Source of the DNA: Croceicoccus naphthovorans
GTDB lineage: Bacteria > Pseudomonadota > Alphaproteobacteria > Sphingomonadales > Sphingomonadaceae
Length of the DNA: 64,000 nucleotides
Reading direction: 5' to 3'
NCBI RefSeq assembly: GCF_001028705.1
Contig: NZ_CP011770.1
Location: 1,243,501-1,307,500, forward strand
The notes under the pieces are model-generated. The model was given only the letters and a program-made list of their open reading frames with translations, did not search any database and had not been told where the DNA came from. Shown here piece after piece: positions 1-64,000 of the stretch (position 1 is its first letter; every line of letters begins with the position of its first letter). A program made the translations under genes and the position numbers.

Positions 1-733
1 GCGCCGCGAAGGTTTCGACCGCGTCGCCGCCGCCCCAGCGCGCCTGCATGTCCGGATCGTCGGCGCGCAGGAACGGGTTCGTCTCGCATTCGCGGCTGAG
101 GCGGGCAGGCACGGTCGGGTCACCGCGTGAACGACGCTCGGCGATTTCCTCGACATAGGTTGCCAGCGCGCGGTTCTCCGGGTCGGCGTGGGTCGCAAAG
201 CGCACGTTCGATTCGGTATATTCGTGCGCGCAGTAGAGCAGCGTTTCGCCCGGCAGATCGCGTACGCGTTTAAGGCTTGCCCAGAATTGCGGCGCGGTCC
301 CTTCGAACATGCGTCCGCAACCCAGCGCGAAGACGGCATCGCCGACGAAGGCGATGCCTGCCGATGGTACGTGATAGGCGCAGTGCCCAATCGTGTGTCC
401 GCCAACGTCTATCACGGTCGCTTCGTGAGCACCGATCCTGACGGTATCGCCGCCAGCGACAGTGCGGTCGATAGCCGCGATTTTCGGCGCTTCGACTTCC
501 GGCGCGGTGATGGTGCATCCGGTGGCAGCTTTGATCGCCTCGTTCCCGCCAGCGTGATCGGGGTGCCAGTGCGTGTTCCAGATCTGGGTGATCTGCCAGC
601 CTTTAGCGGCCGCCTCGCGCAAATAGGCGTCGGCGTCGGGCGTATCGATACAGACTGTTTCGTTGCTGTCGGTGTCGTGCAGCAGATAGCCGTAGTTGTC
701 GGACAGGCAGGGGAACTGGTGAACTTCGAGCAT
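1..733 (-). CDS. gloB: Hydroxyacylglutathione hydrolase (glyoxalase II), 3' end cut by window edge
   Basis: Hydrolyses S-lactoylglutathione to D-lactate and glutathione, the second step of methylglyoxal detoxification in the cytoplasm. The first 244 residues are visible; the family is about 240-255 aa, so only the last few residues lie outside. The metallo-beta-lactamase signature THWHPDH is at about residues 54-60. Further metal ligands are GGHTIGH (about 111-117), the Asp of FVGDAVFALGCG (about 129-140) and CAHEYT near 168-173. The start ATG at 733 follows a strong AAGAGGAGG ribosome site. It points the same way as rpsA but is separated from it by a good terminator, so it is probably its own unit. 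Confidence 0.93.
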   Translation of the reverse strand, partial: MLEVHQFPCLSDNYGYLLHDTDSNETVCIDTPDADAYLREAAAKGWQITQIWNTHWHPDHAGGNEAIKAATGCTITAPEVEAPKIAAIDRTVAGGDTVRIGAHEATVIDVGGHTIGHCAYHVPSAGIAFVGDAVFALGCGRMFEGTAPQFWASLKRVRDLPGETLLYCAHEYTESNVRFATHADPENRALATYVEEIAERRSRGDPTVPARLSRECETNPFLRADDPDMQARWGGGDAVETFAA

Positions 734-780
734 GACGCCTCCTCTTGGCGTCACAGATAGGTGCTGGGCTTGGGGAATGC

Positions 781-815
781 AAAAGGCCCGCCGACTCCAG
801 GGGGAGCGGCGGGCC
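781..815 (-). terminator. Intrinsic terminator downstream of rpsA
   Basis: A perfect 9-bp GC stem (785-793 with 807-815) is followed on the minus strand by TTTT. It lies about 90 bp past the rpsA stop and before gloB, so it ends the aroA-cmk-rpsA transcript. Confidence 0.8.
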
Positions 816-903
816 TGTCTGCTTTTGGCGGGGCCGTCACGGGCGTAAATCCCGTGATGCTCGACGGGCAGCTTGCGCTGCCCGCCACCGCCGACACTGC
901 GGC

Positions 904-2610
904 TTAGTTCTTGCCCTTCAGCGCTTCGCCGAGGATGTCGCCCAGCGACGCGCCGGAATCGGACGAGCCGTACTGTTCCACGGCCTGCTTCTCTTCCGAG
1001 ATCTGGCGTGCCTTGATCGAGAAGTTCGGCTTTTTGGTGCGGTCGAAACCGATAACCATTGCGTCGACCTTCTGACCGGTCTGGAAGCGATCGGGACGCT
1101 GTTCGTCGCGGTCGCGGCCAAGGTCCGAACGCTTGATGAAGCCGGTTGCGCCATCGTCGCCGACCTGAACTTCGAGGCCGCCATCGCGGACTTCGAGAAC
1201 GGTGACGGTGACCACGTCGTTACGCTTGAGGCCCGATGCCGAGGCAGCGCCGTCAGCCGACGGGGCACCCTTTTCGAGCTGCTTCATGCCAAGGCTGATG
1301 CGTTCCTTGTCGGTGTCGACGTCCAGAACCACGGCCTGAACCTGCTCGCCCTTGCGGTGCAGGGCCAGCGCGTCTTCGCCGGAAATGCCCCACGCGATGT
1401 CCGACATGTGGACCATGCCGTCGACGTCGCCCGGAAGGCCGATGAACAGGCCGAACTCGGTCGCGTTCTTGACTTCGCCTTCGACGGTCGAGCCAACCGG
1501 GAACTTCTCTGCGAAATCGTCCCACGGGTTCGACTGGGCCTGCTTGAGGCCAAGGCTGATGCGGCGCTTGTCGGCGTCGACTTCCAGCACCATGACTTCG
1601 ACTTCCTGGCTGGTCGAGACGATCTTGCCGGGGTGGACGTTCTTCTTGGTCCAGCTCATTTCCGAAACGTGGACCAGGCCTTCGATGCCCGCTTCCAGTT
1701 CGACGAACGCGCCGTATTCGGTGATGTTGGTGACGGTGCCGGCCAGCTTCGCGCCGACCGGGTACTTCGCACCGACGCCGTCCCACGGATCCGATTCCAG
1801 CTGCTTCATGCCAAGGCTGATGCGCTGCGTTTCGGGGTTGATGCGGACGATCTGGACGGTGACGGTGTCGCCGATGTTCACCACCTCGTTCGGGTGGTTG
1901 ACGCGCTTGTAGCTCATGTCGGTGACATGCAGCAGGCCGTCGATACCGCCGAGGTCGACGAACGCACCGTAATCGGTGATGTTCTTGACGACGCCGTCGA
2001 TGACCTGGCCTTCTTCAAGGTTGCCGATCAGTTCGCTGCGCTGTTCCGCGCGGGTCTCTTCAAGGACGGCGCGACGCGAAACGACGATGTTGCCGCGGCG
2101 GCGATCCATCTTGAGGATCTGGAACGGCTGCGGAATGCCCATCAGGGGCGCGATGTCGCGGACGGGGCGGATATCGACCTGCGAACCGGGCAGGAAGGCC
2201 ACGGCGCCGTCGAGGTCGACGGTGAAGCCGCCCTTGACGCGGCCGAAGATCGAGCCTTCGACGCGCTTGCCTTCGCCGAATTCGCTTTCAAGGCGATCCC
2301 ACGCGGCTTCGCGGCGGGCGCGGTCGCGGCTGAGCATCGCTTCGCCGTCGGCGTTCTCGACGCGGTCGACGAAAACTTCGACTTCGTCACCGACGTTGAG
2401 TTCGCCGTCTTCGCCGTTGCGGCCGAATTCAGCAAGGCGCACGCGGCCTTCGCTCTTCAGGCCGACGTCGATGATCGCCATGCCGTTTTCGATGTTGGTG
2501 ACGGTGCCTTTGACGACACGGCCCTCGAAACCGCCATCGGCTTCGGAGCCGAGGGTTTCGTCGAGCATTTTCGCGAAATCGTCGCGAGTGGGATTGGCTG
2601 AAGTTGCCAT
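904..2610 (-). CDS. rpsA: 30S ribosomal protein S1
   Basis: S1 binds mRNA leaders and helps the 30S subunit start translation. The 568-aa product has the usual length and about six S1 (OB-fold) repeats. The central ones carry typical wording such as YGAFVDLGGIDGLLHVTDMS and YGAFVELEAGIEGLVHVSEM, each followed by RISLGMKQ or RISLGLKQ. An AGGAAG ribosome site precedes the ATG. It lies downstream of aroA and cmk, the conserved proteobacterial order, but a 218-bp gap before it probably holds its own promoter. Confidence 0.97.
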   Translation of the reverse strand: MATSANPTRDDFAKMLDETLGSEADGGFEGRVVKGTVTNIENGMAIIDVGLKSEGRVRLAEFGRNGEDGELNVGDEVEVFVDRVENADGEAMLSRDRARREAAWDRLESEFGEGKRVEGSIFGRVKGGFTVDLDGAVAFLPGSQVDIRPVRDIAPLMGIPQPFQILKMDRRRGNIVVSRRAVLEETRAEQRSELIGNLEEGQVIDGVVKNITDYGAFVDLGGIDGLLHVTDMSYKRVNHPNEVVNIGDTVTVQIVRINPETQRISLGMKQLESDPWDGVGAKYPVGAKLAGTVTNITEYGAFVELEAGIEGLVHVSEMSWTKKNVHPGKIVSTSQEVEVMVLEVDADKRRISLGLKQAQSNPWDDFAEKFPVGSTVEGEVKNATEFGLFIGLPGDVDGMVHMSDIAWGISGEDALALHRKGEQVQAVVLDVDTDKERISLGMKQLEKGAPSADGAASASGLKRNDVVTVTVLEVRDGGLEVQVGDDGATGFIKRSDLGRDRDEQRPDRFQTGQKVDAMVIGFDRTKKPNFSIKARQISEEKQAVEQYGSSDSGASLGDILGEALKGKN

Positions 2611-2828
2611 GTGTTCAGGTCTTCCTGTTCTGTCTGCTACCGGCCACCGGTTTTACCGGGGTCTTTCACCGCCTCCCGCACCATTGCGGGGCTAGCGGGG
2701 CAAGAGGGCCGAGCTCTCCGCGATGGCCGAATACTGCCGCGAAGGTCCGTTAAAGCCGAGGCTGTTAGGGACGGGCGCGCGTCTAAGTCAGATGCGCGCG
2801 AAAGGCAAGGAAAACCGCGATCTTCGCG

Positions 2829-3476
2829 TTATTCGGCGGCCTTGCGGGCCAGCAGGTCGTCAACGATGCGGATCGCTTCGGCCAGCGACTGCGCGGCATT
2901 GAGGTTTGAATTGTCGAGCGTGACGGCATCGGGCGCTTCGACCAGCGGGGCCTCCGCCCGATTGCGGTCGCGCGCGTCGCGGGCGATCAGGTCCTCGCGG
3001 ATCGCGTCCAGCGTCACGTCCTGACCCCGCCTTACCATCTCGGCATGGCGGCGCTGGGCGCGGGCCTCGACACTGGCGGTGACGAACAGCTTCACGTCGG
3101 CATCGGGCGCAATGACGGTGCCGATGTCGCGCCCGTCCAGCACCGCGCCGCCGGGGCGAGCGGCGAATTCACGCTGGCGTTCCAGCAGAGCGGCGCGCAC
3201 GCGTTTGTGCACCGAGACTCGGCTTGCCAGCGCGCCGACGTTTTCGCCGCGCAATTCGGGGTCTTTGAGCAGCGAATCGGGAAAACCGGTTGCCTCTACC
3301 GCCGCCAGCGGATCATCCGGGTCGATACCCATCATCCGCGCCTGCATACCGACCGCCCGATAGAGCAATCCGGTGTCGAGGTGCGCCAGCCCATAATGCT
3401 TGGCCAAGCCGCGCGCGATCGTGCCTTTGCCGCTGGCGGTGGGGCCGTCGACGGCGATGACGATGCGGCGTTTCAT
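2829..3476 (-). CDS. cmk: Cytidylate kinase
   Basis: Phosphorylates CMP and dCMP with ATP for nucleotide synthesis. The 215-aa product begins [19 protein letters not shown], which holds the P-loop (GPTASGKGT, about residues 10-18), followed by LDTGLLYRAV (acceptor region) and LDGRDIGTVIAPDA, all typical of Cmk. The ATG at 3476 overlaps the stop of the preceding small membrane-protein gene by 4 bp (ATGA), so the two are translationally coupled. A longer in-frame extension upstream is open only because it shadows that gene and aroA. Confidence 0.95.
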   Translation of the reverse strand: MKRRIVIAVDGPTASGKGTIARGLAKHYGLAHLDTGLLYRAVGMQARMMGIDPDDPLAAVEATGFPDSLLKDPELRGENVGALASRVSVHKRVRAALLERQREFAARPGGAVLDGRDIGTVIAPDADVKLFVTASVEARAQRRHAEMVRRGQDVTLDAIREDLIARDARDRNRAEAPLVEAPDAVTLDNSNLNAAQSLAEAIRIVDDLLARKAAE

Positions 3477-3736
3477 TGGGCGCTCCTGCGATTGCGCATG
3501 GCCTTGACCAGACCCCAGATCGCGATGGCGGCCCAGAACCCTTCCAGCACCAGAGAGGGCAGGTTGGGGTGATAGACCAGCGATACGGTCAGCAAGGCCG
3601 CGCCCAGCAGGTTCACGCCATGCTGCACGAAAGGGTTCGGTTCGGCCTTTCCGGTCAGGTAGGCATAGGCGAAGATGATGCAGGCCATGCCGGCAAAGCC
3701 GACCAGCGTAGGCATGTCGATCGGCGGAACTGTCAC
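3473..3736 (-). CDS. Small CBU_0592-like membrane protein
   Basis: An 87-aa hydrophobic protein with about three predicted membrane segments (roughly residues 10-27, 42-56 and 62-78) and a short basic C-terminus ending MRNRRSAQ. It resembles the small CBU_0592-like membrane domain family, whose function is unknown. It sits between aroA and cmk: its GTG start overlaps the aroA stop (GTGA) and its stop overlaps the cmk start (ATGA), so its synthesis is tied to both. The family assignment is from memory of the sequence pattern; that it is a real gene is well supported by the double overlap. Confidence 0.8.
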
Positions 3737-5088
3737 TGGGCTGACGCGGCTTGTGCCAGCAGGACTTCGAATGTCGGGAAGCTGGTGCGGATCGGGGCGG
3801 TATCGTCCACCTCCACGCCGCCAGTGCTGGCAAGGCCCGCGATGGCCATGCTCATGGCGATGCGGTGGTCGAGGTGGGTGACGACTGCTTCGTCGGTGGT
3901 GGTGCCGGTAAGCGGCGTACCGCCCGTGCCATCAATGACAAGGCCGTCTTCGCGTTCTTCGATACGCGCACCCGCCAGCGTCAGCGCAGCGGCCATCGCG
4001 GCAAGGCGGTCCGATTCCTTGACGCGCAACTCGTCCAATCCGCTCGTGACCGTGCGCCCCTTGGCGAGCGAGGCGGCGACGAACAGCACGGGAAACTCGT
4101 CGATCATCGCAGGCGCTACCGCCGGATCGACATCGATCCCGGTCAGCGCGGAATGCCGCACGCGCAAGTCGGCGACCGGCTCTCCACCAACTTCGCGGCG
4201 GTCCAGTTCTTCGATGCTTCCGCCCATCTGGCGCAGCACATCGAACAGAGCGGCGCGGGTGGGGTTCAGGCCGACATTCTCGATCACGAGGTCGCTGCCT
4301 TCGACAAGCAATGCCGCGACGACGAAAAACGCGGCGGAGGACGGATCACCCGGCACCACGATCTGCTGAGCACGAAGGTTTGCCTCGCCGTGAATGCGGA
4401 TTACGCGGTCGCCGTCGATCTCCTCGACGGTCAACTGCGCACCGAACCCTGTCAGCATGCGTTCGGTATGGTCGCGCGTCGGCACTGGCTCGATCACTGT
4501 CGTTATGCCCGGCGTGTTCAGGCCGGCCAGCAGCACCGCGCTCTTCACCTGCGCGCTGGCGACCGGCAGGCGATATTCGATTGGCACTGCCGGATGCGCG
4601 CCGCGCATCGTCAGCGGCAGCGTCTGAGAATTGTTGGCACCCGGCGCGCAAGTGAAATCCGCGCCCATCTGCGACAGCGGTTCGGTCACGCGCCCCATCG
4701 GGCGTTTCGACAGGCTGGCATCGCCGGTCAGCGTCGCGGTAATCCCGTGACTGGCGATCACGCCCATCAGCAGGCGGGTCGAAGTGCCCGAATTGCCCAT
4801 GTCCAGCGCTGCCTGCGGTTGCAGCAAGCCGCCGACGCCTACGCCGTCGATGTTCCAGGCGCCGTCGCGGGTCCGTTCTACGCCCGCGCCCATCGCACGC
4901 ATCGCGGCGGCGGTGGCCATCACGTCTTCGCCTTCCAGCAACCCGGTCACGGTGGTGCGGCCCACGGCCAGCGCGCCGAACATGATCGAACGGTGGCTGA
5001 TCGATTTGTCGCCCGGCACACGGACCCGTCCGGTCAACGGTCCAGCGACGGAAAAGCGGCGGGGAGAGGGCGTTTCAGGTTGGCTCAT
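3733..5088 (-). CDS. aroA: 3-phosphoshikimate 1-carboxyvinyltransferase (EPSP synthase)
   Basis: Joins shikimate-3-phosphate and phosphoenolpyruvate in the sixth step of the shikimate pathway. The 451-aa product shows the EPSP synthase signatures: [18 protein letters not shown] near residue 24 (phosphate-binding Lys and Ser), [15 protein letters not shown] (about residue 95) and [14 protein letters not shown] near residue 350. The length and the Ala in the [11 protein letters not shown] segment suggest the class II type common in alphaproteobacteria, but this cannot be settled by eye. It is the first gene of the overlapping aroA-membrane protein-cmk unit. Confidence 0.96.
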
Positions 5089-5272
5089 CAGAAAGGTAAC
5101 GGCTCCGGTTCGGCGGCGGCTTTTGACAGGGGCGCGCCCCTATGGCAAGGCGCGCGCTTCGTCGCGGGGCCAAGGTCGCTTGCAGGCCCGATTCCGCGCA
5201 CCCAGATATCGCCAGAACACGCAAATACCACCAAACGCGCCCCGCATCCGGGGCAACCAGACGAGGAAATTC

Positions 5273-5593
5273 ATGGTCAAGCCAGAATGGGGTGCAAAGC
5301 ACACCTGCCCGAAGTGCGGCACCCGCTTCTACGATCTCGGCAAGGACGATCCGGTCACCTGCATCGAATGCGGCAACGAATGGACGCCCGAGCCGGTGCT
5401 GAAGTCGAAACAGCCGATCCCGTACGAGGAACAGAAGCAAACCGAAAAGCAGGACGATAGCGATCTTGGCGACGACGATCTGGACATCGACGTCGACGAC
5501 GATGACGATTCGCCCGACAACGATGTCGATCTTGGCGGCGACGACGATCTTGGCGTGACCAAGGCCAAGGACGACGACAGCGACGATACCTGA
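5273..5593 (+). CDS. TIGR02300 / FYDLN-acid family protein
   Basis: A 106-aa protein with a zinc-ribbon-like head ([15 protein letters not shown] at about 12-26, then CIECG) and a tail made almost only of Asp and Glu. This FYDLN plus acidic tail layout defines the TIGR02300 family of alphaproteobacteria; no function is established. The start ATG at 5273 follows an ACGAGGAAA ribosome site and places the conserved head at the N-terminus, so the longer open frame upstream, opposite aroA, is not used. It is divergent from aroA. Confidence 0.9.
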
Positions 5594-5604
5594 TCCGCGA
5601 ATGC

Positions 5605-5635
5605 GCCGCCTGTTCGGTTAAATCGGACAGGCGGC
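5605..5635 (+). terminator. Hairpin after the FYDLN-acid gene
   Basis: A perfect 9-bp stem (5605-5613 with 5627-5635) begins 12 bases after the stop codon. It is followed by AAAAA rather than a T run on the plus strand, so it may work as a 3'-end stabiliser or a weak terminator. Confidence 0.4.
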
Positions 5636-5763
5636 AAAAACGCGAAATTTCCCTCTTGCATGGGGGAAGGCCGGTCCCTAAAGAGCGGCTCCCGACGCGC
5701 TTCGGCACAGTCGGAAACGGTTCGCCACCCAGGCCGGGCCGCAGATGAAAATCGATGGATTTC

Positions 5764-5839
<76 letters not shown>

Positions 5840-5928
5840 TCGATCTCCCCACCTTTCCTGCACATCATGCCCGGCGCGGTTGCGCCCGGCGCAGCGCTGG
5901 CTATTAGCCGCGGGGCAGGAGGTGCCTT

Positions 5929-6345
5929 ATGGCCAAACGCTACTGGCTGATGAAATCCGAACCCGACGTCTATTCGTGGGACGACCTTTGCGAAGAGGGT
6001 GAGGGGACGTGGGACGGCGTGCGCAACTATCGTGCGCGCAACAACCTCGCCGCCATGAAAAAGGGCGAGCGGTTCTTCTTCTACCATTCCAACATCGGGC
6101 TGGAGATCGTCGGCATTGCCGAGATCAGCGTGGCGGGCATCACCGATCCCACCGATGAGACGGGCAAGTGGGCCGCAGTGAAGGTGAAGCCGGTGAAGAA
6201 GCTGGACCATCCGGTCACGCTGAAACAGGTGAAGGCGACGCCCGAACTGGCCGAGATGGAACTGGTCAAGCAATCGCGCCTGTCCGTGAGCGAGGTCATG
6301 CCCGACGAGTGGAAAAAAATCCTGTCGATGTCCAAAAAAGGCTGA
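5929..6345 (+). CDS. EVE domain-containing protein
   Basis: A 138-aa protein that is a single EVE domain (PUA-like fold, related to thymocyte nuclear protein 1). Diagnostic segments are the N-terminal YWLMKSEPDVYSWDDL, WDGVRNYRARNNL and the FFYHSNIG aromatic motif near residue 50. EVE domains are thought to bind modified bases in DNA or RNA; no ligand can be read from the sequence. It lies alone between tRNA-Ala and a small unknown gene; a GCAGGAGG ribosome site precedes the ATG. Confidence 0.92.
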   Translation: MAKRYWLMKSEPDVYSWDDLCEEGEGTWDGVRNYRARNNLAAMKKGERFFFYHSNIGLEIVGIAEISVAGITDPTDETGKWAAVKVKPVKKLDHPVTLKQVKATPELAEMELVKQSRLSVSEVMPDEWKKILSMSKKG

Positions 6346-6548
6346 TCTTTCCATCGCTTCGCGGCCTGAGCGGGATGCGATGGTTAACGCCATTGTCCCG
6401 GTCCGGGGCAGAGGGCGCAAGACGTCTTGGATAGCTACGTAAAGGCCCGTATTTAAGGAACGGTTACCGCGCGCGAGACGTTAATCGGGTGAACCAACCC
6501 ACAGGATTACCGCACCGCACGCGATACAGATCAGGAGCCTGACGCCCG

Positions 6549-6785
6549 ATGCCGACTGCCGCCCTCGAACCCGCTCGTGAGCCCGCACTGGCCCCCACCG
6601 CCGCCCCGCGCCGGTTCCGGGCGGCCATGCTGCGGCGGCCGACATTCGGGCGACGCAAGGGCGCGGCGTTGCCGCCGATTGCGGAAGACGACACCGGCAC
6701 GTTCAGGATTACCAATCAGGACGTGCGCGATTTCCTGATGGCCTATTCGGCTTGCTTTATGGCGGTGATCGGCTTCTTCGCCTGA
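6549..6785 (+). CDS. Small hypothetical membrane-anchored protein
   Basis: A 78-aa protein of unknown function. A basic, Pro/Ala/Arg-rich N-terminal half is followed by ITNQDVRDFLMAYSACFMAV and a short hydrophobic end that could act as a C-terminal membrane segment. A CAGGAG ribosome site stands about 12 bases before the ATG. It stops 5 bp before the end of the convergent MFS gene. Codon use is like the neighbours, which supports a real gene; no family is recognised. Confidence 0.6.
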   Translation: MPTAALEPAREPALAPTAAPRRFRAAMLRRPTFGRRKGAALPPIAEDDTGTFRITNQDVRDFLMAYSACFMAVIGFFA

Positions 6786-6789
6786 TCGC

Positions 6790-8100
6790 CTATTCCGCGA
6801 TGGCGGGCTCTTCGATTTCTGCCTGATAGAGTATCCAGCCCAACCACGCCGAGATCACGCACATCGCCGCCGCCAGAAGCAACTGATCCACGATCGCAAC
6901 GCCCAGCCACGTCAGGCCCATCGCGATAAGGGCCCCGGCGGCCATCGCAGCAGAGTTGACGATATTGTTCGCCGCAACAGTTCGTGCGGTTTGCGACTTG
7001 TCGACCACGGTGGTCAGAAACGCATAGAGCGGCACGACGAAAATGCCGCCCGCGACCGCGATGCCCAACAGGCACAACAGCAGCGGAATCGCCAAGGGCT
7101 GCACCACGAACTCGCTGATCGAATAAAGCCCTTCGTGCTGCGGCCATGCCTTGCAGACGAGGTGGAAAGCCACGACGAACAGGCCCATAACCACGACCGC
7201 CGCAGGGGCATGGCGGGCCGAAACCTCTCCCTTCAACAGCGCGTTGATGGTCATCGACCCGGCTGCGACTCCGATGGAAAAGACGACGAGGAACAGGCTG
7301 GCCACTTCCTTGCTTGCGGTCAGCACGTTCTTCGCAAGTGGCGGGAACTCGATGAACAGCACCGCGCCGATGGTCCAGAAAAAGCTGATCGCAAGGATCG
7401 CGTAGAATACCCGCTTTTCCTCCATCGTGGCGCGCACGACGTTGATCGAGGAGCGGATGATGTTGAAATCCACCGACTCGCCCACGGCCTGAGCCGGAGC
7501 AGGGGGGACCTGACGCCCGCTGAACCAGCCGATGACCGCGATAATCATGACGATCGCGGCGGCGATTTCCACCGCGATGAACCCGGCAAGGATCGTGCCC
7601 GCCAGCACAGCGAGATAGGTTGCCGCCTCGATCAGGCCGGTGCCCGCCAGCACCTCATTCTTCTGCAAGTGCTGCGGCAGGATCGCGTACTTGATCGGTC
7701 CGAAAAACGTCGAATGCGCGCCAAGTCCGGTCAAAGCCACCAGCATCAGGGGAATCGCAACCGTCGTGACGGCGATGTCCAGCCACGCCAGTATCAACCC
7801 GCCCGCGCCGATCGCCATGATCCCGATTTCGGCCAGCTTCACCCATCGGATAATCGCCGCCTTGTCGCGCATATCGGCCAGTTGTCCCGATACGGCGGAA
7901 AACAGCACATAGGGCAGGGTGAACAGGCCCGACGCGATGGCAGAGAACTGCGCCTCCTGCTCTGCCGTGCTGTAAACCTGATACACGACGAACAGCACCA
8001 TCGCGTTCTTGTACAGGTTATCGTTGAACGCCCCCAGCAGCTGGGTGACGAACAGGGGCAGGAAACGGCGCCGGGTGAGAAGGTGGGTGGTAGTCGTCAT
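6790..8100 (-). CDS. MFS transporter, LplT/lysophospholipid-carrier-like
   Basis: A 436-aa major facilitator protein with about 12 predicted membrane helices. The N-terminal motif LLTRRRFLPLFVTQLLGAFNDNLYKNAM is typical of the LplT/Aas-type branch, in which the carrier flips lysophospholipids for re-acylation. FxxPxxYAILPQHL (FGPIKYAILPQHL near residue 130) fits the same group. No acyltransferase domain is fused to it and no aas gene is adjacent, so the substrate is inferred. An in-frame GTG at 8115 could extend it by five residues; neither start has a clear ribosome site. Confidence 0.8.
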   Translation of the reverse strand: MTTTTHLLTRRRFLPLFVTQLLGAFNDNLYKNAMVLFVVYQVYSTAEQEAQFSAIASGLFTLPYVLFSAVSGQLADMRDKAAIIRWVKLAEIGIMAIGAGGLILAWLDIAVTTVAIPLMLVALTGLGAHSTFFGPIKYAILPQHLQKNEVLAGTGLIEAATYLAVLAGTILAGFIAVEIAAAIVMIIAVIGWFSGRQVPPAPAQAVGESVDFNIIRSSINVVRATMEEKRVFYAILAISFFWTIGAVLFIEFPPLAKNVLTASKEVASLFLVVFSIGVAAGSMTINALLKGEVSARHAPAAVVVMGLFVVAFHLVCKAWPQHEGLYSISEFVVQPLAIPLLLCLLGIAVAGGIFVVPLYAFLTTVVDKSQTARTVAANNIVNSAAMAAGALIAMGLTWLGVAIVDQLLLAAAMCVISAWLGWILYQAEIEEPAIAE

Positions 8101-8213
8101 GCGGGGGTGTGGCACCCGTGCTTAATGGGGACAGGCGATAGGGCAACCCCCGACAACGCTTTTGCCCGGCGCGCTTTCACGCTATGCGCCGGGATGAGAC
8201 ACGATCGCGGACC

Positions 8214-8765
8214 ATGCTGACCCTTCCAAACATCCTGACCCTGTCGCGCATTTTCGCGGTTCCCTTGCTGGTTACGCTGTTGTGGTGGCCTGACTGGACG
8301 TTGGGCCACTGGATCGCTTTTGCGCTTTATTGTGTCGCGGGCATTACCGATTATTTCGACGGGATGCTGGCGCGGGCCAGCGGGCGGGTCAGCCGACTGG
8401 GCATCTTTCTGGATCCGATCGCCGACAAGATCATGGTCGCCGCCGTCATCCTGGTGCTGGTCCACACCGGTATCATACCGGGAATTCATGTTCTGGCGGC
8501 TCTCGTCATCCTGTTAAGAGAGATAATGGTCTCGGGGCTGAGAGAGTTCCTTGCGGGCGTCCAGGTTTCGGTTCCGGTGTCGAAACTGGCCAAGTGGAAA
8601 ACGACGTTTCAGATGCTGTCGCTGGGCGCGTTGATCGTGTCTGGCGCATTGCCGAACGTGGCGTTCGTGTACTGGACGGGGATGATCTCTCTATGGGCTG
8701 CGGCGCTGCTGACGGCGATAACCGGTTGGGATTACCTGCGGATCGGCCTGCGCCACATGGATTAG
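8214..8765 (+). CDS. pgsA: CDP-diacylglycerol-glycerol-3-phosphate 3-phosphatidyltransferase
   Basis: Makes phosphatidylglycerol phosphate at the inner membrane, the committed step to phosphatidylglycerol and cardiolipin. The 183-aa protein starts MLTLPNILTLSRIFAVPLL and holds the CDP-alcohol phosphatidyltransferase signature D-G-x2-A-R-x8-G-x3-D-x3-D as DYFDGMLARASG and LGIFLDPIADK. Several hydrophobic helices follow. An ATG ten codons upstream (8184) is possible, but family members usually begin at MLTLPN, so 8214 is preferred. It diverges from the MFS gene. Confidence 0.93.
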   Translation: MLTLPNILTLSRIFAVPLLVTLLWWPDWTLGHWIAFALYCVAGITDYFDGMLARASGRVSRLGIFLDPIADKIMVAAVILVLVHTGIIPGIHVLAALVILLREIMVSGLREFLAGVQVSVPVSKLAKWKTTFQMLSLGALIVSGALPNVAFVYWTGMISLWAAALLTAITGWDYLRIGLRHMD

Positions 8766-8823
8766 GGCGATCGTTTCGTGCGGTACGATTGACGTGTGAC
8801 AGCGCGATCCTTACAACTCTTTC

Positions 8824-9516
8824 ATGTTAAAGCGATTTCGCGAACGATATCTGGACCTTCTGGGGTCGATCTACCTTTATAACGAGCATCGAGGATATAC
8901 CGCGATCGATCGAGTCCTCGATGCGATCCGCGCTCGTTCGCCCGACGATCATGTCTTGATCGCGGCGGTGGAACGCCACCGCGCGGACGAGCGCAAGCAC
9001 TACGACATGTTCCGCCGCTGGTTCGAATTGCGCGGAGCGATGCCGCTGTCGGTGGATCGCACCTGCGGGCATATCGACCGGTTTGTCGAGATCATGTTTC
9101 GCAAGCGTATCGACGATCTGGATACGCAAAAGGTGATCGACGACGACGGCCAGTTCGAAAAGCTCTGCCGCGTGATCTCGCTGACCGAGCAGCGCGGGTT
9201 CCGGCAGGTCGAGATATTGCTGGCGCATCCCTTGGTGCGTGACGACAAGGTGCTGATGAAGATCTTCGCCATCATCCATCGCGACGAACCGAGCCACTGG
9301 GCGCCTTACGATGGCTGGCTGAAGGCCAACGGCAAGCGCGATCCGAAATGGTGGGAGCGGGCGGTTGACACCTTCATCCATTCCGAACTGCTGTTCCTGA
9401 AACTGCCCGCATTGTTCGTGAACCCCTTCGTGCGGCGGCGGGGGGATTGGCCCGATGCGCACGACGCGGCACCGGTTGGGCCGAATGCCCGCGAACTGGC
9501 GCTTCTCGCGGAATGA
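8824..9516 (+). CDS. Ferritin-like domain protein
   Basis: A 230-aa, mostly helical protein with spaced ligand-type motifs: NEHRGY near residue 20, AVERHRADERKHYDMF near 48-63, SLTEQRGF near 119-126 and IHRDEPSHW near 150-158. The Glu and ExxH pattern is that of a four-helix di-iron ferritin-like fold. Which reaction it supports is unknown. Its stop overlaps the start of the GtrA-like gene (ATGA), and a glycosyltransferase follows, so the three may form one envelope-related unit. Confidence 0.75.
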   Translation: MLKRFRERYLDLLGSIYLYNEHRGYTAIDRVLDAIRARSPDDHVLIAAVERHRADERKHYDMFRRWFELRGAMPLSVDRTCGHIDRFVEIMFRKRIDDLDTQKVIDDDGQFEKLCRVISLTEQRGFRQVEILLAHPLVRDDKVLMKIFAIIHRDEPSHWAPYDGWLKANGKRDPKWWERAVDTFIHSELLFLKLPALFVNPFVRRRGDWPDAHDAAPVGPNARELALLAE

Positions 9517-9974
9517 GCGGCGTGGGCGCTGCGGCGGCCAAGGTCGTCGCCGATCATCGCAAGGGTGGGTTGATCGCGCGGCTGTTTTCCCGGCGGGCGG
9601 CGGCCATGCTGGGGCGCAACACGGTTGCGTCGTGCCTGGCCTTTGCGGTCAGCTTTTCGGTCCTGTGGGTGCTGGTCGAACGATTCGCCGTGGGCGAGGT
9701 TCTGGCGGCCACCGTCGGCTTCGTCGTCGCCAATTCGCTGCACTACCTGTTGGGCCGAACGTGGATTTTCCGGGGTACTGACCGTGCGGTGGGCAAGGGT
9801 TATGTCTATTTCCTCGCCACCGGGGGCATGGGGCTGGCCATTACGATGGGCCTCTATGCGTTGGTGCTGGAATATACCGCGATCAACTACCTCGTCGCGC
9901 GGGTGTTCGTGTCGGTCTTTGCCGGACTGGCGATGTTCACGATCAACGCGACATTGAACTTCCGCCGACTATAA
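9513..9974 (+). CDS. GtrA family membrane protein
   Basis: A 153-aa protein with four predicted membrane helices in the C-terminal 115 residues. It carries features of the GtrA family, including VANSLHYLLGRTWIFRG, the usual N-x-x-x-x-x-x-R-x-W-x-F pattern. GtrA proteins are thought to help move polyprenyl-linked sugars across the inner membrane. The start ATG at 9513 overlaps the ferritin-like gene's stop by 4 bp. The glycosyltransferase 27 bp downstream fits a role in glycan or glycolipid assembly. Confidence 0.85.
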   Translation: MSGVGAAAAKVVADHRKGGLIARLFSRRAAAMLGRNTVASCLAFAVSFSVLWVLVERFAVGEVLAATVGFVVANSLHYLLGRTWIFRGTDRAVGKGYVYFLATGGMGLAITMGLYALVLEYTAINYLVARVFVSVFAGLAMFTINATLNFRRL

Positions 9975-10001
9975 GCGCCGCATCACGGGCGGAGGGATCG
10001 G

Positions 10002-11135
10002 ATGCGCATCGCGCTGTTTTCGGGCAATTACAATTATCTGCGCGAAGGCGCGAATCAGGCGTTGAACCGCCTCGTCGGCTGGCTGGAGGGCACGGCGGGG
10101 CATCAGGTTCGGGTCTATTCGCCTGTTACCGATACCCCCGCTTTCGAGCCTGCCGGAACGCTGGTGCCGGTCCCATCGATTGCCTTGCCGGTGCGGAGCG
10201 AGTTTCGGCTGGCGACGGGTTTGCCCAAAGCGATCCGGCGCAACATCGCGCAGTTCAAACCAGACATCGTGCACGTCTCCACGCCCGACATCCTGAACAC
10301 CCGCGCGCAGACTTTCGCCAAGCAAATCGGCGTGCCCGTGGTCGCCAGTCAGCACACCCTGTTCGAGACCTATCTCGACTATTACCGCATAGGCTGGCTG
10401 CGCCCACTGGCCGAAGCGCATCTGGACCGGTTCTATCGCCGCAGCGACCATGTCGTTACGCCGACCGAAACACTGGCGGCGCAGATGCGCGAAACGCGGG
10501 GCGATCGGCGGGCCAGCGTCTGGAGCCGGGGTATTGACCGCGCTTTGTTCGATCCCGCGAGGCGTTCGCCGGATTGGCGGCGTGCACAGGGCATCGCTGA
10601 TCACGAAATCGCGGTGCTGTTTTTCGGGCGGCTGGTGCTGGAAAAGGGCATCGCCGACTATGTCGAGGCGATCCGCCGTTTGCGGGCGCAAGGTCTGCCC
10701 GTCCGCCCGCTGGTGGTGGGTGAGGGGCCGGGGCGCAGCGCGTTCGGCCCGCTCGACGATGCGGTGCTGACTGGGCATCTGGAGGGCGAAGCATTGGCCC
10801 GCGCGGTGGCGAGCGCCGATCTCTTTCACCATCCCAGCACGACCGAGACGTTTGGCAACGTCGTGCTGGAAGGTTTGGCGGCGGGCTTGCCGATTGTCGC
10901 CGCCGATGCGCCGGGATCGCGCGAATTGCTCGATCACGGGGCGGCGGGGGTTCTCTACGCACCGCGCGATCTGGATGCGGCGGTCGCGGCGTTGGCTGGG
11001 CTTGCTGCCGACCGGGACAGTCGCAAAGCTATGGTTAAGGCCGCCCGCAACCGCAGCGGGGGCTTTTCCTGGGACGCCGCCTCCGCTTCGGTAGAGCAGG
11101 TCTATCGCGACCTGCTCGGCGATACCCGCCCATAA
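10002..11135 (+). CDS. Glycosyltransferase family 4 (GT-B fold)
   Basis: A 377-aa GT-B glycosyltransferase. The N-terminal half shows LFSGNYNYLREGANQALNRL and HVSTPDILN. The C-terminal half shows AVLFFGRLVLEKGIADYVEA, VVGEGPGR, and the HPSTTETFGNVVLEGLAAGLP segment holding the E-x7-E donor-binding motif. The layout resembles GDP-mannose-dependent alpha-mannosyltransferases such as MgtA/PimB-like enzymes; the exact sugar and acceptor are not known. GGAGGG lies 7 bases before the ATG. It probably works with the GtrA-like carrier just upstream. Confidence 0.87.
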   Translation: MRIALFSGNYNYLREGANQALNRLVGWLEGTAGHQVRVYSPVTDTPAFEPAGTLVPVPSIALPVRSEFRLATGLPKAIRRNIAQFKPDIVHVSTPDILNTRAQTFAKQIGVPVVASQHTLFETYLDYYRIGWLRPLAEAHLDRFYRRSDHVVTPTETLAAQMRETRGDRRASVWSRGIDRALFDPARRSPDWRRAQGIADHEIAVLFFGRLVLEKGIADYVEAIRRLRAQGLPVRPLVVGEGPGRSAFGPLDDAVLTGHLEGEALARAVASADLFHHPSTTETFGNVVLEGLAAGLPIVAADAPGSRELLDHGAAGVLYAPRDLDAAVAALAGLAADRDSRKAMVKAARNRSGGFSWDAASASVEQVYRDLLGDTRP

Positions 11136-11160
11136 AAAAGGGGCACCCGCAGGCGCCCCT
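11134..11160 (-). terminator. Intrinsic terminator between the glycosyltransferase and peroxiredoxin genes
   Basis: A 6-bp GC stem (11139-11144 with 11155-11160) is followed on the minus strand by a T run (11134-11139). It closes the peroxiredoxin transcript and sits right after the glycosyltransferase stop. Confidence 0.7.
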
Positions 11161-11184
11161 CTCTTATTGGGATCGATCCGGCTC

Positions 11185-11664
11185 TCAGAGCTGGCCGAGC
11201 ATGTGCTCTGCGCTCGATACCTCGAAGCTGCCGCCTTCTTCGACATTCAGCTGCGTGACCTTGCCGTCGTCGACAACCGCCGACCAACGCGATCCGCGCT
11301 GGCCCAGGCCAAAGCCCGAACCGTCCATCGTCAGGCCCAGCGCCTTGGCCATCTCGCCATTGCCGTCGGCCAGCATGGTGATCGCTTCGGAACCGTCGCG
11401 TTCCTTCCACGCCTGCATGACGAAGGGATCGTTGACGGCGGTGCAGGCGATTTCGTCCACGCCCTTGGCCTTCAGTTCGTCCGCCTTTTCGACGAAGCCC
11501 GGCAGGTGCTTGGCCGAACAGGTCGGGGTGAACGCGCCCGGAACCGAGAACAGCGCGACTTTCTTGCCCGCGAAGTAATCCTTCGACGAAACCTTTTCCG
11601 GACCCTCCGAGGTTGCCTTTACCAGCGTCACATCGGGCAGCGAGTCCCCAACCGAAATCGTCAT
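11185..11664 (-). CDS. Peroxiredoxin, Prx5 family
   Basis: Reduces hydrogen peroxide and organic peroxides using thiols. The 159-aa product has the Prx5 peroxidatic motif VPGAFTPTCSAKHLPGF, with Cys49 as the reactive cysteine, then the Prx5-type VNDPFVMQAW and RGSRWSAVVDDG. A second cysteine (Cys74 in EIACTAVND) is present, but whether it resolves the disulfide is not clear. AAAGGATAA is the ribosome site. It is a single gene convergent with the glycosyltransferase. Confidence 0.92.
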   Translation of the reverse strand: MTISVGDSLPDVTLVKATSEGPEKVSSKDYFAGKKVALFSVPGAFTPTCSAKHLPGFVEKADELKAKGVDEIACTAVNDPFVMQAWKERDGSEAITMLADGNGEMAKALGLTMDGSGFGLGQRGSRWSAVVDDGKVTQLNVEEGGSFEVSSAEHMLGQL

Positions 11665-11852
11665 GTGCTTATCCTTTCAAGCGTGTCTTGCGCAGGCGAC
11701 AGATAGCGACGGTCTGTGACACCGCAAGGCGTGACCCGCCGTATCGTGGTTAAAATCGCTTTACTGCCTGCCTTTAAGTTTCCGTAAAGTTATTGGCGGA
11801 GGCTGCACCCCATCGAAGACCAGCCAGATTCATCGATCGGGGAGCATCAACA

Positions 11853-12323
11853 ATGGGAATTTTCGGAAAGTTCATTGCGACCGCGGCATCGGCCGGGCTT
11901 GTCGCCGCCGCCTTCACGCCGGCTCAGGCCGCAGCCAGCGACTATTCCAGCGCCGAAAAGCTGCGCAAGCTGGACATCATGCTGATGGTGACCGCGCTGC
12001 GCTGCCGCCATGGGGCCGACGGGTTTCAGCGCGATTACGACAAGTTTGCGGTGAAGCATAACGTCGCGCTGCAGGGTGCCGCCCGCACGCTGCAAACGTC
12101 GTATAACAGCAAGTACGGCGCCAAGGGTGCCAAGCGTCATCTGGACAAGATCAGCGTCAGCATGGCCAACCAGTACGGTCAGGGCCATCCTTGGCTGGAA
12201 TGCGCGGAATTGAAGCAGGTAACCAGCGATCTCGCCGCGGATCGGGACAGCCACCGACTCCTGGCGGCGGCTGACCAGTTGCTTGCAAAAAGCCGGCCCG
12301 CGCGCTTCGCTTCCTCCTTTTAA
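11853..12323 (+). CDS. Secreted hypothetical protein
   Basis: A 156-aa protein of unknown function. Residues 1-26 (MGIFGKFIATAASAGLVAAA... TPAQA) are a clear Sec signal peptide with an AQA cleavage site. The mature part is helical, with conserved-looking MVTALRCRHGADGFQRDY and HPWLECAELK, the two cysteines of which could pair in the periplasm. The start at 11853 is chosen because it begins the signal peptide and has GGGGAG upstream; an earlier ATG at 11793 would bury it. It is followed by about 260 bp before ahcY. Confidence 0.75.
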   Translation: MGIFGKFIATAASAGLVAAAFTPAQAAASDYSSAEKLRKLDIMLMVTALRCRHGADGFQRDYDKFAVKHNVALQGAARTLQTSYNSKYGAKGAKRHLDKISVSMANQYGQGHPWLECAELKQVTSDLAADRDSHRLLAAADQLLAKSRPARFASSF

Positions 12324-12440
12324 AGTGAGGCACGCAAAACCGGCACACGGTTCGTCCATGCGCCAGCCGCCAGGGGTGCGTGGATGAAACAGGGGATCAC
12401 TGCGGGGGTCGCCTCGATGGTTTCGACCGGGTCACGAGGG

Positions 12441-12502
12441 GGGCCGCGGTGATCGTGTCAGGGCCGCGGGGTGATATAAAGGTTTCTTTATATTTGCCCT
12501 GA
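12441..12502 (+). promoter_or_regulatory. Structured 5' leader of ahcY (candidate cis-regulatory RNA)
   Basis: Two near-identical blocks (GGGCCGCGG then TGAT, at 12441-12453 and 12461-12475) lead into a nested fold. The outer 7-bp stem TCAGGGC/GCCCTGA (12458-12464 with 12496-12502) encloses an internal loop and a perfect 8-bp hairpin ATATAAAG-GTTT-CTTTATAT (12474-12493). It ends 9 bases before the terminator ahead of ahcY. The structure is seen directly; that it binds a ligand is inference. It does not match the SAH riboswitch core as I remember it. Confidence 0.45.
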
Positions 12503-12510
12503 GGACGGAG

Positions 12511-12555
12511 AGCGGGTAGAGGCCGGAGCCATCCGGGTACTCTACCCGCTTTTCC
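12511..12555 (+). terminator. Intrinsic terminator / attenuator just before ahcY
   Basis: An 11-bp perfect stem (12511-12521 with 12540-12550), with a second CCGG/CCGG pairing in its loop, runs into TTTTCC. It ends 28 bases before the ahcY GTG and 10-15 bases before its ribosome site, the position expected of a transcription attenuator. Confidence 0.75.
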
Positions 12556-12582
12556 TGTTTCATGCCTCCAGAGGAGCAGCCC

Positions 12583-14004
<1,422 letters not shown>

Positions 14005-14135
14005 TCGCCCGTTTGCGGGGCGGCGGGCTTCGGTTCGTCGCCCCGTGGCGATATCCTGACGGAAATTGATTTTTTTCCGGGTGCTATCGCCCCTGCCTGT
14101 TGTCTTGCGCGCGGGAGGGGCATAGCCGTTGATCC

Positions 14136-16466
14136 ATGGGTAACTGGTGGGGTCAGGATACGATAGAGATCGGGGTTCCGGCGCTCGTGCTGCTGGGCCT
14201 GATGATGGCGTGCTGGACCGCGGCCGCCGCCTGGACGCTGCTGGCCGCGCGGCGCAGTTCGCTCACCGCCCGCCGCGACAAGCTGCGCGTTCTGCGCATG
14301 ACCCGGATGATGGACGAGGCACCTGCCTTGCCCCTGTTGGTGCGGGCCGATGGGCGAATAGAGGCGTCGGACCGGTTGGCGGGCTGGTTTGGGCTGGATG
14401 CCCTGCCCAATACGATCACCGAACTGGCGGGTGAGGGCGCGCGCGGGGTGCCGCGGGCGGAGATCGACGCCCTGTACGAACATGTCCGCCGCACGCTGAG
14501 TTCCGCCGCCCCGTTTCGCATGGTCCTGCATCCGCAGGGAGAGGGGCACGCGCTGGCGGTGACGGGGCATCTGGCCGATCCGCAGGTATCGCGCGGCGGG
14601 GCCGTGCTGGTCTGGCTGGTCGATGCCAGCGACAGCGCGACCCAGATTGCCCGCCTGACCGAAAGTGCAGAGCGTGCTCGGACCGATTTTTCCTCGCTTG
14701 TCGGCCTGATCGAAGCCGCGCCGGTACCGATGTGGTTCCGCGCCGCCGATGGTCGCCTTCGTCTCGTCAACAGCGCCTATGTCGCGGCGGTCGGCGGCGA
14801 GAGCGCGGAAGACGTGGTGGCCAGCAATATCGAACTGGTCGAGGAGCATGAGGGCGTCTCCGCGAAACAGGTCGCCCTGGAAGCGCGCAAAAGCGGTCAG
14901 GCGATTCAGCGCAACCTGATGGCCACGATCGAGGGCGAGCGTCGCGCGGTAAAAGTCAGCGACCTTCCTGTCGGAGACGAAGGTATCGCGGGCTATGCCA
15001 TCGATGTCGAAGAATTTGAGATGCTTGCCCGCGAATATCGCGCATTCCGCGCGGCGCAGCGGGCTTTATTGGATCAGTTGTCTTCTGGCGTCGCGCAGTT
15101 CGATGCCGGTCGCAACCTGATCTTCGTGAACCTGCCGATGCAGCGCCTGTTTCGCCTGCCGCCAAGTATCGGGCAGGAATCGACGCCCATCGGCGAAGTG
15201 TTCGGCGTGATGCGCGACGCGGGCCGCTTGCCAGAAGTGCGCGATTTTCCGGCATGGCGGCGCGAAAAGGATAACTGGTTCACCGCCAGCGAGGCGCAGG
15301 ACGAGGAATGGGTGCTGCCCGACGGAAGTCACCTGCGCATCGTTGCCCAGCCAATGCCCGATGGCGGCTTGATGATGATTGTCGAGGACCGCACCGAACA
15401 GCTGCAACTGGCCAGCGCGCGCGATACCCTGTTGCGGGTGCGGACTGCGATGCAGGACAGCCTGTTCGAAGGCGTTGCCGTGATTGCTCCCGACGGTTGT
15501 CTGCAATTGTGGAACCGGCGCTTCGCGTCCGAATGGTCGCTGTCGGAAGACTTCCTTGGCAGCCACCCGCATATCGATGCCTTGCTGGAGGCGCTGGCCC
15601 CGCGCCTGAACGCCCCGTCCGATGCGCGAAGGATCGGGATGGTGATCGAGGCGGCAACGCTCCGCCGCGAGCAGACGGGCGGGCGGGTGACGCTGTCCGA
15701 TGGTCGGACGATGGCCCTGATGGGCGTGCCGCTGCCCGACGGGAACGGCATGCTGACCAGCCTCGACATCACCGATTCGCAAAAGGCCGAAGCGGCGCTG
15801 CTCGAACGAAATCAGGCCCTGGTCGAGGCGGATGCGGTCAAGACGCGGTTCCTGGCGAACATGAGTTATGAGTTCCGCACGCCGCTGACCTCTATCACCG
15901 GGTTTGCCGAGATGCTGCGCGACGGTGTTGCGGGTGAGTTGAGCGAGGCCGGGGCGGAATATGTCACTGCGATCCTCGAATCGACTGCGCGCCTGTCGGA
16001 CCAGATCGAATCGGTGCTGGACCTGACGCAGAGCGAGGCGGGGCTGTTGCCGCTGGCGCGAGAGACGATCGAACTGATGCCTCTGATGACCCGGCTGGTG
16101 CACGATCGCGCGCAGAATATCGAGGCGGCGGGGATTACGCTTAACCTGCGCGGCGACCGCACGGCGGGCACGGTCATCGGCGATCCGCGACGGCTGGCGC
16201 GGGCAATCGGCAATGTCATAGACAACGCGATTGCGGTGACCGGGAAGGACGGGCGGATCAACATCGACCTGAAACGCCGCCGAGAAGGGCCGCGCATCAT
16301 GATCCACTATCAGACCGGAGCGACCGGGCCGGAGGCGGAGATTGCGCGGCAAAATGCGGGTCTGGGCCTGCCGCTCGCGCGTGAATTGATCGAGGCGCAC
16401 GACGGTTCGATAGAATTCATGCAGCACGCCAATTCAGGCATTACCGCAACCATCGCGCTGCCGTGA
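14136..16466 (+). CDS. divL: DivL-type PAS sensor kinase with tyrosine in the H-box
   Basis: A 776-aa membrane-linked sensor. One N-terminal membrane helix (about residues 12-38) is followed by several PAS-like segments (about 50-170, 190-290, 305-420 and 430-540), a HisKA dimer helix and an ATPase domain with NVIDNAIAVT and GLGLPLARELIEAHDG. The H-box reads NMSYEFRTPLT, with Tyr578 where kinases carry the phospho-His. This substitution and the position next to tsaE match Caulobacter DivL, which controls the CckA-CtrA cell-cycle pathway through DivK rather than as a normal kinase. The role here is inferred from that homology. Confidence 0.87.
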   Translation: MGNWWGQDTIEIGVPALVLLGLMMACWTAAAAWTLLAARRSSLTARRDKLRVLRMTRMMDEAPALPLLVRADGRIEASDRLAGWFGLDALPNTITELAGEGARGVPRAEIDALYEHVRRTLSSAAPFRMVLHPQGEGHALAVTGHLADPQVSRGGAVLVWLVDASDSATQIARLTESAERARTDFSSLVGLIEAAPVPMWFRAADGRLRLVNSAYVAAVGGESAEDVVASNIELVEEHEGVSAKQVALEARKSGQAIQRNLMATIEGERRAVKVSDLPVGDEGIAGYAIDVEEFEMLAREYRAFRAAQRALLDQLSSGVAQFDAGRNLIFVNLPMQRLFRLPPSIGQESTPIGEVFGVMRDAGRLPEVRDFPAWRREKDNWFTASEAQDEEWVLPDGSHLRIVAQPMPDGGLMMIVEDRTEQLQLASARDTLLRVRTAMQDSLFEGVAVIAPDGCLQLWNRRFASEWSLSEDFLGSHPHIDALLEALAPRLNAPSDARRIGMVIEAATLRREQTGGRVTLSDGRTMALMGVPLPDGNGMLTSLDITDSQKAEAALLERNQALVEADAVKTRFLANMSYEFRTPLTSITGFAEMLRDGVAGELSEAGAEYVTAILESTARLSDQIESVLDLTQSEAGLLPLARETIELMPLMTRLVHDRAQNIEAAGITLNLRGDRTAGTVIGDPRRLARAIGNVIDNAIAVTGKDGRINIDLKRRREGPRIMIHYQTGATGPEAEIARQNAGLGLPLARELIEAHDGSIEFMQHANSGITATIALP

Positions 16467-16918
16467 CCGACGCTGCGCCGACCCGGTTGCCCGATCTTGC
16501 CGCCACCGAGGCATTTGGTGCGAGGATCGCGCGCCTGTTGCGCCCCGGCGATGTCGTCGCGCTGTCGGGTGGGCTGGGGGCGGGCAAGACCACGCTCGCC
16601 CGCGCGATTGTCGCTGCGCTTGGGCATGAGGGCGAAGTACCCAGCCCAACGTTCGCGATCATCCAGACCTATGATCCGCCCGCCGTGCGCCTGCCGCTCG
16701 TTCATGCCGATTTCTATCGGTTGGACGATCCGGCAGAGGTCGAGGAACTTGGATTGGACGACTATCGCGATGGCGCTGCGCTGCTTGCCGAATGGCCCGA
16801 ACACGCCGGCGGTTTCGCGCATGAACGCGGATGCCTCTCGATCCGGTTGGAAACGGCGGATGAGGGGCGGTTGGCGATTGTCACTGCCGGGCAAGATTGG
16901 CTAGACCGCCTGCCATGA
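16463..16918 (+). CDS. tsaE: tRNA threonylcarbamoyladenosine synthesis ATPase TsaE
   Basis: Part of the TsaB-TsaD-TsaE complex that forms t6A at position 37 of ANN-decoding tRNAs. The 151-aa protein has the Walker A loop SGGLGAGKTTLARAIV near residues 36-50, SPTFAIIQTY, and HADFYRLDDPAEVEELGLDDY, all diagnostic of TsaE. It starts at GTG 16463, overlapping the divL stop (GTGA), and its own stop overlaps the next gene's ATG. Confidence 0.95.
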   Translation: MTDAAPTRLPDLAATEAFGARIARLLRPGDVVALSGGLGAGKTTLARAIVAALGHEGEVPSPTFAIIQTYDPPAVRLPLVHADFYRLDDPAEVEELGLDDYRDGAALLAEWPEHAGGFAHERGCLSIRLETADEGRLAIVTAGQDWLDRLP

Positions 16919-17928
16919 ACGCTGCTGTTACGCCCGATACCGCTCCGCCCCATGCTCGTGCCTTTCTGGATGCCGCCGGGTGGGGCGATTCGGCGATAGA
17001 GCCGCTGGCTGGCGACGCCTCTTTCCGGCGCTATTTCCGCATTGTGCGCGGCGACGAAAGCGCGATGCTGATGGACGCGCCGCCGCCGAACGAGGATCCG
17101 CGCCCGTTTCTGAACGCGGCGCATTACCTGTTGCAGCACGGCTTTCGCGCGCCGCAGGTTCTGGCCGAGGATGCGGCCCAGGGTTTGGTGCTGCTCGAAG
17201 ATTTCGGGCACCGCCGGATGCGCGATCATCTCGACGATGTGCCCGATGACGAGACGCCGGTTTATCGCGACGCCGTGTCGGTTTTGGCCAAGCTGCACGC
17301 CGCGCCCGCCGGGCCGTTCCGCCCTTATGACCTGAACGAATACCTGCGTGAGGCAAAGCTGTTCACCGAGTGGTTCTGCGTTGCGCATGGGCTGTCTGTG
17401 GACGATGCCGGGTACGAGGCCGCTTGGCGCGAGGTGATGGAGCCGGTTCTGGCCGCGCAAGGTTCGGGCGTGACCGTGCTGCGCGATTATCATGCCGAGA
17501 ATATCATGCTGCTCTCTCCCGATGATGCGGGGTTCGAATCCTATGGGCAGGGCTTGCTGGATTTTCAGGACGCGCTGAACGGGCATCCGGCCTACGATCT
17601 GGTTTCGCTGTTGCAGGACGCTCGGCGCGATGTCGATCCGTCGCTGGAGGCAGAGATGCTGCGGCATTACTTGCAGCATGTTGCCGATGAAGAGGCGTTT
17701 CTGGCCGACTATGCCCGGCTTGGCGCGCAGCGGAATGCCAAGATCGTCGGCATATTCGTGCGGCTGTCGCGGCGTGACGGCAAGCACCGCTATCTCGATC
17801 TGATTCCGCGAGTCTGGGCTCTGATGGAACGCGATCTGGCGCACCCGGCGCTGGAACCGCTGGCGCGGTGGATAGACGCGAATATTCCTTCCGACCTGCG
17901 CGCCAAGGGGGGGGCGACGCCCGCGTGA
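16915..17928 (+). CDS. amgK: AmgK-like N-acetylmuramate/N-acetylglucosamine kinase
   Basis: A 337-aa protein of the aminoglycoside-phosphotransferase fold. It shows LAGDASFRRYFRI near the N-terminus, the catalytic loop LRDYHAENIMLL and the metal-binding LLDFQDALNGHPAYDLVSLLQDARRD-type segment. These match the AmgK group, which phosphorylates the anomeric position of MurNAc and GlcNAc recovered from the cell wall. The direct MurU neighbour supports this. It starts at ATG 16915 (overlap ATGA with tsaE) and ends overlapping the murU GTG. Confidence 0.87.
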   Translation: MNAAVTPDTAPPHARAFLDAAGWGDSAIEPLAGDASFRRYFRIVRGDESAMLMDAPPPNEDPRPFLNAAHYLLQHGFRAPQVLAEDAAQGLVLLEDFGHRRMRDHLDDVPDDETPVYRDAVSVLAKLHAAPAGPFRPYDLNEYLREAKLFTEWFCVAHGLSVDDAGYEAAWREVMEPVLAAQGSGVTVLRDYHAENIMLLSPDDAGFESYGQGLLDFQDALNGHPAYDLVSLLQDARRDVDPSLEAEMLRHYLQHVADEEAFLADYARLGAQRNAKIVGIFVRLSRRDGKHRYLDLIPRVWALMERDLAHPALEPLARWIDANIPSDLRAKGGATPA

Positions 17929-18656
17929 CGTTGGGCAAGGAACCGCTGGCGACCGATGTCGCGATGGTCATGGCGGCCGGGCTGGGCAAGCGGATGCGCC
18001 CGCTGACGGTCAGCCGCCCGAAACCGATGGTCAAGGTCTGCGGCAAGCCGCTGCTCGATCACGCGCTGGACCGGTTGTCGGCGGCGGGCGTTTCGCGCGC
18101 GGTTGTAAACGTGCACTACCTTGCCGATGCGATCGAGGCGCATGTGAAGCTGCGCCAAAGCCCCCAAGTCACCGTTTCTGACGAGCGGGAGCAGTTGCTG
18201 GAAACCGGCGGCGGGCTGGTCAAAGCGCAGGAATTGCTGGGCGATACGTTCTTCTGCCTCAATTCCGATGCCATGTGGCTGGATGGCCCGCGCGATGTGT
18301 TTCGCCAGCTTTCGACCGCGTGGGATGCGGAGAAGATGGACGCGCTGCTTCTGCTTGTACCGCATCCGCGCGCGCACAATTATCGCGGGGTGGGCGACTT
18401 TCATCTCGACGCAACCGGGCGGGTAAGCCGCCGCAAGGCGGGCCGCGTCGCGCCCTTCGTGTTCAGCGGCATTCAGCTGTGTTCATCCCGCCTGCTGCGT
18501 GATCCGCCAGACGAGGCGAAGTTCAGCACAAATGTATTCTGGAGCCGCGCGATCGAGGAAGGCCGCCTATACGGCACGATCCATAGCGGGGAGTGGATAG
18601 AGATCGGCCAGCCCGAGCATATCGCCCCGGCCGAGGAGCTGTTCACGCGTGTCTGA
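17925..18656 (+). CDS. murU: MurNAc-1-phosphate uridylyltransferase MurU-like
   Basis: A 243-aa sugar nucleotidyltransferase. The N-terminal AMVMAAGLGKRMRPLTVSRPKPMVKVCGKPLLDHAL holds the G-x-G-x-R-M nucleotide loop and the catalytic Lys; FFCLNSDAMW gives the metal-binding Asp. With AmgK it would return MurNAc to UDP-MurNAc, bypassing de novo synthesis and lowering fosfomycin sensitivity, as known in Pseudomonas. The GTG at 17925 overlaps the amgK stop. A general sugar-1-phosphate nucleotidyltransferase is the alternative, made less likely by context. Confidence 0.87.
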   Translation: MTLGKEPLATDVAMVMAAGLGKRMRPLTVSRPKPMVKVCGKPLLDHALDRLSAAGVSRAVVNVHYLADAIEAHVKLRQSPQVTVSDEREQLLETGGGLVKAQELLGDTFFCLNSDAMWLDGPRDVFRQLSTAWDAEKMDALLLLVPHPRAHNYRGVGDFHLDATGRVSRRKAGRVAPFVFSGIQLCSSRLLRDPPDEAKFSTNVFWSRAIEEGRLYGTIHSGEWIEIGQPEHIAPAEELFTRV

Positions 18657-21651
18657 ACACGCGCGCATGAATATTTATTCGATTGCCGCGCACCGGGGAT
18701 TTGCCGATGCCCTCGTCGCTGGCCTGATTCCGCGCTATGCCGAAGATCGCTTCGGTCTCGCCCGCCTGACCTTGCTGCTCCCCAGCCGCCGCGCGGTTCG
18801 CACGGTGACAGAGGCGTTCGTGAGGCTTTCGGGTGAGGGCTTGCTCCTGCCGCGCATGGCGGTGATCGGCGATATCGAACTTGACGAAACACTTGGCCCG
18901 CTGCTCGATCCGATTGGCGACGGCGCGGACGTGCCGCCCGCCGCGGATCAGACGCGGCGCTGGCTGTCGCTGGCGGCGATGCTGGAACAGGCGATGCGGG
19001 CCGAAGGGCGGACGGTGCCGACCCGCGCCGCCCTGTTGCGACAGGCGCGAGAGATTGCGCGCGCGCTTGATCGTTTGCAGGTTGAGGGGATCGATCCCGC
19101 CGACCTGCTGGGCGATCGGGTGCGCGGCATCGTCGGCGATCTGGCGCATCACTGGGAGCAGAACTTGCGGCTGTTCTGGCTGGTGCAGGCGCAGTGGAGC
19201 GCCGAGTTGGAGCGTCGGGGGGAAGTCGATGCGCCGACGCGCCGCAATGCCCTGTTCGACCACGCCGCCCGGCGCTGGCGTGAAGCGCCGCCCGCGTATC
19301 CCATCGTTGCAGCGGGCGTGACCAGCGCCAGCCCGGCGATTGCGCGCCTGTTGCGTGTGGTCGCGGGCCTATCCAATGGGGCTGTTGTGCTGCCCGATCT
19401 CGACCTGTCGCTTGACGATGCGGTCTGGGATGCACTGGGCACGGCGGGTCATTCCGACGATCCGGACGAGCCGCCGCTGGGTGCGGGCGATGCGGTGACG
19501 CACCCGCAGTATCACCTGAAGCTGCTGCTGAACCGCATGGGCGTGAACCGGGGCGAAGTGCGCGCCTGGCACCGGCGCGGCATGGGCGCTGCCCCGCCCG
19601 AACGCAGCAAGGCGATCTCGAACCTGTTCCTTCCGCCCGAACAGTCGGCCAGTTGGGTCGATCTGCCGCCGCAACGACGCAAGCTGGCAGGCGTGCGTAT
19701 CATGGAAACCGCGCATCCTGAGGCGGAGGCGAAGGCCATCGCGGTGCTGATCCGTGAGGCGTTGGAGGTGCCGGAGAAGCGAATCGCGCTGGTCACGCCC
19801 GATCGCGGGCTGGCGGGCCGGGTCATCGCGCACCTGGCCAGCTGGAACATCCGTGCTGACGATTCGGCGGGCATGCCCCTGCCGCAAACGGTGGCGGGGC
19901 GCCTGTTCCTGCATCTGGCCGAGGTGATCGCCACGAGGGCCGCGCCCTTACCGCTGTTGTCGGCCCTGTCCCACCCGTTCGCGGGCGGTGAGGGAGACGC
20001 TCGGCGCAAGTGGTTGCAGCACGTCCGGCGGCTCGACCTGCAATTACGCGGACCAAGGCTGGACGTGGGGCTGGAGCCGCCGGCACGCTTGGTGATGGAA
20101 CTGGCCCGCAAGCGTGACGACAAGGCGCTGGCGGAATGGTGGCAGGGGTTGGAAGCCCTGCTCGCACCGCTCGTTGCGATGGGCGAGGCAGAGGAAGTGC
20201 CGCTGTTGGAGGCGCTCGATGCGCTGGCGACGGCGGGGGAGGCGCTGTGCGGAACGGCGCTTTGGGCCAATGCCGATGGACGCGCGTTGGCGGGGTTCGT
20301 CGAGGATTTGCGCATGGCCGCGCGGGATGAGGCGACACCGCTCGACCCGGCGGAAATCGCCAACGTGCTGCGCGATGCAATGGATCAGCAGTCCGTGCGA
20401 CCGCTGTGGGGCGGGCACCCGCGTATCGCAATCTATGGCCTGATCGAGGCACGGATGAGCCGCGCCGATCTCGTCATCTGCGGCGGATTGACCGAGGGAT
20501 CGTGGCCCGCGCCGTCATCGACCGACCCGCTGATCGCCCCTGCCGTGTTGCGTGCACTGGGCGTGCCGGGTGGGGATTTCCGCATTGGCCTTGCCGCGCA
20601 CGACCTTGCCGCGGCGCTGGGCGCGCCCGAAGTCGTGTTGAGCCACGCGCGCCGTGATGTCGGCGGGCCGGTAATCGCCAGCCGCTTCGTCCTGCGGGTC
20701 AAGGCCATGCTGGGCGACCAGTTCGACGCGCATGTCGAGGCGGAAGCGCCTAAGCTGGCCGAAGCGATGGACGAGGCCGATCCTGCGCCGCCCTATCCGC
20801 GCCCTGAACCGAAGCCCGATGCCGATCAGCGCAAGGTGGAAATCAGCGCCACCGCGCTGGATCGCCTGCGGTCCGATCCGTACCAGTTCTACGCCAGCCA
20901 TATCCTGCGCCTGCGCCGCCTGGAATCCATCGACGAAGAGCCGACGCCCGCTTGGAAAGGCACGGCGGTGCACGCCATCCTGCAACAATGGTACGACAAG
21001 TTCGGCTGCGCACCCGGCACACTGCTGCCTCTGGCGGCGGGGCATTTGTCGGACCTGTCGAACCATCCATTCATGCGCGGGCTGTGGCAACCGCGTTTGA
21101 TGGCGGGGCTGGCTTGGGTAGAGGCGGAGCAGGTGCGGCTGACCGCCGAAGGGCGCGAAGTCGTGCTGGTCGAGAAGAAGGGCGAGATGCGCTTCGACGG
21201 TGTGACGGTGACGGCGAAGGCCGACCGCATCGACCGCCTGCCCGATGGGACGCTGGCCGTGGTGGATTACAAGACAGGCATGCCGCCCAGCGCGAGCATG
21301 GTCGAGCAGGGCTTTGCCTTGCAGCTGGGCACGACCGGCCTGATCGCGGAGAGCGACGGGTTCGATGGCGTGAGCGGAACCCCCACGCGGTTCGAATACT
21401 GGTCGCTGGCGAAGGGCAAGGACGGGTTCGGATATATGGTCGAGCCGATCCTTGAGGGCCGCAAGAAATCGGGCATCGCGCGGGAGGATTTCCTGTTCGA
21501 GAGTGCTCGGTTCCTGAAAGATGCGATCGACCGCTGGATCGTCGGAAGCGAGGCTTTCACAGCTCGGCTCAATCCCGACCTGGCGGGATACAACGATTAC
21601 GATCAGCTGATGCGCCTCGACGAGTGGCAGGGCCGGGATGAGGACGCATGA
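18649..21651 (+). CDS. addB: Double-strand break repair protein AddB
   Basis: The nuclease and helicase-like partner of AddA in the AddAB enzyme that resects double-strand breaks for RecA. The 1000-aa product is of alphaproteobacterial AddB length. The N-terminal region has the remnant helicase motif LLLPSRRAVRTVTEAF, and the C-terminal third has the PD-(D/E)xK nuclease (KADRIDRLPDGTLAVVDYKTG near residue 865-885, with WKGTAVHAILQQW earlier). It starts at GTG 18649, 8 bp inside murU, and its stop overlaps addA by 4 bp. Confidence 0.94.
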   Translation: MSEHARMNIYSIAAHRGFADALVAGLIPRYAEDRFGLARLTLLLPSRRAVRTVTEAFVRLSGEGLLLPRMAVIGDIELDETLGPLLDPIGDGADVPPAADQTRRWLSLAAMLEQAMRAEGRTVPTRAALLRQAREIARALDRLQVEGIDPADLLGDRVRGIVGDLAHHWEQNLRLFWLVQAQWSAELERRGEVDAPTRRNALFDHAARRWREAPPAYPIVAAGVTSASPAIARLLRVVAGLSNGAVVLPDLDLSLDDAVWDALGTAGHSDDPDEPPLGAGDAVTHPQYHLKLLLNRMGVNRGEVRAWHRRGMGAAPPERSKAISNLFLPPEQSASWVDLPPQRRKLAGVRIMETAHPEAEAKAIAVLIREALEVPEKRIALVTPDRGLAGRVIAHLASWNIRADDSAGMPLPQTVAGRLFLHLAEVIATRAAPLPLLSALSHPFAGGEGDARRKWLQHVRRLDLQLRGPRLDVGLEPPARLVMELARKRDDKALAEWWQGLEALLAPLVAMGEAEEVPLLEALDALATAGEALCGTALWANADGRALAGFVEDLRMAARDEATPLDPAEIANVLRDAMDQQSVRPLWGGHPRIAIYGLIEARMSRADLVICGGLTEGSWPAPSSTDPLIAPAVLRALGVPGGDFRIGLAAHDLAAALGAPEVVLSHARRDVGGPVIASRFVLRVKAMLGDQFDAHVEAEAPKLAEAMDEADPAPPYPRPEPKPDADQRKVEISATALDRLRSDPYQFYASHILRLRRLESIDEEPTPAWKGTAVHAILQQWYDKFGCAPGTLLPLAAGHLSDLSNHPFMRGLWQPRLMAGLAWVEAEQVRLTAEGREVVLVEKKGEMRFDGVTVTAKADRIDRLPDGTLAVVDYKTGMPPSASMVEQGFALQLGTTGLIAESDGFDGVSGTPTRFEYWSLAKGKDGFGYMVEPILEGRKKSGIAREDFLFESARFLKDAIDRWIVGSEAFTARLNPDLAGYNDYDQLMRLDEWQGRDEDA

Positions 21652-24600
21652 GCGCCAAGGTCTATCCCCTTAAAGACCGTCAGGCCGATGCCGTCGACCC
21701 GCGCGATACCGTCTGGCTTTCGGCCAGCGCCGGAACGGGAAAGACGCAGGTTCTGTCGGCCCGGGTGCTGCGCCTGTTGCTGCGACCGGGGATCGAGCCG
21801 TCGCAGATCCTGTGCCTCACCTTCACAAAGGCGGGCGCGGCGGAAATGGCGACGCGCGTGAACGACGTGCTGGCGGGGTGGGTGCGGGCAGATGACGTGG
21901 CGCTGGCGCAGGACCTGATTGCGATCGGGGCCGATCCGGGGCCGGAAACGGTAGCGCGTGCGCGAACCCGCTTTGCCGCCGTACTGGACTGCCCCGGCGG
22001 TGGCTTGCGGATCGAGACGATCCACGCCTTCTCGCAATGGCTGCTCTCGGCGTTCCCGCTAGAGGCTGGGCTGGCCCCCGGCACGCGGCCGATGGAGGAT
22101 CGCGACCGCGAAATCCTGCTCCGCGATACGCTGGCCGAGATGTTGCTCAATGCGGAGACAGCAGGCGATACGACGCTGATCGACGCGCTGGCGATGTTGG
22201 CACTGCGCACCGACCAGTCGGGAGTCGAGCGGTTTCTGATGGCCTGTGCCGAAGCGCGCCCTGCGTGGGAAGGGCCGGGGGCGTGGCAGCCGCCTCTGTT
22301 GCCGCGCGTGCATCGTTTGCTGGGCCTGTCCTCCGATCATGGCGAGGAGCACGTGCGGGCGCTGTGCGAGGACGCGGCGTTCGACATCGGATCGCTGCGG
22401 CGCTGCCTGGAGGCACAGCTGGCCTGGGGCACTGCGACGGCACGCAAGTTCGAGGAAGTGGCCGCGCCATGGCTGGCCAGCGGGGCCGATGTGCGGCTAC
22501 AACTGCTCGACCAGCTTCGCGCGGCAGTGTTTACGCAAAAGGGCGACGTGAAATCGCTCAAGTCCGTTGAAAAGCACTTGCCCGATTACGCCGAATACGC
22601 GGCGCGGGTTGGGGAAAGCCTCGATGCGGTGGAGCGCGCCCGCAATCTAGGCGAGCTGGCCCAGTGGCTCGCCCCGGCGTTGACGCTGGGCCGGGCCTTT
22701 GCGCTGAAGTGGAGCGAGGCCAAGGCGCGCGAGGGGTTGGTCGATTTCGACGATCAGATTCACGAGGCGGCGCGGCTGCTGAAGCGTTCCGACATGGCGG
22801 ACTGGATCCGCTACAAGCTTGACCGGCGGTTCGATCACATTCTGATCGACGAGGCGCAGGACACCAACGCCGCGCAGTGGGATGTTATTGACGCACTGAC
22901 CGACGAATTCTTCGCGGGCGAAGGTGCGCGAGGCGACCGGCTGCGCACTCTGTTCGTGGTGGGCGACTACAAGCAGGCGATCTTCCGCTTTCAGGGGACC
23001 AGCCCCGAGAATTTCGAGGCCGCCAAGCAGCGGGTGAAGAGCCGGATCGAGGCGACGCGCGCGAATTTCGATGCCCTGCGTGGCGATGCCGAAATCCGCC
23101 CGTTGCAGGAATATGGGCTGGGGCGCAGCTACCGCACCGCGCAGCCGGTGCTGGATTTCGTCGATGCCGCGATCGAGGCCATCGGCCCGCGCGAATTCGG
23201 CCTGAAGGACGATCCCGAACCGCACATTGGCGACAATCGCCCCGGACAGGTCGTGATCTGGCGCGCCGTTGGATCGACTGGCGACGATCCGCAGGATGAA
23301 GAGCCGGAGGACGAGCAATCGTGGCTGTCCCGCCCCGACCGGCGCGTGGCGGACAATATCGCGCGGCAGGTGCAGGCGTGGCTGCGGCAGGGCTATCCGC
23401 TGGCCAAGGGCGGCGCGCGCAATGCGCAGGCGGGCGATGTCATGGTGCTTGTCCGCAAGCGCAAGGAACTGGCTGGGCTGATCGTCGCGCGACTGCATGC
23501 CCGGGGCGTGCCGGTTGCGGGGGTGGACCGACTGCGGCTTGGTGCGCCGCTGGCGGTGCGGGACCTGATGGCGGCCTTGCGCTTCGCTGCGCAGCCAAAC
23601 GATGACCTGTCGCTGGCGTGTTTGCTAACCTCGCCGCTGATCGGGTGGTCGCAGGGCGATCTGCTGGCCTATGGCTATCGCGATCGGGGCATGCGGCTGT
23701 GGGATCATTTGCGCGGATCGAGCGAGCCGAAGCCGCTGGCGGCGCGGGCGATGTTGCTCGATTTGCTGGCAGAGGCGGATTACGCGCCGCCGCAGGCGTT
23801 GCTTTACTGGCTGCTTGCCGGGCCGTGGCGCGGGCGGCGGGCGCTGGTCGCGCGGCTCGGTAAAGAGGCGAACGATCCCATCGACGAATTGCTGAACGCC
23901 GCGCTGGCATTCTCTGCCAGCAACGTTCCCAGCCTTACCGGGTTCATCCGCTGGTTCGACGCGGGCGAGGGCGAGTTGAAGCGCGAGGCGGAGCAGCAGG
24001 GCGGGCTGGTCCGCGTGATGACCGTGCACGGATCGAAGGGCCTGCAAGCACCTATCGTCATCTTGGCAGATACTGCCGACGATCCCGACAAATCGCCGCC
24101 GCGCACGCTGGAACTGGACGAGATCGACATCGCCACCGGCATCGCTGCGCGCAGTCTGCCGATGCCGGGGCTGCGCAAGGAAGAACGACTGGGGCCTTTG
24201 GCCGAAGCGCAGGAAGCTGCCGCCAAGGCCGAGCGCGAAGAACACTGGCGCTTGCTCTATGTTGCGATGACGCGGGCGGAAGAGGCGCTGTTCGTGGCCG
24301 GTGCTTTGCCCGCGAAAAAGACCGAAGCGCCCGCCGACAGTTGGTACGCGCGGCTCGAACCGCTGGTCGAGGATGACTGGCGCGACGACGATATCTGGGC
24401 GGCGGCGAAGACATGGGGCACGCCCGCGCCGGTGCAGGACGGGATGCCCGCCGGGGCCACGCAGGCCCCGCTTCCGCTGGTGCCCGCATGGCTGACGCGT
24501 CCGGTGGCCGAGGAACCGCGCCCGCCGCGCCCGCTCGCGCCATCGTCACTGGGCGAGGACGACGATGCGCCCGATCCGCCGCTGCCGGCGGGGCCGGGCG

Positions 24601-25130
24601 GCGATGCGGGATTTGCGGCGCGGCGCGGCGTGTTGATCCACCGTTTGCTTGAACGATTGCCCGAACTGCTGCCTGAACGGCGCGCGGAGGCCGGCGCGAA
24701 ATGGCTGGCGCGGCAGGCGGCGGACCTGTCCGACGCCGAACGGGCCGAGATGGTCGCGGCGGCGGTGGCGACGCTGGCCAATCCGGACTTTGCCGATGTT
24801 TTCGGACCCGATGCGCTGCCAGAGGTGCCCTTGGCCGCAACCGTGGGCGGGCAAGTCGTGGCTGGCACCATTGACCGGCTGTGCCTTCCCGCCGAGCCCG
24901 CAGCGCCGATCCGCGTGGTGGATTTCAAGACCGCCCGCCGTCCGCCCACTGACATTGCCGCGATCCCCGCCGCCTATATCCGCCAGATGGCCGCATATGC
25001 CTGCGCTCTTGAGGCGATTCATCCCGGACGGCGGGTCGAGTGCGCATTGCTCTATACCCATGCGCCGCGGCTGTTCGTTCTGCCCGACAGCCTGATAGGG
25101 CCGGAGAAGGCCCGGTTACGGGGGGCCTAG
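21648..25130 (+). CDS. addA: Double-strand break repair helicase AddA
   Basis: A UvrD-type helicase-nuclease that works with AddB. The 1160-aa protein shows Walker A (SASAGTGKTQVLSARVLRLL near residue 25), LTFTKAGAAEMATRV, Walker B with ILIDEAQDTNAAQWD near 400, VVGDYKQAIFRFQG, VMTVHGSKGLQAPIV and LLYVAMTRAEEALFV. The nuclease end has VRVVDFKTARRPPTD near residue 1095. The ATG overlaps the addB stop. It ends the long overlapping chain that begins at divL. Confidence 0.96.
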   Translation: MSAKVYPLKDRQADAVDPRDTVWLSASAGTGKTQVLSARVLRLLLRPGIEPSQILCLTFTKAGAAEMATRVNDVLAGWVRADDVALAQDLIAIGADPGPETVARARTRFAAVLDCPGGGLRIETIHAFSQWLLSAFPLEAGLAPGTRPMEDRDREILLRDTLAEMLLNAETAGDTTLIDALAMLALRTDQSGVERFLMACAEARPAWEGPGAWQPPLLPRVHRLLGLSSDHGEEHVRALCEDAAFDIGSLRRCLEAQLAWGTATARKFEEVAAPWLASGADVRLQLLDQLRAAVFTQKGDVKSLKSVEKHLPDYAEYAARVGESLDAVERARNLGELAQWLAPALTLGRAFALKWSEAKAREGLVDFDDQIHEAARLLKRSDMADWIRYKLDRRFDHILIDEAQDTNAAQWDVIDALTDEFFAGEGARGDRLRTLFVVGDYKQAIFRFQGTSPENFEAAKQRVKSRIEATRANFDALRGDAEIRPLQEYGLGRSYRTAQPVLDFVDAAIEAIGPREFGLKDDPEPHIGDNRPGQVVIWRAVGSTGDDPQDEEPEDEQSWLSRPDRRVADNIARQVQAWLRQGYPLAKGGARNAQAGDVMVLVRKRKELAGLIVARLHARGVPVAGVDRLRLGAPLAVRDLMAALRFAAQPNDDLSLACLLTSPLIGWSQGDLLAYGYRDRGMRLWDHLRGSSEPKPLAARAMLLDLLAEADYAPPQALLYWLLAGPWRGRRALVARLGKEANDPIDELLNAALAFSASNVPSLTGFIRWFDAGEGELKREAEQQGGLVRVMTVHGSKGLQAPIVILADTADDPDKSPPRTLELDEIDIATGIAARSLPMPGLRKEERLGPLAEAQEAAAKAEREEHWRLLYVAMTRAEEALFVAGALPAKKTEAPADSWYARLEPLVEDDWRDDDIWAAAKTWGTPAPVQDGMPAGATQAPLPLVPAWLTRPVAEEPRPPRPLAPSSLGEDDDAPDPPLPAGPGGDAGFAARRGVLIHRLLERLPELLPERRAEAGAKWLARQAADLSDAERAEMVAAAVATLANPDFADVFGPDALPEVPLAATVGGQVVAGTIDRLCLPAEPAAPIRVVDFKTARRPPTDIAAIPAAYIRQMAAYACALEAIHPGRRVECALLYTHAPRLFVLPDSLIGPEKARLRGA

Positions 25131-25206
25131 AATTGATTGGCCTTGCGGCGGATTGCCAACGGGCGTGCCGCGCCTATCTAGGTGCAAAGCTTTCAGGAGA
25201 ATTCCC

Positions 25207-25527
25207 ATGCCGACCAAAGCCGTCACCGACGCCAGCTTCCAGAGCGACGTTCTCGAATCCGACAAGCCCGTGCTGGTCGATTTCTGGGCCGACTGGTGCG
25301 GTCCGTGCAAGATGATTGCCCCCGCGTTGGAAGAGATCAGCGACGAGCTGGCCGACAAGGTCACCATCGCCAAGGTCGACATCATGGAGAACACCGACAT
25401 TGCTGCGCAGATGGGCGTTCAGTCGATCCCGCTGATGGTCCTGTTCAAGGACGGCAAGCCCGCCGCGCAGAAGCTGGGCGCAGCTCCGAAGGGTGCGCTC
25501 AAGGCGTGGCTCGAATCGGAACTTTAA
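25207..25527 (+). CDS. trxA: Thioredoxin
   Basis: A 106-aa thioredoxin with the redox motif WCGPC at residues 30-34 inside VLVDFWADWCGPCKMIAPAL, and the cis-Pro region QSIPLMVLFKDGK. It reduces cytoplasmic disulfides. An AGGAGA ribosome site fixes the start at 25207 rather than an in-frame ATG at 25153. The gene follows addA by 76 bp, a common alphaproteobacterial order. Its last 4 bp overlap the end of the convergent phosphatase gene. Confidence 0.97.
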   Translation: MPTKAVTDASFQSDVLESDKPVLVDFWADWCGPCKMIAPALEEISDELADKVTIAKVDIMENTDIAAQMGVQSIPLMVLFKDGKPAAQKLGAAPKGALKAWLESEL

Positions 25528-26324
25528 GGTTCCAGCCGCCGCGCCAGCCCGTCCCAAAGGGCCGGGCTGGACGCGGCGATCATGCCTTTGCGCTCCCACT
25601 CGTCCACGCGATAGGGTGATCCATCGAACCGGGCGCATTGGCCGCCTGCTTCGTTAAGCCACAGCGCACCCGCCGCGTGGTCCCACGCCAGTGTGCGTTC
25701 AAAAATCGACACATCGTTCACGCCCAGCGCAAGGCGGGGATACTGCTCCGCCGCGCAGTAGGGGATGTCGGTCAGGCGATAATGGGGCGCGATGGCGGTC
25801 TTCATGCGATGCCGCTGCATCTCGTCCATGAAGATCATCGAGATTGCCGCAACCGGGGGCGTTTCGCCGGATTCCCGCGCCGCAACGCGTTCGCCATCGA
25901 CGAAAGCGCCACCGCCCAATGCCGCATGGCACAGGCGTTGCTGCAGTGGGTCATAGATCCAGCCCGCCCTGGTTTCCCCCTTTTCCGCCAGTGCGATCAT
26001 CAGGCCGAACGGTGGGCGACCTGCGGCGAAGTTGCGCGTTCCGTCGATGGGGTCGACGATCCAGCACAGCGTATCGCCCAGCCGCTCCATCAGCGTCGGA
26101 TCGGCGTGCATTGCCTCTTCGCCGACGATGGCCGCTTCGGGCAAGATGCGCGCCAGCCCCTCGGCCAGCATCGCCTCGCTTTCGCGGTCGGCGATGGTGA
26201 CGAGATCGCCGGGCTTTTTCTCGACAATCTCGTGCGCGGCCAGCGATTGATAGCGGGGCAGGACCACGCTTTCCGCCACGCGCTGCATCAGAGCGTGGAC
26301 TTCGCGGGTCAGCGTATCGCTCAT
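25524..26324 (-). CDS. Inositol monophosphatase family protein
   Basis: A 266-aa metal-dependent sugar phosphatase of the IMPase/FIG superfamily. It shows GDLVTIADRESEAML, AIVGEEAMH (metal-binding Glu pair), WIVDPIDGTRNFAAG near residue 88-102 and the C-terminal WDHAAGALWLNEAGG. The substrate may be inositol phosphate, histidinol phosphate or another sugar phosphate; the sequence alone does not decide. Its ATG overlaps the end of the upstream GST gene by 4 bp, so argJ, the GST and this gene probably form one operon. Confidence 0.9.
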   Translation of the reverse strand: MSDTLTREVHALMQRVAESVVLPRYQSLAAHEIVEKKPGDLVTIADRESEAMLAEGLARILPEAAIVGEEAMHADPTLMERLGDTLCWIVDPIDGTRNFAAGRPPFGLMIALAEKGETRAGWIYDPLQQRLCHAALGGGAFVDGERVAARESGETPPVAAISMIFMDEMQRHRMKTAIAPHYRLTDIPYCAAEQYPRLALGVNDVSIFERTLAWDHAAGALWLNEAGGQCARFDGSPYRVDEWERKGMIAASSPALWDGLARRLEP

Positions 26325-26938
26325 GTCAGCGGGATCGCCACATATTCGCGATAGGCGGGACGTTCGAGCAGCCGGTCATACCAGCGACGCACGTTGGGAA
26401 AGGCCGGGCGATCGATCGGCAGGGCGAACCAGGTGTGGATGTAGCAGCCCATCGGGATGTCCCCGATGCCGAAATCGCCCTGCGACAGGTAGTCGTTGCA
26501 GGCCAGATGCGCTTCCAGCACGGCAATGCGCCTGGCCGTAGCCTCTACGGATCGGGAAATGGCATCTGGGTCACGCTGATCTGGGGGGACGCGAACGTTT
26601 TGCCAGAATGCCCCGTGCTGTGCGCTGGCATAGCCGAAGTGCCAGTCCATCCACCGCTCGTTCAATGCGCGCACGGCCGGATCGGCGGGCCACCAGCGCT
26701 CCCCACCGTGTTTGGCCGCCAGATAGCGCAGGATCGTATTCGATTCCCAAAGCGTCAGGTCGCCATCGTCAATGGTGGGGATCAATGCGTTAGGATTCTT
26801 GGCCAGATAGGCATCGTCCATCCCGAATTGCAGGCCGACATCGTGGCGCACATAGGGCAGGCCGATCTCCTCGGTCAGCCAGACGACTTTTTTCACGTTG
26901 TGGGAATTGATTCGGCCCCAGATGGTCAGTTCGGTCAT
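26321..26938 (-). CDS. Glutathione S-transferase family protein
   Basis: A 205-aa protein with a thioredoxin-like N-terminal domain (ELTIWGRINSHNVKKVVWLTEE, then ALIPTIDDGDLTLWESNTILRYLA, the glutathione-binding P-T-I and E-S-N region) and a helical C-terminal domain. In the first domain SHNVKKV stands where catalytic Ser is usual in beta/theta-like enzymes. The substrate is unknown. The start at ATG 26938 is 4 bp after the argJ stop; a start eight codons earlier would run into argJ. It is part of the argJ unit. Confidence 0.88.
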   Translation of the reverse strand: MTELTIWGRINSHNVKKVVWLTEEIGLPYVRHDVGLQFGMDDAYLAKNPNALIPTIDDGDLTLWESNTILRYLAAKHGGERWWPADPAVRALNERWMDWHFGYASAQHGAFWQNVRVPPDQRDPDAISRSVEATARRIAVLEAHLACNDYLSQGDFGIGDIPMGCYIHTWFALPIDRPAFPNVRRWYDRLLERPAYREYVAIPLT

Positions 26939-26942
26939 GTCT

Positions 26943-28163
26943 TCAGGTCCGATAGTCCGCATTGATTGAGATGTATCCGTGCGTCAGGTCGCAGGTCCAG
27001 ACCGTGGCGCGTCCGTCGCCCATGCCGAGATCGACATCGATGCGAATGTCCTGCCCCCGCAGGTGCGCGGCCACCGGCGCTTCGTCATAATCGGCCAGCG
27101 GCAGACCGTCCTTTGCGGCCCACGTGCCGCCAAATCCGATGGAGAGCCGGTCGCGATCCGCCGGTTCGCCTGCCTTGCCCACGGCCATGACGACGCGGCC
27201 CCAGTTGGCGTCCTCACCCGCGATGGCGGTTTTCACCAGTGGCGAGTTCGCGATGGCGAGGCCGACCCGGCGCGCGCTATCGTCACTGATCGCGCCGCTC
27301 ACGGCGATCTCGATGAACTTCTGCGCGCCTTCGCCGTCGCGCACGACCAGATGTGCCAATTGGCGGCACACGTCGTGGATCGCGGCGGCAAAGGCGTCTG
27401 CGCCGGGGCTGTCCGGGCCGGTCAGTTCGGCATTCCCGGCTTTGCCGGTGGCGAAGGCAAGGACGGTGTCGCTGGTGCTGGTGTCGCTGTCGACAGTGAT
27501 GCAGCTGAACGTAGCCTCGTTCGCGGCGGACAGGCACTGTTGCAGGAACCCTGGCGAAACCTTCGCGTCGGTAAAGATATAGCCCAGCATCGTCGCCATG
27601 TCGGGCGCGATCATGCCGCTGCCCTTGATGATGGCGCTGAATTCCACGCGGGTGTCGCCGATCATGGCGCTGGCGGTCGCGCCCTTGGCGAACGTGTCGG
27701 TCGTGCCGATCGTTTCCGCGGCGGCTTCCCAATCACAGGGATCGGCAGTCAGCGCGTTGGCCACGCCAGCCTCTGCCTTGTCTTTGGGGAGCGGCACGCC
27801 GATGACGCCGGTGCTGGAAACGAAGACGTCGCTCGGCTCGCAGCCGATGTGCCCGGCGACTTGCGCCATGATCTGCTCTACCGCCTCACGCCCGCGATAG
27901 CCGGTGAAGGCGTTGGAATTGCCCGCGTTGACGACCAGCGCCCGCGCACGGCCAAGCTTTATCTGCTCGCGGCCCAGTTCGACCTCGCTCGAACAGCAGA
28001 CGTTCCTGGTGAATACGCCCGCGACGCTCGTGCCCTCAGCCATCTCAACATAAGTCAGGTCGCAGCGGTCCCACGTCTTGTACTGCGCGCGCGCCACACG
28101 CGGTACGGCACCGTCGATGGCGGGCATGACGGGGAAGGGGCGGGCGAGGGGCGATGTTTCCAT
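26943..28163 (-). CDS. argJ: Bifunctional ornithine acetyltransferase / N-acetylglutamate synthase
   Basis: Transfers the acetyl group from N-acetylornithine to glutamate in the cyclic arginine pathway and can also acetylate glutamate from acetyl-CoA. The 406-aa precursor is self-cleaved before the nucleophile Thr191 in the motif GSGMIAPDMATMLGYIFTDA. Other marks are TRNVCCSS (oxyanion region), LVVNAGNSNAFTG and the C-terminal INADYRT. An in-frame GTG at 28193 would add ten residues; the ATG at 28163 better fits the family. Confidence 0.95.
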   Translation of the reverse strand: METSPLARPFPVMPAIDGAVPRVARAQYKTWDRCDLTYVEMAEGTSVAGVFTRNVCCSSEVELGREQIKLGRARALVVNAGNSNAFTGYRGREAVEQIMAQVAGHIGCEPSDVFVSSTGVIGVPLPKDKAEAGVANALTADPCDWEAAAETIGTTDTFAKGATASAMIGDTRVEFSAIIKGSGMIAPDMATMLGYIFTDAKVSPGFLQQCLSAANEATFSCITVDSDTSTSDTVLAFATGKAGNAELTGPDSPGADAFAAAIHDVCRQLAHLVVRDGEGAQKFIEIAVSGAISDDSARRVGLAIANSPLVKTAIAGEDANWGRVVMAVGKAGEPADRDRLSIGFGGTWAAKDGLPLADYDEAPVAAHLRGQDIRIDVDLGMGDGRATVWTCDLTHGYISINADYRT

Positions 28164-28271
28164 GATGCTGGCGGTTAGCGCCCGGCCTTTCACCTAACAA
28201 GCGGTTCTCTTGCGCAAAATACGGTTATGCGGGTGGATTTTGCGGCGCGGCGCTCTTATCTTGGCGCTCGC

Positions 28272-28547
28272 ATGAAACGGATTTTTGCTCTTGCTGCCCT
28301 TTGGCTGGGCCTCGCCGCGCTGGTTGCGCCGGGGCAGGCGCGTATGGGGTATCTAGGCGAAGCGGCTGAAATCACACGCGAAAACCGGTCGGGCGCGCAT
28401 ATCCAGAATGTGCGCCGCGAAGCGGAGGCGAGCGAGACGCTGTCGTCCCGCGCGAACCGTTCGGGCGCGTTCGAGACGCAGGGCGCGCGGCGCACCGTCA
28501 CGATCGTTTTGCCCGTCGTCATGCTGGCCGACCGGCCCCTCGAATAG
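28272..28547 (+). CDS. Secreted small hypothetical protein
   Basis: A 91-aa protein with a Sec signal peptide (MKRIFALAALWLGLAALVA, cleavage near PGQA-R). The mature part is charged and hydrophilic, with two NRSG repeats (ENRSGAHIQNVRREAEASE and SRANRSGAFETQGARR) and a short hydrophobic end TVTIVLPVVMLADRP. No family is recognised. The ATG at 28272 begins the signal peptide and is preferred to one at 28227. It lies between argJ (divergent) and secA. Confidence 0.55.
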   Translation: MKRIFALAALWLGLAALVAPGQARMGYLGEAAEITRENRSGAHIQNVRREAEASETLSSRANRSGAFETQGARRTVTIVLPVVMLADRPLE

Positions 28548-28687
28548 GTTGATTGCGCGGCGGCCTTGCGCCGCTGCATTCCCCACCCGTTCCGGGCGCG
28601 TGGCACTTTTGCCGCTGCGGCCCGTTTCCCAGCATTTCGGCCCCCGAACTTCGCATTCATTGGGCCAATTCCATAAGGAAAATTCGC

Positions 28688-31465
28688 ATGTTCGGCTCTT
28701 TCGCCAAGTCGCTCTTCGGCTCGTCCAACGACCGCTACGTCAAATCGATGGGCAAGATCGTTGCCCAGATCAACGCGCTTGAACCCACGTACGAGGCGAT
28801 GGACGACGCGGAACTGCAGAACCAGACCGTGCTGTTCCGGCAACGGCTCGATGCTGGCGAAACGCTCGATTCGCTGCTGCCAGAGGCTTTTGCCGTGGTG
28901 CGCGAAGCGTCGAAGCGCGTGTTCGGCATGCGCCATTTCGATGTGCAGATGATCGGCGGCATCGCGCTCCACCGCGGTGAGATCGCCGAAATGCGCACGG
29001 GTGAGGGTAAAACGCTGGTCGCGACGCTGGCGACTTATCTGAATGGTTTATCGGGCAAGGGCGTGCACGTCGTGACCGTCAACGACTATCTCGCCCGCCG
29101 CGACGCGGAGTGGATGGGACAGCTCTATCGATGGTTGGGCCTGACCGTCGGCGTGATCGTGCCGAACCTGCACGAAAGCCAGCGGCGCGAGGCCTATGCC
29201 TGCGACATCACCTACTCGACGAATAACGAGTTGGGCTTTGACTATCTGCGCGACAACATGAAGCACTCGCGCGAGCAGCAGGTGCACCGCCCCTTCAACT
29301 ATGCCATCGTCGACGAGGTGGACTCGATCCTGATCGACGAGGCCCGCACCCCGCTGATCATCTCCGGCCCGACCGAAGACAAGTCCGACCTTTACATCGC
29401 GATCGACGCGGTGGTGAAGCGGATGGACGAAGAGGACTTCGAGAAGGACGAGAAGACCCGCAACATCACGCTGACCGAGGATGGCCTCGAAAAGGTCGAG
29501 CAGGTACTGCTGGCCGAGGGTCTTCTGGAGACCGAGAACCTCTACGATTACGAGAATACGCAGGTCGTGCATCACCTCGATCAGGCGCTCAAGGCCGTGC
29601 ACATGTTCAAGCGCGACACGGACTATATCGTGAAGGACGACAAGGTCGTGATCATCGATGAGTTCACCGGCCGCATGATGGATGGTCGCCGTTGGTCCAA
29701 CGGTCTGCATCAGGCGGTCGAGGCGAAGGAGGGTGTGAAGATCGAGCCCGAGAACCAGACCATGGCCTCGATCACGTTCCAGAACTATTTCCGCATGTAC
29801 CCGAAGCTGTCGGGCATGACCGGCACGGCGGCGACCGAAGCGCCCGAATTCTTCGACATCTACAAGCTGAACGTCGTGGAAATTCCGACCAACCTGCCGG
29901 TGCAGCGCATCGACGAGGAAGACCAGTTCTTCAAGAACACGCACGACAAGTTCCGTGCCATCGCCGCTTCTATCCGCGAGCATAACGAAAAGGGCCAGCC
30001 GGTTCTTGTCGGCACGGTTTCCATCGAGAAGTCCGAACTGCTGTCAAAATTCCTTGAGGAAGAGGGCGTGAAGCACGCCGTCCTCAACGCCCGTATGCAC
30101 GAGATGGAGGCACATATCGTGGCGCAGGCGGGACGTCTGGGCGCGGTGACAATCGCCACCAACATGGCGGGCCGCGGCACAGACATTCAGCTGGGCGGCA
30201 ATCTTGAATTCCGCACCGAGGACGAGCTGGGCGACATGGCCGAGGGCCCAGAGCGCGATGCCGCCGTGGCCCGCATCAAGGAAGAGATCGCGGCGGAGCG
30301 CCAGCAAGTGCTGGATGCCGGGGGCCTGTTCGTGTTGGGCACTGAACGCCACGAAAGCCGCCGTATCGACAACCAGCTGCGCGGTCGGTCGGGCCGTCAG
30401 GGCGATCCGGGCCTGTCGCGGTTCTACCTTTGCCTGGAAGACGACTTGCTACGCATCTTCGGGCCGGACACGCTGTTCTCCAAGATGATGAATTCTAACC
30501 TTGAGGATGGCGAGGCCATCGGGTCGAAGTGGCTGTCCAAGGCCATCGAGACCGCGCAGAAGAAGGTCGAGGCGCGCAACTACGACATCCGCAAGCAGGT
30601 CGTGGAATACGATAACGTGATGAACGACCAGCGCACCGTGATCTATGAGCAGCGCGAAGACATCATGGACGCGGACGCAGTCGACGATGTCGTGATCGAC
30701 ATGCGCAACGACACGGTGAACGCCATCGTCGGCGCTGCCTGCCCGCCGGGGTCCTATCCCGAACAATGGGATATCGAGGGGCTGAAGGCCAAGGTCGAAG
30801 ACATCCTTGGCGAGCCTGCGCCCATTGACGAATGGATGCAGGAAGACGGGATCGAGCCCGAGGATCTTGAGCAGCGCCTTGCCGCGATGGCCGATGCCAA
30901 GATGGATGCGAAGTTTGCCGACAGCGATCCCTCGATCTGGCGTCAGGTCGAAAAGTCGGTCCTGCTCGACCGCCTCGACCACCACTGGAAGGAACACCTC
31001 GCCACGCTCGACGCGTTGCGTCAGGTGGTGTTCCTGCGTGCCTATGCGCAGAAGACGCCGATCAACGAATACAAGCAGGAAGCTTTCGGCTTGTTCGAAC
31101 GCATGCTGGAGGCGATCCGCGAGGACGTGACCAAGATCCTGATGACCAGCCAGCTGCGCATGGCTGAGCCGGAGCCGCCGGTTCTGCCCGACCTGCCCGA
31201 TTTCTTGACCAACACCGATCCGGGTGCGGGCATGATGACCGGCCATATCAATCCGCTGACGGGTGAGGACAATTCCAACGACGGTGACGGTTCGTCGAAG
31301 CGTCAGGCGCTGTTCGGCGCGCTGGCGGGTTCGACTTTTGCGCAGGCCGGGCCGGGCGGTGCGGAGAGCGAGAACCCGTGGGCCGGGATGGACATCAGCC
31401 GCAATGCGCCTTGTCCCTGCGGAAGTGGCAACAAGTACAAACACTGTCATGGGGCCGTGGCCTGA
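28688..31465 (+). CDS. secA: Protein translocase ATPase SecA
   Basis: The motor that pushes unfolded preproteins through SecYEG. The 925-aa product has the nucleotide loop [17 protein letters not shown] near residue 100, [19 protein letters not shown] near residue 205-225, the preprotein-binding region, [10 protein letters not shown] and [20 protein letters not shown] in the second motor domain, and a C-terminal zinc site [14 protein letters not shown] for SecB and lipid contact. AAGGAAAA precedes the ATG; longer in-frame extensions upstream lack family similarity. Confidence 0.98.
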
Positions 31466-31709
31466 GGGGAATTGGCCTCTGGCCAGCTTCGTTTCCCGCT
31501 CGGGAGGGCTGCAAAGCACGGTTCACTGCGCTTCCGGTGCTCACGGCCATGATGGCCGCTGCGCGCCGGTTCTTGCGCACCGCACTTTTCGCTCCACCCG
31601 AACGATATTCGTCCGATTATCGGAAGGCCAATTTGTCGGTCTGGTAGTCACGAATGCGTCATACAGGCGCGGCATTTGCCTTTGGAACGTACGATTTCCG
31701 GGGGCCCTC

Positions 31710-32381
31710 GTGGACGTGGTCAATATCTTTCTCAGCGATCCGATCGGCGACACGCTCGATGATTTCGAGCATGCCGGAACCCGCTTTACCTTCGACCGGA
31801 TCGACGGCGGCGGGCCAAGGCGCTTGCTCGATGGGCAGATGTGGGCCTTTCTCGACTGGGTGATGGACGATTGTTCCGGGCTGGAGATGTGTCGTCGTCT
31901 TCGTGCAGATCCCCGGACAGAGGCCGCGCATGTCACCATCGTGCTGGAGCAGGACGATGCAGAGGACCGTCGCCGTGCGCTGCGCGCCGGGGCGGACGAT
32001 TACATGGTCGGGCCACTGGATCGTACCGCCGTGCTGGACCGGGTCTTCGCCGCGCAGGACCGCCGCCCGCGCCAGATCACGCAGCAGATCCGCTTCGGGG
32101 ATCTGACCGTCGACCTTCTGGCGCTGCAGGCCCGCTGGCGCGACAAGCCGGTGCCGCTGCGTCCGAACGAATTTCGCCTGCTGCGTTTCTTTGTCGAAAA
32201 CCCCGACCGGGTGCTCAGCCGCCATGACCTGATCCAAGGTCTGGGCAAGCTGGACCCGCCGATCGACGAACGGACCGTCGACGTCTGGATCGGCCGGTTG
32301 CGCCGCGCGCTGAAGGGCGCAGGGGCCGGCGATATGCTGCGCACGGTTCGCGCGATGGGCTACGTTCTCGACAGTCCCTGA
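31710..32381 (+). CDS. Atypical OmpR/PhoB-type response regulator
   Basis: A 223-aa two-domain protein. The C-terminal winged helix (about residues 125-220) is canonical: VPLRPNEFRLLRFFVENPDRVLSR, ERTVDVWIGRLRRAL, RTVRAMGYVLD. The N-terminal receiver is divergent: the usual acidic pair is LSDP, and the conserved Lys near the end of strand 5 is Gly in ADDYMVGPLD, while the phospho-acceptor-like Asp remains in FLDWVMDDCSG. It may act without normal phosphorylation. No partner kinase is adjacent. The start is uncertain: GTG at 31710 or 31716 is likely. Confidence 0.78.
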   Translation: MDVVNIFLSDPIGDTLDDFEHAGTRFTFDRIDGGGPRRLLDGQMWAFLDWVMDDCSGLEMCRRLRADPRTEAAHVTIVLEQDDAEDRRRALRAGADDYMVGPLDRTAVLDRVFAAQDRRPRQITQQIRFGDLTVDLLALQARWRDKPVPLRPNEFRLLRFFVENPDRVLSRHDLIQGLGKLDPPIDERTVDVWIGRLRRALKGAGAGDMLRTVRAMGYVLDSP

Positions 32382-32414
32382 TGCTTTCCGCTCCGATCAA
32401 TACGGACGAAAAAG

Positions 32415-32446
32415 AACCCGGGCCGCTTCGCAGCGACCCGGGTTTT
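32415..32446. terminator. Bidirectional terminator between the response regulator and TonB receptor genes
   Basis: An 8-bp stem AACCCGGG/CCCGGGTT (32415-32422 with 32437-32444) continues inward with more pairs, with TTTT on the plus side and A-rich sequence on the other. It lies between two convergent genes and can serve both. Confidence 0.8.
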
Positions 32447-32474
32447 ATAATTCCCGGTGGTCCGGGGCAGGGAT

Positions 32475-35225
32475 CTAGAATTCCGCCGAGATACCCAGCG
32501 AGAAGCTGCGACCGACGTCATAGCTGTTGATCTCGATACGGTTGGTGCCGTCCGACTGATATTCGAAATGGTCGCGGCCGGTAATGTTGCGCGCTTCCGC
32601 CTTGATCTCGATCGGCACGCCCATGAACACCGTGCCTTCGCGCGCGACAAGGTCGATCCGCAGGCCGGGGTCTTCGACGATGTCGGGCAGGCCCAGCGTG
32701 CCACGGCTCGTCACGCGCTTGCTGGCGTAGGAGAACAGGACCGTGAACTGTTGCAGCTTGTCGGTATCTTCCATGCCCAGCTGAACGTTCAGCAGGTGGT
32801 CCGACTGCCCGGTCAGCGGCAGACCGTCGCTGAAGAACAGGTTCGCCGGACGCGGCACGGGCGAAGGGAAGGTGGCGGTCGTATCCCCGTCGGAAACTTT
32901 GATCTCCGACTGGGTATAGGTGTAGTTGGTGACGACCAGCGCACGCTTCGTCTCGAACCACGAACCAAGCGAATAGAGGTCGATGCCGTAGTTCAGCTCG
33001 AACTCTGCACCCCAGAGCGTTGCGGCGGGCGCGTTGGCATAGCGCGTGACCTGGCTGTTGTCGGAAAAGTTCGAATAGGCTTCGATCGGACGCTCGATGT
33101 CCTTGTAGAACCCGGCCAGCGACACGCGGTTGCCGCGACCGAGGTAATATTCGGCGCGCGCTTCGAAGTTGGTCAGTTCGCTGTCTTTCAGGAACGGGTT
33201 GCCTTCGTAAACTCGGCTGGAATCGGGATCGCGATAGGGTTGAAAGATCAACTCGCGGAACTGCGGGCGTGCGATCGTCTTCGAAGCACTCGCGCGCAGT
33301 TGAAGTTCCGGCGTGACTTCGTAGGTGATCGTGCCAGAGGGCAGCCAGTAATCGTTCGCGATGTTGGTGACGGCGGCGGTATTGACCGCCGTGTCGCTGA
33401 ATACGCTGACCGGGGCGACAATCTGGGTCGCGTCTTCATAGCGGACGCCGAGATCGACGGTCAGGCCGCTTAGCCCCGCCCACGTCATCTTGCCATAGCC
33501 CGCATCGATGGTGAGGTCGGCCTGGAACGCCGGGGTCGTCGGCGTCTGGTCGATCAGGCCGATGTTGAAATAATCGATGAACAGCGGGCTGAGTAAGACC
33601 GAGGGATAGCGCGATCCGATAACGCGATACGGCGTCGGATCGATCGCATCGACGTCTGGAGGGATATAGCCAGAACCCGTCGCGCGGAAGGTATAGGCCC
33701 GACGCTCCGAATATCGCGAGGTGTCGGTGTGGGCATAGCCGAACGTCAGCTGCGTTGCATCGAACACTTCGTAGTTGAGATCGATCCCGCCGTACCAGAG
33801 CTCTTCGTTCAGGTCCGAGAACGCGACGGAGGCATCACCTTCGTTGCCGTTCAGCAGGTTGATGAAGACATCGCCGATCGGATCGCTCTCACGGTCGGTG
33901 CGGACGTATTCGAAGTTGTATTCGTAGGGAGCTTCACGATCCGTGCGGGCGAAGCCGCCGCGCAGGTCCACGCCAAGGCGGCCGAAGTCCAGTTCGACCA
34001 CGGCCTGGCTGTCGAACAACTGGCGTTCGAACCAGCCGTTGTCCTGGACAAGGCGGGTGTTATCCAGATCGGCGTCGTACCCGATGGCAAGCTGGCTTTG
34101 CTTCAACGTGTCGCGGATGAACACATTGGTAAAGCGGGCCTTGTGGTCGCCCCATTCCAGACCGATGCCCAAAAGGCCGCTGGCGACCATCTTCTGGTTC
34201 GTCTGGAACTCGGTAAAATCGGTGTCGATGTTCACCAGGTCGGCGGATGTCTGCTTGATCGCGGTGCGATTGCGCCAGCTGTTGGAAAGCGAGGCGTTGA
34301 AGATGATGCCAAGCCGCGCATCGCTGCCGATGTCGACCGCCGTACCTGCCGAAAGCGAGCCGGAGAAGTTGGCGGGCACATCGTCGACCTGCTGCAACAG
34401 GGCAAGGTTCGGATCGACCAGCGTTCCGGCAATGGCCTGCTGATCGATGGCCGGATTGTCGAGGCTGAGCCCGCTGTCGAAATAGGCCTTCAGCTCTGGC
34501 GTAAGGCCGCGTGCGCCATCGTCGAAACCGGTCCAGTCGCTGCCCGATCCGTAATAGGTCAGGCCGTTAAAGCCGGTCGTTTCGGAATCGCCACTGATGC
34601 TGGCCGACAACTTCAGAAAGCTTTCGTCGGGAATGGCGCGGGTCGTCAGGTTGATGACGCCGCCGCCGAATTCGCCGGGGAAGTTGGCGGAGTAAGTTTT
34701 CTGGACCAGTGACGACGACACGATGTCGGTCGGGAACAGGTCTAGAGGAACAGTGCGGCGCAGCGGTTCGGGGCTGGGCAGGGGCAGGCCGTTCAACAGG
34801 GCGAGCGAATAGCGGTCGCCAAGGCCGCGCACGAAAACGAAGCCGTCGCCGACGACCGAAAGACCGGTTACGCGCGACAGGGCACCGGCGATGTCGCCTT
34901 CGCCGGTCCGTGCGATTTCTTCTGACGAGAGGACGTTCACGACCTGCGTCGAGGCGCGGACCACGTCGCGGTTGCGACGGCCTGTCACGACGATCGCGCC
35001 GCCGGGGACGGAGATGTCGGGTTGCTCGACCTCGTCATCATAGGTGTCTTCAGCGCCGTCGGTTTGCTCGACAAGCGAATCGCCGGTCGTTTCGCCATCG
35101 GCGGGTGACAGGCCCGTTCCGGTATTGCCCGGTGCGCCCCCGGTGCCCTGCGCAATGGCGATATGCGGGAACGAAAGTGCGGAACCGAGCAGAAGCAGCG
35201 CGGCGACCTGCTTGCCTTTGGACAT
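32475..35225 (-). CDS. TonB-dependent outer-membrane receptor
   Basis: A 916-aa outer-membrane receptor. It has a signal peptide (MSKGKQVAALLLLGSALSFP..AIAQ), a linker rich in Gly and Asp, a TonB-box-like IVVTGRR near residue 80, a plug domain (VLSSEEIARTGEGDIAGALSRVTGLSV, VRGLGDRYSLALLNGLPLPSP, GEFGGGVINLTTRA) and a long beta-barrel ending in Phe (LGISAEF). The start at 35225 is chosen for the signal peptide and AGGGGG site. It lies 101 bp downstream of a beta-helix-like lipoprotein gene on the same strand, a recurrent pairing in sphingomonads. The substrate is unknown. Confidence 0.92.
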   Translation of the reverse strand: MSKGKQVAALLLLGSALSFPHIAIAQGTGGAPGNTGTGLSPADGETTGDSLVEQTDGAEDTYDDEVEQPDISVPGGAIVVTGRRNRDVVRASTQVVNVLSSEEIARTGEGDIAGALSRVTGLSVVGDGFVFVRGLGDRYSLALLNGLPLPSPEPLRRTVPLDLFPTDIVSSSLVQKTYSANFPGEFGGGVINLTTRAIPDESFLKLSASISGDSETTGFNGLTYYGSGSDWTGFDDGARGLTPELKAYFDSGLSLDNPAIDQQAIAGTLVDPNLALLQQVDDVPANFSGSLSAGTAVDIGSDARLGIIFNASLSNSWRNRTAIKQTSADLVNIDTDFTEFQTNQKMVASGLLGIGLEWGDHKARFTNVFIRDTLKQSQLAIGYDADLDNTRLVQDNGWFERQLFDSQAVVELDFGRLGVDLRGGFARTDREAPYEYNFEYVRTDRESDPIGDVFINLLNGNEGDASVAFSDLNEELWYGGIDLNYEVFDATQLTFGYAHTDTSRYSERRAYTFRATGSGYIPPDVDAIDPTPYRVIGSRYPSVLLSPLFIDYFNIGLIDQTPTTPAFQADLTIDAGYGKMTWAGLSGLTVDLGVRYEDATQIVAPVSVFSDTAVNTAAVTNIANDYWLPSGTITYEVTPELQLRASASKTIARPQFRELIFQPYRDPDSSRVYEGNPFLKDSELTNFEARAEYYLGRGNRVSLAGFYKDIERPIEAYSNFSDNSQVTRYANAPAATLWGAEFELNYGIDLYSLGSWFETKRALVVTNYTYTQSEIKVSDGDTTATFPSPVPRPANLFFSDGLPLTGQSDHLLNVQLGMEDTDKLQQFTVLFSYASKRVTSRGTLGLPDIVEDPGLRIDLVAREGTVFMGVPIEIKAEARNITGRDHFEYQSDGTNRIEINSYDVGRSFSLGISAEF

Positions 35226-35276
35226 CGTGATGACCCCCTGATGGTCGTGAATTTTGATGTTGTCGAATGCGAAGAA

Positions 35277-35314
35277 GGGGAAGTGCCCGGCAGATCGCTG
35301 CCGCACACTTCCCC
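35277..35314 (-). promoter_or_regulatory. Large hairpin between the lipoprotein and TonB receptor genes
   Basis: A 9-bp stem (35277-35285 with 35306-35314) encloses a second 6-bp stem CGGCAG/CTGCCG. On the minus strand only TTCTTC follows, so it is a poor terminator. It may protect the lipoprotein mRNA end or set the ratio of the two products. Confidence 0.5.
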
Positions 35315-35326
35315 CTGAGTTTTCGC

Positions 35327-36904
35327 TTAGTAGACCGGCAGGCTGGCGCAGCTGCCGACGTTGTTGCCAAGGTCGATGTACGACGAAGAACAGGTCCAGC
35401 CTTCGTACCAGTTGTCGGTCGCGTCCTTCACGGCACCGATGTGGTCGGTATCGTCAAATGCGAAGAAGAAGCTGGTTTCAAGGTTGGCCGTGTTGAACGC
35501 GGCATAGCTGTTGGCGTTGGCGGTGTTGAAGAAGGTGGCCATCAGCAGGTCGGTCGCCGAAGCGTCGTTGTTGCTGTCCTTGTTGAACTCGGCCAGGCCT
35601 TCGTCGCCCAGGCTGCGGGCATCGCTGAACGCGCCGTCGCCGCCGCACTGCATCGCGACAGAGTTGAACACGACGGGGCCGCGTTCGTCGGGGCCGGTCG
35701 TCTGCACGGTGGCATTGTCGCGCAGCAGCACGCATTCGTCCTGCGGCGAAACCACGATCGAGTTGGTCAGCCAGTAATCGGCACCGCCACGAACATAGAG
35801 GCCCGCGCCGTCCGGGAATGCGGAGTTGCCGACGAACGTGGCGTTCGAGATGCGAACGTCGGTACGCGGCGTGGCATCGACCAGACCGTTCGAGGAGTCG
35901 ATCTCGCTCATCGAGTTGCCGACGCCGGGGCGTTCGACGACGATAACGTGCTGAAGGCCGGCATGTGCGCCGGTGTCGATGTCGATGGCGTCATCGCCCT
36001 GACCGGCAACGACCACGTATTTCATGCCGACATAGCCGCCGAAAAATTCCATGCCGTCGTCCGAAGAGTTGTACGACATGATGTGGTCGAACTTGGTGCC
36101 GGTGCCAGTGCCGCCGGTGGTCAGCGACTGTAGCTCGCTGCCTTCGCCAAGGACGAAGCCCGAGTAGCGGATTTGGACATAGCTCATCGTGCCCGAGTTG
36201 TCGTCGACGGTCGCGCCGCCGAACAGGGCGGGCTGGTCCTCGCCCTCGATCTGGCGCTGACAATCCACGGTGCCCGGCGTGGCAAGCGTTTCGGCGCAGT
36301 CGACGACCGGCGCGCGGCCCGAAACGATCACGCCGCCCCACTGGCCTTCGCTGCTGGCCGTGGCTGTGCCGATCACGTTCTGACGGCTGGTAAAGACGAT
36401 CGGGCGGGTCGAGGTGCCGACCGCGTTGATCTTGTTGCCGCGGTTGACCAGCAGGAATGAACGGCCGGTCTTGGCAAAGACGATAACGCCCGGATCGATG
36501 CCCAGCGTGACGTTGGTGTCGGTCAGGCCGTCGCTGTTGTCGGGCGCGGCACCGCCATCGCTGCCGATATCGACGCGGCCGTCGATCGCATAGAGCAGGC
36601 CCGGAACATAGGGCAGGTCCATCGAGGCATTGATCTGGTTCGGCAGCAGGCAGACGCGATAGGTGCCGGTCGGGCCGGAAATCAGGCCATCGTCGGTAAC
36701 GCCGGTCAGCGTCGGGCAGCTGCCTGCCGGGGTGACCGAAGCCGTCGGCGAAGGCGTGGGCGTGCCGCCGGTGGGTGCCGGGGTCGGGTTGTTGATGATG
36801 ATGTCGCCGCCCGTGCCGGGCGAGACGATCTTGTCGCCACCGCCGCAGCCGGCGAGTGCCAGCACGGAGCAGCCAATGACGAGTGAACGATGAAGATTTG
36901 TCAC
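35327..36904 (-). CDS. Surface lipoprotein with beta-helix-like repeats, partner of the TonB receptor
   Basis: A 525-aa lipoprotein. Starting at GTG 36904, with GAGGGG upstream, the product begins with a lipobox (VIGCSVLALAGCGGG), followed by a Pro/Thr/Gly linker to about residue 60. The rest is Gly, Asn and Asp-rich with short beta repeats (IDPGVIVFAKTGRSFLLVNRG, GQWGGVIVSGRAPV, YNSSDDGMEFFGG), like a right-handed beta-helix, plus paired cysteines. I do not know its function. Its stop lies about 100 bp before the receptor's start, so the two are likely one operon, the lipoprotein perhaps capturing the receptor's ligand. Confidence 0.75.
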   Translation of the reverse strand: MTNLHRSLVIGCSVLALAGCGGGDKIVSPGTGGDIIINNPTPAPTGGTPTPSPTASVTPAGSCPTLTGVTDDGLISGPTGTYRVCLLPNQINASMDLPYVPGLLYAIDGRVDIGSDGGAAPDNSDGLTDTNVTLGIDPGVIVFAKTGRSFLLVNRGNKINAVGTSTRPIVFTSRQNVIGTATASSEGQWGGVIVSGRAPVVDCAETLATPGTVDCQRQIEGEDQPALFGGATVDDNSGTMSYVQIRYSGFVLGEGSELQSLTTGGTGTGTKFDHIMSYNSSDDGMEFFGGYVGMKYVVVAGQGDDAIDIDTGAHAGLQHVIVVERPGVGNSMSEIDSSNGLVDATPRTDVRISNATFVGNSAFPDGAGLYVRGGADYWLTNSIVVSPQDECVLLRDNATVQTTGPDERGPVVFNSVAMQCGGDGAFSDARSLGDEGLAEFNKDSNNDASATDLLMATFFNTANANSYAAFNTANLETSFFFAFDDTDHIGAVKDATDNWYEGWTCSSSYIDLGNNVGSCASLPVY

Positions 36905-37178
36905 GACGAGCGGTCCCCTCAAGTACCGAGAATCAGAAAAGCGAATGCGTTTCGCGAGGGCCGGGCTAGGCGTGGGAAGTGACAGTTTGTTTGCCGCCGG
37001 ATTACAGTTCGATGGCAATCCACAGTTTGCGATAAACCGTGAAAAGTGACCGCAGATTGTCAGGAATGCTGCAATTCCGACGGTTTGCTGCACCGCCGAA
37101 ATGTTACAGTTCGATGACTATATGACATTTTCGTTGCAGATCGGCGGGTCGAACCGCATTCTTGCCTCAACTTATCGA
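36905..37178. promoter_or_regulatory. Divergent promoter region with repeated ACAGTT elements
   Basis: This 274-bp gap feeds the lipoprotein-receptor unit on the left and the TPR gene on the right. ACAGTT occurs four times on the plus strand (36982, 37004, 37022 and 37106), two of them inside an exact 13-bp direct repeat TTACAGTTCGATG (37002-37014 and 37104-37116). The minus-strand reading AACTGT resembles PhoB half-sites (CTGTnA), but the 11-bp spacing of a true Pho box is not met. Operator function is inferred. Confidence 0.4.
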
Positions 37179-37550
37179 ATGAGGAGAGATGTCTTGGCTC
37201 TTGGAACAATTATCGCGATGGCCCTTGCAGCAGGCACGCCTTCGACTGCCGACACCACCGAAGTTGCATACGACGCTCTGACCAACGGTAATCCGCAAGA
37301 GGCGATTGCCCAGCTGGAAGAAGGCGATCGCCACGATCCGGCCCGCCTGATCAATCTGGCCGCCGCCTATCTGGCGACGGGTCGCACCGCCGACGCGCGT
37401 GAGGCCTATAAGAAGGCCGCCGTGGCCGAGCGTTACGAGCTGGAAACGGTCGACGGCGAATGGATCGATTCGCGCGTACTGGCCAGGGCAGAGCTGGCGC
37501 GGACCTATAGTGTTTCTTTCGAACAGTCTCGCATGGCCCGGGTGGACTGA
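37179..37550 (+). CDS. Exported tetratricopeptide-repeat protein
   Basis: A 123-aa protein with a hydrophobic signal-like start (LALGTIIAMALAAGTPSTADT) and about two TPR units (VAYDALTNGNPQEAIAQLEEG and ARLINLAAAYLATGRTADAREAYKKAA). It likely sits in the periplasm as a small scaffold. The start is uncertain: ATG 37179 lacks a ribosome site, whereas a GAGGAG at 37181-37186 would suit a TTG at 37194; ATG 37101 would precede the signal. Similar small TPR proteins often accompany TonB receptor/lipoprotein pairs, so a link to the divergent pair is plausible. Confidence 0.7.
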   Translation: MRRDVLALGTIIAMALAAGTPSTADTTEVAYDALTNGNPQEAIAQLEEGDRHDPARLINLAAAYLATGRTADAREAYKKAAVAERYELETVDGEWIDSRVLARAELARTYSVSFEQSRMARVD

Positions 37551-37638
37551 CCGGCGCGGGATTGACTGCTGCTGACGGATCGTTTTCGTAAGGGATACCC
37601 CCAACGCCCGCGATGAACGATATCAAGCCGCACGGACA

Positions 37639-37674
37639 CGGGGCCGGGATGGATCGCCATCCCGGCCCCGTTTG
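37639..37674 (+). terminator. Strong intrinsic terminator after the TPR gene
   Basis: A perfect 14-bp GC-rich stem (37639-37652 with 37657-37670) with a 4-base loop ATCG, followed by TTT. It separates the TPR gene from ppk1. Confidence 0.8.
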
Positions 37675-37826
37675 CGTTCGGCCTGCCGCGACGGTTTGCT
37701 TGACTGTCGGACCTGCGTTGTGAAACCGTAACGTTGGTGTAACGCGCCGCCTTCATGGCCCTTTGCGAAGGGGGTGGCGGCACGGGTTGCACCGCCCCGG
37801 AACAACGCATGCCAGCGACAGGGCCG

Positions 37827-39989
37827 ATGAACGAACAGAGTCCAGTTCCGACGACCGACGAGCCTGCCGCCAACGGGCTGCCTGCCGACGCGCTTTATAC
37901 CAATCGCGAACTCAGCTGGCTGTCGTTCAACCGCCGCGTGCTGGCAGAGGCTGCGCGAGAGGATTACCCGCTGCTCGAGCGGCTGCGGTTCCTGTCCATA
38001 TCCGGCAGTAATCTCGATGAATTCGTGATGATCCGCGTGGCGGGTCTTGCCGGGCAGATGCAGCGCGGGATTTCAAAGCTCAGCATCGATGGGCGCACCC
38101 CGTCGCAGCAGATGTCCGCCATCCGCAAGGCGATCCGCGATCTGGAGTTCCGCCAACAGGCCGCATGGCGCGATCTGCGCGGACAGCTTTCCCAAACCGG
38201 CATCCACGTCGCCGACGAAAGCAGGCTGGATGCCGATGCCCGCGCGTGGCTGAAAGAGCATTTCGAGCAGCACATCCTGCCCGTCCTGACCCCGCAGGCG
38301 ATCGATCCGGCCCATCCGTTTCCGTTCGTCGCCAATCAGGGCATGGGCCTGCTTTTCAACCTGACCCGCCTGATCGACCGGCAGGGCGTGGTAGAGATGA
38401 TCCTAGTCCCCTCTGCCGTGCCGCGTTTCGTGCGCATTCCGGGCGAGGAGGCAAGCTATATCCCGGTAGAGCGGCTGATCTGCCGTTATGCCCACCTGAT
38501 CTTCCCCGGCTTTCGGATCGAGGGCGACGGTGTGTTCCGCGTCATCCGCGATTCGGACATAGAGATCGAGGAGGAGGCCGAAGACCTCGTCCGTTATTTC
38601 CGCAGCGCTATTCAGCGGCGGCGGCGCGGGCAGGTCATCATGCTGGAACTGGATGCCGAGTTCGATCCCGAGGCAGAGGCGCTGCTTCGCGAACAGCTGG
38701 GCCTCGAAAACGCCATTGTCATCAAGACTGACGGGATCATCGGCGTGGAAGGTCTCGCCGAGATCGTTGATGAGGACCGGCCCGACCTTAAGTTCGAGCC
38801 CTACAGCCCGCGCTACCCCGAACGGATCATGGAGCATGACGGAGACTGCTTCGCCGCCATCGGCGAGAAGGACATCGTCATCCACCATCCCTACGAAAGT
38901 TTCGAGGTGGTGGTCGACTTCGTCCGGCAGGCGGCGAAAGACCCCGATGTAGTCGCGATCAAGCAGACGCTGTACCGCGCGGGCAAGCAATCCGCGATCA
39001 TCAACGCCCTGATCGCCGCGGCAGAGGCGGGCAAATCGGTCACCGCCGTGGTCGAACTCAAAGCCCGGTTCGATGAGGAACAGAACATCCTCTGGGCGAG
39101 CCAGCTTGAACGCGCGGGCGTGCAGGTAATCTACGGCTTCGTCGACTGGAAGACCCATGCCAAGGTCAGCATGGTCGTGCGGCGCGAGGGGGACGGATAC
39201 CGGACCTACTGCCACTTCGGCACCGGCAACTATCACCCGGTGACCGCGCGGATATACACCGACTTGTCGTACTTTACCGCCGATCCGCGCATGGGAAGGG
39301 ACGCGTCGCGGTTGTTCAATTTTGTCACCGGCTATGTCGAACCGCGCAAGACAGAGGGACTGGTCATCAGCCCCATCGCCATGCGCGAAACGATTTACCG
39401 CAACATCGACCGCGAAATCGCCAACCATCGCAAGGGACGTCCGGCGGCAATCTGGGCGAAGCTCAATTCACTGACCGACAAGGGCGTGATCGACAAGCTG
39501 TACGAAGCGAGCGCCGTGGGTGTACCGATCCGATTGGTGGTGCGCGGCATATGCTGCCTGAAGCCGGGCATTCCGGGGGTTTCGGAGTCCATCGAGGTCA
39601 AGTCGATCATCGGGCGCTTCCTCGAACACAGCCGCATCTGGGCCTTTGCCAACGGCTATCGCATGCCCAGCCCGCGGGCGCGCCTGTTCATAACATCGGC
39701 CGATGCCATGAGCCGCAACCTCGACCGCAGGGTCGAAGCCATGGTACCGATCCGGAACCGGACGGTGCATGATCAGGTTCTACAGCAAGTGCTTGTCGCC
39801 AATCTTCTCGATACCGAACAAAGCTGGCTGCTTCAGCCGGACGGTTCCTATACGCGCGTCGAGAGCGGGACCAAGCCGTTTAACCTGCATCGCTATTTTA
39901 TGACCAACCCGTCGCTGTCGGGCCGTGGACAGGCCCTGTCCGAAGACCAGATACCCCGTCTCGCCCTGCGTCGGGGCGCCAGCGTGTGA
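37827..39989 (+). CDS. ppk1: Polyphosphate kinase 1
   Basis: Builds inorganic polyphosphate from ATP. The 720-aa product shows the N-terminal NRELSWLSFNRRVLAEA and SNLDEFVMIRVAGL. The C-terminal phospholipase-D-like halves carry the two catalytic histidines: WKTHAKVSMVVRR (autophosphorylated His) and RFLEHSRIWAFANG. FGTGNYHPVTARIYTDLSYFTAD and LFITSADAMSRNLDRRVE are also typical. The start at 37827 is a best guess; ATGs at 37755 and 37809 are also in frame. Its stop overlaps the ppx GTG, so synthesis and breakdown of polyphosphate are coupled. Confidence 0.95.
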   Translation: MNEQSPVPTTDEPAANGLPADALYTNRELSWLSFNRRVLAEAAREDYPLLERLRFLSISGSNLDEFVMIRVAGLAGQMQRGISKLSIDGRTPSQQMSAIRKAIRDLEFRQQAAWRDLRGQLSQTGIHVADESRLDADARAWLKEHFEQHILPVLTPQAIDPAHPFPFVANQGMGLLFNLTRLIDRQGVVEMILVPSAVPRFVRIPGEEASYIPVERLICRYAHLIFPGFRIEGDGVFRVIRDSDIEIEEEAEDLVRYFRSAIQRRRRGQVIMLELDAEFDPEAEALLREQLGLENAIVIKTDGIIGVEGLAEIVDEDRPDLKFEPYSPRYPERIMEHDGDCFAAIGEKDIVIHHPYESFEVVVDFVRQAAKDPDVVAIKQTLYRAGKQSAIINALIAAAEAGKSVTAVVELKARFDEEQNILWASQLERAGVQVIYGFVDWKTHAKVSMVVRREGDGYRTYCHFGTGNYHPVTARIYTDLSYFTADPRMGRDASRLFNFVTGYVEPRKTEGLVISPIAMRETIYRNIDREIANHRKGRPAAIWAKLNSLTDKGVIDKLYEASAVGVPIRLVVRGICCLKPGIPGVSESIEVKSIIGRFLEHSRIWAFANGYRMPSPRARLFITSADAMSRNLDRRVEAMVPIRNRTVHDQVLQQVLVANLLDTEQSWLLQPDGSYTRVESGTKPFNLHRYFMTNPSLSGRGQALSEDQIPRLALRRGASV

Positions 39990-41551
39990 CGTCGTACCAG
40001 ACGGGAAAAAGCGCCTATCGCCGCCGCGTCGAGGGGAACTGGACCGCCGACAACGGCAAGCGGGCGATCATCGATATCGGATCGAACACCGTGCGTATGG
40101 TTGTCTATGGCGGATCGCCCCGCGCGCCGACGGTGCTCGCGAACGAAAAGGTGACGGCCCGCCTTGGCCGTGATCTGTCGCAGACCGGGAATATGGGCGA
40201 CGATTGCGTCGAACTGGCCCTGATCGGGCTGGCGCGGTTTGCGCTGATCCTGGCGGACCTTGGCATCAAGGACGTAGAGACCGTAGCCACCGCCGCCGTG
40301 CGCGACGCGGGCAATGGTCAGGCCTTCATCGCGAAGGTGCGGGCCTTGGGCCTGAAGGTGCGGATTATTTCCGGCAAGGAAGAGGCGCAGACCAGCGCTT
40401 TGGGCGTGATAGGGGCATTCCCCGGTGCTGTGGGTACGGTGGCCGATCTTGGCGGCGGCAGCCTGGAACTGATCGAGATTTCGGGTGACGAACCGGGCGA
40501 GGGTAGCACCTTGCCGCTAGGCTCGTTGCGTTTGGCGGCCCTGCGTGAAGATGGCGAGGACAAGTTCCAGTCCCGCGTGGGCAAGGCGCTGAAGCAGGAA
40601 GGCTGGAAGCGCGAGACCGGCGGCACGTTGTTCCTTGTCGGCGGAACATGGCGGACGATGGCGGTGCTGGCGATGGAGCAGCAGGGGCACCCGCTATCCG
40701 ACCCGCACGGGCTGTGCGTTGATGTCGGGATGGCGGCCAAGCTGGCGCGGCGCACGGCCAAGGCCTCGGCGCAGGATTTGCAGACAATTCCGCGCGTATC
40801 TTCCATGCGCGCCCAGATTTTGCCGCATGCGGCGGCGCTGCTGGGGTGCTTGCTCAAGACATTGCAGCCGGAGCGTCTGGTCTTTTCTGCGTGGGGCCTA
40901 CGCGAAGGCTTACTTTATAACCGGCTCAGCGCGGCGGAAAAGGCGCAGGACCCGCTGTTGGCGGGTCTGTCGTTGTTCGCGGGCCAACACGGCGCGCCGC
41001 CGATGTTATGCACCCGGATCGCGGGCTGGACCGTCGATGCCGTACCGCGCAGCAGCAACGGGAACGAGCGGTTGCGGCTCGCCGCGACGATGCTCTCGCT
41101 GGCGTCGTTGCAGGTGGAGCCCAACCTTCGCCTGAATCACGCGATGGACTGGGCGCTTTACAAACGCTGGTTGGGGGTGGACGATGCCGATCGCGCGATG
41201 ATGGCGGCAGCGGCCATCGCCAACGGCGGCGCGACCGGCATGCCACCGATTCTGACCGAACTGGCATCGACAGAGCAATTGGAGCTGGCGACGGCATGGG
41301 GCCTCGCCACGCGACTGGCCCGCCGGTTGGGGATGCAGTCGCAAGCATCGTTACAGGCGGCGCGGCTGCGGGCGGATGGCGGTACCCTGCTGTTGGCGAT
41401 TCATGAAAGTCACGCCGCTCTCTCCGTGCCCCCTGTGCGCAAGGACATGAAGAAGTTGGCCGAATGCATGGGCCTGGAACCGGAGATCGAGATTCTCAGC
41501 GATGCGCAGTTCACGGCACTACGTACCAAAGACACCAGCGAAGCCGCATAA
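39986..41551 (+). CDS. ppx: Exopolyphosphatase, Ppx/GppA family
   Basis: Releases phosphate from the ends of polyphosphate and may also hydrolyse pppGpp. The 521-aa protein has the actin-fold phosphate loops IIDIGSNTVRMVVYGG near residue 28 and TVADLGGGSLELIEI near 150, EEAQTSALGVIGAFPG (catalytic Glu region), plus a C-terminal helical domain as in long Ppx forms. It starts at GTG 39986, overlapping the ppk1 stop (GTGA). A terminator follows. Confidence 0.93.
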   Translation: MTSYQTGKSAYRRRVEGNWTADNGKRAIIDIGSNTVRMVVYGGSPRAPTVLANEKVTARLGRDLSQTGNMGDDCVELALIGLARFALILADLGIKDVETVATAAVRDAGNGQAFIAKVRALGLKVRIISGKEEAQTSALGVIGAFPGAVGTVADLGGGSLELIEISGDEPGEGSTLPLGSLRLAALREDGEDKFQSRVGKALKQEGWKRETGGTLFLVGGTWRTMAVLAMEQQGHPLSDPHGLCVDVGMAAKLARRTAKASAQDLQTIPRVSSMRAQILPHAAALLGCLLKTLQPERLVFSAWGLREGLLYNRLSAAEKAQDPLLAGLSLFAGQHGAPPMLCTRIAGWTVDAVPRSSNGNERLRLAATMLSLASLQVEPNLRLNHAMDWALYKRWLGVDDADRAMMAAAAIANGGATGMPPILTELASTEQLELATAWGLATRLARRLGMQSQASLQAARLRADGGTLLLAIHESHAALSVPPVRKDMKKLAECMGLEPEIEILSDAQFTALRTKDTSEAA

Positions 41552-41565
41552 TCGCCGCCCACACG

Positions 41566-41596
41566 AAAAAGGCCCCGGGAATTCCGGAGCCTTTTC
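41566..41596. terminator. Bidirectional terminator between ppx and the CsbD gene
   Basis: A hairpin (41567-41577 with 41584-41595, one mismatch, loop GAATT) has A and T runs on either side. It ends ppx on the plus strand and the CsbD gene on the minus strand. Confidence 0.8.
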
Positions 41597-41614
41597 GTTG
41601 TCAGTGCTGATCAA

Positions 41615-41788
41615 TCAGATGTCGTTGCCCAGCTTGCCTTCGACCTCGCCCTTGAACTGTTGGGCTTCACCCTTGGCTTCCTGCTCGCGGCCTTCTGCGC
41701 GGGTGTTCGGGTTGCCGCTTTCCTGCTTTACGTTGCCGATGGCTTCGTTGACGTTGCCTTTTACCTTTTCCGTAAGTTCGCCCATCAT
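41615..41788 (-). CDS. CsbD family stress protein
   Basis: A 57-aa hydrophilic protein. The reverse strand reads MMGELTEKVKGNVNEAIGNV, then a Glu/Lys/Gln-rich body ending EVEGKLGNDI. KVKGNVNEAIGNVKQE is the CsbD signature, a family of small general-stress proteins of unknown action. AAGGAG stands 4 bases before the first of two ATGs (41788 and 41785), and either could be used. It is the last core gene before the integrated element. Confidence 0.85.
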   Translation of the reverse strand: MMGELTEKVKGNVNEAIGNVKQESGNPNTRAEGREQEAKGEAQQFKGEVEGKLGNDI

Positions 41789-42093
41789 GGCTCTCCTTAT
41801 CTATTTGCAAACAGGCGGTTTTGCCTGCGTTTGATAAGAGAACGGCTGAACCGACGGATCGGGTCCGGCGCTCGTCGCACGCGCATTTCGGCTCATCGAT
41901 CAACGATGGCGAAAAGGTGGCGGCGAGTTTGAAAAAGTGGCTCCCCGAGTAGGATTAGCACGGATTTCCACTAACGAGATGATATAAAACGGTAATATTA
42001 GTAAAAACTGGTTTATCGAGACTATTTTTCCCACATTCGTCCGCATTGCCCGAGCCGCGATTCTTGTGCAAGCATTCCCTTTTGGGGGTGTCG
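41789..42093. other. Gap between the CsbD gene and the element's first gene, holding the left attachment site
   Basis: No gene is seen in this 305-bp stretch. The left copy of the 27-bp attachment repeat is at 41930-41956; to its right the DNA becomes clearly more AT-rich, with ATATAAAACGGTAATATT-like sequence near 41983-42000 that could hold a promoter for the cargo gene. Confidence 0.6.
41930..41956 (+). repeat. Left attachment repeat (att) of the tRNA-Asn element
   Basis: This 27-bp sequence, starting TGAAAAAGTGGCTCCCC and ending AGGATT, is identical to 53453-53479. Its last 19 bases equal the 3' end of the tRNA-Asn gene. It marks the distal boundary of the integrated element. Confidence 0.92.
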
Positions 42094-42675
42094 ATGAATT
42101 GGGAAGCTATATCAGCTATCGGTCAGGTTGCCGGGGCCGCCGCAACCTTGGCGGCAGTCATCGTTTCGCTGCGTTTGGCGAGACGGGCGAGCCGTCCAAA
42201 CCTTACAGTCTCTTTGCGTGAGCAATTGATTCTCATTGGCGACGATACCGAGCATGTAATGACATTTAGCGTCGTCAACGTAGGTGGGCGCGATGCTGAG
42301 GTCAGAAGCTTGGGCTGGCGCACAGGATGGTTCAAATGGGGTCCTGAGTGGATGCGCTTAAGACACGCTGTTCAGATGTTCGAACCTCGCATAGGAATGC
42401 TATCTCCGCCCTATATAATAGCTCCCGGCAGTGAAGTTTCGAGCCGTATCGGGCGTGATAACATTCTGCAGCATGCAGAGCGGTTCGGACGTACGGGACC
42501 GCTTTTCACTCGTAAGGCCCCTTGGGGGATCATTACTACAAGAACAGTGATACAAGCCTATACCGCTGACGGTTATCGTTTTCGTGGGAAAGTCGAGAGA
42601 TCCGCGCTTAAGAAATTGGCAAATGCCGAGAGGGACGGGCGTCGTGCCGTCGAGATCGGCGCTTTTTCTAAATGA
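42094..42675 (+). CDS. Membrane-anchored hypothetical cargo protein
   Basis: A 193-aa protein of unknown function and the only element gene on the plus strand. Residues 1-30 (MNWEAISAIGQVAGAAATLA...) form one membrane helix followed by a basic stop-transfer LRLARRASRP. The rest looks like a beta-rich cytoplasmic domain (VMTFSVVNVGGRDAEVRSLGW). The base composition is more AT-rich than the neighbours. A GGGGG site favours the ATG at 42094 over 42046. Its place at the distal end, opposite to the other genes, is typical of a lysogen-expressed accessory gene; an exclusion or defence role is only a guess. Confidence 0.65.
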   Translation: MNWEAISAIGQVAGAAATLAAVIVSLRLARRASRPNLTVSLREQLILIGDDTEHVMTFSVVNVGGRDAEVRSLGWRTGWFKWGPEWMRLRHAVQMFEPRIGMLSPPYIIAPGSEVSSRIGRDNILQHAERFGRTGPLFTRKAPWGIITTRTVIQAYTADGYRFRGKVERSALKKLANAERDGRRAVEIGAFSK

Positions 42676-42724
42676 GCCATCGCTCTCGCCCTAAATCGCT
42701 GGATAGAGACAAGCCCTTTGGGGG

Positions 42725-44085
42725 CTAGGCAAACTCGGCTCCGAAATAGGTCCAGTTGCTCGATACCATCGCTTTGCCAGAAAGCGTTTCGTAGCACTGC
42801 ACATGGAATGGGTCGCCGGGATCGGCCTCAAGCCACGGCGTTTCTAGGTTCGCGCCCACGAATGAAGTCGCCACCTGCCCGCTGGAGATGAATTGCAGGT
42901 AGGGGTGTCCGACAAGCCCAATGCTCATTTCGTCGCTGGTGCTGGTTCCGCCAATCCAGAACTTGGCATTGCTGTGCCCCGATGGCACGACAAGCTGCGT
43001 CTGGCTGGTGTCGGGATCGAACGCCCCGCCGGTCGTATCATAAACAATATCGGCGGTGCCGCTGCTGCCCCAATCCAAGATATTCCAGGTGCTTTGTGTG
43101 AGAGCCTGCGCGGTCGGGATTCGAAGCAGGATGCGCGGATTGTCCGATGCCTTCCAGATTGCAAGGAAGCAGTTGTTATCGCTGACCGTTGCAACCGAAC
43201 CGGGTTTATAGCCCTGCGGATAGACGACAGACCCAGCGGCGGGCCGGATGCAGAGAACGCGCGCTGACCGGTAACGCCCTGAGTGGACTGATATGGGATG
43301 ACCTGATTGCCGGTGCTGAGAAGATTCAGCCGTTCGGCGTTGGCCGCGCCTACCGTGCTGTACGCGCCCGCGAAATGATAGAAGCCTGCAACGTCGATGC
43401 GGATAGTACCGTTGCCGAGTAACGTAAAATCGCCGGTATTTTCCAGCATCGTGGTGAGCGGTATCGGGAAAGCATTTTCTGGCGCGTCATAGTTGCTTGT
43501 GCGCACAGCCACGCAATAAGGCGTCCCAGCGGGCAGCTTTTCCATCGCGAACCAAGTACGATCGGCGCGGCAACCACCTGTGCCAGAGCCAGCCAACCCG
43601 GCCACGCCGTACAGTTCGTCGTCCTCTGAAAAGATATAGGGCGCGGTCGTCAGGTTCATGTAGCAGACGCCGTTGAGGTCCATGTCGCAGTATTGCGCCC
43701 CAAACTGCTTTGGTTGCGCCCCGTTAAGGACAGGGAATGCTCTAACGTCATCAGCAAATGGGCCGCGCTGCATCAGGACGCGCATCAGCGCCCCGTCGAG
43801 CGCCGCCGGAACCGTGACGATGTTGCTCACGCCCGGTGCATACATGCCATAGGGGTCTGTATTCTCTCCCGCTGGGCCAAGGCTGTCATCGTTGTAAGGC
43901 GTCGCATAGGCCCCACCCACCGCCGTTACATCGCTGCCGGTAACGCCGATGAAAAGCACGCGCTCGACTTCCGCACTCTCTGGCGTGCTGTCATAGACTA
44001 GCGTGCTGCCGTGGTAGACGCGCCCGATTGCCGTGCTGCCGTGGTAGAGCGCCGCAACCTGATTTGCCCCGCGATAGATCGGCAT
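42725..44085 (-). pseudogene. Tail-fibre-like phage protein, frameshifted
   Basis: Begins MPIYRGANQVAALYHGSTAI and VYHGSTLVYDS, the repeated Y-x-G-S-T pattern found at the start of phage minor tail or fibre proteins. The frame reads sensibly to about VTGQRAF (near 43270), then turns to Arg/Ser/Pro-rich nonsense and stops at 42925. The matching sense frame, from CIRPAAGSVVYPQGYKPGS through SSNWTYFGAEFA, continues to 42725. The total length is two bases over a multiple of three, so one base seems lost near the GCGCGCG at 43264-43275. A sequencing error cannot be excluded. Intact, it would be about 453 aa. Confidence 0.75.
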
Positions 44086-44565
44086 TTACGCCTCCGGCAC
44101 AAAATAGAATGTGTCAGCGTCCGGGGTCAGCGCATCGTATGCCGCCTGATCGGCAACGACGATAAAGCCAAGGTTCACTTGCGCGGTCGGTGCGTCGGCC
44201 AGATCGGAGAGGTCGTTTGCTGTCAGCAAGGGTGTCGCGGCAAGGTCCAGAACGCCGCCTGTCAGGTCCAGCCCGTCGCCAAGGCTGATTTCCTCTATCG
44301 CGCCTGTATCGGCGCTGTAGCGGCCCAGCAGGCGGTTTGTCGCCATTGTCAGCGCCGTGGCAGTAATCGGCCCGCTGGAGCCTGTCAGGCCCTCCATATA
44401 GGCCGCCATCGCTGCAATCGCCGCAATGACTGCGTTCATTTCCGTGGGGAAGTCACCTTGCCAATCGACAAAGGCTTCCGCCGCAGGCGTGAAGGTAGCG
44501 GGCGCTTGCGAACGCAAGGGTGCGTCGGGTGCGGGCGTGAGGGTCGGGATCGTCGGTGCGGGCAT
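44086..44565 (-). CDS. Phage tail-fibre-associated protein
   Basis: A 159-aa protein beginning MPAPTIPTLTPAPDAPLRSQ and ending FIVVADQAAYDALTPDADTFYFVPEA. The start (Pro-rich tail-collar-like) and the V-A-D-Q-x-x-Y-D-A-L-T-P-D-x-D-T-x-Y-F end are common in phage minor tail and fibre genes. The middle TALTMATNRLLGRYSADTGAIEEISLGDGL looks like a fibre shaft segment. Its stop abuts the start of the 44085 gene, and its ATG overlaps the stop of the small gene upstream. It probably forms the tail tip with its neighbour. Confidence 0.7.
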   Translation of the reverse strand: MPAPTIPTLTPAPDAPLRSQAPATFTPAAEAFVDWQGDFPTEMNAVIAAIAAMAAYMEGLTGSSGPITATALTMATNRLLGRYSADTGAIEEISLGDGLDLTGGVLDLAATPLLTANDLSDLADAPTAQVNLGFIVVADQAAYDALTPDADTFYFVPEA

Positions 44566-44681
44566 CAGTCCTTACTCTCAGGCTTGACGGGTTTCTCTGG
44601 CGGTCGTTCGGGATTTAAAAGCGCATCGAACCAAAGGCGCTCCGGCGACCACGGCGCGGGGTCTTTCGGCTTTTCCATCAT
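44565..44681 (-). CDS. Small hypothetical protein overlapping the terminase 3' end
   Basis: A 38-aa protein (MMEKPKDPAPWSPERLWFDA, then ALLNPERPPEKPVKPESKD) in a frame other than that of the terminase, overlapping its last 104 bases. TTGGGGGATAT provides a ribosome site, and its stop overlaps the next ATG (TGATG), so it is likely translated. The Pro/Lys/Glu-rich makeup gives no function. Confidence 0.5.
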   Translation of the reverse strand: MMEKPKDPAPWSPERLWFDALLNPERPPEKPVKPESKD

Positions 44682-46065
44682 ATCCCCCAATCCGGACGCG
44701 TTGAATGGTCCGGTCTTGCCGCAGACAGCCGTAGCGAACGGCATCGGCGGCATGGTCGGGGCCGCTGGAATCCACGTCCTCAACCCGCTTCTGATCGCGG
44801 GCGAGATAGGGCACGGTTGACCAGAAATATTCGCAGACGCGCGACACATAGAGTCCGGGCAAATCGGGCTTTCCAGCGTCGGCCAGCATGCGGCGCATGA
44901 TGTTCCAGCCGGTTAGGCGGTCGGCTTTCTTTGCCGGACTGAACAGGACGCCATAACGTGAAAACTCGTTGGCAATGCTGCCATTGCTGTGTCCGTGGGC
45001 AGCGAATATCGCATCGTCGGCCACACCTTGCGCTCGGACGCCCCAGCGCTTGCACATGGCAACGATTTCCTCCGCCAAGATCGGCACAGTCCAGCCAAGG
45101 CCTTCGGTTGGCCTGTCGCGCTTGCAGGTCGCCAGTTCGTCCACCAGCACAAGGCTGTCGCGGGGATAGAACTTGCCGTCCGGACCCTCGGCGCCGGGTG
45201 ACTTGGCAACGATGTAGGTTGCGCTCGGCGCGCTACTGCCAAAGTCGTGGGTCAGGTATGTTCGCCAGCCCTTCGGGATTTCCGCCCACGGGTCCACCGC
45301 GTTGCGGCTTTCGTCCAGCACGCTCGCGAAATAGGCACCTCGGACAATGGCCCAATCGCCATCGATCCACGCCTTTAGAAGCTCCTGATCGTCAGGGCAG
45401 CTAGAACGCAATTGATCCCCATATTGCGCGCGGTCGATGAACTTGTTCCCTGCGAACGTCGAAGGCGCATAGACCCACTCGCGACCGGATTTTTCCTCGT
45501 CAAAGGGCTTCCACGGGGCTGATTTGAAAACATACCGCTTGGCAAGCCAGTAATGGCCCACGCCGCCCGGATTTGCCGCCATGACGACGCGGATCGGCAC
45601 ATCCTGCGGCCCGCGAAGGTTCGAGCGCAGAATGTCGAGCAAGGCGCTGTCCGGATATTGCCCCGCCTCATCCACCATCAGCAGCGTGAAGGTGCGGCCC
45701 TGATACTTGGCATAGTCGGCATGGGTCTCAAGCTGGCCAAGTTCCATGTAACCGCCGCTGGGAAAGCGCCAGACATGCTCGCCGCCGTTGTAACGCGCCT
45801 GTGCGCCGTAAATCCCGCCGAACAGTTCGCGCGTTATCAATTCAAAGTCGGCAATGCCCTTGTAGCTGCGGCGAATGTAGAGGATGCGCGCCCGCGCCCC
45901 GTATTTCACGACATGGCGCAAAGCCAAAAGGGCGAGGGCATAGGATTTGCCCCCGCCGCGCCCCCCGCCGAGAAAGACATCGGTATCCTCGGGGACGCCC
46001 ATAACCTCTGCTTGGAAGGGGTTATATTCCAGATTCACTTTGCATCGCCTGATTGAAGGCTTCAT
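44578..46065 (-). CDS. terL: Phage terminase large subunit
   Basis: The ATPase-nuclease that packs DNA into phage heads. It has Walker A FLGGGRGGGKSYALALLAL near residue 32-50, Walker B TLLMVDEAGQ near 130, a coupling segment VMAANPGG, and RNase-H-like nuclease residues (THDFGSSAPSA, then GVADDAIFAAHG and the C-terminal GPDHAADAVRYG). Up to 495 aa; the likely start is the GTG at 46038 (VNLEYNPF), which overlaps the preceding gene by 17 bp. The last 40 residues after AVRYGC look unusual and overlap another small gene. Confidence 0.93.
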   Translation of the reverse strand: MKPSIRRCKVNLEYNPFQAEVMGVPEDTDVFLGGGRGGGKSYALALLALRHVVKYGARARILYIRRSYKGIADFELITRELFGGIYGAQARYNGGEHVWRFPSGGYMELGQLETHADYAKYQGRTFTLLMVDEAGQYPDSALLDILRSNLRGPQDVPIRVVMAANPGGVGHYWLAKRYVFKSAPWKPFDEEKSGREWVYAPSTFAGNKFIDRAQYGDQLRSSCPDDQELLKAWIDGDWAIVRGAYFASVLDESRNAVDPWAEIPKGWRTYLTHDFGSSAPSATYIVAKSPGAEGPDGKFYPRDSLVLVDELATCKRDRPTEGLGWTVPILAEEIVAMCKRWGVRAQGVADDAIFAAHGHSNGSIANEFSRYGVLFSPAKKADRLTGWNIMRRMLADAGKPDLPGLYVSRVCEYFWSTVPYLARDQKRVEDVDSSGPDHAADAVRYGCLRQDRTIQRVRIGGYDGKAERPRAVVAGAPLVRCAFKSRTTARETRQA

Positions 46066-46732
46066 TGGCGGCGTCGGCTTCGGCGGCTTCGCGCTCGATC
46101 CGCGCCAACTGCCTCGGATCGGTCAGCCCCTTGGCAAAATTACCGGCCGAGCGGCTTGCTGTGCTGACGGCATCGAGTACCTCGTCCAGCCTGGCCTGCT
46201 CGTCTATCTCAGCCCCGGCGTGCCGGGAAAGGATCATCTTTTTGTAGGCCGCGCTCTGCTCGGCGGTGATGCCGGAAAGCGTTGGGGATGCCTCCACGAT
46301 CGCCGCCAGCAAGGGGCCGTCATTGTTATCGACCATATCCTTGATGAAGGCGGCACGGGCCTTGCCATCCATGCCGAAAAAGCGGGCACGCACCTCTTGC
46401 GCATATTCGTTCTGCTTCAAGTTGACCTTGGCAGCAATTCGAGCCTCGATATCTCGCGTGCCCGCTCGATACAGGTCAGTCGCCCGCTGGATCATGGCGG
46501 TGATTTCGCTGTCGAACTTCTTGCTGGCCTTTCCAATCTTCATCACATGTGCAGACGGCGTGTCGTACGGGCTGCGTGTCTTGCGCAGGTCGTCCAGTGT
46601 GGCGGCGCTGTCGCGCAGCCTGCTGACCTCGCCCTGCATGCGCTGTGCAATGCTGTGGTCGCCCATATCACGCAGCATGCGGTCGGCGATGTGTGCAAGC
46701 GCCTGTACGGTCGGGTCGGGCACGTTACTCAT
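46022..46732 (-). CDS. Hypothetical phage protein between the terminase subunits
   Basis: A 236-aa, highly helical, charged protein (MSNVPDPTVQALAHIADRML at the start; KKFDSEITAMIQRATDLYRAGTRD mid). It may form coiled coils. The start at 46732 overlaps the upstream gene by 8 bp, and its end overlaps terL. No family is recognised; the position suggests a packaging accessory. Confidence 0.65.
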   Translation of the reverse strand: MSNVPDPTVQALAHIADRMLRDMGDHSIAQRMQGEVSRLRDSAATLDDLRKTRSPYDTPSAHVMKIGKASKKFDSEITAMIQRATDLYRAGTRDIEARIAAKVNLKQNEYAQEVRARFFGMDGKARAAFIKDMVDNNDGPLLAAIVEASPTLSGITAEQSAAYKKMILSRHAGAEIDEQARLDEVLDAVSTASRSAGNFAKGLTDPRQLARIEREAAEADAANEAFNQAMQSESGI

Positions 46733-46949
46733 TGTCTGCATCCTCGACGGCAGCACGGAACGCCAGCACGGCATTGCCGAGATCGGCCTGCCCATTCGCA
46801 ATCATGCGCTTGGCCTCGCGGCTCAGATGGTCGTGGAAGTGCGGAAAGGGTGGCGTTGCGCCAGCCCCCTCCTGCCTATGGCGTTCCTTCATGATCCCGC
46901 CAATGTTGCGGAACGCATCGCCTATTGCGCCAAACTCATCTCTGTCCAT
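46725..46949 (-). CDS. Small hypothetical phage protein
   Basis: A 74-aa protein (MDRDEFGAIGDAFRNIGGIM, then Lys/Arg and His-rich stretch FPHFHDHLSREAKRMIANG). It overlaps the small terminase gene upstream by 14 bp and the next gene by 8 bp, which supports a real translated gene in the packaging cluster. Function unknown. Confidence 0.6.
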   Translation of the reverse strand: MDRDEFGAIGDAFRNIGGIMKERHRQEGAGATPPFPHFHDHLSREAKRMIANGQADLGNAVLAFRAAVEDADNE

Positions 46950-47514
46950 CGATCGTACCTTTCACTTTCTGTGCATACTGTTCGCGTGACATGGCCCCAG
47001 GCAGGGCGATGGTGACGCTCACACCACCGCCCTGCGCGCTCTGGTCGCCCTCCCGGTAGCCGTGACGTGCTTTCAGGAGGAACATGGCAGCCGGAGCGTT
47101 GTCTTGTTCCATTGCCAGCCGGAACAGCTTGTTATGCAGTGCCCAGCGTTCGGACTCGCGGCCCGCATCGAACGCGTCTTGCAGTTCGGGTTGCGCCTCT
47201 AGCCACTTGTTGAACGTCTTGGGGGTCGTGCCCAGCTTTGCCGCCACACCGACGACTGAGAAGCCATCGGCTGCATATTCGCGCACCAGTGCAAGCGCAT
47301 TGGCCGGGGGCTTGCTTGGCTTTCCGCCGGGTCGCTTGAGCGGTCTATGGGTGATAGGCTTTGTCACGGCACAAGCACTGTGCGCTGTTCGATCGGCACC
47401 CTCTACGGACGCTCCCGCATTTTGCGAGCTTATCGGGTCAATGTGATGGTCATAGTGTGGGAAAATCGGTGACGCGTTCTGTGATCGCTGGGCATGGCCA
47501 TAGAAAACAAGCAT
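46936..47514 (-). CDS. terS: Terminase small subunit-like HTH protein
   Basis: A protein of up to 192 aa. Residues about 70-105 form a helix-turn-helix (ALALVREYAADGFSVVGVAAKLG, TPKTFNKWLEAQPELQDAF) followed by a helical stretch LHNKLFRLAMEQDNAPAAMFLLKARHGYRE, the usual form of Terminase_1-type small subunits that recognise the pac or cos site. The first 50 residues are less convincing, and a GTG at 47367 (TKPITHRPLK) is an alternative start. It precedes terL with two small genes between. Confidence 0.78.
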   Translation of the reverse strand: MLVFYGHAQRSQNASPIFPHYDHHIDPISSQNAGASVEGADRTAHSACAVTKPITHRPLKRPGGKPSKPPANALALVREYAADGFSVVGVAAKLGTTPKTFNKWLEAQPELQDAFDAGRESERWALHNKLFRLAMEQDNAPAAMFLLKARHGYREGDQSAQGGGVSVTIALPGAMSREQYAQKVKGTIDGQR

Positions 47515-47595
47515 TTCCTAGTTAGGTTCGACTCTGAACGGCAGAGCCAGCCCTTTTTAGTGCGGGAGGAATAGGGGTCAGCGAGCCTTTCACCA

Positions 47596-48381
47596 TCAAA
47601 ACACCATCACCGCATCGGATAATGCATCCCGGTATCTCTCCGGCAAATTCCGTCCGTGAATGAACTTGCTGAGCGTGCCATGAGGGATGCCAAGACTGTC
47701 AGCGAGGCGTGATTGCTCCCCCGGATCATGCCTGCCGAGGTGATCGAGCGTTGATTGGCGCAAAGCGTCCAATTCGGCCCGCGTACATGAATTGGCTTGT
47801 TTCCGTTGTTCTGTTTCCAGTCCCGCTAACCTATCCCCCTGGCTAACTGTTTGTGGCTCAATATCTGAGAAATGGGCATCGGCGGAAATGACAGGTTTTT
47901 CCATTCCATCTGGCTCAAGTTCTGCGCCAGTGGGATGCGACGTTTCCAAGCCAATGTCAGAAACTGCGCCCGCTCGTGTCAGAAACTGGTCCCGTGAATT
48001 TTCGTGTTTCCACTTTTCATAGGCGTGTGACGGGGCGCGGTTCGGTCCCGATGGGCCGGCCAGCCACGTGAAGCCGTACTTGGCCGCGTGGGGTGTCTTG
48101 CGGCTAAATCCACCGCGTTCGCTGCAATAGAGGAAGCCCATCTCGATAAGTTCGGCAATGGCGCGGCGAACAGTATTCCGTGAGAGGCCGGTCATCTCTG
48201 CGCCGGTTCTGTCGCTGAAAAACCACTCGCCGTTGTTATCGCCATTTTCAAATAGGCCCATCGCCAGCATGACCTTTACGGCAGAGCCGCTAAGCGCCCG
48301 CCATGCGTCGGTGTCGATCTGCTTCTTGAACGATCGGACATGCTTTCGCTTATCGCGATAGGTTGAGCGGTCCTGCCCCAT
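47596..48381 (-). CDS. Helix-turn-helix replication-type protein
   Basis: A 261-aa protein. Residues about 20-100 look like a winged-helix replication initiator (LSGSAVKVMLAMGLFENGDN, MTGLSRNTVRRAIAELIEMGFL), and the C-terminus has a second HTH (QSRLADSLGIPHGTLSKFIHGRNL). The middle is low-complexity. Phage and satellite replication or helix-turn-helix proteins share this plan. It lies 3 bp after the preceding 76-aa gene. It might act as the element's replication initiator or as a regulator; this is inference. Confidence 0.65.
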   Translation of the reverse strand: MGQDRSTYRDKRKHVRSFKKQIDTDAWRALSGSAVKVMLAMGLFENGDNNGEWFFSDRTGAEMTGLSRNTVRRAIAELIEMGFLYCSERGGFSRKTPHAAKYGFTWLAGPSGPNRAPSHAYEKWKHENSRDQFLTRAGAVSDIGLETSHPTGAELEPDGMEKPVISADAHFSDIEPQTVSQGDRLAGLETEQRKQANSCTRAELDALRQSTLDHLGRHDPGEQSRLADSLGIPHGTLSKFIHGRNLPERYRDALSDAVMVF

Positions 48382-48384
48382 CGC

Positions 48385-48615
48385 TTACTCCGGATCATGT
48401 TTGGACTGGAATATTTCCCACCGGCGAGTTCTCATGGCCTTGGCAATCGCTACCCTGTCCTTCCACGACAGTTTCTCCGCCAAGATTTCCATTTCCCTAT
48501 GCACAGCGCGCATCTGGAATTCGTAGTCTGCCAGCCTGACTTGATCGACGAGGCGTTGCCCATCTGTCGATATCCCGGCGCGGAATGCAGCCAGTGACAC
48601 GATGCGGCCCGTCAT
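48385..48615 (-). CDS. Small hypothetical protein
   Basis: A 76-aa protein (MTGRIVSLAAFRAGISTDGQ; then helical LADYEFQMRAVHREMEILAEKLSWKD in part). It overlaps the interrupted gene upstream by 4 bp (ATGA) and is followed closely by the HTH gene. No family is recognised. Confidence 0.6.
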   Translation of the reverse strand: MTGRIVSLAAFRAGISTDGQRLVDQVRLADYEFQMRAVHREMEILAEKLSWKDRVAIAKAMRTRRWEIFQSKHDPE

Positions 48616-48902
48616 TGTTCGTGCTCCTCTTCGCGCCCGTCATGCTCACAGCCGCCGGGATCGCTGATCGGACAGCCTACGCCGCCACCCCACATGCCGG
48701 GTCGATGGGGGCAGAAATCGTCCTCGCCTAAGTTGCCGTCCAGCTCGTCGCCGTTCGGTTCAACGTCGGAGTCGCCGTCCAACTGGTCTAGTCGTTCAAG
48801 GATGATGGCCGCTGCAAGGCCGCTGGTTTCCTGCATTGCTGTGAGTGTGTGCAGGATGCGTTCAAGATCGCCACGTGCGACCGGGATTGCGCCGTTTGTT
48901 AG
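48612..48902 (-). pseudogene. 3' part of a small gene split by the IS1380 element
   Basis: Reading across the IS with one copy of the 4-bp duplication removed, the frame runs from ATG 50567 (MNIAHL) into TNGAIPVARGDLERILHTL and on to an acidic protein of about 101 aa (LDQLDGDSDVEPNGDELDGN) ending REEEHEQ at 48612. An internal ATG at 48836 could still give a 74-aa product, but the native start and AGGAGG site are now 1.65 kb away. Function unknown. Confidence 0.75.
48899..48902. repeat. Left target-site duplication (TTAG) of the IS1380 element
   Basis: TTAG here and at 50549-50552 directly flank the inverted-repeat ends. A 4-bp duplication is the known size for IS1380-family insertion. Confidence 0.85.
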
Positions 48903-50548
48903 CCCGGTTTATTCATGAGGCCGCAGCAGCGAAGTGGATGGGCCTTGATCTGACGTTGGCGGCGTAGTCCGGGCGAGCGTCTTCGACGGCATTTTTCACC
49001 GCGTCAGGATCAATGGGCTTTTCGAGGTTGATGGAATGGAGCTCGGAGTTCGGCGGCACAGCCGCACCGCCTAAGTAGGTGCAGGCCTGAGATTGGTGGC
49101 GATGGCTTTCAAAACGGAGGCATCGGGACAGGCTGACGCGAAGGCGACACGGATGCGAGTGGCGCTCTCAATGACGCGGGCAGCGACCTTGAGCAGCCTG
49201 AGGCGCAACGTTGCGAACTCGGCGGTCGCGAGCGAGGCTGCCTTGGGGATTTCCTGCTGAATGCGCCACAGGAGCCAGTATGCGGCGGTGTGCAGGATGA
49301 GGCGCATCTGATTGGCGTTGGGAGAGCGGCACGAGGTGCGATCGCTGGCCAGCTGGGTCTTGTGCAGCTTGATCAGGTTTTCGGCCTGACCGCGCGCGCA
49401 GTAGAGCGTATCATAGATGTGCTCGGCCGAGCCTTCGGTCAGCGAAGTGACGACATAGCGGATGTCCATGCCCATCGTACTGGCCTCGATCCGGGCGACG
49501 ACGCGGCGCTGGCACTTCCAGCTTTTGGCCCCGTAGCGGGTCTCGGCATAGGTGCGCAGGACCGGGTACTGGCGCTGAGCGCGTTTGACCGCACAGGCAT
49601 CGGCGGCAACGACGATTTCGGGATCGGCGCGTAGCACGGCGTTGGTCGGCAGGCCGAACACGTAGTCGACGCCGCAACCCTCGCAGACGGCCATGACCTC
49701 GGGCCGCCCATAGTGCCCGTCGCCGCGGATGGTGATGTGCGTTTCGGGCCATTGCCGGCGGATGTGGCGCACGAGGCGCCGGATGTGACCGGCAGCTTCA
49801 ACACCAGACGGTGTCTTGCCGGTGCGCAGCAGCATCGCCACCGGCCGGCCAGTGGCGGTGTCGTAGACATGGATCGGCAGGAAGCAACGCTCGCCATGAT
49901 GACCATTCCAGAACGACAACTGCTGATAGCCATGGACGACATCGCAGGTATCATCGATATCCAGCGTCACCGCCGCCGGCGGGGCCGGATAGCTGGCGCA
50001 GTAGATGTCGATCATCGCGGCCAGCATCTTCGCCAACTCGCGCGTGATCGGTGCATTCTCCCACCGGCTCATCGTCGGTTGGCTGGCCAGCCCCGCGCCC
50101 GATCCCGGCAGCTTGCCCAGGGCCAGGCGGAAGCCCGGATCGTCGCGCAGGGCATCGAGATCGTCGGCATCCTCATAGCCGCAGGCGATCGCGAACACGC
50201 GGGCACGCAGGATGTCGTCGAGGCGATGGATCACCCGCGCAGGATCGCGCGGATCGGCAATGCAAGTCGCAAGCCGCTGGCAGATACCCATCGCGCGCTC
50301 GGCCTGCGACAGCAACAGAACGCCGCCGTCCGAAGTGAGCCGACCACCGTCGAACGCGGCTGTGACTTTCTTGCGGTCGACCGCTGGGAATCGGAAGGGG
50401 CTTGCGATATCGTCGTTCATGGCGGGTGTGGCCTGTGGCATTTTCTGCCCTGCAGCAGGGCCGGTGTAGACACCCAGTTCCTAATTCAGATCAGAGGCTT
50501 ATGCCACTCCCGCCAACCCTTCGTAGCCAACCCCGTGAATAAGACGGG
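48903..50548 (-). mobile_element. IS1380-family insertion sequence
   Basis: A 1646-bp insertion bounded by imperfect 18-bp inverted repeats (CCCGGTTTATTCATGAGG at 48903-48920 and CCCGTCTTATTCACGGGG, read inward, at 50531-50548; 14 of 18 match), with TTAG duplicated on both sides. It holds one transposase gene. It is inserted in the element's small-gene cluster and is therefore younger than it or travelled with it. Confidence 0.93.
49071..50441 (-). CDS. IS1380 family transposase
   Basis: A 456-aa DDE transposase. The N-terminal FDGGRLTSDGGVLLLSQAER is typical of IS1380. The acidic triad is visible as LDIDDTCDVVHG, ITIRGDGHYGRPEVM and ARGQAENLIKLHKTQL. Full length with no internal stop, so probably active. 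AGGG lies 7 bases before ATG 50441; ATG 50420 (MNDDIASPF) is an alternative start. Confidence 0.95.
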   Translation of the reverse strand: MPQATPAMNDDIASPFRFPAVDRKKVTAAFDGGRLTSDGGVLLLSQAERAMGICQRLATCIADPRDPARVIHRLDDILRARVFAIACGYEDADDLDALRDDPGFRLALGKLPGSGAGLASQPTMSRWENAPITRELAKMLAAMIDIYCASYPAPPAAVTLDIDDTCDVVHGYQQLSFWNGHHGERCFLPIHVYDTATGRPVAMLLRTGKTPSGVEAAGHIRRLVRHIRRQWPETHITIRGDGHYGRPEVMAVCEGCGVDYVFGLPTNAVLRADPEIVVAADACAVKRAQRQYPVLRTYAETRYGAKSWKCQRRVVARIEASTMGMDIRYVVTSLTEGSAEHIYDTLYCARGQAENLIKLHKTQLASDRTSCRSPNANQMRLILHTAAYWLLWRIQQEIPKAASLATAEFATLRLRLLKVAARVIESATRIRVAFASACPDASVLKAIATNLRPAPT

Positions 50549-50567
50549 TTAGGTGCGCGATATTCAT
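50549..50567 (-). pseudogene. 5' stub (first six codons) of the gene split by IS1380
   Basis: ATG 50567 (MNIAHL), preceded by CAGGAGGCGCGC, overlaps the stop of the upstream 103-aa gene (ATGA). The reading frame is broken by the IS at 50548. Together with 48612-48902 it forms the original gene. Confidence 0.75.
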
Positions 50568-50875
50568 GCGCGCCTCCTGTCCAGCACGCGATGACCATCG
50601 ATGCGAAGGATTGCGAAAATCTCGTCGCACAGATGCCAGCCATCATAGATCTCCTCGCGCACGATGATGTCGAGCTTCTCGGCCAGTTCGCGCTGCGTTC
50701 CGACTGGGCACATCAAGAGAGCATCCATCGCCCGCGTAGTGATGGAGGAAAGACGGTTCAGTTCGTCCTGATACCCCTCCGGCTCGTCCTTTGGTGCATA
50801 GTCGAAAGCGGAGTGAGAATCGAAGGCGGCCTTGGCGATGCGATAGGCGCGGTGCAGTTCGTCAAAATCGGTCAT
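50564..50875 (-). CDS. Hypothetical protein
   Basis: A 103-aa acidic, helical protein (MTDFDELHRAYRIAKAAFDS; then ...MCPVGTQRELAEKLDIIVREE). It overlaps its upstream neighbour by 4 bp and the IS-split gene by 4 bp, showing one compact early operon before the IS came in. No family is recognised. Confidence 0.65.
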   Translation of the reverse strand: MTDFDELHRAYRIAKAAFDSHSAFDYAPKDEPEGYQDELNRLSSITTRAMDALLMCPVGTQRELAEKLDIIVREEIYDGWHLCDEIFAILRIDGHRVLDRRRA

Positions 50876-51159
50876 TTCCCGCCTCCCGTTTCGTCAACAA
50901 TCTGCCAACGACAGCACATTCTCAGACCGCCCGCGAAGCCGCGCGCCTGCCTGTAGTTGTCGAAGAGTTGCGGTGGGTGGTCTGCGGTCGGCGGTGTCAC
51001 CGAGACCATGAACAGGCCCTTGTCGCCGCGTCCGATCGTAATGGAGCGGTCAACAATCGTTGGATTTTCTGTGCCCGGAATGGTAGGAAACTTCGAGTTG
51101 TTAGCCGCAACATTCGAAGCCCTTGCGCTGTGTGCGTGGGGGTTTTTCGCGTCCATCAT
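50872..51159 (-). CDS. Hypothetical protein
   Basis: A 95-aa protein (MMDAKNPHAHSARASNVAAN...; TIGRGDKGLFMVSVTPPT; C-terminal RMCCRWQIVDETGGGK). It overlaps both neighbours by 4 bp. The function is unknown and no domain is recognised. Confidence 0.6.
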   Translation of the reverse strand: MMDAKNPHAHSARASNVAANNSKFPTIPGTENPTIVDRSITIGRGDKGLFMVSVTPPTADHPPQLFDNYRQARGFAGGLRMCCRWQIVDETGGGK

Positions 51160-51356
51160 ACGTCCCCCGTTTCATGTGCGGCGGGGGCCTCATTGATGAG
51201 GCGGTGAAGCGAATCTGCCGTTGCGAGCGTGCGCCCGCCAACCTTACGCAGATCAATTTTGCCTTCGTTGGCGAGTTTGTAGAAGTTGGTTCGACCGATG
51301 CCGAGCGCGCTCAGCGCCTCCGGTACGGTGTATGCGATCTTTGCCGAGTTGTTCAT
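51156..51356 (-). CDS. AlpA/excisionase-type helix-turn-helix protein
   Basis: A 66-aa protein with one winged helix-turn-helix: YTVPEALSALGIGRTNFYKLANEGKIDLRKVGGRTL. This is the MerR-like fold of excisionases and AlpA regulators, in which the wing lysine and arginine touch DNA. In satellites such proteins drive excision and early gene expression. It starts the run of overlapping small genes (51156-51159 overlap). A 69-bp gap separates it from the 229-aa gene upstream and may carry its promoter. Confidence 0.82.
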   Translation of the reverse strand: MNNSAKIAYTVPEALSALGIGRTNFYKLANEGKIDLRKVGGRTLATADSLHRLINEAPAAHETGDV

Positions 51357-51425
51357 ATGACAGTCCTCCGAATGGTTGCGGACGACTATCCAACTATGTC
51401 GTGGTGCCCTTCTACGGACGGGGTT

Positions 51426-52115
51426 TTATTCTCTCGCGAAATCCGGCGAGAATAGTTCCTCGCCATCGTCTCCGAAGCGTTCGCGTAGCTTCAATATCTG
51501 GTCTCTGGCCGCTGCTAGGACGACTTCATCGCGCCGTGTTTTCGGTTCGGTGAATGCAAGCGCCATGATTCGACGATAAAAATCCGGCCACGGCCCGCCG
51601 GTCGCATCGGCGGCCCAATCTTCGCTCAGGATTGTGGGGTCGCGACCAAACGCGAACCTAAAAACGTGCGACAACTGGAAAGCGCGCTCGACACGTAGCG
51701 ATTGGGCACGGGCATCACGCCAACGGGTCCGCTCGGGTTCTCTGTCCTTCAGCCTGAAGGCAACCTCTAACAGTTCTCCCAATGCCGTTTCGGCAGCGTC
51801 AAGGCGCGCCAAGTCGGCTTCAGACAAGTGGTGGCGCAATTCGTCATCGCTGCGCCTGATAGCGCCGTAAGCCTTCCCCGCCTTATCCCACACTTGCCCC
51901 CAGGCCGACTTGGATGCTGTTAGATTGGACGGAAACTCCTTTTCTCCGCTGGCCTCCTCGCAACCAATCGGCGGAAACGGCACCGTCGGCCCCAAGGCCT
52001 GCCGAATGGCACCGGCAACGCGATCGAAGCTCATTCTAGGCACGAGTTGATAGCCTGCGAGCGTTTCCTCCACCGCGTCGGGTGTAATGTGCCGCAGGAA
52101 TGGATCTTCGCTCAC
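51426..52115 (-). CDS. Hypothetical protein coupled to the integrase
   Basis: A 229-aa charged, largely helical protein (MSEDPFLRHITPDAVEETLAG; ...YRRIMALAFTEPKTRRDEVV). Its ATG overlaps the integrase stop by 4 bp, so the two are co-translated. No domain is recognised; the tight coupling suggests a recombination or regulation role. Confidence 0.6.
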   Translation of the reverse strand: MSEDPFLRHITPDAVEETLAGYQLVPRMSFDRVAGAIRQALGPTVPFPPIGCEEASGEKEFPSNLTASKSAWGQVWDKAGKAYGAIRRSDDELRHHLSEADLARLDAAETALGELLEVAFRLKDREPERTRWRDARAQSLRVERAFQLSHVFRFAFGRDPTILSEDWAADATGGPWPDFYRRIMALAFTEPKTRRDEVVLAAARDQILKLRERFGDDGEELFSPDFARE

Positions 52116-53284
52116 TGCGCGTTCGCCAGCGCGACGATCTCAGCGCTATCCTCGCCAGTGGCGAAACGTGCCCAATTATTCATCAGGTCGCGGCGCTTAT
52201 CGAAGAAATCGGTGCGCTTGTAGGATGCCTCCACTGCGTTCGGTACGGCATGAGCGAGTGCCGCTTCGGCAATCTCGCCTGCGACCGATGTTTGCTCTGC
52301 GGCCCAGTCGCGGAACGTGCTGCGCATCCCGTGGGCGGTGCAATTCATGCTCATGTCGCGCAGCGTCTTGGTCAATGCCATGTCAGAGAGGGCCACACCC
52401 TTGCCGTTCGGAAAGATATAATCGGAGCGTCGGAGCACTTTGGCCTCTTCCAGCACAGCGAGCGCTTGCGGGGTGAGGGGGACGCGGTGAGGCTTGCTCA
52501 TCTTCATTCGATCGCCGGGAATCGTCCACACCGCCTGAGCGAAGTCGATTTCATCCCATGTCGCACCGCGAATCTCGCCACTGCGGCTGGCGCACAGGAT
52601 AAGCATACGCAAGGCAAGCGCGCCCATGCTGGACTTGCCCTGCAAGCGGTCCATGAACGCGGGAAGTTCCTGATAGGGCAGGGCGCTGAAATTCCCCTTG
52701 GATGGCTGCTTGGGCAGTCGATCGGCAATCGCGGGTCCAAGTGTGCCCACGAACAGCGCGCCATCGGGACGGGTGAAGCGTAGGATGCGGACAATCAGGC
52801 TGCGGACCTGTCGCGCGACCTCGGGCTTCGTCGTCCATATCGGGCGAAGGCAATCGGCAATTCGGTCTGCCTCGATCGTCTGGACCTGCAACCTACCCAG
52901 CGAAGGGAAGGCATAGCGGGTAAGGTTCGATCGGTCCTGTTTCTGGCGCTTGGTGCCTACATCATCCGTTTTTGCGCTCAGGAAATCCTCTGCGGCCTCA
53001 CGGAACGTGCGCAGGAGCGGTGCAGGCTGCTCCCATAGGGTTCGGGGGTCTCGACCATCGGCAAGCGCCCTGCGGACCTCCCAAGCCCTCTCTCGCGCCT
53101 CTGCCAGCTTGTAGAGCTTGGCACTGCCGATTCCGTAGTCGCGGCGCTTGTTGTTGTGTTGGAAGCGCGCGACCCATGAAGCCTGCCCCGGTGCGCGCAC
53201 AAACAGGATCAATCCATCGCCATCGCTGTAACGTCCCGGCTTGTCGATCAGTGTTTTGACCTTGGCCGCCGTCAGTTTGCCCAT
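52112..53284 (-). CDS. int: Tyrosine-type site-specific integrase
   Basis: A 390-aa phage integrase. The N-terminal DUF4102-like arm-binding domain (LTAAKVKTLIDKPGRYSDGDGL) is followed by a SAM-like core-binding region and the catalytic domain with Arg234 (CASRSGEIRG), His318-Arg321 (AHGMRSTFRDW), His345 (ALAHAVP) and the nucleophile Tyr355 (ASYKRTDF). It sits beside tRNA-Asn and faces away from it, as expected for the enzyme that made the insertion. All catalytic residues are present, so it should be active. Confidence 0.96.
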   Translation of the reverse strand: MGKLTAAKVKTLIDKPGRYSDGDGLILFVRAPGQASWVARFQHNNKRRDYGIGSAKLYKLAEARERAWEVRRALADGRDPRTLWEQPAPLLRTFREAAEDFLSAKTDDVGTKRQKQDRSNLTRYAFPSLGRLQVQTIEADRIADCLRPIWTTKPEVARQVRSLIVRILRFTRPDGALFVGTLGPAIADRLPKQPSKGNFSALPYQELPAFMDRLQGKSSMGALALRMLILCASRSGEIRGATWDEIDFAQAVWTIPGDRMKMSKPHRVPLTPQALAVLEEAKVLRRSDYIFPNGKGVALSDMALTKTLRDMSMNCTAHGMRSTFRDWAAEQTSVAGEIAEAALAHAVPNAVEASYKRTDFFDKRRDLMNNWARFATGEDSAEIVALANAQ

Positions 53285-53452
53285 AACATGCCCCCTCGGG
53301 TTGTCTGAGTTGGGTCAGTGCTTGTTCCTACACTGAGTACCACACATTAGGCGCGAATGGGGGCGAATGTCAATGAACGGTTATGAATAGGAAAAGCGCG
53401 CAGTTCTGCGGGGTTGCGCCCTGTTTTGTGGGCGGTCGTGAACAACGCTGAA

Positions 53453-53479
53453 TGAAAAAGTGGCTCCCCGAGTAGGATT
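53453..53479 (+). repeat. Right attachment repeat within the tRNA-Asn 3' end
   Basis: Identical over 27 bases to 41930-41956. Bases 53461-53479 are the tRNA's CCA end and T-arm part, so the tRNA stays complete after integration. Confidence 0.92.
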
Positions 53480-53535
53480 CGAACCTACGGCCATTCGATT
53501 AACAGTCGAATGCTCTACCGCTGAGCTATCGGGGA
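53461..53535 (-). tRNA. tRNA-Asn (GTT)
   Basis: Read on the minus strand: acceptor TCCCCGA paired with TCGGGGA, D arm AGCTCAGCGGTAGAGC, anticodon stem ATTCGA/TCGAAT around CTGTTAA (anticodon GTT), T arm GGTTCGAATCC and encoded CCA. It is 75 nt long and complete. It is the integration target of the neighbouring element. Confidence 0.97.
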
Positions 53536-53637
53536 GCAGCCCATCTGGCGGGCAGGGGTGCGCCTATATGGGGCGCGGGCGGCTTTGGCAAGCCTGACTT
53601 GGCAGCATTTTTCACAACTTCGCCAGTGCCGCCGAAA

Positions 53638-54432
53638 TCAGATCTCGAACTGTTCCGCCACGATGCGTTCGTCCAGGCTGTGGCCCCGGTCGAACAGCAG
53701 CGTCAGGTCGCGTTCGTGCGCCACTTCCACCCGGATCGAGTCGACATCGCGAATTTCCTTTTGGTCGGCCACGGCCGAGACCGGACGCTTCTTTGCATCC
53801 AGACAGCGAATTTCTATCGGCAGATGGTCGGGCAGGATCGCCCCGCGCCAACGCCGCGGGCGAAAGGCCGAGATCGGGGTGAGGGCGAGCAATCCGCAAC
53901 CGAGCGGCAGGATCGGCCCGTTGGCGCTGAAATTATAGGCGGTGGACCCGGCGGGCGTCGCCACCAGCACACCATCGCAGGCAAGCTCGGGGATGCGGAC
54001 CTTGTGGCCGACCTTGATCTCCAGCTTTGCGGTCTGGCGCGTTTCCCTCAGCAGAGAGACTTCGTTGATCGCGCAACTGGTAATCGTATCCCCGCCATGC
54101 GTAGTGGCCGTCATCATCAGCGGCGAAACCTCGAACTGGCGGGTGCGGTTCACACGCTCGAGGATCGGTAGCCGACTCGCCTCGCGCTTGTTCATCAGAA
54201 AACCGACCGTGCCCAGGTTCATGCCGTACGCGGGCAGGATGCGTCCTTTGTCGATCATCTGGTGCAGCGTTTGCAGCATATAGCCATCGCCGCCCAGAAC
54301 GACGATGCCGTCGGCATCCTCGAACGGGACGAAGTCGTACGCGGCGCGCATTTCCTCTGCCGCTGTCTGCGCCTTGTCCGTAGGCGACGCGGTCAGCGCC
54401 AGCTTCTCAAGCTTCTTGCGGGCCTTGGCCAC
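53638..54432 (-). CDS. nadK: NAD kinase
   Basis: Phosphorylates NAD to NADP. The 264-aa protein shows the GGDG motif (VVLGGDGYMLQTLH, Gly47-Gly50), the NE-like PAYGMNLGTVGFLMN and the NAD-binding TPAGSTAYNFSANGPILP. The start is a GTG at 54432 (VAKARKKLEK), preceded by GGGGGAGT further up. It is 77 bp downstream of mfd on the same strand. Confidence 0.95.
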   Translation of the reverse strand: MAKARKKLEKLALTASPTDKAQTAAEEMRAAYDFVPFEDADGIVVLGGDGYMLQTLHQMIDKGRILPAYGMNLGTVGFLMNKREASRLPILERVNRTRQFEVSPLMMTATTHGGDTITSCAINEVSLLRETRQTAKLEIKVGHKVRIPELACDGVLVATPAGSTAYNFSANGPILPLGCGLLALTPISAFRPRRWRGAILPDHLPIEIRCLDAKKRPVSAVADQKEIRDVDSIRVEVAHERDLTLLFDRGHSLDERIVAEQFEI

Positions 54433-54509
54433 TGTCTTCCGACTCCCCCGAATTCGTGGCGGACCCTATGGGTCAGGGGCAGACAATGCAACGAACCTTC
54501 GTGCGCCTG

Positions 54510-57500
54510 TTAAGCCGCTTCGGTCTGCTTCATCGCCCGGCGAACGATGGCGGACAGGCCCTTGGTAAGCTGGAACAGGCCATTCAGGCGAGATTTCGGA
54601 TCACCCCAGTTGCGCTCGATCACCAGCTTGTTGTCGGGCCGCAGGCGTGCCGTGCCCTTCAACCGCTCGACATAGCCGATCAGGCCCATCGGATCTGGGA
54701 ACTCGTCCTTGTGAAAAGCCACGAGCGCACCGCGTGGGCCAAGGTCGATCTTGGCGATGTTCGCCTCGCAGGCCTGCAGCTTTATCTCGATGAGTTTGAC
54801 GAGATTTTCGGTCGCGGAAGGCAGCGGGCCGAAACGGTCGATCATCTCTGCCGCCATCGCCTCGATCTCGTCCTTGTCCTTCGCTTCGTTCAGGCGGCGA
54901 TAGAGCGCCATACGGATCGATAGGTCGGGGACGTAATCCTCGGGAATCATGATCGGAGCATCGACGGTGATCTGCGGGGAAAGGCCGCTACGATCCTCGA
55001 CCACGCCCAGTTCGCCCGCCTTGGCGGCAAGGATCGCGTCTTCCAGCATGGACTGATAGAGCTCGAAGCCGACCTCGCGGATGTGGCCCGACTGCTCATC
55101 GCCCAGCAGGTTGCCCGCGCCGCGAATGTCGAGATCGTGGCTGGCCAGCTGAAAACCCGCACCCAGCGTATCGAGATCGCCCAGCACCTTGAGACGCTTT
55201 TCCGCGACCTCGGACATCTGTTTGTCCTCCTCGGTCGTGAGGTAGGCGTAGGCGCGCAACTTCGACCGGCCGACGCGGCCGCGCAGCTGGTATAGCTGGG
55301 CAAGGCCGAAACGATCGGCGCGGTGGATGATGATCGTGTTGGCGCTGGGAATATCGAGGCCCGATTCGACGATGGTGGTCGAGAGCAGGACGTCGTACTT
55401 CTTCTCGTAGAAGGCGCTCATCCGCTCTTCCACTTCACCCGCACCCATCTGACCGTGGGCGGTAACGGCCTTCACCTCGGGCACGGTTTCGTGCAGCCAA
55501 TCCTCGATCCGGGGCATGTCGGCGATGCGGGGCACGACGATGAAGCTTTGGCCGCCGCGGTGGTGTTCACGCAGCAATGCTTCGCGAACGATCATGTCGT
55601 CCCACTCCATAACGTAGGTCCGCACGGCGAGGCGGTCCACGGGCGGCGTCTGGATGACCGACAGTTCGCGCAGGCCCGACATGGCCATTTGCAACGTGCG
55701 CGGGATCGGCGTGGCAGTCAGCGTCAGGACGTGGACATTGGCGCGCAGAGCCTTCAGTTTCTCCTTGTGGGTGACGCCGAAGCGCTGTTCTTCATCAACG
55801 ATTACAAGGCCTAGTCGCTTGAACTTCACGCTCTTTGACAGAATCGCGTGGGTGCCCACGACGATGTCGATCTTGCCCGCTTCCAGCCCGTCGCGAGTCT
55901 CGGCGGCTTCCTTGGCGGGGACGAGGCGCGAGAGGCGACCGATGTTGAGCGGGAACCCGGCGAACCGTTCGCAGAAATTGGCGTAGTGCTGACGGGCGAG
56001 CAGCGTCGTCGGCGCGATCATTACGACCTGCTGCCCGGCCATTGCCGCGACGAAGGCGGCACGCAGGGCCACCTCTGTCTTGCCAAAGCCGACGTCGCCG
56101 CAGACAAGACGGTCCATGGCCTTGCCGTCCTCAAGGTCGCGCATGACGTCGCCGATGGCGCGGTCCTGATCCTCGGTCTCGTTCCATGGGAAACGGTCGA
56201 CGAATGGATCGTAGCTTTGTGGGTCGGCTTCGATCACGGGCGCCTTTTGCAAGGCACGCTTGGCCGCCGTTGCCAGCAATTCGTGCGCAATCTCGCGGAT
56301 GCGCTCTTTCAGGCGGGCCTTGCGCTTTTGCCAGCCTTCGCCGCCGAGACGATCAAGCGGCACGCTTTCCTCACCGCTGCCGTAGCGTGAGAGGACGTCG
56401 AGGTTCTCGACCGGCACATAAAGCTTGTCGCCGCCGTGGTATTCCAACGCGACGCAATCGTGCGGGCTCTTGCCCACCGGCACTGATTGCAGGCCGAGAT
56501 AGCGCCCAACGCCGTGGTCGATGTGGACGATGTGATCACCGGGTTGGAGCGCCTGCAACTCGGCCATGAAGGCATCGGCGTCCTTCTTGCGCTTCTTCCG
56601 GCGGACAAGGCGGTCGCCGAGCAGGTCGCGCTCTGTAACCAGCTCAAGATCGTCTGTCGCAAAACCGGATTCGAGCGGGAGGACGACCGCGACCGGGCGC
56701 TTTTTGGCCGCCGTGCCCAGCGCTTCCTGCCACGTCTCGGCGGTGGCGGGTTCGTATTTTCCGGCCTCGCCAAGCTGGCTGACAATGCGTTTCCGCGCGC
56801 CTTCCGAGTAGCAGGCGAGGATGGCGCGCTTGCCGCCATCGGCCTGTTTTTTCAGGTACTTGGCGGCAACATCGTAGACATTGTCTCCGCGCGTGCGCTC
56901 TGGCGTGAAGTCGCGGGCAGAAGTGAAAGCGAAGTCGATGGTCCGCTCCGCCTCGGGCTCCGCGAAGATCGAGGTGCGGTGGACGGGCCAGCCCTCCAGC
57001 CGGTCTTCGAACTCCTCGCGGCTGAGGTACAGCGCATCCGAAGCTAGCGGGCGATAGGCGCCGGGGCTGGTGCGCGCGGATTCGGTGCGGGCGCGGTGAT
57101 AGTCGACGATTTCGTCGAGCCGTTCGTCACCCGCACGCAGCGCGCCGCCGTCGATGATCGTGACGTCCCCGTCGCCAAGATGGTCGAACAGGGTCGCCAG
57201 CTTGTCCTCGAACAGCGGGAGCCAGTGTTCCATGCCAGCCAGCCGCCGCCCGTCGCTGACCGCCTGATAGAGCGGATCGCCAGTGGCGGCCGCGCCCCAG
57301 CGTTCGCGATAACGGCTGCGGAAACGCTTGATCGTGTCTTCGTCCAGCAAGGCCTCGCTGGCGGGGAGAAGCAGATGCTGCTTCACCGTGCCGGTCGTGC
57401 GCTGCGTATTGGGATGGTAGAGGCGCAGGCTCTCCAGCTCGTCACCGAAGAAGTCGAGCCGCAGACCGGCTTGCTCCAGTTCTCCCTTGTCGTTCTTCGC

Positions 57501-58058
57501 CTTCAGCCCGCTGGGCACGATGTCGAAGATCGATCCGCGCACCGCGAACTCGCCCGCGTCGATCGCAGTGTCGCTGCGGGCGTAGCCTTGCCGTTGGAGC
57601 AGGGCGATAAGGCTCTCGTGCCCGATCTCGGTCCCTTCTTCCAGCAGGCGCGTCGCCTCGCGAATGCGGAACGGGGTGAGCACGCGTTGCAGCAGGGCGT
57701 TGACCGTCGTGACCAGCAGCTGCGGGGTGTGATTGTCCTTTGGGCGCTTGCGCTGCAAGGCCTGTAACGCCGCCAGCCTGCGCGCGCTGACCGACAGGGC
57801 GGGGCTGGACCGGTCGTAGGGCAGGCAGTCCCACGCCGGAAACTCGATCACATCCAGTTCGGGCGCGAAGAACGGGGCGGCATCGGCCACCGCCGCCATT
57901 GCCTGCTCGTCGGGCGCGATGAACACGGCGCGCGCTGGCGATTTGCCATGCGCCGCCGCGCGGGCAAGGTCGGAAAGGACGAGCGGCAACGCGCCGCGCG
58001 CAAGCGAAGACAGCACCAGCGGGTTTTCCGCGGCGATTATACGGGGAAGGTCAGCCAT
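54510..58058 (-). CDS. mfd: Transcription-repair coupling factor
   Basis: Releases stalled RNA polymerase at lesions and recruits UvrA. The 1182-aa product has the UvrB-like N-terminus, the RNA-polymerase interaction domain (GDHIVHIDHGVGRYLGL and LYVPVENLDVLSRYG), and the RecG-like translocase motor with GDVGFGKTEVALRA (Walker A), DEEQRFG (DEEQ box) and LSTTIVESGLDIPSANTIII. Full length. It lies 51 bp after sdhE, the usual alphaproteobacterial order. Confidence 0.97.
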   Translation of the reverse strand: MADLPRIIAAENPLVLSSLARGALPLVLSDLARAAAHGKSPARAVFIAPDEQAMAAVADAAPFFAPELDVIEFPAWDCLPYDRSSPALSVSARRLAALQALQRKRPKDNHTPQLLVTTVNALLQRVLTPFRIREATRLLEEGTEIGHESLIALLQRQGYARSDTAIDAGEFAVRGSIFDIVPSGLKAKNDKGELEQAGLRLDFFGDELESLRLYHPNTQRTTGTVKQHLLLPASEALLDEDTIKRFRSRYRERWGAAATGDPLYQAVSDGRRLAGMEHWLPLFEDKLATLFDHLGDGDVTIIDGGALRAGDERLDEIVDYHRARTESARTSPGAYRPLASDALYLSREEFEDRLEGWPVHRTSIFAEPEAERTIDFAFTSARDFTPERTRGDNVYDVAAKYLKKQADGGKRAILACYSEGARKRIVSQLGEAGKYEPATAETWQEALGTAAKKRPVAVVLPLESGFATDDLELVTERDLLGDRLVRRKKRKKDADAFMAELQALQPGDHIVHIDHGVGRYLGLQSVPVGKSPHDCVALEYHGGDKLYVPVENLDVLSRYGSGEESVPLDRLGGEGWQKRKARLKERIREIAHELLATAAKRALQKAPVIEADPQSYDPFVDRFPWNETEDQDRAIGDVMRDLEDGKAMDRLVCGDVGFGKTEVALRAAFVAAMAGQQVVMIAPTTLLARQHYANFCERFAGFPLNIGRLSRLVPAKEAAETRDGLEAGKIDIVVGTHAILSKSVKFKRLGLVIVDEEQRFGVTHKEKLKALRANVHVLTLTATPIPRTLQMAMSGLRELSVIQTPPVDRLAVRTYVMEWDDMIVREALLREHHRGGQSFIVVPRIADMPRIEDWLHETVPEVKAVTAHGQMGAGEVEERMSAFYEKKYDVLLSTTIVESGLDIPSANTIIIHRADRFGLAQLYQLRGRVGRSKLRAYAYLTTEEDKQMSEVAEKRLKVLGDLDTLGAGFQLASHDLDIRGAGNLLGDEQSGHIREVGFELYQSMLEDAILAAKAGELGVVEDRSGLSPQITVDAPIMIPEDYVPDLSIRMALYRRLNEAKDKDEIEAMAAEMIDRFGPLPSATENLVKLIEIKLQACEANIAKIDLGPRGALVAFHKDEFPDPMGLIGYVERLKGTARLRPDNKLVIERNWGDPKSRLNGLFQLTKGLSAIVRRAMKQTEAA

Positions 58059-58109
58059 TTCTAAGGGGACTATCTGGGCGTCCGGCGGTTCCGGCGCAAC
58101 CCGGAATTG

Positions 58110-58376
58110 TCAGCGATGGACGTGCACGTAATCCAGCCGCCGCATCGCCTCCATCATTGGGCCTTCATAGCGTTCCGGTGCGGGTTCGACGTTCATCGCC
58201 CAAGCCATGACGTGGACGTCGTCTTCTTCCAGCAGAGCCTCGAACCAGTCGCACTGGGCTTCGTCCCATATGGCATGATGCTTGTCGAAAAAGCCACCGA
58301 TCATGAAGTCGGCTTCCCGCGTGCCGCGATGCCATGCGCGGAATTTCAATCGGCCAAGACGTGCGCTATCCACCAT
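58110..58376 (-). CDS. sdhE: FAD assembly factor SdhE
   Basis: Helps attach FAD covalently to SdhA of succinate dehydrogenase. The 88-aa protein has the family's RGxxE motif (AWHRGTREADFMIGGFF, about residues 14-30) and the CDWFEALLEEDDVHVMAW segment. Its size is normal. It is divergent from recG and directly upstream of mfd. Confidence 0.93.
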   Translation of the reverse strand: MVDSARLGRLKFRAWHRGTREADFMIGGFFDKHHAIWDEAQCDWFEALLEEDDVHVMAWAMNVEPAPERYEGPMMEAMRRLDYVHVHR

Positions 58377-58428
58377 GCGGGCCGGTTACCCCCGTGGACC
58401 GGCGGGCGCAAGGCGCTAAAGGAAAGGG

Positions 58429-60507
58429 ATGCGGCCCGAAATCCTCAACCCCCTGTTCGCCGAAGCGGAAAGCCTGAAAGGCGTCGGCCCAAAGCTGGAA
58501 AAGCCGCTCGACAAGCTGGGCCTGAGCCGGGTCAAGGACTTTGCCTATCACTTGCCCGAACGGTTTATCGACCGGCGCGTGATCGCGAACCTGGACGATG
58601 CGGTCGTGGGCGAGAACGTGATCGTGCCGCTGACGCCCACGCAATATCGCGCCAGCCGGACGGGGCGGGGGCCGTTCAACGTGCTGGCCACCGACGAGAT
58701 CGGCAATGTCGTTTCGCTGACCTACTTCGGGCGCGCTTCGTACAGCGCGAAAAAGCAGTTGCCGCTGAATGAAAGGCGTTGGGTGGCAGGGCGGCTCGAC
58801 CAATACGGCGACATGCTTCAGATCGTGCATCCCGATCATGTTTCGGATGAGGGCGGGCCGGGCCAAAATGGAGTGGGTCTGGGCGCGACTTGCGAGCCGG
58901 TTTACGGATTGAGTGAGGGACTGACGCAAGGCCGTTTGCAGGCGCTGGTGGATCAGGCGCTGGGCGAACTGCCTGACCTGCCCGAATGGATAGAGCCGGG
59001 GCAGCTTGACCGCCAGCAATGGCCAGCGTGGCGCGATGCCCTGGTTCTGGCGCATCAGGGGCAGCACAAGGCGGCGCGGGACCGATTGGCCTATGACGAA
59101 CTGTTTGCTTCGGCGCTGGCCCTGATGCTGGTGAAAGCCGATAATCGCCGTCGCAAGGGCGTGCCTTTATGCGGCGATGGAGCCTTGCGCGAAAAGTTGC
59201 GCCTGCCGTTCGAACTTACCGGAGCGCAGAAACGGTCCGTGGCCGAGATCGAGGGCGACATGGCCCAGCAACACCCGATGCTCCGCCTGCTGCAAGGCGA
59301 CGTCGGCAGCGGCAAGACGGCGGTAGCGCTGCACGCGATGCTGATCGCGGCTGAGGGCGGGGCGCAATCGGCGCTGCTGGCCCCGACCGAAATACTTGCA
59401 CGGCAGCATTTCGAGACGCTGAGCGAAATGGCGCGCGGGACCGGGATCGAAATCGCGATCCTGACCGGGCGGGATAAGGGCCGGGCGCGAGAATCGATCC
59501 TGATGGGCTTGCTGGACGGCAGCATCGACGTGCTGATCGGTACCCATGCGATCTTTCAGGACAGCGTGAATTACCGCAATCTTGGCCTTGTCGTGATCGA
59601 TGAGCAGCACCGCTTCGGCGTCGGGCAGCGGCTGTTGTTGCAACAGAAGGCCAAAGGCACCGCGCATTGCCTTGCCATGACCGCCACACCGATCCCGCGC
59701 ACGCTGACCCTTGCGCAATACGGCGAGATGGAGGTGTCGAAGCTGGACGAGATGCCGCCGGGGCGGCAACCGATCGACACGCGCGTCGTCGCGGTGGAGC
59801 GGATGGATGATGTGGTCGGCGGGCTGCATCGCCATGTGGCGGAGGGGAAGCAGGCATACTGGGTCTGCCCGATGGTGCGTGAGCATGAGACCGAGGACAT
59901 CGCCGCCGCCGAGGAGCGGTTCGATACCTTGTGTGCGGCGCTGGGCGATGCGGCGGTTACCTTGGTCCATGGCCAGCTTCCGGCCGAGGTCAAGGACGCC
60001 AACATGGCGCGCTTCGCCAGCGGCGAGGTCGCGGTGCTGGTCGCGACCACGGTGATCGAGGTCGGCGTCAATGTACCCAACGCTTCGCTGATGGTGATCG
60101 AGCAGGCCGAACGATTCGGCTTGGCCCAATTGCACCAGTTGCGCGGGCGTGTGGGGCGCGGGGCGGAGAAGTCGGTTTGCCTGTTGTTGCGCGGCGGTGC
60201 GCTGTCGGAAACAGGGCGCGAAAGGCTGGCCCTGATGCGTGAAACGCAGGACGGATTTCGCCTGGCCGAAGAGGACCTGCGCCTACGCGGCGGCGGCGAA
60301 ATCCTTGGTACGCGGCAATCGGGCGAACAGAGTTTCATTGTCGCCACGCCCGAGCAGATCAGCGAATTACTGGAGGCGGCGCACGACGACGCACGGCTAT
60401 TGATGGATCGTGACGGTGGCCTGACCGGCGCGCGGGGCGAGGCGGCTCGGATCGCGCTCTATCTGTTCGAGCGCGATTATGGCGTGCAGCTATTGCGCGG
60501 GGGTTAG
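58429..60507 (+). CDS. recG: ATP-dependent DNA helicase RecG
   Basis: Reverses stalled forks and processes D-loops and Holliday junctions. The 692-aa product has an N-terminal wedge/OB domain (GVGPKLEKPLDKLGLSRV, then the OB part to about residue 180), Walker A LLQGDVGSGKTAVALHAML near residue 285-303, the DEQH box VVIDEQHRFGVGQR and the C-terminal TRG region (AERFGLAQLHQLRGRVGRG). AAAGGAAAGGG stands just before ATG. Its stop overlaps the convergent gene by 4 bp. Confidence 0.96.
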   Translation: MRPEILNPLFAEAESLKGVGPKLEKPLDKLGLSRVKDFAYHLPERFIDRRVIANLDDAVVGENVIVPLTPTQYRASRTGRGPFNVLATDEIGNVVSLTYFGRASYSAKKQLPLNERRWVAGRLDQYGDMLQIVHPDHVSDEGGPGQNGVGLGATCEPVYGLSEGLTQGRLQALVDQALGELPDLPEWIEPGQLDRQQWPAWRDALVLAHQGQHKAARDRLAYDELFASALALMLVKADNRRRKGVPLCGDGALREKLRLPFELTGAQKRSVAEIEGDMAQQHPMLRLLQGDVGSGKTAVALHAMLIAAEGGAQSALLAPTEILARQHFETLSEMARGTGIEIAILTGRDKGRARESILMGLLDGSIDVLIGTHAIFQDSVNYRNLGLVVIDEQHRFGVGQRLLLQQKAKGTAHCLAMTATPIPRTLTLAQYGEMEVSKLDEMPPGRQPIDTRVVAVERMDDVVGGLHRHVAEGKQAYWVCPMVREHETEDIAAAEERFDTLCAALGDAAVTLVHGQLPAEVKDANMARFASGEVAVLVATTVIEVGVNVPNASLMVIEQAERFGLAQLHQLRGRVGRGAEKSVCLLLRGGALSETGRERLALMRETQDGFRLAEEDLRLRGGGEILGTRQSGEQSFIVATPEQISELLEAAHDDARLLMDRDGGLTGARGEAARIALYLFERDYGVQLLRGG

Positions 60508-60929
60508 CCCGCTTCGCTTCGAACGACGCTCAGCGCCATATCCGGCGTCAAATCCAGAACCGCATCGGCTTGCGCGGCCTTCACGCGGTCGCGTGTGCAG
60601 GGTTCGGCGGCTTTTTCGGCATCCGGCGCCACGCGGGTCAGCGGGCCGGGAGCGATCTGCGGCAATGGGCGGGTTTCCATCCGGGCTCGGATTGCCGGGC
60701 TATCGGCGTCGGTTGGCAGTTCCACTTCTGACGTTGCCAGCCGCATAGACGCGGCGCGGCGGGTTCGGGAATCCGAACGATATAGCGAGAAGATCAGCGC
60801 AAGGCCCAGCACCGAGGCCAGAACCGTAGCGATCAGCGGAATGGCGGGCAGGACGGTCTTCACCGCCATGATCGACAGGGCAATGCCTGCCGTGGCCAGT
60901 ATGATCCGGGCTGAACCTGCTTCCTTCAT
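60504..60929 (-). CDS. Hypothetical two-helix membrane protein
   Basis: A 141-aa protein with two closely spaced membrane helices (IILATAGIALSIMAVKTVLP and AIPLIATVLASVLGLALIFSL), followed by a soluble, Pro/Ala-rich C-terminal part with a few charged residues (DAVLDLTPDMALSVVRSEAG). The ATG at 60929 has GGGAGA 6 bases upstream, better than a longer start at 61019. No family is recognised; its neighbours do not hint at a role. Confidence 0.6.
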   Translation of the reverse strand: MKEAGSARIILATAGIALSIMAVKTVLPAIPLIATVLASVLGLALIFSLYRSDSRTRRAASMRLATSEVELPTDADSPAIRARMETRPLPQIAPGPLTRVAPDAEKAAEPCTRDRVKAAQADAVLDLTPDMALSVVRSEAG

Positions 60930-61052
60930 CGCGATCTCCCATGCCCGGACTACGGGCAGCAGACCTGCGGAAATAGCGAGATAGGTGTTGCGAAAGGCTT
61001 CCCGATCAGCGTTGCGCAAACGTTAACACCGCGGAAGGCATGTCCGTCAGCC

Positions 61053-62444
61053 TTATTGCGCGGCCACGCCCTGACGGCAGTCGGTTTCCTCGATGATGCG
61101 CACGAACTTTTCACGCCACCAGTGGACGTCCTCGTTCTTGACGCCTTCCAGCAACGCGGCGTGGCGCTGCTTGCGTTCGGTAAGCGGCATTGTCAGCGCC
61201 TTGTGCAGGGCATCGGCCACTTCCTCGGGCGCGTAGGGGTTTACCAGCAGCGCTTCCTGCATCTGCGCGGCGGCCCCGGCAAAGCGCGAAAGGACCAGCA
61301 CGCCGGGATCGTCCGGGTCCTGCGCCGCGACGTATTCCTTGGCCACAAGGTTCATGCCATCGCGCAAGGGCGTTACCAGTCCGACCCGCGCGGCACGGTA
61401 GAGAGCGGTCAGTTCATCCCGGTTATAGCCGCGATTGACATAGCGGATCGGTGTCCAGTCCACTTCGGCAAAGGCGCCGTTGATCCGGCCCGACATGGCG
61501 TTCAGGTGATCGCGCACGTGCTGGTAATGCTCGACCTCTCCGCGCGAAGGCGGGGCGACCTGGATCAGCACCACGGCACGGTGCGATTCCGGGTGCTTTT
61601 GCAGGTAATGTTCGTAGCTGTTGAGCCGCTCTTCCAACCCCTTCGAGTAATCCAGCCGGTCCACGCCGACGATCATCGAAAGCTGGCGCAGTGAAACCTT
61701 TACCCGTTCGGACAGGGCCTGCGCCGCATCGGTTTTCGATGCTTGTAGGAAGTTTTCGAAGTCGATCCCGATCGGGCAGACCACCGCGCGCAGGGTCTTG
61801 CCCTCGAACGACACGTATTCGCCGTCGATCGTGCCGCCCAGCTCGTTCTGGCAATAGTGCAGGAAGCTTTCCAGCCACTCCGCCGTCTGGAACCCCAGCA
61901 CGTCATAATCGAACATCGTGCGCACCAGCCGCTCGTGATAGGGCAGCGAGACCAGCAGGCGCGTCGGCGGCCACGGCGTGTGCAGAAAGAACCCGATCTT
62001 GTTTCGGATGCCGTGTTCGCGCAGCTGGGACGCGATGGGGATCAGGTGGTAATCGTTGATCCAGACCGTATCGCCGGGTTCGATCATGACATGCAGCGGT
62101 TCGGCAAACCGCTTGTTCACCCGTTCGTACCCGCTGCCGAAGCTGCGGTTATATTTGGCCAGATCGATGCGATAATGAAACAGCGGCCAGAGCGTGCGAT
62201 TGGCGAAGCCGTTGTAGTACTCCTCAACATCCTGCGGTTCCAGATCGACCACCGCAGAGCGTACGCCGGAGATTTCCTCGAAACTGACCGATCCGGTGAA
62301 CTTGTCGACCTCTCGCCCCGACCAGCCGAACCATAGCCCGCCGGATTCGCGCAAGGCCGCCTGAAGCGCGACGGCAAGTCCGCCCTGCGCACCGTCGGGC
62401 GTGGGCATCGATACCCGGTTCGATACGACGATCAGGCGTCCCAC
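61053..62444 (-). CDS. otsA: Trehalose-6-phosphate synthase
   Basis: Joins UDP-glucose (or another NDP-glucose) and glucose-6-phosphate. The 463-aa product, started at GTG 62444 ([10 protein letters not shown]) after AGGGAG, shows [10 protein letters not shown] near residue 30, [20 protein letters not shown], and the donor site [16 protein letters not shown]20 enzymes run about 460-475 aa. It is 34 bp after otsB, with which it makes trehalose as an osmolyte and stress protectant. Confidence 0.95.
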
Positions 62445-62478
62445 GGGCGCACTCCCTGTATCAGATGCGAACCACGCA

Positions 62479-63222
62479 TCATTCAGCCGCCTCCCGCTGT
62501 TCCACGATACGATCGAGCCAGTCGTTGACCGCTTCGGGGCCGGGCAGATGGTAGCTGGCCTTCGTGTCTCGTTTGGCGCCGACCAGCACGCCGTAGCCGC
62601 CATCGTCGCGTGCCTGAACGAACCCGTCTTCATCCGTGACATCGTCGCCAAGGAAGATCGGGCGATAGCCGGCGAAAGGTGCCTGCCGCATCAGTTCGGC
62701 CAGCGCGGTCCCCTTGTGCACGCCGGGAACGCGCAATTCGATCATGGCGTGGCCATGTTGCAGGTGCAGCCCTTCGGCATGGCTTTTCGCCAAAGAGATA
62801 CAGGCCGCGCCGTGATCGGGGGCCAGTCGGAAATGCAGGCCAGCGCCAAGCGGTTTGTCCTCGAAAATCACCCCGTCGCGGCTCGTGGCAAAATCGATGA
62901 ACGCCTGTTTGGCGAGGTCGAGCGCGTCTGGCCGAGGCATCGCTCGCGTCGCTTCGCCCGAAAGCCGCCATTCCGCCCCGTGACTGCCCGCGCAAGCGAT
63001 GGTCGGCAGGCCGAAACCGTCGAGCACAGAAATCGCACGCCCGCTGATCAGCGCCAGCCGGCCGGCGAACATCGCGTTCAATCGCAGCAACCGATCTTTC
63101 AGCGCCTCGCTCACGACCACCGCGTCTGGCGTCTGGGCAAGGTCCACCAGCGTGCCGTCGAAATCGAGGAACAGGGCATCGCGCGAAGGATCGGGCGACG
63201 GGGGATGCGGCAGGGTCATCAT
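62479..63222 (-). CDS. otsB: Trehalose-6-phosphate phosphatase
   Basis: Removes the phosphate from trehalose-6-phosphate. The 247-aa HAD-type protein has LFLDFDGTLVDLA (nucleophile Asp in DxDGT), ALISGRAI, the GSHGAEWR motif and FLGDDVTDEDGF near the end, all typical of OtsB. The first gene of the otsB-otsA pair. Confidence 0.95.
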   Translation of the reverse strand: MMTLPHPPSPDPSRDALFLDFDGTLVDLAQTPDAVVVSEALKDRLLRLNAMFAGRLALISGRAISVLDGFGLPTIACAGSHGAEWRLSGEATRAMPRPDALDLAKQAFIDFATSRDGVIFEDKPLGAGLHFRLAPDHGAACISLAKSHAEGLHLQHGHAMIELRVPGVHKGTALAELMRQAPFAGYRPIFLGDDVTDEDGFVQARDDGGYGVLVGAKRDTKASYHLPGPEAVNDWLDRIVEQREAAE

Positions 63223-63426
63223 TGCAATTCACCTATGTGCGCCGGGGGCGGGCCCGGTCAACCTGTTCTTCGCCAATGCAGCATGACAGGGCCGCCAGAT
63301 TGCGCCCATTTTGCGGTGCATTGGTGACCGCTTCGCGTTGATTGCCGGTGTAACCAGTGGCAAACATGCGCGCATGTCGGCAACTGCTGCCACTCCCACC
63401 CCCTCTCCCCGAAAAAGGCCGGGATC

Positions 63427-63447
63427 GAACCGCCGTGCGGCGGGTTC
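63427..63447 (+). promoter_or_regulatory. Inverted repeat upstream of the glutamate dehydrogenase gene
   Basis: GAACCGCCG and CGGCGGGTTC face each other with two bases between and one unpaired base. Lying about 60 bp before the gdh start, it could be an operator or a leader hairpin. The 285-bp gap 63223-63507 holds no gene that I can support. Confidence 0.3.
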
Positions 63448-63507
63448 AGGAATGGGGCGTCGCATTGGCCCGTCGTGGCCCGAACTCCAGCATTAAGGCG
63501 AGGGACA

Positions 63508-64000
63508 TTGAGCAATACCAAGAGCAAGCCGCAGACCGCAAAGGCGCAGGCTTCGAAGTCTCAGATCGATATTCTGGTCCACCATATCCGGGAATCCGAA
63601 CTTCCGGGTGACGAACCCTTGCCCAAGGGAAGACGCGGAGAGATCGCCGGGTTCCTGATCGAGGCCGCGGAAAAGCGCAGCGGCGGCAAAGCGACCATCG
63701 TCATCGCCTCTGCGCCCGAGGGACGGCGCGGCACGCGGATCGCGATCATCAACGACGACATGCCGTTCCTGGTCGATTCCATCGCCTCTACGCTCGGCGA
63801 ATTCGGGCTTGTGGCCGATACGCTGGTCCACCCGATCGTTCCGGTTCAGCGCGACAAGGATGGCACGCTGGTCTCGATTGGCAAGGAGCGCGAAGGCGGC
63901 GACTGCGAGTCGATGATCTATGTCGAGGCGCGCCGCGTCGATGGCGCGCATCGCAAGCAGATCGAGCAGGCGTTGCAGGCTACGCTGGCCGACGTGCGCG
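63508..64000 (+). CDS. NAD-specific glutamate dehydrogenase (large type), 5' part
   Basis: Begins at TTG 63508 (SNTKSKPQTAKAQ) with GAGGG just before it and runs off the window. The 164 residues seen include IDILVHHIRESELPGDEPLP and INDDMPFLVDSIASTLGEFG, then VHPIVPVQRDKDG. NDDMPFLVDS near residue 80 is typical of the 1500-1650-aa NAD-GDH of proteobacteria, which converts glutamate to 2-oxoglutarate for catabolism. No ATG start fits; TTG is inferred from the ribosome site and frame. Confidence 0.85.
   Translation, partial: MSNTKSKPQTAKAQASKSQIDILVHHIRESELPGDEPLPKGRRGEIAGFLIEAAEKRSGGKATIVIASAPEGRRGTRIAIINDDMPFLVDSIASTLGEFGLVADTLVHPIVPVQRDKDGTLVSIGKEREGGDCESMIYVEARRVDGAHRKQIEQALQATLADVR

Follow-up and report, generated by a model that had tools for sequence, protein, structure and literature searches.

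An element of 11.5 kb lies in the window, the 64,000-nucleotide stretch of the Croceicoccus naphthovorans chromosome that was analysed. The integration target is a tRNA-Asn(GTT) gene (53461..53535, minus strand). The element is enclosed by an exact 27-bp direct repeat pair: repeat comparison placed the left attachment copy at 41930..41956 and the right copy at 53453..53479, over the tRNA-Asn 3' end. That the right copy includes this 3' end had been observed in a preliminary description based on the DNA letters; it spans the final 19 bases of the gene. With equal base frequencies, about 7e-9 such exact 27-mer pairs would be expected by chance in 16 kb.

The same description had proposed a search for the empty site in related genomes, which was successful. 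The ppx and nadK matches lie 12.1 kb apart in this genome and 0.65–0.71 kb apart in 7 of 14 genomes of the genus; two others have 11.9 and 13.1 kb, and four gave no usable distance. All three empty-site genomes that were fetched hold the tRNA-Asn gene and one repeat-like copy. The same tRNA-Asn site carries other DNA elsewhere. L062 is this insertion site in a different member of the genus. In L063 the integrase is 62% identical, the cargo is different and no clear second repeat was found. Two observations had been named in advance as speaking against a satellite, the same DNA without repeats and a neighbouring full-length prophage stripped of capsid genes in this strain alone; neither was seen.

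Gene content

The genes form a dense minus-strand run, with exact 4-bp overlaps at 4 of 14 gene junctions. The run is real, as had been claimed; it is interrupted by a transposase gene, and a plus-strand ORF lies at its far end. Beside the tRNA is a tyrosine integrase of 390 aa (52112..53284), found to be complete as predicted, with arm-binding, central and catalytic domains (Arm-DNA-bind_3, Phage_int_M, Phage_integrase). It is overlapped by a 229-aa protein with no function assigned (51426..52115), which has a 43% identical relative at the same place in L077. An AlpA-like helix-turn-helix regulator of 66 aa follows (51156..51356; HTH_17 at the cut-off and a weak excisionase/regulator PHROG). 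A conserved 95-aa protein (50872..51159) has a 45% identical relative in L062; no relative was found in the viral contigs searched. After a 103-aa protein with no function assigned (50564..50875) comes the transposase gene (49071..50441, PF13701), which we take to be of the IS1380 family. Then follow a 74-aa protein (48612..48836; 49% identical relative in L062), a 76-aa protein with no function assigned (48385..48615) and a RepO/DnaD-like replication initiator of 261 aa (47596..48381; phrog_270 and phrog_345, 29–30% identical relative in L062). All these genes are on the minus strand.

The run had been said to end in terminase and tail-like genes. The order found for this part is TerS, 74 aa, 259 aa, TerL, tail-tip and fibre; a correction is that the fibre gene is divided between two frames. 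The terminase small subunit (TerS, 46936..47514, minus strand; phrog_309, 7e-14) probably has an internal true start. Next are a 74-aa protein with no function assigned (46725..46949), the helical protein g12 (46022..46801) and the terminase large subunit (TerL) of 495 aa (44578..46065), all on the minus strand. The ORF at 44565–44849 overlapping the TerL end was considered as a frameshifted TerL C-terminus and rejected; in an alignment of six TerLs, TerL is complete without it. The 159-aa tail-tip protein (44086..44565, minus strand) matches Phage_tail_C (PF24243). The fibre-like protein (42925..44085, minus strand), named by eye and without a family match, is broken in frame near its 3' part; its downstream part (42725..43078, minus strand, by eye) is in another frame, and no phage record matched the protein in the search. 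A 209-aa protein on the plus strand (42046..42675), with no function assigned, is possible cargo.

Tail-tip and broken fibre genes are thus present without a complete head-tail gene set, and family searches gave no portal, protease or capsid match among the ORFs of the element. General satellite features are present: the element is att-bounded, falls in the class of about 7–20 kb and has integrase, regulator and replication genes.

Related elements

The gene plan is recurrent. Eight repeat-bounded elements of 9.15–13.5 kb, the tRNA-Asn element included, have TerLs of one clade and the common plan int-rep-terS-terL. The others are L077 (9.15 kb), L068 (10.8 kb), L081 (11.1 kb), L094 (11.06 kb), L095 (11.7 kb), L008 (9.98 kb) and L126 (13.5 kb), and the plan recurs without capsid at other tRNA ends. 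Integrase, replication gene, TerS and TerL are shared by all eight. The integrases match one another. TerS adjoins TerL in 8/8 elements and its sequences are mutually related, six of eight in one comparison and the remaining two by tblastn; for the L095 TerS there was no match in PDB. At further loci, second repeats were absent or only 12-bp chance matches (L079, L080, L083, L084, L012 and L017), and the repeat match of L082 was just 33/45.

Gene content was compared in a pool of 61 of 90 listed ORFs from seven elements (the tRNA-Asn element, L077, L068, L081, L094, L095 and L008; L126 outside). No portal, capsid, protease or tail was among the best 25 of 37 PHROG families, and the replication genes in the pooled elements are primases. 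Eight portal-type queries matched 0/7 elements; the same queries matched 2/31 viral contigs with a close TerL and 18/37 with a distant TerL. PF04860 portals in six element-bearing genomes are all located outside the elements. An origin from a gene transfer agent (GTA) was rejected: the PF04860 portal of this genome sits in a separate, presumably GTA-like cluster (G000:C1, about 728–739 kb), and no portal or capsid of a GTA structural cluster was found within the element. The comparison indicates that the capsid-less plan is recurrent and rules against a one-off loss.

Terminase and the upstream helical protein

Nineteen TerLs of elements and contigs form one clade (100/100), separate from 11 phage TerLs. 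Against 624 matching phage records, the top-ranked was 34.5% identical, and all 624 were below 60%. The dN/dS of TerL was 0.06–0.12 in 7 of 8 pairs, with five of the eight elements measured. As judged from these sequences, TerL is intact in the tRNA-Asn element and under strong purifying constraint in the five. The clade is not exclusive to satellites: a portal lies just downstream of TerL in L147 and L148, ten ORFs of the close set are capsid proteins, and the TerL of L021, on a viral contig of 60 kb, has neck and tape-measure genes as neighbours. By eye, a second structural module is present in the L021 contig.

Directly upstream of TerL, g12 is an all-helical orphan protein of 233–259 aa. 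Relatives occur near TerL in L077 and L016 and weaker ones in L127 and L150. An AlphaFold model from three sequences is all-helical (pLDDT 86, pTM 0.69), and neither BFVD nor PDB gave a structural match to it at E <= 0.001. Helical pore-forming toxin subunits head the PDB list with E of 0.03 and worse, a resemblance that we ascribe to chance among helical proteins. A function as capsid-size factor was dropped, and a capsid-remodelling role would be guesswork, because of the missing significant fold match.

Comparison with described satellites

Capsid-forming phage-inducible chromosomal islands (cfPICI) are described as encoding capsid protein, maturation protease, portal and connectors (PMC10690885). 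The element resembles them in its integration, integrase, AlpA-like regulator, replication gene and own TerS and TerL, but has no matches to these head genes. PICI, according to the same description, redirect helper packaging by TerS or Rpp and use the helper TerL (PMC10690885). Size, repeat-flanked integration, integrase, regulator, replication gene, TerS and the absence of capsid genes are as in PICI/SaPI, and the AlpA-like regulator and replication gene lie on the integrase side, a PICI-like trait; in contrast to PICI, the element has a complete TerL of its own. A terminase without capsid would be neither PICI nor cfPICI as published, because PICI use the helper TerL and cfPICI carry capsid genes, and may represent a new satellite grade.

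P4-type satellites carry the gene set sid, psu and delta. General family searches gave no P4-specific family among the matches of the element. Integrase, AlpA-type regulator, replication gene and the putative use of foreign heads are P4-like, but P4 is packaged by the terminase of its helper (PMC10690885), whereas the element has TerS and TerL. Putative satellites of E. coli are also located between attachment sites, many beside tRNAs, and have an unusual selection of virion genes. As described, capsid, tape-measure and baseplate genes are present in them and terminases absent, the mirror image of the terminase-only content here (PMC10448857). Pseudomonas AH14b shares int, AlpA, primase, a few tail-like genes and helper capsids for packaging; unlike in the element, no terminase was found according to its description (PMC4936722). 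PICMI are likewise small, with integrase and replication genes and foreign particles, but the account of PICMI115 reports no packaging-redirecting genes (terS, sid, ppi), whereas the element has TerS and TerL (PMC10803314).

Proposed life cycle and alternatives

The element is probably an integrated phage satellite that has its own packaging motor and relies on a helper for procapsids and tails. The preliminary description had left the choice between a satellite and a strongly reduced prophage. Empty sites, the recurrent plan and the constrained TerL favour the satellite; the element lacks one defining feature each of PICI (no TerL of its own) and cfPICI (capsid genes of its own), and this copy is perhaps degenerate. 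We infer excision, replication, packaging, docking on a foreign portal and helper dependence. The integrase would place the element in the tRNA-Asn gene and, aided by the AlpA-like protein, excise it during helper phage growth. The RepO-like initiator would copy it and TerS would mark its DNA. TerL, predicted to be a complete ATPase-nuclease motor, would dock on the portal of helper-made procapsids and fill them, and helper heads and tails would then carry the satellite DNA. A candidate helper, a prophage-like region at about 1.47–1.50 Mb, is present on the same chromosome.

An unlikely alternative is a prophage stripped of its head genes and most of its tail genes, with TerS, TerL, tail-tip and fibre as leftovers of a late operon. 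The broken fibre frame and the transposase gene inside the element would fit, and this copy is possibly a decayed prophage. Further support comes from relatives of g12 and TerL alongside neck, distal-tail and fibre genes in the L016 fragment, like a phage late operon, from the comparable arrangement in L021 and from a TerL remnant with stops in the genus. On the other hand, seven further repeat-bounded elements have the identical capsid-less plan; they are alike in gene set and size, and therefore independent decay is unlikely. The purifying selection on TerL also argues against it.

Improbable is a defective element derived from a capsid-carrying satellite with MCP-terS-terL order, its capsid gene lost or exchanged. 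A major capsid protein (MCP) of phrog_247 is encoded in ten close contigs, upstream of terS-terL in nine (L019, L020, L128–L131, L139, L140 and L142) and downstream in L149. The genes further upstream in the MCP contigs are, by eye, replication rather than portal genes. At the same tRNA-Asn site, the early genes of G006 are related, and an HK97 protease and a capsid take the place of the terminase, which was not found there. Against capsid loss, capsid-less rows are spread over several distinct branches in the TerL tree, some outside the MCP-bearing groups; this was a quick tree, and it carried a long-branch warning.

A defence or cargo island with a terminase retired from packaging is very improbable: the pooled cargo includes MTase_II, REase_II and AriAB-type models, and ORFs of the relatives match restriction-modification, AriAB-like and other models of defence type, but TerS is kept beside TerL in every element, TerL is constrained, and integrase and replication gene are retained too.

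Implications

For the phage satellite with its own motor, a wider reading is put forward tentatively, at less than even chance: a scattered satellite lineage whose TerL clade docks on foreign portals, intermediate between PICI (TerS only) and cfPICI (whole head), with head and motor as exchangeable cassettes. Satellites as described borrow the helper motor or bring a whole head; motor-only elements would differ from both. If true, TerL-portal matching would be looser than assumed, a route from PICI to cfPICI would become testable, and satellites would occur in Sphingomonadales and another Alphaproteobacterial family, for neither of which a literature search found any described. Detection based on capsid genes may overlook such elements; a TerL of this clade with no neighbouring portal could be used as a marker. 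One genus would then hold either the motor half, in the element described here, or the capsid half, in G006, at one tRNA-Asn site.

Integration site

The window corresponds to G000:C1:1243501-1307500 in a genome of 3.86 Mb. The element occupies positions 41930-53479 of the window, 11.5 kb within tRNA-Asn. The 27-bp direct repeat, the tRNA, the integrase and the minus-strand gene run agree with the preliminary description. G+C inside the element is 0.55-0.64 per kb, slightly below most of the window. The flanking genes were identified by eye as ppx (39986-41551) and nadK (53638-54432). Just beyond the left repeat, a CsbD-like protein is encoded at 41615-41788, with a score below the Pfam cut-off.

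The proposed insertion was borne out by unoccupied sites in 7 of the 14 genus genomes (G001, G003, G005, G007, G010, G012 and G013), with ppx and nadK matches 0.65-0.71 kb apart. The distance is 12.1 kb in the window genome, 11.9 kb in G006 and 13.1 kb in G004; in four genomes (G002, G008, G009 and G011) the matches are non-adjacent or on separate contigs. Each of the three empty sites fetched (L064, L065 and L066) has the tRNA-Asn and one repeat-like copy. Since 3 of the 10 readable genomes are occupied, each by a different element, the locus is a used integration site. The window element is a real, mobile-type element.

The second occupant, L062 (G006:C1:992000-1007000; 2154-13354), is 11.2 kb long and has a 16-bp repeat (24/40 in a wider frame). 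It shares early genes with the window element: the integrase (43% identity), the 95-aa protein (45%), the 74-aa protein (49%) and the initiator (29%). These are followed by an HK97-type protease and a capsid protein; four further ORFs had no PHROG match. Its host G006 had no match to the window TerL (terminase large subunit) at E<=1e-3 and none to three portal families. The third element adjoining this tRNA, L063 (G004:C1:1333000-1349500), has a 62% identical integrase and an AlpA-like gene, beyond which large genes (1,636 aa and 300 aa) read by eye like defence genes.

Gene content and relatives

From the tRNA inwards, the window element encodes an integrase, a 229-aa protein, an AlpA-like HTH protein, proteins of 95 and 103 aa, a transposase, proteins of 74 and 76 aa, a RepO/DnaD-like initiator, TerS (terminase small subunit), a 74-aa protein, g12 (259 aa), TerL, a tail-tip protein (PF24243), a fibre-like gene in two frames and a plus-strand 209-aa ORF. 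Pfam and PHROG scans of its proteins gave no portal, protease, capsid or connector match. The fibre ORF with the identical frame break is also present on contig P0003 (110,992 bp), so it is perhaps more than an artefact of one assembly. The all-helical g12 might act in capsid sizing or in docking, a suggestion from gene position, as its relatives stay near TerL in L077 and L016. Weaker relatives occur in L127 and L150, and the predicted fold gave no lead to function.

Seven further elements whose TerL belongs to the window's clade are bounded by repeats. L077 (genome G138; 9.15 kb) lies in tRNA-Thr with a 48-bp repeat containing one mismatch. Its order is integrase, 239 aa, 70 aa, 91 aa, primase/helicase, TerS, g12 relative, TerL and 147 aa; the 239-aa protein is related to the 229-aa protein of the window, and the 70-aa protein reads like an HTH regulator. 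L068 (G030; 10.8 kb) lies in tRNA-Arg with a 45-bp repeat, and L094 (G937; 11.06 kb) in tRNA-Gly with a 50-bp repeat. The 46-bp repeat of L081 (G430; 11.1 kb) reads like a tRNA-Gly end, where ARAGORN called no tRNA. L095 (G686, another family of the class; 11.7 kb, tRNA-Ser) and L008 (an alphaproteobacterial MAG; 9.98 kb, tRNA-Ala) have repeats of 14 and 15 bp, weak alone, both at a tRNA 3' end. In L126, a viral-collection record of 13.5 kb, a 30-bp repeat begins in the tRNA-Leu 3' end. Every one of the eight integrases has matches among the others at E<=1e-3; the L068 integrase also hits a XerC-like recombinase in PDB (6e-5). The TerS of the window, L081, L094, L095, L008 and L126 match one another; those of L077 and L068 match the window TerS by tblastn. 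A conserved 275-aa protein (65-76% identical, no Pfam or PHROG match) is encoded directly downstream of TerL in L068, L081, L082, L083 and L094.

For all elements but L126, head genes were searched for in a pool of 61 out of 90 listed ORFs (those of at least 100 aa chosen by the gene picker, and any-frame ORFs of at least 200 aa). Outside this pool were integrases, primases, which were scanned separately, the window initiator and ORFs overlapping other genes. The pool matched 37 PHROG families at E<=1e-3. None of the 25 listed is of portal, capsid, protease or tail type; among them are TerS (with 4 members), methyltransferases, a DNA invertase and homing endonucleases. The scan can see head genes, because with the same library capsid proteins are picked up in both L062 and L019, and the protease in L062. 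For L126, the scan covered the four ORFs that reach 220 aa and lie no further than 5 kb from TerL. PF04860 portals in G000 (the window genome), G138, G030, G430, G937 and G686 and PF05136 portals in G000, G030 and G430 all lie outside the elements; PF05133 was found in none of 7 genomes.

The terminase large subunit

The window TerL is intact and aligns along its length with five close relatives. TerL dN/dS was 0.065 (window-L077), 0.117 (window-L016), 0.085 (L077-L016), 0.108, 0.117 and 0.118 (among L068, L082 and L083) and 0.096 (L081-L094), with dS above 1 in four of the pairs, so those values are imprecise; an eighth pair (L079-L080) was saturated. The pairs take in five of the eight bounded elements: window, L077, L068, L081 and L094.

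The element type is rare and patchy. TerL matched at E<=1e-60 in 10 of 397 family genomes, and a 10-row alignment search at E<=1e-90 in 7 of 397 genomes of the order and 2 of 386 of the class; the three sets overlap, and each count includes the window's own genome. Croceicoccus ponticola (L011/L003) holds a decayed relative, the C-terminal part of a TerL, 68-75% identical and interrupted by in-frame stops; the tblastn match of the remnant in G003, of the same genus, has the same identity and length.

An unrooted tree drawn at the midpoint separates 19 element and contig TerLs, as one clade with 100/100 support, from 11 phages, 1 plasmid and 3 long-branched genome rows. A quick tree of 61 rows places 44 in this clade (SH-aLRT 100); for that tree the program warned of long branches meeting. 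There, the rows that lack a capsid gene are spread over several branches, and capsid-bearing contigs occupy others.

Portal genes beside TerL

In 6 of 11 phage records at the nearest TerLs (MW202444, Pam5, RcRudolph, VLCpiS6a, Sonora and HTVC104P), a portal follows TerL directly or after a few genes. Four have a 62-kDa structural or unnamed protein there, and DoCa5 has neither. Viral contigs, the best 80 of 192, were compared by TerL distance. The close set comprised 31 contigs with TerL at least 50% identical (84 gene-picker ORFs of at least 220 aa, up to 5 kb away from TerL). The distant set comprised 37 contigs (82 of 133 ORFs scanned, picked towards the side downstream of TerL). Among the 25 of 150 families listed for the close set, portal phrog_145 had 2 members, capsid phrog_247 10 and a tape-measure family 3; many ORFs match primases and helicases. 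Among the 25 of 117 listed for the distant set, phrog_145 had 16 members, and phrog_12082 and phrog_156 had 7 each, possibly the same ones. Assuming one member per locus, portals occur at 2/31 close versus 16/37 distant loci (Fisher p 0.0007). Many contigs are short, with 11 of the 31 close ones ending within 1.5 kb of TerL; at loci with at least 1.5 kb downstream the counts, under the same assumption, are 2/20 and 16/31 (p 0.003). Eight portal-type queries (four annotated portals, three unnamed post-TerL phage proteins and that of L147) matched by locus in 2/31 close (the sisters L147 and L148) and 18/37 distant contigs, rows that are non-independent, and in none of the seven bounded elements searched. 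Distant contigs L151, L152, L154, L157 and L158 fall inside the same large TerL clade, and L151 and L152 have a portal match.

A putative satellite with its own motor

Judged from its genes, the window element is most likely a motor-carrying, capsid-less satellite. Its TerL would dock on a portal that has to be supplied by a helper. The window copy itself may no longer be functional. On the same chromosome, a prophage-like region around 1.47-1.50 Mb (G000:C1:1466000-1504000; L200, L201) is at most a candidate helper. It has a lambda-type portal (PF05136) and ORFs that read by eye as TerL, capsid and a long tape measure; apart from a weak 64-residue integrase match, it shares no protein with the element at E<=0.01. 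A cluster elsewhere on this chromosome (L122, G000:C1:728000-747000), with a PF04860 portal and, by eye, TerL and capsid, is presumably GTA-like.

Satellites are defined by the lack of structural genes in PMC13376191, and known families are listed in PMC11389934. As summarised in PMC10690885, packaging depends on TerS or Rpp in PICIs and on the helper terminase in P4, and cfPICIs have capsid genes and both terminase subunits. The window element, in contrast, combines TerS with its own TerL, unlike PICIs, and has no capsid match, unlike cfPICIs as described there. Other papers describe a PICMI without packaging-redirection genes (PMC10803314), E. coli elements that have capsid and tail genes but lack a terminase (PMC10448857) and AH14b without terminase (PMC4936722). 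Among the matches listed from the open-licence literature, no title or opening of an abstract describes a satellite that has TerS and TerL and lacks a capsid; this falls short of proving novelty, because the scope was open-licence and cfPICIs were compared by secondary description. Against these descriptions, a motor-carrying, capsid-less satellite would be a new form of a known kind of element.

Ten viral contigs (L019, L020, L128-L131, L139, L140, L142 and L149) have a capsid gene (MCP, phrog_247) next to a TerL from this clade and gave no match with the eight portal-type queries. The order is MCP-terS-terL in nine, and the genes upstream read as replication genes. These MCP-terS-terL contigs may be a second satellite type. 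In L021, L120 and L121 (G988, a 60-kb viral contig), a TerL of this clade adjoins neck and tape-measure genes. By eye, that contig also holds a second structural module, whose fibre-like gene has a similar N-terminus.
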